Shown: positions 1 to 37,001 of the stretch, in pieces
Layout: each line of letters begins with the position of its first letter
How positions within the stretch are numbered: position 1 is the first letter of the stretch
NCBI GenBank assembly: GCA_025965555.1
Contig: JAOPWT010000276.1
Coordinates: forward strand, 1-37,001
DNA from: Mycobacterium sp.
GTDB taxonomy: Bacteria; Actinomycetota; Actinomycetes; Mycobacteriales; Mycobacteriaceae
Reading direction: 5' to 3'
DNA length: 37,001 nucleotides
Position numbers and translations under genes: made by a program
The notes under the pieces: generated by a model
Told to the model about the DNA's origin: nothing
The model's database searches: none
The model's input: the letters and a program-made list of their open reading frames with translations, nothing else

Positions 1-38
1 CCGGTCGTAGGTTGGGCCTTGTCCTCAGCGGTGGTCAC
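1..38 (-). CDS. nuoG: NADH-quinone oxidoreductase subunit G, N-terminal fragment (truncated by window edge)
   Basis: GTG start overlaps the nuoF stop by 4 nt (GTGA); reads MTTAEDKAQPTTR...; position downstream of nuoF. Confidence 0.6.
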   Translation of the reverse strand, partial: MTTAEDKAQPTT

Positions 39-1348
39 GTGAGCGCTCCCTCCGGTGCGGCCAGCATCGAGGCGTGTGGATCGAATGGGCAGCCACCCTC
101 AAGGTGCGCCTCGTACTCGTCACGGAAGTACTTGATGGAGGACAGGATCGGGCTGGCCGCACCGTCGCCGAGCGCGCAGAACGACTTACCGAAGATCGCG
201 TCGGCGATGTCGAGCAACTTGTCCACGTCCTCCCGCCGACCGGCTCCGGTCTCGAGGCGTTCGTAGATCTGTGCCAACCAGTAGGTGCCTTCGCGGCACG
301 GTGTGCACTTGCCGCAGGATTCGTGCGCGTAGAACTGCGTCCAGCGCCGGACCGCCCGCACTACGCAGGTCGTCTCGTCGAAGATCTGCAGCGCCTTGGT
401 GCCCAGCATTGAACCGACCTTGGCCATGTTCTCGTAATCCAGTGGTATGTCGAGGTGTTCACGGGTCAGCAGGGGGGTCGACGATCCGCCTGGCGTCCAG
501 AACTTCAGTTCGTGGCCCGCTCGCACGCCGCCTGCGCACTCGAGCAGCTCGCGCAGCGTGATGCCCAGCGGTGCCTCGTACTGGCCGGGGGTGGCGACGT
601 GTCCGGACAATGAGTAGAGCGTGAAACCGGGGGACTTCTCCGATCCCATCGACTTGAACCAGTCCACCCCGCCGCGCAGGACCGCGGGCACGCTGGCGAT
701 GGACTCGACGTTGTTGACCACCGTCGGGCAGGCGTACAGCCCGGCGACGGCGGGGAACGGCGGGCGCAGCCGTGGCTGGCCGCGCCTGCCCTCCAGCGAG
801 TCAAGCAGCGCGGTCTCCTCACCGCAGATGTAGGCGCCCGCACCGGCATGCACAATCAGGTCGAGGTCAAAACCCGAACCGAGGATGTCGGTGCCGAGGA
901 AGCCGGCCTCGTATGCCTCGGCGACGGCCGTTTGCAGCCTACGCAGCACCGGCACGACCTCCCCGCGCACGTAGATGAACGCATGCCGCGCCCGGATGGC
1001 GTACGCCGCGATGATCGCACCCTCGACGAGCACGTGCGGGGTGGCCATCATGAGCGGAATGTCCTTGCAGGTGCCGGGTTCGGACTCGTCGGCGTTGATC
1101 ACCAGATAGTGCGGCTTGGCGCCTGCACCCTCGGTGCCCTGCGGGATGAACGACCACTTCTGGCCGGTGGGGAAGCCCGCACCGCCGCGACCACGCAGCC
1201 CGGAGTCCTTCACCAGGCCGATCACCGCGTCGGCGTCCATGCCCAAGGCCTTGTGAAGGGCCTGGTAACCGTCGTGGCGCTGATAGGACTCCAACGTCCA
1301 AGAGGACGGCTCGTCCCAGTAGCTGCTCAAGACCGGTGTCAGGGTCAT
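35..1348 (-). CDS. nuoF: NADH-quinone oxidoreductase subunit F
   Basis: 437 aa; GLRGRGGAGFPTGQKW, INADESEPGTCKD, GAGAYICGEETALLDSLEG, ESCGKCTPCREG motifs. Confidence 0.97.
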   Translation of the reverse strand: MTLTPVLSSYWDEPSSWTLESYQRHDGYQALHKALGMDADAVIGLVKDSGLRGRGGAGFPTGQKWSFIPQGTEGAGAKPHYLVINADESEPGTCKDIPLMMATPHVLVEGAIIAAYAIRARHAFIYVRGEVVPVLRRLQTAVAEAYEAGFLGTDILGSGFDLDLIVHAGAGAYICGEETALLDSLEGRRGQPRLRPPFPAVAGLYACPTVVNNVESIASVPAVLRGGVDWFKSMGSEKSPGFTLYSLSGHVATPGQYEAPLGITLRELLECAGGVRAGHELKFWTPGGSSTPLLTREHLDIPLDYENMAKVGSMLGTKALQIFDETTCVVRAVRRWTQFYAHESCGKCTPCREGTYWLAQIYERLETGAGRREDVDKLLDIADAIFGKSFCALGDGAASPILSSIKYFRDEYEAHLEGGCPFDPHASMLAAPEGALT

Positions 1349-2190
1349 GACTGCGCCCCATTCCTCGGTGGCAGGTCCGCCGACGGGCCGGGGGCCGGCT
1401 CGTCGCGGGCCGTCTCCTTGGCGATCTTCTCGTCGTCGGGTCCGGCTGCGGTGCTTCTGGATTCGGCAACGGCGGGCGCCGACATGCCTCGCTCGTGGGC
1501 GATCCGCAGTCCCGCCAGCGTGGCGTCACCGGTGGTGCCGTCGTTGGCACCCTGGCGTTGGTCGGCGAAACCCGCCAGGATCCGGGCGGTGTCGCGGAAG
1601 GAACACAACGGAGCACCGCGGGTCGGTGTGACCGACGCGCCCGAGCGCAGCTCGTCGACGAGATCGCGTGCCGACGAGGGAGTCTGGTTGTCGAAGAACT
1701 CCCAGTTGACCATGATCACGGGCGCGTAGTCGCAGGCGGCGTTGCACTCGATGTGTTCGAGGGTGACCTTGCCGTCGGTGGTGGTCTGCCCGGCGTGGAC
1801 GTCGAGGTGATCTTCGAGGACCTCGAGGATCGCGTCACCGCCCATCACGGCGCACAACGTGTTGGTACACACGCCGACCAGATATTCGCCGGTGGGGGTG
1901 CGCCGATACATCGAGTAGAACGTCGCGACCGCCGTCACCTCGGCGGGGCTGAGGCTCAACTGGTTGGCGCAGAAGGCAATTCCCGCCGGCGTGAGGTAGC
2001 CGTCCTCGGCCTGCACCAGGTGCAGAAGGGGGAGCAGGGCCGACCGCGCCTCGGGATACTTGGCCATCACCAGCGCGGCGTCATCGGCCAGTCGCTCCGT
2101 CACCTCGGCCGAATACGATTGCGGCCCAGCCGATATCGGTGGTCCCGGTTCGTCGGGTCGCGGGCCCAACTGCAGATCTACGACGGTCAT
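1345..2190 (-). CDS. nuoE: NADH-quinone oxidoreductase subunit E (24 kDa, 2Fe-2S)
   Basis: [11 protein letters not shown]...[12 protein letters not shown] cluster motif; start set at ATG 2190 (MTVVDLQLG), which overlaps the nuoD stop, rather than the longer ORF. Confidence 0.95.
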
Positions 2191-3503
2191 CTGTCCACCC
2201 CGCCCATCACCGGGTCGATCGACGCCACCGCCGCGATCGCATCGGCCACCATGCCGCCCTCGCACATCGCGGCCACCGCCTGCAAGTTGGTGAACGACGG
2301 ATCGCGGTAATGCACGCGGTAGGGACGGGTGCCCCCGTCGGACACCATATGGACGCCAAGCTCACCCCGCGGTGACTCGACGGCGACGTAGACCTGCCCG
2401 GCAGGCACGCGGATGCCCTCGGTGACCAGCTTGAAATGGTGGATCAGGGCTTCCATCGAGCCGCCCATGATCTTGGCGATGTACTCGGGTGAATTGCCGA
2501 GCCCGTCGGGCCCGAGCTTGAGGTCGGCCGGCCACGCCAGCTTCTTGTCGGTGATCATCACCGGTCCTGGCTTCAGCTTGTCGAGGCACTGCTCGACGAT
2601 CTTGAGGGATTCCCGCATCTCACGGACCCGAATCAGGTAGCGGCCGTAAGCATCACATTCATCGGTGGTGATCACGTCGAATTCGTAGTCCTCGTAACCG
2701 CAGTACGGTTGGGCGCGGCGCAGGTCGTGGGGCAACCCGGTCGAGCGCAGGCACGGGCCGGTGATGCCCAGCGCCATGCAGCCGGTGAGGTCGAGGAAGC
2801 CGACGCCCTGCGTGCGGGCCTTCCAGATATAGTTCTCGTTGAGCAGATCCTCCATGTCCCGCAACCGCATCGGCAGGAGCTCCAACAGTTCCTTCAGCTG
2901 GGGAACCGCCTCGTCGGGCAGGTCGGATGCCAGCCCGCCCGGCCTGATGTAGGCGTGGTTCATCCGCAGGCCGGTGATCGTCTCGAACACCGACAGCACC
3001 AGTTCCCGTTCGCGGAACCCGAAGAACATGGCCGACATCGAGCCGAGTTCCATGCCGCCGGTGGCCAGCGCCACCAGGTGACTGGAGATCCGATTGAGCT
3101 CCATCAGCATGACCCTGATGACGCTGGCGCGTTCGGGGATGTCGTCGGTGACGTCGAGCAGCTTCTCGACGCCGAGGCAGTACGCCGTCTCGTTGAAGAA
3201 CGGTGAAAGGTAGTCCATCCGGGTTACGAACGTCACGCCCTGAGTCCAGTTGCGGAATTCGAGATTCTTCTCGATCCCGGTGTGCAGGTAGCCGATTCCG
3301 CATCGGAGCTCGGTGATGGTCTCGCCCTCGATCTCGAGGATGAGCCGAAGGACGCCGTGGGTTGACGGGTGCTGTGGCCCCATGTTGACCACGATGCGTT
3401 CGCCTGCGACGGCACTGTCGCGTGCGGCGTTGACGACCTCTTGCCAGTCTTCACCGCCCACCGTGACCACGATCTCTTCTGGCGGGTTGTCGGATCTGGT
3501 CAT
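2187..3503 (-). CDS. nuoD: NADH-quinone oxidoreductase subunit D
   Basis: 438 aa; [22 protein letters not shown] and [10 protein letters not shown] motifs. Confidence 0.97.
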
Positions 3504-4225
3504 CAGTTGTAGGACCTCCGCTGGTCGGGCGGTTGTATCTCGGCGCCGTGGTACTCCACGGGGATGCCGCCCAACGGGTAGTCCTTGCGTTGCGGATGCC
3601 CCACCCAGTCGTCGGGCATCTCGATGCGGGTGAGCGACGGATGTCCATCGAAGATGATGCCGAAGAAGTCGTAGGTCTCGCGTTCGTGCCAGTCGGTGGT
3701 CGGGTAGACCGAGAACAGTGAGGGCACATGAGGATCCGCGTCCGGTGCGGTCACCTCGACGCGGATCCTGCGGTTGTGGGTGATGGACATCAGCGGATAG
3801 ACGGCGTGCAGTTCCCTTCCGAGATCACTGGGATAGTGCACACCGGAGACTCCGAGGCACAGCTCGAATCGCAGGGTGGCGTCGTCGCGGAGCGCTTGAG
3901 CGACGGCCACCAGGTGTTCCCGCCGGATTTCGAGGGTCAGTTCCGCGCGGAACACCACGACGCGCTCGACGGCGGCGCCGAAGACGTCGTCGCCAAGGGC
4001 TTGCGCCAACGCGTCGACGACCTCGTCGAAGTAGCCGCCGTACGGCCGCGGCGAGCTACCCGGTAGTTCGACGTCGCGCACCAGCCTGCCGTAGCCCGAG
4101 GTGTCGCCACTGCCCTTCACGCCGAACATGCCTCGACGCTGGCCGATCACCTCTGATTCACCCCCGAGTCGCTGCGCTCCTGCCGGTCGATCGGGCCCGT
4201 TCCCGTTGCCGTTGGCCTCCGTCAT
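3503..4225 (-). CDS. nuoC: NADH-quinone oxidoreductase subunit C
   Basis: [40 protein letters not shown] motif; position between nuoB and nuoD. Confidence 0.96.
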
Positions 4226-4779
4226 GACCGCAGTAATCCCTTGAGCTCGATGGTCGGCCGGGATGCCAGGGCGGCCTCCTCCGCTGCGGCGATGGCCTCG
4301 GCACGATTGACGCCCAAGGGCATCTCCTGAATCTTGGCGTGCAACATGAGGATTGCGTTGAGCAGCATCTCAGGGCGGGGCGGACAGCCTGGCAGATAGA
4401 TGTCGACGGGCACGATGTGATCGACGCCCTGCACGATCGCGTAGTTGTTGAACATGCCGCCCGATGAGGCGCACACCCCCATCGCCAGAACCCATTTGGG
4501 CTCCGCCATCTGGTCGTACACCTGGCGCAGCACCGGCGCCATCTTCTGGCTGACGCGACCCGCCACGATCATCAGATCGGCCTGTCGGGGAGTCGCCGAG
4601 AACCGCTCCATGCCGAACCGTGCGATGTCGAACCGCGGTCCGGCCGTGGCCATCATCTCGATGGCGCAACACGCCAGTCCGAAGGTCGCCGGCCACAGCG
4701 AACCCTTGCGTACGTATCCGGCGACCTTCTCCAACGTGGAGAGGAGGATGCCGCCCGGTAGTTGTTCTTCGAGTCCCAT
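4222..4779 (-). CDS. nuoB: NADH-quinone oxidoreductase subunit B
   Basis: [12 protein letters not shown]...[36 protein letters not shown]. Confidence 0.97.
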
Positions 4780-4787
4780 GAGTCAGC

Positions 4788-5162
4788 TCAATCCCAACTG
4801 AGTCCGCCGCGTCGCCACACATACGCGTAGGCGACGAACACCGTGAGCATGAACAGCAGCATCTCGATGACGGCGAAGAGGCCGAGCGAGTCGAACGCGA
4901 CGGCCCACGGATAGAGGAACACGATTTCGATGTCGAAGACGATGAACAACATCGCGGTCAGGTAGTACTTCACCGGGAATCGCTGTCCGGTCTGCAGGTC
5001 GCCCGGCGATCCAGGTGCGACGGGCTCGATGCCACATTCGTAGGCCTCGAGTTTGGCCCGGTTGTACCGCCGCGGCCCGATCAGGAGCGCGATGCCGACC
5101 GATCCGATCGCGAATGCAGCGGCGATCACTCCGAGAACCAGAATGGGTATGTACGCGTTCAT
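4788..5162 (-). CDS. nuoA: NADH-quinone oxidoreductase subunit A
   Basis: 124 aa; KLEAYECGIEP and FDIEIVFLYPWAV motifs, three hydrophobic segments. Confidence 0.96.
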   Translation of the reverse strand: MNAYIPILVLGVIAAAFAIGSVGIALLIGPRRYNRAKLEAYECGIEPVAPGSPGDLQTGQRFPVKYYLTAMLFIVFDIEIVFLYPWAVAFDSLGLFAVIEMLLFMLTVFVAYAYVWRRGGLSWD

Positions 5163-5193
5163 TCCGCTGTGTCGCTCCCTCGTGGGCTGTCGA

Positions 5194-5209
5194 TGTGAGC
5201 TATGACACA
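5194..5209. promoter_or_regulatory. CRP/FNR-like palindromic site upstream of nuoA
   Basis: TGTGAGCTATGACACA: TGTGA-N6-ACACA, one mismatch from TGTGA-N6-TCACA; about 40 bp upstream of the nuoA ATG. Confidence 0.4.
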
Positions 5210-5332
5210 GCTTAGCCGCGTTAACGGTCGGCTTGGCGCATTTTGGATAGGATCCAGAGAAGCAACTGCGTACCGAGGTCTTGCGACACGATCATCGCGA
5301 GAAGTGAACGGTGTCAGTCTGTTTCGTGCTGG

Positions 5333-5728
5333 TTACGGCGTGATCGAGCGCAACAGCGACGCGACGGCCTCGCCGAGCCGGATCGGGTCGATCGGGTGGG
5401 ACACGGCCGCCTCGGCGCGTGACCACGAGGCCAGCCACGCATCGTCCGGGCGCCCCGTCAGCACCAGGATCGGGGGGCAGTGCGCCACCTCGTCCTTGAG
5501 CTGCTTCGCCAGCCCCATCCCACCTGCGGGAGTCGCCTCGCCGTCCAGGATCGCCAGGTCGATGCCGCCCTTGTCCAGGTTCGCGACGACCACCGGAGCC
5601 GTCGCGACGTCCAGGTACTCCAGCTCGGGCAGGTCGGGATGGACCCGCTTGCCCAGCGCACTGCGCACTTGATCGCGGGTACGCGCGTTATCGCTGTAGA
5701 CCAGGATCTTCAGGGGCGAATCGGGCAC
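5333..5728 (-). CDS. Stand-alone atypical receiver-domain (response-regulator-like) protein, Rv3143-like
   Basis: 131 aa; ILVYSDNARTRDQVRSAL...IDLAILDGEATPAGGMGLAKQLKDE...ILVLTGRPDD; no output domain. Confidence 0.75.
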   Translation of the reverse strand: MPDSPLKILVYSDNARTRDQVRSALGKRVHPDLPELEYLDVATAPVVVANLDKGGIDLAILDGEATPAGGMGLAKQLKDEVAHCPPILVLTGRPDDAWLASWSRAEAAVSHPIDPIRLGEAVASLLRSITP

Positions 5729-5764
5729 GCAGCCGATGCTACGACGGCCACGGCACCGATGACG

Positions 5765-6298
5765 TCAGGTTCGGTCGGACCGGACGAACACGACATCGGC
5801 CGACACCGTCGCGTCGTCGCCGACCATGCCGAGAAGGTTGCCGTCGACGCCGAAGTCATGTCGGTTGATCACCAGGCTCGTCGTGACCCTGACCGCCCCG
5901 TCCGCCAGCTCGGCGGCCGAGGCCAGGAAATCGATCGGACGGGTAGTGCCCTTGATCGAGAGCGTCGCGTGCACGTCGGCGGTGTCAGGACCCTTCGGGC
6001 CCGCCGCAGTCACCGCGACGGTGATGTCCGGGAAGCGTTCCAGGTCGAAGAACTCGGGTTCCCGCAGGTGACCGTCGCGCTTGGCGATTCCCGTGGTCAG
6101 CGTGCTCACCGGTATCCGAACATCGCCGGACGCTCCGGATTCAGTCACCTCACAGGCACCCGTCAGGTTCGAGAACGTGCCCTTCACCGTCGCCAGTCCC
6201 CACATGGTCTTGCAGCGGACGGTGGTGCCGGATCGGTCCGGGTCGACCTGCCATGAGCCGATCCAGTCGTGAAGGGGAAGCGAAGCCATGTCAGTCAT
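5765..6298 (-). CDS. YceI family protein
   Basis: WQVDPDRSGTTVRCKTMWGLATVKGTFSNLTG...FFDLERFPDITV...VNRHDFGV. Confidence 0.85.
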   Translation of the reverse strand: MTDMASLPLHDWIGSWQVDPDRSGTTVRCKTMWGLATVKGTFSNLTGACEVTESGASGDVRIPVSTLTTGIAKRDGHLREPEFFDLERFPDITVAVTAAGPKGPDTADVHATLSIKGTTRPIDFLASAAELADGAVRVTTSLVINRHDFGVDGNLLGMVGDDATVSADVVFVRSDRT

Positions 6299-6687
6299 CG
6301 TTGCACCAATGCGGCCATATCGGCAGGGTCGAAGTATTCGTCGATCCTGGAGATCAGTCCGGTGGCGTCGACCTTGATCACGATGCAGACGCGCAAGGTG
6401 ATGGACGCACCACGGGATGCGTCGGCGCGAAGTACGTGCTGCTGAACGAAGCCGTTCTCGAAGAACTGTCGGTCAAGGACTTCGTAGCGCCGGTCCGTGG
6501 TGGTACTGATGAACCACCTGATCACCTTCAGTGCGCGGACGCGGTCGTTGTCCGCCTCGTCGCCGCTGTGCCACACCGCGACGTCGTCGGCCCACAGGTT
6601 CTCGACGGCCGCGTAGTCGCCCCGCTCGATGGCGCCAAAGAGTCCGTTGGCCACGTCGGACAGGACGTCGGATGCCGCCTTTGGCAT
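6295..6687 (-). CDS. SnoaL-like / NTF2-fold polyketide-cyclase-type protein
   Basis: 130 aa from ATG 6687 (MPKAASDVLSD) with GGGAGGAGAAG upstream; SRIDEYFDPADMAAL C-terminus; overlaps the YceI start (ATGA). Confidence 0.75.
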   Translation of the reverse strand: MPKAASDVLSDVANGLFGAIERGDYAAVENLWADDVAVWHSGDEADNDRVRALKVIRWFISTTTDRRYEVLDRQFFENGFVQQHVLRADASRGASITLRVCIVIKVDATGLISRIDEYFDPADMAALVQR

Positions 6688-6804
6688 GGCGCTTCTCCTC
6701 CCGATGGTCTCGAAGGAGGGTAAGGCAACGCCGCAGCTGAGAATGTGTGGTTGCCACTTTCGTTTCGACTGATGGGTAGGCGCTGTCAGGCATAGGATCG
6801 CCCT

Positions 6805-9432
6805 GTGGTGGGGGTTCGCTGGATGATGGCGGGGCGGGGTGCGACGCGCAAGCAGCTCGAGTCCGCATTCGGCTCGGGACGCGGCGCGGTACTGGTCGGC
6901 GCGCCGGGCGTGGGCAAGACCGTGATGGCGCGCGCAGTCGCGAAGGCGTTCGCGAAGGACCATCCTCGCGTCACCTCACGCTGGGTCTCCGCCACCGGGT
7001 CGGCGAAACTCATTCCCTTCGGGGCCTTCAGCCATCTGGTCGAGCTGGCGGGCGCCGACGAACCCGCCATGCTGTTGCGGGCGGCGCAGGACTCGTTGCA
7101 CCGCGACGCCGCGCATGGGCTGACCCTGGTCGTCGACGACGCTTACCATCTCGACACGTTGTCCGCAACGCTCGTCCATCAACTGGCGATCAGCGGCTCG
7201 GCTCGCCTGCTGTTGACGGTTCGTGACGGCGAACCCTGCCCCGACGCGATCACCGCGCTGTGGAAGGACGACATCCTCGCGCGGTGCGACATCCATCCCT
7301 TCGACGCCGACGAATCGGAGACGCTTCTCGAACAGGTTCTCGGTGGCCCGGTCGAGGGCGTCAGTTCGGCTCGCATGTTCGAGGTGAGCCAAGGGAACCC
7401 GCTCTATCTTCGCCACCTAGTGGTGGCCGCGGTGAACACCGGTTCGCTCCGACAGGTCGAGGGTGTCTGGCAGCTGCGCGGTGAAATGACCCTTACCCCA
7501 GAGCTATCCACGCTCATCGATCAGCACCTGAGCGCTCTCGCGCCGGAAGTCCGAACCGTCTTGGAATTCCTTGCCGTGGAGGAACCGCTTGCGGTGTCGG
7601 ATCTCGCCGAGGTCGCAGGCCTGGAAGCGATCGATCGCGCGGAGATCGCGGGAGTCGTCACGATCAGTGATCAGGGTGGCAGCCTCGTCGCGCATCCGTT
7701 CCACCCGCTCTACACCGAGCGCGTTCGGTCCGGGCTCGGGCGGCTGGCCGTTCGCAGGTTGCGCAAGATGCTCGTCGGGCAGCTGTCGAGCGACGCGCCA
7801 ACCAACATCAGTGGGCGGTTGCGAATCGCAGGACTGGCACTCGACACCGACACCCCGCCCGACGCGGGCGACCTGATCACCTTGTCGTGGGAAGCAATGC
7901 GCATGGGCGACCTGGCATTCGGCGAGCGTCTTGCGCGCGGTGCACTCGAGCAGACCGGTGATCTGTCGGCGCGATTGCCACTGGCCCATTCACTGTCGTG
8001 GCAGGGCCGAGGGCGCGACGCCGACGAGGTGCTCAACCCCGTCGATCCCGACACGCTGTCCGAGTGGGATCTCACCGCCTGGACACTTCCGAAGGCCGCC
8101 AACAGATTCTGGATGTTGTCGGAGTCGCACGACGCGGTCAACTACCTGGCGGACATGCGCGCCCGCATCTCCGAGCCTGCCGCCTTCCACACGCTCGACG
8201 CGCTCGCCGCGACCTTCGCGATGAACTGCGGCGAACCCGACCGCGCAGTGCGCGTGGCGTCCGTCGTCCTGGAATCCACTGAGGCGCTGGACCTTGCGGT
8301 CGCCTGGGCGGCGGCCACGGCCACCCTGTCCAGCGCACGACTCGGTCGCTTCGGCGACGTCGAGGTCCTCGCCCAACGCGGGCTTAATGCAACCCACCCC
8401 GGCCTGTTGCGGTTCACCATCGGCCTCGGACAGACCTTCGGCTTGATCATGGCGGGCGACGTGGGCGCCGCGGAGGATCTGTCGCGGCATTACCTGAGCT
8501 TCTCGGAGTTTCAGCAGCCCGGGCGGGCGATCGGTGAGGTCCTACTGGGTCACACGCTGCTGGCGCGCGGTGCCTTCGACGAGGCCGCCAACCTGTTTCG
8601 ACAGGCCGCCGCGGCGCTGACGTCCACCGGTTACAGCTGGGGTCCGTTGGCGCTGATCGGACTGGCGCAGACACTCGGGCAGCAGGGGCGCGCCGCCGAG
8701 GCCGCCAGCGCACTCGATCGCGCCGTGTCCTCCCACGGGATGCGCTCCGAGTTGTACGCTCCCGACCTGGCGCTGGCGCGGGCATGGACGCTTGCCGCGG
8801 CGCGTGACATCCGCGGCGCCGTGGCCGCGGCCCGCGATGCCATCCACGCGGCCGAGAAGTCCGGGCAGAGCGCCGTCGCACTCCGTGCGGTCCACGATGC
8901 GGTGCGACTCGGCGACGTCGACGGGTTGGCTGCGGCGCGCCGGATCAATGCGCAGATCGACTGTGCAGCAGGGCACCTCTTCATCGCGCACGGCCAGGCG
9001 CTCGCGGATCGCGACGGCCCCGCCCTGGCCGGGGTAGCCGCGGAACTGGAGGCCGCGGGAATGCTGGCGGCCGCCGCGGATGCCGCCGCGCAGGCGGCAC
9101 ACGTGCACCAAGCCGCTGGTGACCGCGCGGGCGAGCGGTCCGCCAAGGCGCGCGCCGCAGCATTGTCACAGCGCTGTGGCAATCCCGCGACCCCGGCGTT
9201 GGAGAAGGTACTGAATCCGTTGCCGCTCACGGGCCGCGAACGGGAAGTAGCCGTCATGGTGGCGCAGGGCATGACCAACAAGGCGATTGCCGTCCGGCTG
9301 TCCGTGTCGATCCGCACCGTCGAGGGCCACGTCTACAAGGCGTGCATGAAGCTCGGCCTGCCCGACCGGGCGGCGCTGTCGACGACGGTGCGGGCCAGTC
9401 CGCAGATGTTGCGGACCGATGGCCGAACGTAA
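6805..9432 (+). CDS. Large ATP-binding LuxR-family (LAL/MalT-type) transcriptional regulator
   Basis: 875 aa; Walker A GAPGVGKT, Walker B-like LTLVVDDAYHLD, C-terminal LuxR HTH LTGREREVAVMVAQGMTNKAIAVRLSVSIRTVEGHVYKACMKLGL. Confidence 0.9.
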   Translation: MVGVRWMMAGRGATRKQLESAFGSGRGAVLVGAPGVGKTVMARAVAKAFAKDHPRVTSRWVSATGSAKLIPFGAFSHLVELAGADEPAMLLRAAQDSLHRDAAHGLTLVVDDAYHLDTLSATLVHQLAISGSARLLLTVRDGEPCPDAITALWKDDILARCDIHPFDADESETLLEQVLGGPVEGVSSARMFEVSQGNPLYLRHLVVAAVNTGSLRQVEGVWQLRGEMTLTPELSTLIDQHLSALAPEVRTVLEFLAVEEPLAVSDLAEVAGLEAIDRAEIAGVVTISDQGGSLVAHPFHPLYTERVRSGLGRLAVRRLRKMLVGQLSSDAPTNISGRLRIAGLALDTDTPPDAGDLITLSWEAMRMGDLAFGERLARGALEQTGDLSARLPLAHSLSWQGRGRDADEVLNPVDPDTLSEWDLTAWTLPKAANRFWMLSESHDAVNYLADMRARISEPAAFHTLDALAATFAMNCGEPDRAVRVASVVLESTEALDLAVAWAAATATLSSARLGRFGDVEVLAQRGLNATHPGLLRFTIGLGQTFGLIMAGDVGAAEDLSRHYLSFSEFQQPGRAIGEVLLGHTLLARGAFDEAANLFRQAAAALTSTGYSWGPLALIGLAQTLGQQGRAAEAASALDRAVSSHGMRSELYAPDLALARAWTLAAARDIRGAVAAARDAIHAAEKSGQSAVALRAVHDAVRLGDVDGLAAARRINAQIDCAAGHLFIAHGQALADRDGPALAGVAAELEAAGMLAAAADAAAQAAHVHQAAGDRAGERSAKARAAALSQRCGNPATPALEKVLNPLPLTGREREVAVMVAQGMTNKAIAVRLSVSIRTVEGHVYKACMKLGLPDRAALSTTVRASPQMLRTDGRT

Positions 9433-9482
9433 GGCGCCGCTTTGCCATTCCGCCGCGGACCGACATAGTGCTGAGGTCGCCT

Positions 9483-9655
9483 GCCGCCCAGCCCACTGGA
9501 CACGATCGCGTCCACGTGCTCGAAGGACCACACGTTGAACATGCCGTACAGCCCCTCGGACGGGTCCCAGAAGTTCTTCGCCATCCCGTCCGGAGTCCGC
9601 GGGAACGAGCCAGGGGGATAGGCGTCGCCGCGTTCGAGCAGGCAAACCCTGCAGT
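9483..9655 (-). pseudogene. Remnant of a GMC-family oxidoreductase (cholesterol-oxidase-like)
   Basis: Minus-strand frame reads CRVCLLERGDAYPPGSFPRTPDGMAKNFWDPSEGLYGMFNVWSFEHVDAIVSSGLGG, then loses similarity; no complete ORF. Confidence 0.7.
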
Positions 9656-10026
9656 CGGTGTCCTCGGGCACGGTGCCGGTCTGAAGCACCACGACCGCCG
9701 AGGCTAACTGCGGACCACGCCACGTAGGCGCACGAACAGGTGAAAACACGTAGTCCGCTACGCGTGACGGACGCCGCGCCCAGTTCATAGCCTCTTGGCA
9801 CGAGCACACCGGACTTCCGGCGGCCAGGAGGCGGCAATGCATCGAACGGCTTCGCCTGAGGAAGAACTCATCTCACCGACTCGCGCGGCGATTGATGACG
9901 GTCCACGCCTTCGATTCGTCTCCGCACCCCATCGTGGCGCCGACCGCTGACGTCGATGCACCGGCGTGCGGACTGCTCACCCCTTACCGCGTCATCACTG
10001 GCGTTCGGCGATCGAAAGGTGTGCCG

Positions 10027-12792
10027 ATGAACGGGACCAACGATGCCGAGCAGATCTCGTCCTTCCTGTCATCGGCGGCGCGCGGACCGGCGGCTCTGCT
10101 GATCGAAGGGGAGGTGGGAATCGGCAAGACCGCGGCCTGGCTCGCTGCTGCCGAGGAGGCGCGGCTGGGCGGATTCCGGGTTTTGTCGGCGCGGGCCAGT
10201 CGGGACGAGAGGGAATTCGCCTTCGGGATCGCCTCCGAACTGATCGCCGACGTCGAGGCCGACGTTCTCAGCTCGCTGCCCGAGACGCAGCGGATCGCCG
10301 CGGAGCGGAACCTACTGCAGGTGGCGGAACATCAGTCGACCGACGATCAGCGGGCGGTCGTCGCGGCGTTCACCGCGATCGTCAACAAGCTGGCCGATGC
10401 CTCACCCGTGCTCGTCGCCATCGACGACGTCCAATGGCTCGACGCCGCGAGTCGTGATCTTCTCGCCTTCGCTGCACGTCGACTGCGCGGCCGCGTCCGA
10501 CTGTTGCTCACCGAACGGACCACGCCAGACGGTGCCGCGTCCTGGCTGAAGCTCGACAGCCCGGACGCCCTGTCCCGGATGCGGATCCGTCCGATGGAAC
10601 CGAGCCGACTGCAACGGATGATCACCGACCGCGTCGGGCGGTCGTTTTCGCGGCCGACGATGATGCGCATCGCCGAGGTGTCCGGCGGCAATCCCTTCTA
10701 CGCCTTGGAACTCGCACGTTCGCTTCTGAGCAATCCGACGCCCGCCGCGACAGCTGCCCTGCCGCCTGCGCTCGCCGAGATCATGCGGGTGCGAGTCGGT
10801 CGGTTCGACGACGAGGTCAGGCGTGTTCTGCTCGCTGCGGCGTGCATCAGCGATCCGACGGTCGACGTGATGGCGACGATGACGTCCACCACGGTCGACC
10901 GCCTCGTCCACCTGTTGGAGGAACCCGAGAGGCACGGGGTGATCACGATCGAGGGAAATCGAGTCCGGTTCACCCACCCCGTGCTGGCCTACGGCGTCTA
11001 CAGTCAGGCGCTGCCCGCGCAGCGTCGTCGCATGCACCGGATCCTGGCCGATCTCGAGTCCGCTCCGGAGCAGCGGGCACGACACATGGCGCTGGCCGTC
11101 GTGAGCGCAGACCCCGAAACCCTGACTGCCCTCGACGTCGCGGCGGCGGTCGTCAACGTCGATGGCGCCCCGGCCGCGGCGGCCGAACTGGTCGAGTTGG
11201 CCATCGGTCTCGGCGGGGATACCACCGCACGGCGACTCGAGGCTGCGCGGCACCACCTCAGGGCGGGGGACCTCGAGCGGGCCCGAGGCCTGGCGGAATC
11301 CGCCGCCGCTGGCCTTGCCGCCGGAGAGCAACGGGCCGCCGCACGGATGCTGGTTGCCTCAACTCTGATGTGCCACGGCGACTTTGGCGCGGCAGCCGAG
11401 ATGTTTGCGCAAGCGACGACCGATGTCCCCAGGCAACCGGCACTGTTGGTACGAGCCCACCTGTGCTTGGCGATGGCTCAGTTGTCACTCGGGAACGCCG
11501 ACGCCGCGCACCGACACTCCGTGCAGGCGATGACGCACGCCGAGCGACTGAAGGATCCGCATCTCATCAGCCAGTCGCTGGCGATGCACGTCACGCTGCT
11601 GTGCCGCCGGGGCCTTGCGCTGGATCTGAAGACGCTCGACCGCGCCGCGAACCTCGAAGACCTCGACGAGGACGCACCGGCACCCTTCAGCGCCCATGTG
11701 GTCAACGCGCTCGTCCTGGCGTGGACGGGACGCCTCGCCGAGGCGAAGCCGAAACTGGCCGCCATCGTGGCGCGAAGGGCTTCGCGGGGTGCCGACTGCG
11801 ACTTGCCGTGGCTGCAGTTCCACGCCGCGATCGTCGACGTCGGCCTGGGTCGCTACGACGATGCCGCGCGCACGGCGGAGGACATGCTGCTGCGGGCAGA
11901 ACAGATCGGAGGCAACCACTTCCGGATCTTGGCGGCGGTGCCCGCTGCGCTGGCGGCTGCCTACGCGGGCCGAGAGCAGGACGCGCGCAAGGCGGTCGAG
12001 AGCGCGCTCGCGGACACTTCAGCTCCCGACGGGCAGTGGACGACACCGTGGCCGACGATGGCACTCGGCTTCCTGGAGGTTTCACTCGGCAACCATGCCG
12101 AGGCGCTGAACGTCCTGCAGCCGTTGCTTTCTCGGTGGCGTCGGGCCGTTGACGTCGACATTGCCACGTTCTACTTCATTCCCGATGCCGTGGAGGCGAT
12201 GATCGCGATGAACACCCTCGATCCGGCGGAGGAACTGACGACGTCGTTGGAGCACATTGGTTCACGACTGAATCATCCGTGGATGTCGGCGGACGGAGCC
12301 CGCTGCCGAAGCATGCTGCTGGCTGCCATGGGGGATCTCGACGGTGCGGAGCGTGCGGCACTACGTGCCATGGCAGAACACGGCAAGATTCCTGCGCCAT
12401 TCGAACGGGCCCGCACTCAGCTCGTCCTTGGAGGGCTGCAACGGCGTCTGCGCCGTCGGCAGGCCGCGCGCACGACCCTCGAGGCTGCGTTGGCGACCTT
12501 CCAGAGTCTCGGCGCGCCGATCTGGGCGGCCAGGGCCGAAGCGGAGTTGGAGCGCATCAACCTGCTGCGGGGTCACGAGTCCGAGCTGACGCCTGCCGAG
12601 CAGCGCGTCGTAGAACTGGCCGCCACCGGAATGACCAACAAGGACATCGCCGCGGCGCTCTTCATCAGTCCGAAGACGGTCGAATCGAACCTCGGCCGGG
12701 TGTACCGAAAACTGGGTATCCGCACACGGTTCGAGTTGGGGCGCCGGTTGAACGCCGACACCCGGGACTCGACAACCGACGGAGAGGGCTGA
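10027..12792 (+). CDS. Large ATP-binding LuxR-family (LAL/MalT-type) transcriptional regulator
   Basis: Walker A GEVGIGKT, VLVAIDDVQWLD, C-terminal HTH LTPAEQRVVELAATGMTNKDIAAALFISPKTVESNLGRVYRKLGI; start at ATG 10027 (preceded by GAAAGGTG) preferred, alternative ATG 9892. Confidence 0.88.
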   Translation: MNGTNDAEQISSFLSSAARGPAALLIEGEVGIGKTAAWLAAAEEARLGGFRVLSARASRDEREFAFGIASELIADVEADVLSSLPETQRIAAERNLLQVAEHQSTDDQRAVVAAFTAIVNKLADASPVLVAIDDVQWLDAASRDLLAFAARRLRGRVRLLLTERTTPDGAASWLKLDSPDALSRMRIRPMEPSRLQRMITDRVGRSFSRPTMMRIAEVSGGNPFYALELARSLLSNPTPAATAALPPALAEIMRVRVGRFDDEVRRVLLAAACISDPTVDVMATMTSTTVDRLVHLLEEPERHGVITIEGNRVRFTHPVLAYGVYSQALPAQRRRMHRILADLESAPEQRARHMALAVVSADPETLTALDVAAAVVNVDGAPAAAAELVELAIGLGGDTTARRLEAARHHLRAGDLERARGLAESAAAGLAAGEQRAAARMLVASTLMCHGDFGAAAEMFAQATTDVPRQPALLVRAHLCLAMAQLSLGNADAAHRHSVQAMTHAERLKDPHLISQSLAMHVTLLCRRGLALDLKTLDRAANLEDLDEDAPAPFSAHVVNALVLAWTGRLAEAKPKLAAIVARRASRGADCDLPWLQFHAAIVDVGLGRYDDAARTAEDMLLRAEQIGGNHFRILAAVPAALAAAYAGREQDARKAVESALADTSAPDGQWTTPWPTMALGFLEVSLGNHAEALNVLQPLLSRWRRAVDVDIATFYFIPDAVEAMIAMNTLDPAEELTTSLEHIGSRLNHPWMSADGARCRSMLLAAMGDLDGAERAALRAMAEHGKIPAPFERARTQLVLGGLQRRLRRRQAARTTLEAALATFQSLGAPIWAARAEAELERINLLRGHESELTPAEQRVVELAATGMTNKDIAAALFISPKTVESNLGRVYRKLGIRTRFELGRRLNADTRDSTTDGEG

Positions 12793-12793
12793 C

Positions 12794-13078
12794 GTGGCCT
12801 GTTTCCTTGCCGAGTGGTACCGGACGGAGCTCACCGAGAACGCCATCAGTAGCTTCGCGTCGCTGTTGGAGTCCACCGCCGAGGCGATGTCGATCGAAGC
12901 GGCACCGGTACGGCTGCTCGTCACACTGTCGGTGCCCGCTGACGACGCGCTCTACGGCGTGTTCGAGGCCGAGACGTCGGAGAGCATTCTGCGAACCTGC
13001 ACACGCGTGGGGGCGCTCCCGCATCGGCTCACGCCACAGGTCCAGACGTGGATCGCCAACGGCCTGCGGCGGTCATGA
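12794..13078 (+). CDS. Small DUF4242-like protein
   Basis: 94 aa; MACFLAEWYRTELTENAISSFASLLES...; GTG start 2 nt after the LAL stop codon (tgacgtg). Confidence 0.65.
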   Translation: MACFLAEWYRTELTENAISSFASLLESTAEAMSIEAAPVRLLVTLSVPADDALYGVFEAETSESILRTCTRVGALPHRLTPQVQTWIANGLRRS

Positions 13079-13103
13079 CCCGTGGTCCGACGAAGGTGAG
13101 TGA

Positions 13104-13427
13104 CTACTCCTGCTCGTAGCCGGGATGGGAGACGGCGAGCCGGTGCAGAACGAGTTCGCGCAGTGCCGAGGTGATTTCGGCGCCGCGGTCGTCGAGGTCG
13201 CCGGCACGGATCGCCGCGGCCAGCGCCCGCTCGTCGTCGAAACCAAGTAGATCCGGCGCAGCCGTGTCGTCGAGCAATTCCCGCTCGATGGTGCGCAATA
13301 CGTTGGCGGCGACACGGGCATGGAAGTTGACCGCTCCCGTCGTACCGTCCCTGACGTCGGTTTCCAGGAACTCCGCGACGGCCGCGACGAGTTCGGCCGC
13401 CGTCGGTCTGCCGTACGGGCCGGTCAC
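13104..13427 (-). CDS. DUF6285 domain-containing protein (LvaB-like partner)
   Basis: 107 aa; RPTAAELVAAVAEFLETDV...FHARVAANVLRTIERELL...HRLAVSHPGYEQE; overlaps the kinase-like gene by 4 nt. Confidence 0.75.
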   Translation of the reverse strand: MTGPYGRPTAAELVAAVAEFLETDVRDGTTGAVNFHARVAANVLRTIERELLDDTAAPDLLGFDDERALAAAIRAGDLDDRGAEITSALRELVLHRLAVSHPGYEQE

Positions 13428-14395
13428 GAGGCGTCCTCCAACAGGGTGAGCAGATCGAACTCGGTCTCACAGACCCGACGCCCGATCGCGGCCAGTTCGA
13501 CTGATCGCGTCTGCCCAGACAGGTGTCGTTCGGCCTGGTACCGGCAGATCACCCCCCACCTCAGAGTCGACAGCACCAGCCACCATCGCATGGCGGCGCG
13601 ATCAAGCGTCGTGCCCGAGGTCTCTTCGTAGGCACGCAGAAAGTCCTCGATGCTGCCCAGGCCGCCCGCCCCGAGCGACCGCGGCGCCCCGAAGCGCCAT
13701 GCCCTGATGCAGAACCACGCCAGATCCTCGTACACCTCGCCGGTGTGGGTCAGTTCCCAGTCCAGCACCGCGGCCAACCGGGCCGGATGTTCGCCGGTGT
13801 CGACGATGAGGTTGCCCATGCGGAAGTCGCCGTGCACCAACACGTTTGACGACGCCGGTGGTCGATGCGCGGCGAGCCACCGGAACGCCCACTCGAACGG
13901 CGCCGTGGTGTCACCCATCTCGTCGAGTCGGGCGTGCCATTCGTCGAGCTGGTCGGGCGCCTTGAGTCCGATGCCCGTCGGGTCGGCCCGATGGATCGCC
14001 GCGAGCGCGCGAGCGCACTGCCGGACCAGGTCGGCGCGTGAGTCGTCGTCCAGGGCCCGTTGGATTCGGCGCACGATGGTCTCACCGCCGATGAAGTCGC
14101 AGACCAGGAACGGATTGCCCAGTGCGGTGGATGCATTGTCGGCGACCAGCACGTGCGGCACCGGTGCGCCCTGCGCGGCCGCCCGCCCCGACGCTGCGGC
14201 CTCCAACTCCATTCCCGCATGTATCTCGTCCGGCGGACCGATGCGCAGGATCAGCTCCCGCGTGCCTGCGTCGGTGACCGCCTCGAACGCCCACGTCGCG
14301 CGGCTCGCACCACCCGTCAGGACACGGAGCTGTTCGACGTGCACCGCGCCAAGCGACCGTTCGAGGACGCGCGCGAGCGCGGCAGCGTCGATCAC
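13424..14395 (-). CDS. Phosphotransferase (APH/ChoK-type kinase) family protein
   Basis: 323 aa from GTG 14395 (overlaps the ACAD TGA); LTGGASRATWAFE, NVLVHGDFRMGNLIVD, LAAVLDWELTHTGEVYEDLAWFCIRAWRFG. Confidence 0.9.
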   Translation of the reverse strand: MIDAAALARVLERSLGAVHVEQLRVLTGGASRATWAFEAVTDAGTRELILRIGPPDEIHAGMELEAAASGRAAAQGAPVPHVLVADNASTALGNPFLVCDFIGGETIVRRIQRALDDDSRADLVRQCARALAAIHRADPTGIGLKAPDQLDEWHARLDEMGDTTAPFEWAFRWLAAHRPPASSNVLVHGDFRMGNLIVDTGEHPARLAAVLDWELTHTGEVYEDLAWFCIRAWRFGAPRSLGAGGLGSIEDFLRAYEETSGTTLDRAAMRWWLVLSTLRWGVICRYQAERHLSGQTRSVELAAIGRRVCETEFDLLTLLEDAS

Positions 14396-15636
14396 CTGTT
14401 GGACCGACCGAACTTGAACATCCTCTGCGCCACCCGCCGGATCTGAATCTCCTCGGCCCCCTCGGTGATCCGGTAGCGGCGGTGGTGCCGGTAGATGTGT
14501 TCGAACGGTTCGTGACGGCTGTATCCGAGGCCGCCGTGGATCTGCATCGCCCGGTCGGCGGCCTCGCACACCAGTCGGTTGGCACGATAGTTGGCCATCG
14601 ACACCTTGTCCGACACCTCCATGTGGTGATTGCGGTCCAGATGCCAGGCGGCGTAGTAGACCAGCAGCCGCACCATCTGCGCCTCGGTCTGCAGTTCCAC
14701 CAGCGGCCACTGCACGGCCTGATTCACCGACAGAGGCTTGCCGAACACCACGCGTTCGGAGGCGTAATCCGCGGCCCTGTCGATGCAGTACTGGGCGGCT
14801 CCGAGGCTGCTGGCCGCCTGCCGAATCCTGTTCTCGTGCAGAAAGGTCTGGCCCACCTCCAGGCCGTGATCCACCTCGCCGAGCACCGCGTCGGCGGGCA
14901 CGCGGACGTTCTTCAGTTCCACCTCGCCGTGGTCGGTGGGCATGTTGAACGTCCACCAGTAGAACGGCACGCTGAAGCCAGGACTGTCGCACGGCACCAG
15001 GAACGCCGTGATCCCGGTGGCCTGGCCCGGCTTGCCGGACGTGCGGGCGAAGACGAGGTCGTGGGAGGCGCGGTGCACCCCCGTGTTCCATCGTTTGGTT
15101 CCGTTGATCACCCAGCCGTCACCGTCGGCCACGGCACTGGTCTCCAGCCAGGTGGCGTCGGAGCCATGGTCGGGTTCGGAGAGCCCGAACGCCATCGAGC
15201 GCTCACCGGTGAGCAGAGCCTCGACCCACTCCCTCTTCTGCTGATCGGTGCCGAACCGGTCCATCATGATGACCTGGGGGAAGTTGCCGACGATCGACGA
15301 CTCATCCTGCAGGTCGTTGTGCAGCCCGAGACCCTTGTGCGCCAGGTGTTCCCGGATCACCGCCATGTCGAGGTTGGTGCCGTCGCGCCCACCGAACCGG
15401 GACGGCAGGCCGAATCGCAGCCACCCCGCCGCGTCGGCCCTGCGGCGCATCTCGTCGAGCAGATCCTCCCAGGCCCGCTGCGGAATGCCGCCGTTGTCCC
15501 AATCCGTGCGGGCGTACTCGCGACGCTGGTCGAAGTACTGCATGTGTTCGGCTTCCAGCGGCTTGATCTCGGTCTCGATGAAGGCGTCCATCTCAGCCAG
15601 CAGGCCCGGAAGGTGTTCGGGCAGTGCGAAATCCAC
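14392..15636 (-). CDS. Acyl-CoA dehydrogenase family protein
   Basis: AFGLSEPDHGSDATWLETSA, VINGTKRWNTGV, AMQIHGGLGYSRHEPFEHIYRHHRRYRITEGAEEIQ; GTG start with AGAAAGGA upstream. Confidence 0.92.
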   Translation of the reverse strand: MDFALPEHLPGLLAEMDAFIETEIKPLEAEHMQYFDQRREYARTDWDNGGIPQRAWEDLLDEMRRRADAAGWLRFGLPSRFGGRDGTNLDMAVIREHLAHKGLGLHNDLQDESSIVGNFPQVIMMDRFGTDQQKREWVEALLTGERSMAFGLSEPDHGSDATWLETSAVADGDGWVINGTKRWNTGVHRASHDLVFARTSGKPGQATGITAFLVPCDSPGFSVPFYWWTFNMPTDHGEVELKNVRVPADAVLGEVDHGLEVGQTFLHENRIRQAASSLGAAQYCIDRAADYASERVVFGKPLSVNQAVQWPLVELQTEAQMVRLLVYYAAWHLDRNHHMEVSDKVSMANYRANRLVCEAADRAMQIHGGLGYSRHEPFEHIYRHHRRYRITEGAEEIQIRRVAQRMFKFGRSNR

Positions 15637-15663
15637 GCTGATTCCTTTCTGATGGTCCAACTG

Positions 15664-16281
15664 TCAAAAGCCGTACAGCGTCTTCTTCCAGATCGTCGAC
15701 AGGGTGTGCACCGCGTTCTCGTCGGTGCTCGCCACCCCCAGCATGCCGGTGTCCTCGCGAAGGTAGACCGTGGTGAATCGCTCGAACAACAACGAGATCG
15801 CCAGTGCGGTGTGCTCGGGGTCGAGGTCGACGCCGTAGCCCTGGTCCTGAGCGCGCAGCACCGACGCCCGCACGATGTCGATGCCGAAGCGCCGGAACTC
15901 ATTCTGCAGGGCGGCGAACCGCGGCTGCACCGCGGCGAGCTGATCGACCGCGACCATGATGCCGATGTTCTGCTTGAACATGTTCCAGTAGCCCGTCACG
16001 GCCGAGACGAAGAACTCGGTGTCCTCGGGTGACTCCGGTAGGTGCACCTGCGGGCCGAGAGGAGCGACCACGTCGCGCAGGAACGACTCGGCCAGTACGG
16101 CGAGCAGGTCTTCCTTGTCGGTGTAGTAGCGGTAGAACGCGGCCGGGGACTTGCCGGCCGCCGACGTGATCTCGGTCAGTGTCGTGCCGTGGAAGCCGCG
16201 CTCGGCGAACAACTTCCGTGCGGCGAGTTCGATGGCCTCACGGGTCTGGCGGCCCTTCGCGGTGAGTGACTCTGCAGGCAT
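15664..16281 (-). CDS. TetR/AcrR family transcriptional regulator
   Basis: 205 aa; TREAIELAARKLFAERGFHGTTLTEITSAAGKSPAAFYRYYTDKEDLL. Confidence 0.93.
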   Translation of the reverse strand: MPAESLTAKGRQTREAIELAARKLFAERGFHGTTLTEITSAAGKSPAAFYRYYTDKEDLLAVLAESFLRDVVAPLGPQVHLPESPEDTEFFVSAVTGYWNMFKQNIGIMVAVDQLAAVQPRFAALQNEFRRFGIDIVRASVLRAQDQGYGVDLDPEHTALAISLLFERFTTVYLREDTGMLGVASTDENAVHTLSTIWKKTLYGF

Positions 16282-16289
16282 GGTCGCGT

Positions 16290-17201
16290 TCAGCCCAGGA
16301 TGCGATCGCCGGCGCGCAACAGCGCACTCGGTAGGTCGTGGCCGACGGCCTTGCGCGCGACGTCCGCCGCATGGATCGCTGCCTGCAGGTTGACGTCGAC
16401 GGCGATGTCGCTGTCGCGCAACAGGTAGACGAGGTCCTCAGTGGCGATGTTGCCGCTCGCACCCGGCGCGAACGGGCAGCCGCCGAGCCCACCGGCCGAC
16501 GAGTCAAGCCGTCTGATTCCCGCGGCCACGGCGGCGTAGGCGCTGGCCAGCCCGGCACCTCGCGTGTTGTGAAAGTGGGCACCGAGTGGCAGGTCGCCGA
16601 TGATCGGGGCAAGGAGCTCGATCAGAGCGGTCACCCGGCGCGGTGTGGTGGTGCCGATGGTGTCGGCGATGGCCACCCGGTCGGCGCCGACCTCGACGGC
16701 CGCCGTGGCGATGTCCAGCACCCGCCTTGGATCCGTCGGTCCGTCGAAGGGGCAGTCCCACGCGGTTGCGATGATGACCTCTATCGTCGCGTCGTTCTCG
16801 TGCGCGATGCGGGCGATGTCGGCGATCAGGTCCGTGGACTCGGCGCTCGACCGTCCGACGTTGGCGTGGCTGTGCGCGTCGGCGGCCGACACCACGTACT
16901 CGATCGAGTCCATTCCGGCGGCGATGGCCCGGCCCGCGCCACCAGGTCCGGCGACCAGCGCGGAGAACTCGACTCCGTGCGATTGCCGGAGCCGGGGCAG
17001 CTCGGCCGCCAGGGCCGCGGCGTCGGCGAGCGCGGGCACCTTCGACGGCGATACGAAGGCGGTCGCCTCGATCTCGCGGACACCGGTGGCGACGACGGCC
17101 TCCAGCAGCTCGATCTTGGCGGACAACGGGATCGGAGCCTCGATCTGCAACCCGTCGCGCAAGCAGACCTCGCGGATGGTGACGTGTTCGCGGGGGGTCA
17201 C
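16290..17201 (-). CDS. Hydroxymethylglutaryl-CoA lyase family protein
   Basis: 303 aa; TIREVCLRDGLQIEAPIPLSAKIELLEAVVATGVREIEATAFVSPSKVPALAD...LGGCPFAPGASGNIATEDLVYLL; start overlaps the CoA-transferase stop (GTGA). Confidence 0.9.
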   Translation of the reverse strand: MTPREHVTIREVCLRDGLQIEAPIPLSAKIELLEAVVATGVREIEATAFVSPSKVPALADAAALAAELPRLRQSHGVEFSALVAGPGGAGRAIAAGMDSIEYVVSAADAHSHANVGRSSAESTDLIADIARIAHENDATIEVIIATAWDCPFDGPTDPRRVLDIATAAVEVGADRVAIADTIGTTTPRRVTALIELLAPIIGDLPLGAHFHNTRGAGLASAYAAVAAGIRRLDSSAGGLGGCPFAPGASGNIATEDLVYLLRDSDIAVDVNLQAAIHAADVARKAVGHDLPSALLRAGDRILG

Positions 17202-18439
17202 AGCACGCCCTCCGCCCGCAGCGCCTCGAGTTCGGTTGCCGATCTGCCCAGTAGTTCGCCGTACACCTCGTCGTTGTGCTGACCCGGTTCCAGTGAGCCG
17301 CCGTTGCGGATGGTGCCAGGGGTCTCCGACAGCACCGGCACCACTCCGGGCCCCTTGACGTTGCGACCGATGCGCTCGTCGTAGTGGTCGGCGATCATGC
17401 CCCTGGCCACCAGCTGCGGATCGGTGATGACCTCGGCGACGGTGTTGATGGGCCCGCTGATGACGCCGGCAGCGCCCAGCGTGGCGATGATGTCGGCGGG
17501 GTGTCGTTCTGCCGCCCACGCGCCGATGATCTTGTCGATCTCGTCCTGATTCCGTCCGCGGGCAACGTGATTGACGAAGCGGTCGTCAGTCGCGAGCTCC
17601 GGCTGACCCATTGCGCCGCAGAGGCGGCGGAAGACGGTGTCCTGGTTGGCCGCGATCACCACCCAGCTGCCGTCGGCGGTCGGGTAGATGTTGGACGGGG
17701 CGATGCCATCGAGCCGGGTGCCCGACGGTCCACGCACCACGCCGCCGACGTCGTAATCGGGGATGGTCGATTCCTGCACCGCCAGACAGGCTTCGGTGAG
17801 CGCGGCGTCGACGATCTGGCCCTCGCCGGTCACCGTGCGGCGGTACAGCGCGGCGAGTGCGCCCTGCGCGGCGAACATGCCCGCCAGACTGTCGCCCAGT
17901 GACAGCGCCAACCGTGGGGGAGGGCCCCCCGGGAAACCGTTCATGTGTCGCAGCCCGCTGGCGGCCTCGGCCACCGAGGCGTAACCGGCCTTGTGTGCCT
18001 CCGGCCCGGTCTGCCCGTAGCCGGACACCCGGACCAGGATGATGCCCCGATTGCGTTCGCGCAGAACGTCATAGCCCAGATTCCACTTCTCCAGGGTGCC
18101 GGGGCGAAAGTTCTCCACGATGATGTCGGAGCGTTCGACGAGGTCGAGGAAGAGTTCCCGCCCCTTGGCCTCGCGCAGGTTGAGGGTGGCGGCCTTCTTG
18201 TTGCGGGCGTGGATCGTCCAGAAGAAGTGGTGGCCGTCGAGTTCGGCCTGCCCCCAGGTGCGCAGCGGGTCGGGGGCGCCCGGCGGTTCGATCTTGATGA
18301 CCTCGGCGCCCATGTCGCCGAGCAGTCGCCCGGCGAACGGCCCCGAGATCAGCGTGCCGACCTCGATCACGCGGATGCCGTCGAGCGGGCCGGTCACTGT
18401 CACACCCCCCGGGTCGGTGCCCTCCTGCCCACCGGTCAC
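17198..18439 (-). CDS. CaiB/BaiF family CoA-transferase
   Basis: 413 aa; GPLDGIRVIEVGTLISGPFAGRLLGDMGAEVIKIEPPGAPDPLRTWG...DIIVENFRPGTLEKWNLGYDVL. Confidence 0.93.
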   Translation of the reverse strand: MTGGQEGTDPGGVTVTGPLDGIRVIEVGTLISGPFAGRLLGDMGAEVIKIEPPGAPDPLRTWGQAELDGHHFFWTIHARNKKAATLNLREAKGRELFLDLVERSDIIVENFRPGTLEKWNLGYDVLRERNRGIILVRVSGYGQTGPEAHKAGYASVAEAASGLRHMNGFPGGPPPRLALSLGDSLAGMFAAQGALAALYRRTVTGEGQIVDAALTEACLAVQESTIPDYDVGGVVRGPSGTRLDGIAPSNIYPTADGSWVVIAANQDTVFRRLCGAMGQPELATDDRFVNHVARGRNQDEIDKIIGAWAAERHPADIIATLGAAGVISGPINTVAEVITDPQLVARGMIADHYDERIGRNVKGPGVVPVLSETPGTIRNGGSLEPGQHNDEVYGELLGRSATELEALRAEGVL

Positions 18440-19629
18440 AGTGAGAACCCGTGCCGGTGCAGCCAGTCGGTGACGATGCCGACCGCCTCGCGCAGCGTCC
18501 CGCGTTGGTCCGGGCCCGCGTAGTAATGGTTGGCACCCGCGATCTCGTGCATCTCCTTGTCGGGGTGGCCAATCGCCGCGAACAGTCTGCGGGTGTGGCT
18601 GGGCGTGCACGCGTCGTCGGCGAGGTTGCCGATCACCAGGGCGGGTACGGCGACGTCGGGTCCGCAGTCCACGGCGTCACCGTTGGCGTCGTCGAGGCTC
18701 CACTGCGACAGCCAGCTGCGTAGCGTGCAGAACCGCGCCAGGCCGACGGGACTCGAGTTCACCCCCTGAGGATCGCCCAGATAGCAGGTGCCCGGGGTGC
18801 GATCGTTGGGATCGACCGTCGGATCGAGCCAGCGCGGGTCGGCCATGGTGCCGTGCACGACGAAGGCGAACTCGTCGTTGGGTCGTCCGGCGGCCTTCAG
18901 TTCGGCCAGTTTCTCCTTGACCCACTTGGTGATCCGACGATTTCGTGCCGCCTGGGCGTCTCGGTAGCGGTCCAGGAACTCGGCGGTGTATGGCGGCTGG
19001 TTGGGGTTGTCCGGGTTGTAGAGGTCGAGTTCCGGATCGCGCTTGGATGGATCGGACTCGTCGAGGATCGAGGCGTCCATCCACTCGGTCATGGTGCCGT
19101 GCCGACTGATGTGGGCGGCGAGCAGCATGATGCCGTCGGCGGGGATCAACCCCAGCTTGGTCAGGTCGGGTCCATCGCCCGACGGGCTGGCCGTGATGGT
19201 CGGGTGCTGGGCCTGCTGCTGGTAGAACACCGACAGCGAACCGCCGCCGCTCCAGCCGGCGAGAACCACCTTGGAGTAGCCCAGTCGGTTCTTCGCGTCC
19301 TTGATGCACTCGCCGAGATCCTCGACGACCTTCTCCATCAGCAGGGCCGAGTCGGTGCCGCGGAATCGGCTGTTGCAGTAGATGACGTGGTGTCCGGCGC
19401 GCGCCAGGCCGTTGATCATCGGTAGGTAGGCACCCCCGCCGATTGGGTGCATGAAGACCAGCACGGTGTCGGAGGGCTTGTCCTTTGGCTTGAGCAGGTA
19501 GCTCTCCAGCACGACCAGTTCGGCGACGCCGCCGTACACGTCACGCACGGCCGAGGTGTTCTGATAGGCAACGAGATAGGGGATGCGCTCGTAGTCGTGC
19601 TTGACCGGCGTCTCGGTAACGGTGCTCAT
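18436..19629 (-). CDS. Alpha/beta hydrolase family protein
   Basis: 397 aa; nucleophile elbow VVLAGWSGGGSLS, FMHPIGGG, C-terminal GANHYYAGPDQ; ATG at 19629. Confidence 0.8.
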   Translation of the reverse strand: MSTVTETPVKHDYERIPYLVAYQNTSAVRDVYGGVAELVVLESYLLKPKDKPSDTVLVFMHPIGGGAYLPMINGLARAGHHVIYCNSRFRGTDSALLMEKVVEDLGECIKDAKNRLGYSKVVLAGWSGGGSLSVFYQQQAQHPTITASPSGDGPDLTKLGLIPADGIMLLAAHISRHGTMTEWMDASILDESDPSKRDPELDLYNPDNPNQPPYTAEFLDRYRDAQAARNRRITKWVKEKLAELKAAGRPNDEFAFVVHGTMADPRWLDPTVDPNDRTPGTCYLGDPQGVNSSPVGLARFCTLRSWLSQWSLDDANGDAVDCGPDVAVPALVIGNLADDACTPSHTRRLFAAIGHPDKEMHEIAGANHYYAGPDQRGTLREAVGIVTDWLHRHGFSL

Positions 19630-19661
19630 CAGTGTCTTCTCTTCTTCGCGCAAGCGCTCAT
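19629..19661 (-). CDS. Putative 10-codon mini-ORF 2 (MSACAKKRRH)
   Basis: ATG overlaps the mini-ORF 1 stop; its TGA overlaps the hydrolase ATG at 19629. Confidence 0.35.
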   Translation of the reverse strand: MSACAKKRRH

Positions 19662-19693
19662 CAGTGTTTTCTCTTCTTCGCGCAAGCGCTCAT
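19661..19693 (-). CDS. Putative 10-codon mini-ORF 1 (MSACAKKRKH)
   Basis: ATG shares its A with the dioxygenase TGA (TGATG); stop shares its A with the next ATG. Confidence 0.35.
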   Translation of the reverse strand: MSACAKKRKH

Positions 19694-20835
19694 CAGTGTT
19701 GCCTTCCGAGATCGTTCGCCAGCACCTCGGCAGCCGGGATGAGCCTGCGTCGGGTGTCGATCGCGATCACCGACCAGTCCACGCGGTCGTACTCGTCGAA
19801 CTTGCGGCGGGCACGTTCGCGCGCCTTCTCCGGCGCGCCGTGGTGAACCCCTTGCGGCGCATGCGAAATGAGCCCCGGCGGCATCGGGATGCCATAGAGC
19901 GATCCGCTGTGGAAGAACGCGATCTCGTCGAAGTCGACGTTGCGGTGGTACCACGGGGTGCGCTCAGTGCCCGGCACGCCCTCGGCCCGCTTGGGCAGGA
20001 AGTTCATCACGTAGACGCCGGTGGCCTGCATGAACAGGTGCACGGTGGGCGGTAGGTGGACGCTGTCGGAGGTCACCACGTTGTAGTCGGCGATGTTGAA
20101 CGTGAAGGGGAAGTTGTCACCGCGCCAACCCTCGACGTCGAGCGGATGGTGTTGGTAGTAGAGCATCGTCGGTCCGCCAGGTATGGACGGGTGGACAAGG
20201 CGCACCTCGTACTCGTCGCGGCCATCGTCGTCGATCGGCTCGGGTTCGGGAATCACGGCCTGCGAGGGATCGAATGGGAAGTGTCTGCCCAACTGTGCGG
20301 GTGGCGGTACCCGGAATTCGTCGGTGGCCTGGATCATCAGCAGCGTCGACTCGCCGGTGCCTTCCCCCTGGTCGCTCCGCTCCTGCCCCCGGGGATCGGG
20401 GACCTGGCGGAACGTGCACGCCTTGGGGATGTAGACCCAGTCTCCCTCGCGGTAGCGCAGGGGACCGAACTCCGTCTCGAGAAGCCCGGAACCCTTGTGC
20501 ACGAAGGAGAGCAGATCACCATCCACGTAGCGGGCGAAGTACGGCATCGGCTCGGTGCGCCGCGACAGCAGCACCAGGCAGTCGGCGTTGGAGAACATCA
20601 GCAGCGGATCGCCGTTGGCGTCCGTGGCGTCGCTGGGCTTCAGCTCGCTGGACAGTACGTCGATCGGGCGCAACGGGCCGGCCGAGCGATACGCAGTGGG
20701 GTCGTTGCGCCGGTAGATGTTGGCGGTCCGTCCGGTGAACCCGCCGCGGCCGAGTTCGTCGTCCTTGAGACCGTCGAGGTCGGCGTGCAGGCGCCGCGGC
20801 GTCTTGCCCTTGCGCAGGTGAATGAACGATTCCAT
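19693..20835 (-). CDS. Homogentisate 1,2-dioxygenase family cupin protein
   Basis: MESFIHLRKGKTPRRLHADLDGLKDDELGRGGFTGRTANIYRRNDPT...YHRNVDFDEIAFFHSGS...PQGVHHGAPEKARE; TTGGAGAC upstream of ATG 20835. Confidence 0.85.
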   Translation of the reverse strand: MESFIHLRKGKTPRRLHADLDGLKDDELGRGGFTGRTANIYRRNDPTAYRSAGPLRPIDVLSSELKPSDATDANGDPLLMFSNADCLVLLSRRTEPMPYFARYVDGDLLSFVHKGSGLLETEFGPLRYREGDWVYIPKACTFRQVPDPRGQERSDQGEGTGESTLLMIQATDEFRVPPPAQLGRHFPFDPSQAVIPEPEPIDDDGRDEYEVRLVHPSIPGGPTMLYYQHHPLDVEGWRGDNFPFTFNIADYNVVTSDSVHLPPTVHLFMQATGVYVMNFLPKRAEGVPGTERTPWYHRNVDFDEIAFFHSGSLYGIPMPPGLISHAPQGVHHGAPEKARERARRKFDEYDRVDWSVIAIDTRRRLIPAAEVLANDLGRQH

Positions 20836-20871
20836 GGCTGTCTCCAATGACTTCGCCGCGGTGGGCGTTCG

Positions 20872-20899
20872 GAACTGAAACTGACGTTACTTTCATTTC
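20872..20899. promoter_or_regulatory. Imperfect inverted repeat, candidate TetR-type operator upstream of the dioxygenase operon
   Basis: GAACTGAAACTGA-CG-TTACTTTCATTTC; 10 of 13 positions pair. Confidence 0.4.
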
Positions 20900-20951
20900 T
20901 GCAGGGCGGCAAGACCCGAATCGGCGTCGCGCCGCCGCATCTTCCCGAGCT

Positions 20952-21340
20952 CTACTGGTCGAGGTCGACGCGTACGGTCAGCAGATTGGTGCCGAACGTG
21001 CGCACGCCGAAGCTGTTGAACTGCGGCAACTCTCGTAGCCGTGCGTGCGGATCGTCGTCGGGCACCAGATGGGCGGTGCCGCTTCGCCACCTGCCGCGCA
21101 GCCGCACCCGGACGCGCGCGTCGGCGGCAATATTGCGCACGTACTGGGACTGTTCGCCGAACTCCGAGACGAACCAGAACTGGTTCCGACGAGCTTGCCG
21201 CCCAATGGGGTGCGGCGGGGCTCGCCCGACTTGCGTCCGGTCGTCTCGAGCAGCGTCTGCGTCGGCAGCCGGCGCATCAACGGGTTCGCCACCCGCTTCT
21301 GGAAGAAGTTGGTCACCGCAGCATTGGGCATGCCACTCAT
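20952..21340 (-). pseudogene. Frameshifted deazaflavin (F420)-dependent nitroreductase family protein
   Basis: Frame 1: MSGMPNAAVTNFFQKRVANPLMRRLPTQTLLETTGRKSGEPRRTPLGGKLVGT; frame 2 resumes QFWFVSEFGEQSQYVRNIAADARVRVRLRGRWRSGTAHLVPDDDPHARL. Confidence 0.8.
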
Positions 21341-21435
21341 TTCACACCACCCGTCAATGGTCGGGCCGGCCGTCGTAGGCGCGTTTGAAGCGCTGCAGCG
21401 GACTGGCGTCGCCGCGCTCCGGCCTTGGCGCCGGG

Positions 21436-21705
21436 TCACCTGCGTCGACGATGTCCTCGATCGTGCCGACTGCCCTTGGTGACGCCGAGACGGTCACAGA
21501 GGCGGTCGATCTTGAGCGCCTTGATGCCAACTTCGGCGAGGAGTTCGTAGCCCGCGTGAATCCGGTCGGCCAACCCGAGCCGGTTGCCGGCAGGGCTGCG
21601 GGAACTGGCCACGACCAGCAGCCAAGGGCTCGGGAGGGCGCGTCGGTCGGCAGCGCCGTCAGCCGGTACGACGGGTGTCGGGGTGGCTGGTGATGCTGGC
21701 CACAT
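21436..21705 (-). pseudogene. Truncated TetR-family regulator (HTH only)
   Basis: ADRIHAGYELLAEVGIKALKIDRLCDRLGVTKGS, then no FYWHF-type continuation. Confidence 0.65.
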
Positions 21706-21707
21706 GT

Positions 21708-21730
21708 TTTACTTCGTGTCTACAAGTTAA
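21708..21730. promoter_or_regulatory. Operator-like imperfect palindrome next to the TetR remnant
   Basis: TTTACTTcgtgtctacAAGTTAA immediately upstream of the TetR-remnant start. Confidence 0.35.
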
Positions 21731-21853
21731 TACTCAGGTCCGCCTGCTACGGCAACGCGGGCGCGGTCGGCGGTGATCCCGTCGCCGCTTGGGCGATCGC
21801 AAATCGCACGAAGTCGACGGTTTACCCGTAACAGGAACTGGATGGATTCGTAG

Positions 21854-22825
<972 letters not shown>

Positions 22826-23054
22826 GCGAAGACTCGCGCACCACCTGATCCCGACGGCGATCGCGGCGAGCACGCCGACCAGCGGGGGTACCCGCACCAA
22901 GAGCATCAGGGTGCCCGCGATCAGGACCGTGATGGCAAGCGGCCCGGTGGCGGCGTGCTTGACCAGTTGCTCGCCGAATGTTGGGACTGCGATCTGGCGG
23001 CGAGGGCCGGTGACGTATTGCGTCCGTTCCGTCACCCGGACTGACCCGCCGCGA

Positions 23055-24053
23055 TCAAAACCCGCCCGCCACCTTCACGACCGCGCGACCGGAGAACTTT
23101 CCGGCCCGCACCCGGTCGATCACCTCGACGACGTCCTTCACGTCGACGTCGTGGGTGATCTGTGAAAGTCGTTGCGGCTTCAGCGAACCGCCGAGTAGCG
23201 CCCAGAGTTCACGGCGCGGCCCGATGCGCATCATCACCGAGTCCATGCCGAGCAGGGCGACCCCGCGCAGGATGAACGGCATCACCGTCGTGTTGAGCGC
23301 GGGGCCGCCGGTCAGTCCGCTGGCGGCCACCGCGCCGCCGTAGGACATGGTGCTGAGCACGTCGGCGAGAGTCGCGCCGCCGACGCAGTCGACCGCCCCT
23401 GCCCAGCGTGTCTTGCCGAGCGCCCGCGGCTTGGCATCGGGATCGGCGGGCAGTCGGGGAATCACCTCGGCGGCACCGAGTGCCTTCAGTCGGTCCGCCG
23501 CGTCGGCCTTGCCCGTCGACGCGACCGCCTCGTAGCCCGCTGCCGACAACAGGTCGATGCTCACCGAGCCGACGCCCCCCGTCGCCCCCGTGACCACGAT
23601 GGGGCCGTCGTCGGGGTTGATGCCCCAGCCGATCAGTGCCTGCACGCTCATTGCGGCCGTGAATCCGGCCGTGCCGATCGCGGCGCCCTCGTATGGGCAC
23701 AGTGAGCCGAGGGCAACGACCTCGTCGGCGGGCACCCTGGCGTATTCGGCGTAGCCGCCGTGTCGGCCGGTGCCGATTTCGTATCCGTGCGCGAGCACGG
23801 CATCGCCCACCTTGAACTCGTCGGACGACGAGGCGACCACCTCACCGGTGAGGTCGATGCCGGGCACGATCGGGTAGTCCCGCACCACGCCGCCCTTCGG
23901 CGTCAACGCCAGCGCATCCTTGAAGTTGACGCTGGAGTACGCCACCCGGATGGTCACCTCGCCTGGTGGCAGGTCCGACTCGGTGAGCGTCTCGACTGCT
24001 GCGGTGATCCCATCGTCGCCCTGTCGAGCGACCAGTGCCTGAAAGTCATCCAT
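23055..24053 (-). CDS. AcuI/YhdH-type NADPH:quinone oxidoreductase / acrylyl-CoA reductase family (Rv3141-like)
   Basis: 332 aa; VAYSSVNFKDALALTPKGGVVRDYPIVPGIDLTGEVV, VVTGATGGVGSVSIDLLSAAGYEAVASTGK. Confidence 0.92.
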   Translation of the reverse strand: MDDFQALVARQGDDGITAAVETLTESDLPPGEVTIRVAYSSVNFKDALALTPKGGVVRDYPIVPGIDLTGEVVASSSDEFKVGDAVLAHGYEIGTGRHGGYAEYARVPADEVVALGSLCPYEGAAIGTAGFTAAMSVQALIGWGINPDDGPIVVTGATGGVGSVSIDLLSAAGYEAVASTGKADAADRLKALGAAEVIPRLPADPDAKPRALGKTRWAGAVDCVGGATLADVLSTMSYGGAVAASGLTGGPALNTTVMPFILRGVALLGMDSVMMRIGPRRELWALLGGSLKPQRLSQITHDVDVKDVVEVIDRVRAGKFSGRAVVKVAGGF

Positions 24054-24092
24054 GGCACCGACGCTATCGTGTCGGCCGCCGGAGGTCTGCGA

Positions 24093-25301
24093 CTACTTCA
24101 GCTCAGCCGAGGAAAGCCCGAGCAGTCGACGCGCCACGACGAGCTGCTGGATCTGCTGCGTGCCCTCGAAGATGTCGAGGATCTTGCTATCCCGTGCCCA
24201 CTTCTCCAGCAGGGTGTCCTCGGAATAGCCCGTGGTACCGGCCATTTCGACGGCCTTGAGGGTGATGTCGCTGGCCACCCTGGCGGCCTTCGCCTTGCCC
24301 ATCGAGGCTTCCTTGGAGTTCGGGATCTTGTTGTCGGCCTGCCACGCCGAGCGAAGGGTCAGCAGGTAGCCGGATTCCCATTCGGCCTCCATGCGCAGGA
24401 ACTCCGCCGCCGCCGCGCTCTGGGCGTGGGCAGGCTTGTCGTAGGAGATCTCCACGCCGGCGTCGGTGAGGATGGCACGCAACTGCTCGAGCGAAGCGCG
24501 GGCGATGCCGACGGCCATCGCGGCGACGATCGGCCTGGTGTTGTCGAACGTCTCCATGACGCCGGCAAAACCCTTGTCCACCTGGATCTCCGGGCTCCCG
24601 AGCAGGTTGCCCTTCGGGATCCGGGCATTGTCGAAGCGGATCACCGCGGTGTCGGAGGCCTTGATGCCGAGCTTGTGCTCGAGGCGCTCGACGGTGACGC
24701 CCGGATGCTCGCGCGGCACGATGAACGACTTGATCGCGGCGCGTCCGAGGCTCTTGTCGAGCGTGGCCCAGACCACGATGTGGGTGGCCCGCGAGCCTGC
24801 GGTGACGAAGATCTTCTCGCCGTTGATGACGTACTCGTCGCCGTCGAGCTTGGCGGTCGTTGACACCGCCGCCGAATCCGAGCCGAAGCTCGGCTCGGTG
24901 ATCGCCATCGCCGCCCAGACCTTGCCGAGGCGCTCGAGCTGCTCGTCGGTGGCCACGCCGGAGATCGCGGCGTTGCCGAGTCCCTGGTAGGGCACCGACA
25001 GCAGCAGTGCGACGTCACCCCAGCTGATCTCGATCGCATTGACCAGTGCAGACATGTTGGCGCCGTTGACGTTTCCCTTGGGCCCGTCGGCGTCACGGAA
25101 GGCTTCGGCGCCGGCGAAGGAGATCGTGGCGGCTCCTTGGAGGCCCTCGAAGAGGTCCGCGAGGGTGTCCAGCTCGACGGGGTACGCGTGCTCGGCGAGA
25201 TCGTACTTGCGCGAGATGGGACGCAGCATCTCGGCAGCACCGTCGTGCGCCATGTCGATGACGGCCTGCAGCTTGCGCGGCATTTCCAGATTGATTGCCA
25301 T
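24093..25301 (-). CDS. Acyl-CoA dehydrogenase family protein (FadE23-like, Rv3140)
   Basis: 402 aa; MAITEPSFGSDSAAVSTTAKLDGDEYVINGEKIFVT, FEGTQQIQQLVVARRLLGLSSAELK; synteny with the Rv3139-Rv3141 order. Confidence 0.9.
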   Translation of the reverse strand: MAINLEMPRKLQAVIDMAHDGAAEMLRPISRKYDLAEHAYPVELDTLADLFEGLQGAATISFAGAEAFRDADGPKGNVNGANMSALVNAIEISWGDVALLLSVPYQGLGNAAISGVATDEQLERLGKVWAAMAITEPSFGSDSAAVSTTAKLDGDEYVINGEKIFVTAGSRATHIVVWATLDKSLGRAAIKSFIVPREHPGVTVERLEHKLGIKASDTAVIRFDNARIPKGNLLGSPEIQVDKGFAGVMETFDNTRPIVAAMAVGIARASLEQLRAILTDAGVEISYDKPAHAQSAAAAEFLRMEAEWESGYLLTLRSAWQADNKIPNSKEASMGKAKAARVASDITLKAVEMAGTTGYSEDTLLEKWARDSKILDIFEGTQQIQQLVVARRLLGLSSAELK

Positions 25302-25337
25302 GACTGGGTTTCCGTTCGTGGTTTCTGTGACTGGCCG

Positions 25338-25367
25338 TTATAGAACTACGCCGCTTATAGAACTACG
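25338..25367. repeat. Tandem duplication of the 3' end of the FadE24-like gene (17-bp offset)
   Basis: ttatagaactacg at 25338-25350 and 25355-25367; the second copy contains the gene's stop codon. Confidence 0.9.
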
Positions 25368-26764
25368 ACGCCCTCGGCGACGCCGAGTGCGCGCAGGTCG
25401 CGATACCAGCGTTCGACGGGATGCTCCTTGGTGAAGCCGTGACCGCCGAGCAGCTGGACGCCGTCGAGGCCGATCTGCATGCCCTTGTCGGTGGCGATGC
25501 GCTTGGCCAGCGCGGCCTCGCGGGCGAACGACAGGCCCTGCTCAGCACGCGACGCACCGCGCCAGGTGACCAGACGAAGTCCATCGAGTTCGATGGCGAT
25601 GTTGGCGCACATGAAGGCGACGGATTGCCTGCGGGCGACGGGCTCGCCGAACGCCTCGCGTTCCTTGACGTAGGGAATGACGTAGTCGAGCACTGCGTGT
25701 GACGTGCCCACAGCCAATGCGGCCCAACCCAATCGGGCGAGCGCGATGGCCTCCGAGTAGTCACGGGCGTGGTCAGCCTCGCTGGTGTCGTCCTCGCCGA
25801 GGCGGTTGTGCAGCGGCACCGCCACGTTGTTCAACTCGACGCGGCCGAGCGCTGCGGCGCGCACGCCCATGCTGGGGTCGGCCTTGACCGTGAGCCCCTC
25901 GGACGCTGACTCGACGATGAACAGTGCGGGCTTGCCGTTCAGCTGCGCGCCGATGACGAACAATTCGGCGTCGGCGGCCGCGGGCACCAGGGACTTGACG
26001 CCGGTGAGCCGGTAGCCGCTCGGCGTGCGCACGGCGACGGTCTTCAGTGCCGTGGGATCGAACAATGCGTGGGGCTCGGCGATCGCGACGCATGCCTGCG
26101 GCACGTTCTCGCCTGCGAACTCGGGCAGATAGGTGGCCTGCTGATCGGCGCTGCCCCAGTGGGTCAACGCCGAGGCAACGCCGCCGGGCGCGAGGATCGG
26201 CAAAGCAAGTCCCATGTCGCCGTAGGCGAGAGCCTCGGCGACGAGTGCATTGGTCACCGTGCTGCGGTGCGCGGCGATCCCGTCGAAGTCCTCGGGGATG
26301 TTGATTGCCGTGACACCGATCTCGGTGGCCTTGCCGATCAGGTCGGCCGGGTAGGTCGCGGCCGCGTCGGCGTCGTGGGCGGCCGGTCGCAGCAGTTCCT
26401 CGGCGAACTCCGCTACGGTCTCGACGATCATCTTCTGCTCGTCGTCGGGCGTCAGGTCGAAGTAGTCCGCGCCGGTCGGCTTGAGCCGGGTCGGCGGCTT
26501 GCCGATGCCCTGCACGCGCTTGAACTGCCGGGTCGACGCGCCGAGCGCCGAGAACGCCGTCTTGACGCCGAACCGCAGGCCGCGGTTGAGCGGAGCGCGC
26601 AGTCCGTACTTGTCCAGAAATTCCTGGCCGAGAAGCGGGGTGATCAGCGCCAACCCGACAGCGGCTGGGGAGCGCTTGTGCTTTTGCGGACCTACGGAAC
26701 TGTCGGATCCGGAGCGCTTCGGGCGCTGCTTGGAGCCGTTCGTTGACGGCAGGGTGTTCGTCAT
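25355..26764 (-). CDS. Acyl-CoA dehydrogenase family protein (FadE24-like, Rv3139)
   Basis: 469 aa; GVTAINIPEDFDGIA, ACVAIAEPHALFDPTALKT, LLGGHGFTKEHPVERWYRDLRALGVAEGVVVL. Confidence 0.9.
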   Translation of the reverse strand: MTNTLPSTNGSKQRPKRSGSDSSVGPQKHKRSPAAVGLALITPLLGQEFLDKYGLRAPLNRGLRFGVKTAFSALGASTRQFKRVQGIGKPPTRLKPTGADYFDLTPDDEQKMIVETVAEFAEELLRPAAHDADAAATYPADLIGKATEIGVTAINIPEDFDGIAAHRSTVTNALVAEALAYGDMGLALPILAPGGVASALTHWGSADQQATYLPEFAGENVPQACVAIAEPHALFDPTALKTVAVRTPSGYRLTGVKSLVPAAADAELFVIGAQLNGKPALFIVESASEGLTVKADPSMGVRAAALGRVELNNVAVPLHNRLGEDDTSEADHARDYSEAIALARLGWAALAVGTSHAVLDYVIPYVKEREAFGEPVARRQSVAFMCANIAIELDGLRLVTWRGASRAEQGLSFAREAALAKRIATDKGMQIGLDGVQLLGGHGFTKEHPVERWYRDLRALGVAEGVVVL

Positions 26765-26808
26765 GTTCGCAGCCTCGCGTCCGTTGGGGCAGTGCCTCCC
26801 GACCGTAT

Positions 26809-26824
26809 CTTACTCTTGAGTAAG
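26809..26824. promoter_or_regulatory. Perfect 7-2-7 palindrome upstream of the fadE24-like gene, candidate operator
   Basis: CTTACTC-TT-GAGTAAG; overlaps a TAAGAT -10-like element on the minus strand. Confidence 0.45.
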
Positions 26825-26867
26825 GTAAGCGAGAGCTGTTACCAACATCACGCTGGCTGCGGCAAAC

Positions 26868-27017
26868 CTATCCCTTGTCGCCGTGCGGCGGGTCGATGGG
26901 GACGGACACCGGGACGAACGGCAGGCTGATCCTGGGGTCTGCCACTGCCGTCGGCGCGACGAGTGCGGCGCCCAATCCGGTCAGGGCGGCGGCGGCGAGG
27001 ATCGTGGACTTCTTCAT
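26868..27017 (-). CDS. Putative 49-aa secreted peptide (not in the supplied ORF track)
   Basis: MKKSTILAAAALTGLGAALVAPTAVADPRISLPFVPVSVPIDPPHGDKG*; n-region KK, hydrophobic core, AVA-D signal peptidase site. Confidence 0.65.
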   Translation of the reverse strand: MKKSTILAAAALTGLGAALVAPTAVADPRISLPFVPVSVPIDPPHGDKG

Positions 27018-27092
27018 GGAAGACGACGCTAGGGAAATAGGGGCTCGGATGAATCAGGGTTTTCCCTATTCTTTTTCCTTCGCCCCCGTCCG

Positions 27093-27875
27093 TTACGGAA
27101 CCGCGAGCCTGCTGAGCACGTCGTCGTGCAGAAGCCCATTGGTCGCGACGGCGCTTCCGCCGTGCGGGCCCGGTGCGCCGTCGATGTTGGTGAACCGGCC
27201 ACCGGCTTCCCGGATGACGATGTCGAGCGGCGCCAGATCCCAGAGCTTGACCTCGGGTTCGGCGACGATGTCGACGGCGCCCTCGGCCAGCAGGCAGTAG
27301 GACCAGAAGTCGCCGTACCCGCGCACTCGCCAGACTGCGTCGGTGAGCTCGACGAAGGGCGCGCGGCGTTGCTCCCAGCCGGTGGTGAAGTCGGAGAACG
27401 ACAGGCTGGCCGAGTCGATGTCGGCGACACCCGACACCGAGATGCGCCTGCTCACGCCATTGAACGACGTGAATGCGCCTTCGCCTGCGCTGGCCCACCA
27501 GCGCCGTGCCAGCGCAGGTGCGCTGATTACGCCGACCGTGGGAACGCCGTCCTCCAGCAGCGCGATGAGAGTCGACCAGACGGGCACTCCCCGGACGAAG
27601 TTCTTGGTGCCGTCGATCGGATCGAGCACCCACTGCCGCCCCGCGAAAACCGCAGTGCCGCCGAATTCTTCGCCAAGCACGGCGTCGTCCGGTCGATTGG
27701 CGGCGAGCAGGCCGCGAAGTAACTCCTCCGCCGATTCGTCGGCGTCGGTCACCGGCGTGAGGTCGGGTTTCGTCTCGACGCGGAGGTCCAGCGCGCCGAA
27801 GCGAGCCAACGTCAACTCGTCGGCCTCGTCCGCCATCCGGAGCGCGAGGCTGATGTCATCCGAGACTGTGCCCAT
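27093..27875 (-). CDS. hisN: Histidinol-phosphatase (inositol monophosphatase family)
   Basis: 260 aa from ATG 27875; [49 protein letters not shown]. Confidence 0.9.
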
Positions 27876-27890
27876 GGGAGCAGTCCTACC

Positions 27891-28298
27891 ATGGGCAGCG
27901 TGTGGGAATTCGCCGTGCTCTTGCTGTTGGTCGGTGGCATCGTGCTGCTGTTGGCGCCGAGGATCAGGCGCAGCCGCGGCCTTGGCGGCGCAGGCAGCCT
28001 CAATGGCCCTGGTGGACAGGGCGGGCTCGGCGCAAACGCATACGGCACCCTGCTGATCACCGGAGTCAGTTCTGGGCCCGATTCCGACGGGTCGCAGTTC
28101 GTCACGATCACCGGTGTCATCAACGGTCCGACCGTCCGCGAGCACGAGATCTACACGCGCATGGTGATGAACGTGGGCACCTCGCCGACCATGGGCCAGC
28201 TGATCCCCGTCGTGTACAACCCGAAGAACCCCGACAAATGGGGCTTCGCGCCGACCCAGACTCCCGAGGGGCCAGGGTCGGCCACCGAGCTCACCTAG
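27891..28298 (+). CDS. Conserved hypothetical single-TM membrane protein
   Basis: 135 aa; N-terminal [25 protein letters not shown]-terminal [31 protein letters not shown]. Confidence 0.75.
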
Positions 28299-28377
28299 CT
28301 AGGCGCCGACCCGTGGCGCGCTCCCGCGTGGCCGCGGGCATGCCGTATGACAGGTTCGACGACCAGAGGAGATTTTC

Positions 28378-28785
28378 ATGTCCGTAGCGCTTCCCGAAGG
28401 CCTGATCGACCTGCTGCACAAGCCGAGCCCGTGCTTCATCGCCACGCTCATGCCCGACGGATCTCCGCAGCTGACCGAAACCTGGGTCACGACCGACGGT
28501 GACAACGTCGTCATCAACATCGTCGACGGCATGCAGAAGGCCAGGAACGTCGCGCGCGACCCGCGCGTCGCCGTCAACGTCGTCGACCCCAACGACGTCA
28601 GGCGCTTCTACGCGGTGCGCGGGCGCGTGGTGAAGACGAGCACCGAGGGTGCGCGCGAGAGCATCGACGAGATCTCCCACAAGTATCTGGGCATCCCCTA
28701 CCCGAACTTCAGTGGCAACCCGGACGAGACCCGGCTGCTGATCACCATCGAGGCCGACAGGGTGACGGCGCCGGCCGGCGAATAA
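28378..28785 (+). CDS. PPOX class F420-dependent/pyridoxamine 5'-phosphate oxidase-like protein
   Basis: 135 aa; KPSPCFIATLMPDGSPQLTETWVTTDGDNVVINIVDGMQKARNVARDPRVAVNVVD; GGAGA upstream. Confidence 0.9.
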   Translation: MSVALPEGLIDLLHKPSPCFIATLMPDGSPQLTETWVTTDGDNVVINIVDGMQKARNVARDPRVAVNVVDPNDVRRFYAVRGRVVKTSTEGARESIDEISHKYLGIPYPNFSGNPDETRLLITIEADRVTAPAGE

Positions 28786-28793
28786 GGGGAGCC

Positions 28794-28865
28794 GTCAGCC
28801 GTGCCTGATGGGCTGACTCCGTCAGCCGTGCTTGATGGGCTGACTCCGTCAGCCGTGCCCGATCC
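28794..28865. repeat. 27-bp tandem repeat (2 full copies plus partial) in a convergent intergenic region and the fprA 3' end
   Basis: gtcagccgtgc(c/t)tgatgggctgactcc at 28794 and 28821; third partial copy from 28848. Confidence 0.95.
28811..28854. terminator. Two tandem stem-loops, candidate bidirectional terminator
   Basis: ggctgac-tcc-gtcagcc (7-bp stem, 3-nt loop) at 28811-28827 and 28838-28854, between convergent genes; no U-tract. Confidence 0.5.
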
Positions 28866-30201
28866 GCAGGAGATCGGCCACACTGGTCAGCTTCACCCGC
28901 GGCCGTCCGTGCGGCTGGCCTGCACCGCGCTCGTGATCGTCGATCAGCTTCCAGTGGTCGTCGGTGACGAGCTTCGGTTGCCGGGCCAACAGCCACTCCA
29001 GTGCGTCCTCGGACTGCGACTCACCCAGATCGCCCAGCAGGGTGTCGACCGTCGCCGCCGAGTCCTTCTTGTTGCTACCGATGACGCCCGACGGACCGCG
29101 CTTGATCCAGCCAACGACGTACTCGTTGCGACTGCCGTCGATCCGGCCGTCGGTGTGCGGAATGGTGCCCGATCGCTCGTCGAACGGCAGCCCTGGAGTG
29201 GGCACGCCGCGGTATCCGACGGCGCGAACCACCAACTGGGCGGTCAGTTCCTCGCGGGCGCCGGTGTCCTTGGCCACCAACCTGCCGCCGTCGTTCACCA
29301 ACTCGTTCTGGCCGAGCACGATCGACGAGACCCGGTCGGCGCCCTTGATCTCGATGGGGGAGGTGTGGAATCGAAACACGATGCGACGCTTGGCCCCTCG
29401 CGGCTTCCGCTCGGCGTACCCCCGCATCACCTTGACGTTCTGCTTGACGGTCTTGCCCGCGGCCTCGAGGTCCTCATCGGAAATCCCGGCGAAGTCCGCC
29501 GGGTCGACGATCACGTCCACGTCGGCCATGGCCTCCAGGTCGCCGAGCTCGCGCAATTCCAGCGTGGTGAACGTGGCCTGCAGCGGTCCGCGACGTCCGA
29601 GCACCACCACCTCCTCGACGCCCCGTGCGTGCAGGGACTCCAGTGCGTGATCGGCGATGTCGGTGTTGGCCAAGACGTCGGGATCGCTGACGAGGATGCG
29701 GGCGACGTCGAGTGCCACGTTGCCGTTGCCCACCACGACCGCCCGCCCCGTCGACAGGTCCGGCGTCATCTCACCGAAGTGAGGGTGGGCGTTGTACCAG
29801 CCGACGAAGTCGACGGCGGCGACGCTGCCGGACAACTCCTCGCCGGGGATGCCCAGCGGGCGGTCCGACTGGGCACCGACGGCGTAGATGACCGCGTCGT
29901 AGCGCTCGGCGAGTTCGGCCGCCTGCACGTGCTCGCCCACCCGGATGTTGCCGAAGAAGCGAAAGCGGGGATCGTTCCCGGTCTTCTCGAACTGGGCACT
30001 GATGGTCTTGATCTTCGGATGATCCGGCGCGACCCCGGAGCGCACCAGGCCCCACGGGGTCGGCAACATCTCCAGCATGTCGACGCGGACGTCCTTGGGC
30101 GCGTCGGAGCCTTCCGTGGAGTCCGCGAACTTCAGCAGCGATGCGGCGGCAAAGTAGCCGGATGGACCGGAACCGACGATCGCGACGCGGTATGGGCGCA
30201 A
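28849..30201 (-). CDS. fprA: NADPH-ferredoxin (adrenodoxin-type) reductase
   Basis: 450 aa; RPYRVAIVGSGPSGYFAAASLLK, MLPTPWGLVRSGVAPDHPKIKTI, VVGNGNVALDVARIL, YVVGWIKRGPSGVIGSNKKDS. Confidence 0.95.
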   Translation of the reverse strand: MRPYRVAIVGSGPSGYFAAASLLKFADSTEGSDAPKDVRVDMLEMLPTPWGLVRSGVAPDHPKIKTISAQFEKTGNDPRFRFFGNIRVGEHVQAAELAERYDAVIYAVGAQSDRPLGIPGEELSGSVAAVDFVGWYNAHPHFGEMTPDLSTGRAVVVGNGNVALDVARILVSDPDVLANTDIADHALESLHARGVEEVVVLGRRGPLQATFTTLELRELGDLEAMADVDVIVDPADFAGISDEDLEAAGKTVKQNVKVMRGYAERKPRGAKRRIVFRFHTSPIEIKGADRVSSIVLGQNELVNDGGRLVAKDTGAREELTAQLVVRAVGYRGVPTPGLPFDERSGTIPHTDGRIDGSRNEYVVGWIKRGPSGVIGSNKKDSAATVDTLLGDLGESQSEDALEWLLARQPKLVTDDHWKLIDDHERGAGQPHGRPRVKLTSVADLLRIGHG

Positions 30202-30323
30202 TTGATGAGCCTTCCGAGGGCAAGCTGATTTTCACCGGTGATCCGCAGGGGCTGTCGCGACGTCACCGGCCTGGTTACCAAGCCGATGCTAGACCCGCAC
30301 AACGGTCGGTACCCTGATCTCCC

Positions 30324-31439
30324 GTGGATCCCGACCAGCAAGACGACATCACTGCACTCGACACCACTCTGACGACGGTGGAGCGGGTGCTCGATGTCGA
30401 CGGGCTGCGAGACCGCATCAAGACGCTCGAAGACGCCGCGTCCGATCCGAAGCTGTGGGACGACCAGACCCGCGCCCAGAAGGTCACCAGCGAGCTGTCG
30501 CACACGCAGAGCGAGTTGCGCCGCGTCGAGGAGCTCAGACAACGGCTCGACGACCTTCCCGTGATGTACGAACTCGCTGCCGAGGAAGAGGGCGCCAGCA
30601 GCACCGAGGCCCTCGAGGACGCCAACGCGGAACTGGCGAAGCTGCGCGAGGACATCGCGGCCATGGAGGTCCGCACCCTTCTCTCGGGTGAGTACGACGA
30701 GCGCGAGGCCGTCGTGACCATCCGATCGGGCGCAGGCGGCGTCGACGCCGCCGACTGGGCCGAGATGCTCATGCGGATGTACATCCGATGGGCGGAGAAG
30801 CACGACTACGGCGTCGAGGTGTTCGACACGTCCTACGCCGAAGAGGCAGGCATCAAGAGCGCGACGTTCGCCGTGCACGCGCCATACGCCTACGGCACGC
30901 TGTCGGTCGAGCAGGGCACCCATCGCCTGGTGCGGATCAGTCCGTTCGACAACCAGAGCAGGCGCCAGACCTCCTTCGCGGACGTCGAGGTGCTGCCCGT
31001 CGTGGACACCGCCGATCACATCGACATTCCCGACGGTGACGTGCGCGTCGACGTCTACCGATCCAGTGGCCCCGGCGGGCAGTCGGTCAACACCACCGAC
31101 TCGGCAGTTCGACTCACCCACATCCCCACCGGTATCGTCGTGACTTGCCAGAACGAGAAGTCGCAGTTGCAGAACAAGGTTTCGGCGATGCGCGTCCTCC
31201 AGGCAAAGCTGTTGGAACGTAAGCGTTTAGAAGAACGCGCAGAAATGGACGCGCTCAAGAGCGACGGCGGCAGCTCGTGGGGCAACCAGATGCGCTCCTA
31301 TGTGCTTCACCCTTACCAGATGGTCAAGGACCTGCGTAACGAATACGAAGTCGGAAATCCCGCAGCAGTACTCGACGGCGACATCGACGGATTCCTCGAA
31401 GCGGGAATCCGGTGGCGCAATAGGAAAGATGACGACTAG
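30324..31439 (+). CDS. prfB: Peptide chain release factor 2
   Basis: 371 aa; [31 protein letters not shown] motif; [18 protein letters not shown]; uninterrupted frame. Confidence 0.97.
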
Positions 31440-32397
31440 CTACGAGGCAATCGAGTGGTCGCAACGCTGGCACGACTTTTGGCGGGGCGGAATCGGCGAG
31501 TGGATCCTCACTCGGGGTCTGAAGATCACCCTGCTGATCATCTTCGCGGTGCTGGCCGCCCGGTTCATCAGCTGGACTGCTCAGAAGATCACCCGCCGCA
31601 TCGACGCGGACTTCCAGCAGACCGATCAATTGGTGCGCACCGAGACGGCAAAGCACCGGCAAGCGGTCGCATCCGTCATCTCCTGGGTCTCGATCGCAGT
31701 GCTCTTCGTGGTCGTCGCGGTCGACATCACCGACGTGCTGGCCATTCCGGTCGGATCCCTGGTCGCACCCGCCGCCGTTCTTGGCGCAGCGCTGGGCTTC
31801 GGCGCGCAGCGCATCGTGCAGGATCTGCTCGCGGGATTCTTCGTCATCACCGAGAAGCAGTACGGCTTCGGTGATCTGGTCGCGCTCACCGTGGCCGGCA
31901 TCGCTGCCCCTGCCGAGGGCACGGTGGAGGACGTGACGCTGCGCGTCACCAGGCTGCGGTCCACCGAGGGGGAGGTCTTCACCATACCCAACGGTCAGAT
32001 CGTCAAGACGATGAACCTGTCCAAGGACTGGGCCCGCGCGGTGATCGACATCCCGGTGCCGACCAGCGCCGACCTCACCAAGGTCGACGACCTGCTGCAC
32101 AGTGTCAGCGAGAAGGCGATGCAGGACGAGAGCTTGCGCAAGCTGCTGCTGGACGCGCCCCAGGTGATGGGCGTGGAGAGCATCGAGGTCGACACCGTGA
32201 ATCTGCGCATGGTGGCCCGGACGCTGCCGGGCAAGCAGTTCGAAGTCGGCCGACGCATTCGTGTCCTGGTGGTCGAGGGCCTGATCCGGGAAGGCATCGT
32301 CACCTCTGCCGAAGCCGCCCCCGTGGTGAACACGATCCCGAGTCCGGCCAGCGTCAAGCCGCCCGCTGATCAGCAGAACGCGCAGGACCTGTCATGA
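31429..32397 (+). CDS. Small-conductance mechanosensitive channel (MscS) family protein
   Basis: ATG overlaps the prfB end; [81 protein letters not shown]. Confidence 0.93.
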
Positions 32398-32942
32398 GTT
32401 TCTGGGATTGGGTCACTCGCAGACGCACCGACCGTGGCTGGCCGGGCTACATCATCAACGGGCGGATCCGGACGTCGACGGCCGCCCTGGTGGTGGCGTT
32501 CATCGTGGTCTCCTGGGTGCACAACACCTACCGGCCGGCATCATCGACGCCTCCCGCGCCCGAGACCGCCCAGGTGGTGCCGCCGGGCTTCATGCCCGAC
32601 CCGCAGTACACCTGGGTGCCCCGCACCAACGTCGAGACGCGGCCAAGGACGACCTACAGCACCCCGACCACGACGACCACCACCAGCACCACCGAGACCG
32701 AAACGACGGACACCACAAGCCCGACCGAGACCACCGGCCCGACGACCAGCGGACCGTCGACAGCGACGACCGTGATCGACCCGGACGGCCCCGGGCCGCT
32801 GCCGCCGACGACGGTGACACAGACCCCGGTGACGTCGCCGGGGGTGCCGGTGCCGAACCGGTCGGGCACGTCGACCACCACCACGACGACGACCCTTCCG
32901 GGTGCCGTGCTGGTGCCCGCGACGCCTGTGCCGCCCGGGTAG
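32394..32942 (+). CDS. Membrane-anchored Thr/Pro-rich hypothetical protein
   Basis: 182 aa; one [18 protein letters not shown] then [29 protein letters not shown]...[12 protein letters not shown]; overlaps the mscS stop (ATGA). Confidence 0.8.
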
Positions 32943-32983
32943 TCCGGGGCACAGACTTCGTCCCGCTACACTGGCGTGCCGTG

Positions 32984-33673
32984 ATGATCACCCTCGACCA
33001 CGTGAGCAAGCAGTACAAATCCTCGGCACGGCCAGCTCTGGACAACGTCTCACTCAAGATCGAAAAAGGTGAGTTCGTCTTTCTCATCGGACCGTCCGGC
33101 TCGGGCAAGTCGACCTTCATGCGGCTGTTGCTTGCGGAGGACACGCCCACCCAAGGCGACATTCAGGTGTCGAAGTTTCACGTGAACAAGTTGGCGAGCC
33201 GGCACATCCCAGGTCTGCGGCAGGTTCTCGGCTGCGTGTTCCAGGACTTCCGCCTGCTGCAGCAGAAGACCGTCTTCGAGAACGTGGCGTTCGCCCTCGA
33301 GGTCATCGGCAAGCGTTCGGACGTGATCAACCGGGTGGTGCCCGACGTCCTCGAGATGGTGGGCCTGTCCGGCAAGGCCAACCGGCTGCCCAGCGAGTTG
33401 TCCGGCGGTGAGCAGCAGCGCGTCGCGATCGCGCGCGCGTTCGTCAACCGGCCGTTGGTGCTGTTGGCCGATGAGCCGACGGGAAACCTCGACCCTGAGA
33501 CGAGCAAGGACATCATGGATCTGCTCGAGCGGATCAACCGCACCGGTACGACGGTGTTGATGGCGACCCACGACCATCACATCGTCGACTCGATGCGCCA
33601 GCGAGTCATCGAACTGGAGCTGGGACGACTGATCCGCGACGAACAGCGCGGTGTCTATGGAATGGATCGCTAA
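32984..33673 (+). CDS. ftsE: Cell division ATP-binding protein
   Basis: 229 aa; [24 protein letters not shown], Walker [43 protein letters not shown]. Confidence 0.97.
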
Positions 33674-34567
33674 GTGCGCTTCGGCTTTCTCGTCAACGAG
33701 GTCCTGACCGGACTTCGCCGCAACGTCACGATGACGGTCGCCATGATCTTGACGACCGCCATCTCGATCGGCCTGTTCGGCGGCGGCCTGCTCGTCGTCC
33801 GTCTCGCCGACAGTTCCCGCAACATCTATCTGGACCGCGTCGAGAGTCAGGTCTTCCTCACCAATGACGTGTCGGCCAACGACCCGACGTGCGACGCCGA
33901 CCCGTGCAAGGCACTGCGCAAGCAGATCGAGGACCGCAACGACGTGCGGTCGGTGCGGTTCCTCAATCAGGACGACGCCTATCAGGACGCGATCAAGAAG
34001 TTCCCGCAGTACAAAGACGTTGCGGGCAAGGACGCGTTTCCAGCATCATTCGTGGTGAAGCTCGACAACCCCGAGCAACACAAGGAGTTCGACGACGCGC
34101 TGAAGAGCCAACCCGGTGTGCTCAACGTGCTGAACCAGAAGGACCTCATCGACAGGCTCTTCGCGGTGCTCGACGGGTTGAGTGCCGCGGCGTTCGCGGT
34201 GGCGCTGGTACAGGCGGTCGGTGCGATCCTGTTGATAGCCAACATGGTCCAGGTCGCGGCCTACACGCGAAGAACGGAGGTGGGCATCATGCGATTGGTC
34301 GGCGCGAGCCGCTGGTATACGCAGCTGCCCTTCCTCGTCGAAGCCATGCTGGCGGCGTTCATCGGCGTGGTGATCTCGATCATCGGCCTGATCCTGGTGC
34401 GGGCGCTGTTCCTCGACAAGGCGCTCAACCAGTTCTATCAAGCGAATCTGATCGCCAGAATCGACTACGCAGACATCCTGTACATCTCACCGATTCTGCT
34501 GTTCGTCGGTGTCGCGATGGCAGGCATCACGGGCTACGTCACCCTGCGGCTCTACGTACGGCGCTAG
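33674..34567 (+). CDS. ftsX: Cell division protein FtsX
   Basis: 297 aa; [37 protein letters not shown]-terminal TM bundle; immediately follows ftsE. Confidence 0.96.
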
Positions 34568-34569
34568 CG

Positions 34570-35070
34570 GTGGCGAAGAAATCGGCCGCGGAGGTCAAGA
34601 AGAACCGCAACAATCAGGTCGTGGCCACCAATCGAAAGGCGCGGCACAACTATTCGATCCTCGATACCTTCGAGGCCGGTGTGGCGCTGACGGGTACCGA
34701 GGTGAAGAGCCTCCGCGACGGGCAGGCATCGCTTGCGGACTCCTTCGCCACCGTCGACGACGGCGAAGTGTGGCTACGCAACCTGCACATCCCCGAATAT
34801 CACCACGGGTCGTGGACCAACCACGCGCCGCGGCGCAATCGGAAGCTACTGCTGCACCGCACCCAGATCGACAATCTGATCGGCAAGATCCGCGACGGCA
34901 ACCTCTCGCTGGTGCCGTTGTCGCTGTACTTCACCGAAGGCAAGGTCAAGGTGGAACTCGCGTTGGCGCGCGGCAAGCAGGCGCACGACAAGCGTCAGGA
35001 TCTGGCCAAGCGCGACGCCGACCGCGAAGTGATCCGCGAACTGGGCAGGCGTTCCAAAGGCATGAACTGA
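34570..35070 (+). CDS. smpB: SsrA-binding protein
   Basis: 166 aa from GTG 34570; [35 protein letters not shown]...[19 protein letters not shown]. Confidence 0.97.
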
Positions 35071-35912
35071 TCGGGGTCGTCTTCGCCCTGGTGTCTGGAA
35101 TCGGCTACGGCGTAAGCGACTTCGTCGGCGGGCTGGCATCGCGACGGGTGGCCGCACTACGGGTGGTGCTGGTTTCCTACCCGGTGGCACTGGTGCTGCT
35201 GACCGGACTGGCGTTCGTGGTCGGTGGACACGTGTCGACGCCTGCGATGGTGTGGGGCGGTCTCTGCGGTTTCAGCCAGGCGTTCGGGGTGTGGTGGTTC
35301 TACGCCGCGCTGGCCGCCGGTCCGATGTCGTTGGTGTCGCCGTTGACGGCCATCCTGGTCGCGGGGGTCCCGGTCATCGCGGGGGTGACGTTGGGGGAGC
35401 GGCCCAGCCTGCTCGCGTGCGCAGGCATCGCCATGGCGTTGGTCGCGGTGGTGCTGGTGAGTCGCGAAGTGCGCGATGGGGATTCGACCGCGCACCGGTT
35501 CACCACCAAGGTGGCCTGGCTCACGCTCGGATCGGGCCTCGCCTTCGGGCTGAACTTCGTGCTCATCGATCAGGCGCCGCTGGACGCTCGGCTCTGGCCG
35601 CTGGTGTTCGCCCGGCTGACCGCGAGCCTCGTGGTTCTGGCGATCGCGGTGTCGTCGCGCAGTCTCGCGGTGCCGTCGGGAGTGCCGCTGAAACTTGCGT
35701 TGGCGGCGGGCGTGTTGGACACCATCTCGAACGTCGCGATGCTAATGGCGCTGCACTCATCGATGCTCTCGCTGACCAGTGTGTTGATCTCGTTGTATCC
35801 GGCGGGGACGGTCGGACTCGCGCTGGTGGTGCTCGAGGAGAAGGTGACGCGCTGGCAGGCGGCCGGGATGTTGCTGGCACTGATATCGGTGGGCTTGATC
35901 GCCGCGGGCTGA
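35067..35912 (+). CDS. EamA/DMT family transporter
   Basis: About 10 hydrophobic segments; [35 protein letters not shown]; start uncertain (in-frame GTG at 35091 is an alternative). Confidence 0.8.
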
Positions 35913-35939
35913 CGGAGCTCGGCGGCTAACATCGGCCGG

Positions 35940-36782
35940 GTGACCGAACGTCCGCGCACGCAGCTCGATCAATCCGACGTGCTGGCGCGTCTCTTCGCCT
36001 CGTGGGACGACATCGACCGGGTGCTGACCGACCTCCCCGATGCCGCTTGGAAGAGTCCGACGCCGCTGCCCGGCTGGTGCGTGCACGACGTCGTCGCCCA
36101 TGTCATCGGCACCGAGTCGATGCTTTCCGGCACTCCGACCCCGGAGGCCGACATCGACGTCTCGACCCTCGATCACGTGCACAATCCGATCGGCGTGATG
36201 AACGAGTGCTGGGTGCGCCACCTCGACGGGAAGACCGCCGCGGACGTGCTTGGGCACTACCGCGCCATCACGGCCGATCGACGCCAGGCTTTGACCGCCA
36301 TGAGTGACGAAGACTGGAACGCGGTCACCGCGACACCAGCCGGTCCCGACTCCTACGGCAGATTCATGCGGGTTCGTATCTTCGACTGCTGGATGCACGA
36401 GCAGGACATCCGTGAGGCGCTGTCGCGCCCGTCGTCGGACACCGACCTCGACACCCCGACGGCGCGCCTTGCCCTCGACGAGATGGCCGCGAGCATGGGC
36501 TTCGTGGTGGGCAAGCTGGGCAAGGCGCCGGATGGCTCCCGGGTCGCCATCGAACTGACCGGACCACTGGCCCGCACGATCAGGGTGGCGGTCGACGGAC
36601 GGGCGAAACTCGTCGACGCCTTCGACGGGGAGCCGACCACGACCATCCGTCTGGACGGCCTGCAGTTCACCAGGGTGGCCGGCGGACGGCCGATGAGCAC
36701 CGCCCGTTCGACGGCGATCGAGTTCGACGGAGAGGTCGAGGTGGGGGAGCGGATCGTCGACAACCTGGCCTACGTGATCTGA
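35940..36782 (+). CDS. Maleylpyruvate isomerase (mycothiol-dependent) N-terminal-type family protein
   Basis: 280 aa; LPDAAWKSPTPLPGWCVHDVVAHVIGTESMLSG...RVRIFDCWMHEQDIREAL. Confidence 0.82.
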   Translation: MTERPRTQLDQSDVLARLFASWDDIDRVLTDLPDAAWKSPTPLPGWCVHDVVAHVIGTESMLSGTPTPEADIDVSTLDHVHNPIGVMNECWVRHLDGKTAADVLGHYRAITADRRQALTAMSDEDWNAVTATPAGPDSYGRFMRVRIFDCWMHEQDIREALSRPSSDTDLDTPTARLALDEMAASMGFVVGKLGKAPDGSRVAIELTGPLARTIRVAVDGRAKLVDAFDGEPTTTIRLDGLQFTRVAGGRPMSTARSTAIEFDGEVEVGERIVDNLAYVI

Positions 36783-36895
36783 TCGCGGCCCGAGCCAGGA
36801 CGAGGCTCGGTACGGCTGTCCACACTTGCGAGGTTGCAGGCGCGGCCCGTCGGTGAACACGGGAATTAATCGCTCGGCAGCGGCGCTGAAAGCGG

Positions 36896-36901
36896 TACGA
36901 T
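36896..36901 (+). promoter_or_regulatory. Putative -10 element of ssrA
   Basis: TACGAT 33 nt before the mature tmRNA 5' end; no clear -35. Confidence 0.35.
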
Positions 36902-36933
36902 GAACGTCCTGTCGAAGTTCGGCAGGGGTGCGA

Positions 36934-37001
36934 GGGGCTGAACGGTTTCGACTTCGCGCATCGAATCAAGGGAAGCGTGCCGGTGCAGGCAAATGACCAC
37001 C
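36934..37001 (+). ncRNA. ssrA: Transfer-messenger RNA, 5' part (cut by window edge)
   Basis: GGGGCTGAACGGTTTCGACTTCGCGCATCGAATCAAGGGAAGCGTGCCGGTGCAGGCAAATGACCACC matches the mycobacterial tmRNA 5' end as recalled. Confidence 0.93.

Follow-up and report, generated by a model that had tools for sequence, protein, structure and literature searches.

The question raised by this locus was whether a mycobacterial operon feeds ring-cleavage products into the kinase and acyl-CoA dehydrogenase (ACAD) route of 4-hydroxy-acid catabolism, a route elucidated in recent years in Pseudomonas and mammals. The window, a stretch of 37,001 nucleotides from Mycobacterium sp., was subjected to open reading frame and family calls, which placed eight genes in a row at positions 13104 to 20835, all on the minus strand. 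The gene set and order given by a sequence-only reading were reproduced by the family searches: HGD-like dioxygenase, alpha/beta hydrolase, CaiB CoA-transferase, HMGL-like enzyme, TetR, ACAD, APH-type kinase, and DUF6285 protein. The same reading had overstated the linkage of these genes, as "most" junctions were said to carry a 4-nt start/stop overlap and only three of the seven do (CaiB/HMGL, ACAD/APH, and APH/DUF6285); the other four have gaps of approximately 63, 38, 8, and 3 to 27 nt. Module A refers below to the HGD-like dioxygenase, alpha/beta hydrolase, CoA-transferase, and HMG-CoA-lyase-type enzyme and module B to the E-type ACAD, the LvaA-type kinase, and the LvaB-type DUF6285 protein.

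The complete eight-gene order was present in 71 of 80 named loci from Mycobacterium in the broad sense and Jongsikchunia, most of the remainder being interrupted by contig ends, and in all 16 of the congener stretches that were read, three of which carry inserted genes. Of 79 regions upstream of gene 1, 78 contain a conserved near-palindromic operator with the consensus AAAAgTAAnGTCAcTTTcAgTTtt (positions 20871 to 20894, minus strand, in the window); its pattern matched a single site in the window's genome, and a control pattern matched none. Since the order is conserved in both sets of loci and is preceded by this unique operator, the arrangement is far beyond chance. Nearly all of the genus Mycobacterium retains the operon, and the eight genes co-occur there, as the 71 loci and their common operator attest. 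The operator is probably bound by the operon's own TetR-type regulator (positions 15664 to 16281; PF00440, TetR_N, 1.2e-14), for which it is a putative site. In two species the operon is split, and each half is preceded by its own copy of the operator. A scan for sigma-70 promoters and terminators gave nothing above chance, and a literature search found no paper describing this operon. As judged from sequence, the locus is a conserved catabolic locus of Mycobacterium, now with an identified operator, and is probably one TetR-controlled operon made of two modules. With the operator identified, the inducer and substrate of the operon can be sought directly.

The kinase (positions 13424 to 14395) had been proposed to be a relative of LvaA, and this was supported by the tree, in which all DUF6285-partnered kinases, LvaA and the window kinase included, form one clade (100/99) that stands apart from other APH kinases. 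The window kinase is 34% identical to LvaA and retains intact catalytic motifs (VHGDFRMGN and VLDWE). Its gene adjoins, with the 4-nt overlap, that of the DUF6285 protein (positions 13104 to 13427; PF19802, 1.3e-18), which is the only DUF6285 protein found in the genome. The pairwise match of this protein to LvaB was weak; the proposed relationship to LvaB was upheld by the family assignment, as a plasmid-borne LvaB itself matches PF19802 (4.8e-24). In pull-down experiments, LvaB is recovered together with LvaA, and growth on levulinate requires the two proteins (PMC6692424). As judged from clade and family membership, the kinase and DUF6285 genes are widespread, occur beside two different ACAD families, and are fused in some lineages. 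DUF6285 proteins are thus likely to be partners of 4-hydroxyacyl-CoA kinases, a role suggested by these associations. A literature search for DUF6285 gave no match.

The ACAD (positions 14392 to 15636, with an alternative TTG start at 15660) did not prove to be of the LvaC/ACAD11 type. The ACAD10/ACAD11/LvaC signature includes, for the phosphate, an HCMR motif and an upstream Arg (PMC12440821). The window enzyme has ENRIRQAAS in place of HCMR, Phe at the upstream Arg position, the motif YRHHRRYRITEG, and a catalytic Glu (in ITEGAEEIQ) instead of the catalytic Asp that LvaC and ACAD10/11 have in DGPxEVH. In the tree, the ACADs with catalytic Glu (E-type) and the LvaC-type ACADs lie on opposite sides of one branch (100/100). 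Identity with LvaC is ruled out by tree and motifs, and the caveat entered earlier, that no ACAD11-type signature was obvious, was justified by both. The E-type ACADs have their own invariant charged motif, which was found in no ordinary ACAD compared, and mostly adjoin an LvaA-type kinase; the same kinase type stands beside them in Nocardia, Sulfitobacter, and three order-level genomes, and one E-type locus (L212) has no adjacent kinase. Haloarchaeal E-type ACADs have a 159-aa protein as a neighbor, which gave no Pfam DUF6285 match. By these comparisons, the E-type ACADs are a separate family that travels with the LvaA-type kinase.

An interpretation that we consider rather unlikely is that module B does act on a hydroxyacyl-CoA but its ACAD is an ordinary FAD dehydrogenase feeding ETF; the phosphate would then be removed by another enzyme, such as a true LvaC-type ACAD of the same genome, or dehydrogenation would precede or follow the kinase step. 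This would account for the catalytic Glu at the standard position, the lack of HCMR and the phosphate-binding Arg, the best PDB matches (ordinary ACADs, not ACAD11), and the two true LvaC-type ACADs that the genome encodes at other loci. It fits poorly with the invariant motif and kinase adjacency of the E-type family and with four genomes in which the ACAD found near this kinase type and the same HGD-hydrolase pair is a true LvaC.

The HGD-like protein (380 aa, positions 19693 to 20835) was assigned as a predicted Fe(II) cupin dioxygenase of a noncanonical clade. It gave no Pfam match, scored 32.7 bits (3e-8) against TIGR01015, far under the cut-off of 510.75, and matched PDB entry 3zds at 6e-8; its top fold matches were all HGD entries. 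The iron ligands (H297, E304, and H332) and the base H260 align to those of canonical HGDs. The fold, the His-Glu-His iron site, and the base His are therefore common to this enzyme and homogentisate 1,2-dioxygenase (HmgA/HGD), but the HGD-like enzymes (approximately 380 aa, approximately 33% identity) form their own clade (100/100) apart from canonical HmgA, connect two of the iron ligands by a shorter loop, and are not surrounded by homogentisate pathway genes. Neither HPPD nor FAH was found over cut-off in 37 Mycobacterium genomes. The clade, the score, and these missing partners led us to reject the canonical homogentisate pathway, in agreement with the earlier doubt that the enzyme acts on homogentisate. 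A mycobacterial variant, in which the HGD-like enzyme would cleave homogentisate and the hydrolase would replace both maleylacetoacetate isomerase and fumarylacetoacetase, would be consistent with the retained iron and base residues, with the canonical-clade HGD of Rhodococcus oxybenzonivorans that is paired with a homologue of the operon's hydrolase, and with the lack of any other HGD homologue in nearly all congeners. It was deemed very improbable given the separate clade, the shorter loop, the missing HPPD and FAH, and a genome (G047) in which the HGD-like gene coexists with a canonical-like HGD located near FAH.

The alpha/beta hydrolase (397 aa, positions 18436 to 19629, assigned by family profile) is usually encoded directly after the HGD-like gene. 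Its AlphaFold model (pLDDT 69) gave similar scores to generic esterases, lipases, and C-C or lactone hydrolases and so does not distinguish ester, lactone, and C-C hydrolysis. The family III (CaiB/BaiF) CoA-transferase (positions 17198 to 18397; PF02515, 5.7e-118) had succinate-glutarate CoA-transferase as its best NCBIfam match, below cut-off. The HMG-CoA-lyase-type enzyme (positions 16290 to 17201) exceeded the curated cut-off for PRK05692, the HMG-CoA lyase subfamily (266.8 versus 246 bits), and retains the RDGLQ and GGCPFAPGA motifs.

We hypothesized, with a probability of about one-half, that the two modules act in sequence. The ring opened by the dioxygenase and hydrolase would be oxygenated and probably that of a hydroquinone-type aromatic or of a lactone; its opening would yield a 4-hydroxy acid, whose CoA thioester the CoA-transferase would form. 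The kinase-DUF6285 pair would phosphorylate the hydroxyl, the E-type ACAD would take the phospho-acyl-CoA to an enoyl-CoA in LvaC's stead, and after hydration the lyase would cleave a branched 3-hydroxyacyl-CoA to acetyl-CoA. This model is supported at the sequence level by the gene content, its conservation, the operator, the kinase clade and DUF6285 family, the adjacency of E-type ACADs to this kinase type in other lineages, the retained iron ligands and HGD fold matches of the dioxygenase, and the recurrence of the grouping with true LvaC; the pull-down and growth results for LvaA and LvaB also favor it. It is weakened by the ordinary catalytic Glu of the E-type ACAD, which has none of the phosphate-handling residues of ACAD10/11/LvaC (PMC12440821), by the two LvaC-type ACADs encoded at other loci of the genome and the L212 locus with no adjacent kinase, and by a link between modules that is not obligatory. 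More tentatively, at somewhat under even odds, the E-type ACADs may be a second, separately specialized family that converts the phospho-hydroxyacyl-CoA products of LvaAB-type kinases. If so, the operon would be a new pathway of nearly all mycobacteria, with a related form in Streptomyces, that brings ring-cleavage products into beta-oxidation via a phosphate-activated hydroxyl. The E-type family also offers a direct test case of whether the HCMR/Asp signature is truly needed for this chemistry.

That the link between modules is not obligatory was deduced from module B, which is found by itself in congener G029 and in many other lineages and families, and from the HGD-like genes, which in most of the non-mycobacterial genomes sampled from the class are not accompanied by DUF6285. 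In congener G023, module A is partly lost and module B retained. These cases would suit two unrelated modules that have a common promoter and regulator and serve similar nutrients, with no substrate passed between them. This explanation was judged improbable, as the gene order is constant across the genus, the split operon has an operator at each half, and both functions are clustered again, with a different ACAD, in Streptomyces and Microtetraspora.

Sequential action of the modules is consistent with these last clusters. In Streptomyces adustus, Microtetraspora glauca, G047, and G060, the same HGD-hydrolase pair is clustered with a true LvaC and a fused kinase-DUF6285, so ring cleavage and the kinase are linked more than once, with dehydrogenases of two kinds; the proposed grouping of dioxygenase and Lva-type genes extends outside Mycobacterium, there with true LvaC. 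The S. adustus (L103) and M. glauca (L104) loci resemble the operon in uniting CaiB, HMGL, HGD-like, hydrolase, and kinase-DUF6285 genes but differ in the LvaC-type ACAD, the kinase fusion, and extra ligase, SMP-30 lactonase-like, and ACAD genes, with thiolase and SDR genes also present in L103. The Pseudomonas lva operon for levulinate catabolism likewise places an LvaA-clade kinase beside DUF6285/LvaB and an ACAD-family enzyme for acyl-CoA catabolism, whereas the window operon has an ACAD that groups in a different clade and is devoid of the LvaC signature, lacks LvaD and LvaE, has a TetR regulator, and adds the HGD-like, hydrolase, CoA-transferase, and lyase genes. Animal ACAD10 and ACAD11, kinase-ACAD fusions for 4-hydroxy acids, also combine an APH-type kinase with an ACAD domain, but the window proteins are separate and the window ACAD lacks the catalytic Asp, HCMR, and conserved Arg.

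Thiolase, ligase, SMP-30, and P450 genes in variant loci, considered as pointers to the substrate, did not converge on one compound. In G435 and G194, an HpaB-family gene lies beside the HGD-hydrolase pair, and its best PDB matches were to the 4-hydroxybutyryl-CoA dehydratase group; assignment as that dehydratase was set aside, as no cysteines were seen at what we take to be the positions of its Fe-S ligands. Plasmid 3 of Variovorax sp. PBL-E5 carries the hydrolase, CaiB, and HMGL genes in the same order, without an HGD-like gene or kinase-DUF6285, and this run has two ACADs, an acyl-CoA ligase, and a crotonase on its flanks.

The operon consists of eight minus-strand genes in an unbroken series from 20835 to 13104 of the window. 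Pfam and NCBIfam assigned their products to CoA_transf_3, HMGL-like (above the NCBIfam PRK05692 cut-off), TetR_N, ACAD, APH and DUF6285, plus an alpha/beta hydrolase; the 380-aa product gave only a weak homogentisate dioxygenase (HGD) match. Most junctions had been described as 4-nt overlaps, which was found for only three of seven. The components are ordinary, and their combination is uncommon and well conserved; one enzyme, the ACAD, had been misidentified and is itself the most interesting part.

The sequence-only reading had placed the kinase and DUF6285 protein with LvaA and LvaB of the Pseudomonas levulinate pathway, and this was supported by several data. LvaB (12 kDa) co-purifies with LvaA in a pull-down, and growth on levulinate requires both (PMC6692424). 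The lva operon of a Pseudomonas aeruginosa plasmid includes a gene annotated lvaB, whose product is a Pfam DUF6285 protein. In the kinase tree, all DUF6285-partnered kinases, including LvaA and that of the window, formed one clade (100/99) versus other APH kinases. Kinase and DUF6285 were fused into a single reading frame in four other genomes; the fusions of Streptomyces adustus (L103:18392-19828) and Microtetraspora glauca (L104:1760-3178) are ready-made constructs for studying cooperation of the two domains. A run of LvaC-type ACAD, kinase, DUF6285 and histidine phosphatase on Thermus thermophilus pTT27 (L042:4835-7962) is apparently an lva-like operon in a thermophile.

The third member of the proposed trio, an LvaC-like ACAD, was not borne out. 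Published work on ACAD10/11 (PMC12440821) describes a signature for phosphoacyl-CoA that consists of a catalytic Asp, an upstream Arg and the HCMR motif; the window's ACAD carries ITEGAEEIQ and ENRIRQAAS in their place. Members of its clade (E-type, with a catalytic Glu) share YRHHRRYRITEG, and E-type and LvaC-type ACADs formed distinct clades (100/100). Two further LvaC-type ACADs lie outside the operon in the window's genome, one adjoining another APH gene. E-type relatives at 58-64% identity were found in Nocardia, Sulfitobacter, haloarchaea and on a Rhodobacteraceae plasmid, mostly adjoining an APH kinase, with none seen at locus L212. Each of three haloarchaeal E-type ACADs (L050-L052) adjoins an APH kinase and a hypothetical protein of the 159-aa class, which gave no Pfam DUF6285 match where tested and could be a partner of the kinase, either diverged or analogous.

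In S. adustus, M. glauca, G047 and G060, the same HGD-hydrolase pair shares a cluster with an ACAD of genuine LvaC type and a kinase-DUF6285 fusion; the first two clusters also contain CaiB and HMGL. Ring cleavage and LvaAB therefore recur jointly with either kind of ACAD. On the simplest interpretation, the operon's E-type enzyme would perform the LvaC role.

Iron ligands and base His are conserved in the dioxygenase clade, which is nevertheless split from canonical HGD (100/100) and in which the loop separating two of the ligands is shorter. HGD entries were the top matches (1.4e-14, TM 0.59) to its AlphaFold model, which is of moderate confidence (pLDDT 65). Neither HPPD nor fumarylacetoacetase was found above cut-off in any of the 37 Mycobacterium genomes. 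In addition to its HGD-like gene, G047 carries a second, canonical-like HGD near FAH. On Rhodococcus oxybenzonivorans plasmid pRB98 (L047:10765-13092), a canonical-clade HGD is paired with a homologue of the operon's hydrolase near styrene genes, suggesting that such a hydrolase can act after HGD-type ring cleavage. In two genomes, an HpaB-family gene adjoins an HGD-hydrolase pair (L089:14114-15490 and L091:1490-2866); its best PDB matches were vinylacetyl-CoA isomerase and 4-hydroxybutyryl-CoA dehydratase.

In the proposed pathway, the HGD-like enzyme and hydrolase would open an oxygenated ring or lactone, CaiB would form the CoA thioester, kinase-DUF6285 would phosphorylate the C4 hydroxyl, the E-type ACAD would yield an enoyl-CoA, and HMGL would cleave a branched 3-hydroxyacyl-CoA. 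The E-type reaction and the substrate are its weakest points. A lactone would be consistent with the SMP-30 lactonase-like genes of L103 and with the hydrolase's PcaD-like trace, though these prove nothing.

Among the first 36 congeners (other Mycobacterium genomes) sampled, 33 had the HGD-like protein and 35 DUF6285. The same eight-gene order was seen in all 16 congener stretches read, three with inserted genes. Scanning named genomes yielded 399 proteins related to the HGD-like one; among the best 80, in which order was scored, 71 had the complete HGD-ABH-CaiB-HMGL-TetR-ACAD-APH-DUF6285 order, incomplete loci being mostly at contig ends. Hosts of the 71 carry names of Mycobacterium sensu lato and of one other genus, Jongsikchunia. 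In a complete 4.0-Mb congener (G002), neither the HGD-like gene nor DUF6285 nor the operator was present.

Two modules appear separable. Congener G029 retains only ACAD-APH-DUF6285, and G023 has an HGD remnant, has lost hydrolase and TetR and keeps CaiB-HMGL-ACAD-APH-DUF6285 (L087, L088). The trio also occurs without HGD in three genomes from other families (L099-L101) and on Sulfitobacter and Nocardia plasmids; a Variovorax plasmid likewise has a hydrolase-CoA-transferase-lyase run. In the scored part of the candidates from 395 genomes of the class, HGD-like genes outside Mycobacterium were mostly without DUF6285, and vice versa; the link is not universal.

Of 79 upstream regions, 78 have the near-palindrome AAAAgTAAnGTCAcTTTcAgTTtt 14-37 nt ahead of the first gene. 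It is a single site in the window's genome (20871-20894), and control matches were zero. In two species (L035, L036), other genes are inserted between HMGL and TetR, and a second copy immediately precedes TetR-ACAD-APH-DUF6285; this naturally occurring split is evidence that the two halves require one and the same regulator. The operon's own TetR is the presumed binder of this putative operator.

Just upstream, on the minus strand (20952-21326), lies a gene of the F420H(2)-dependent quinone reductase family (PF04075), apparently frameshifted, naturally or by assembly error, with its N- and C-terminal parts in different frames; homologues occupy the same position in some congeners. The location looks core chromosomal rather than an island, given respiratory complex I (nuo) subunit genes (35-4779), two acyl-CoA dehydrogenase genes (24093-26764) and genes of prfB, ftsE and ftsX type (30324-34567). 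Of two large LuxR-type AAA regulators (6805-9432 and 9892-12792), the second is convergent with the operon, its end lying some 300 bases from the operon's final gene.
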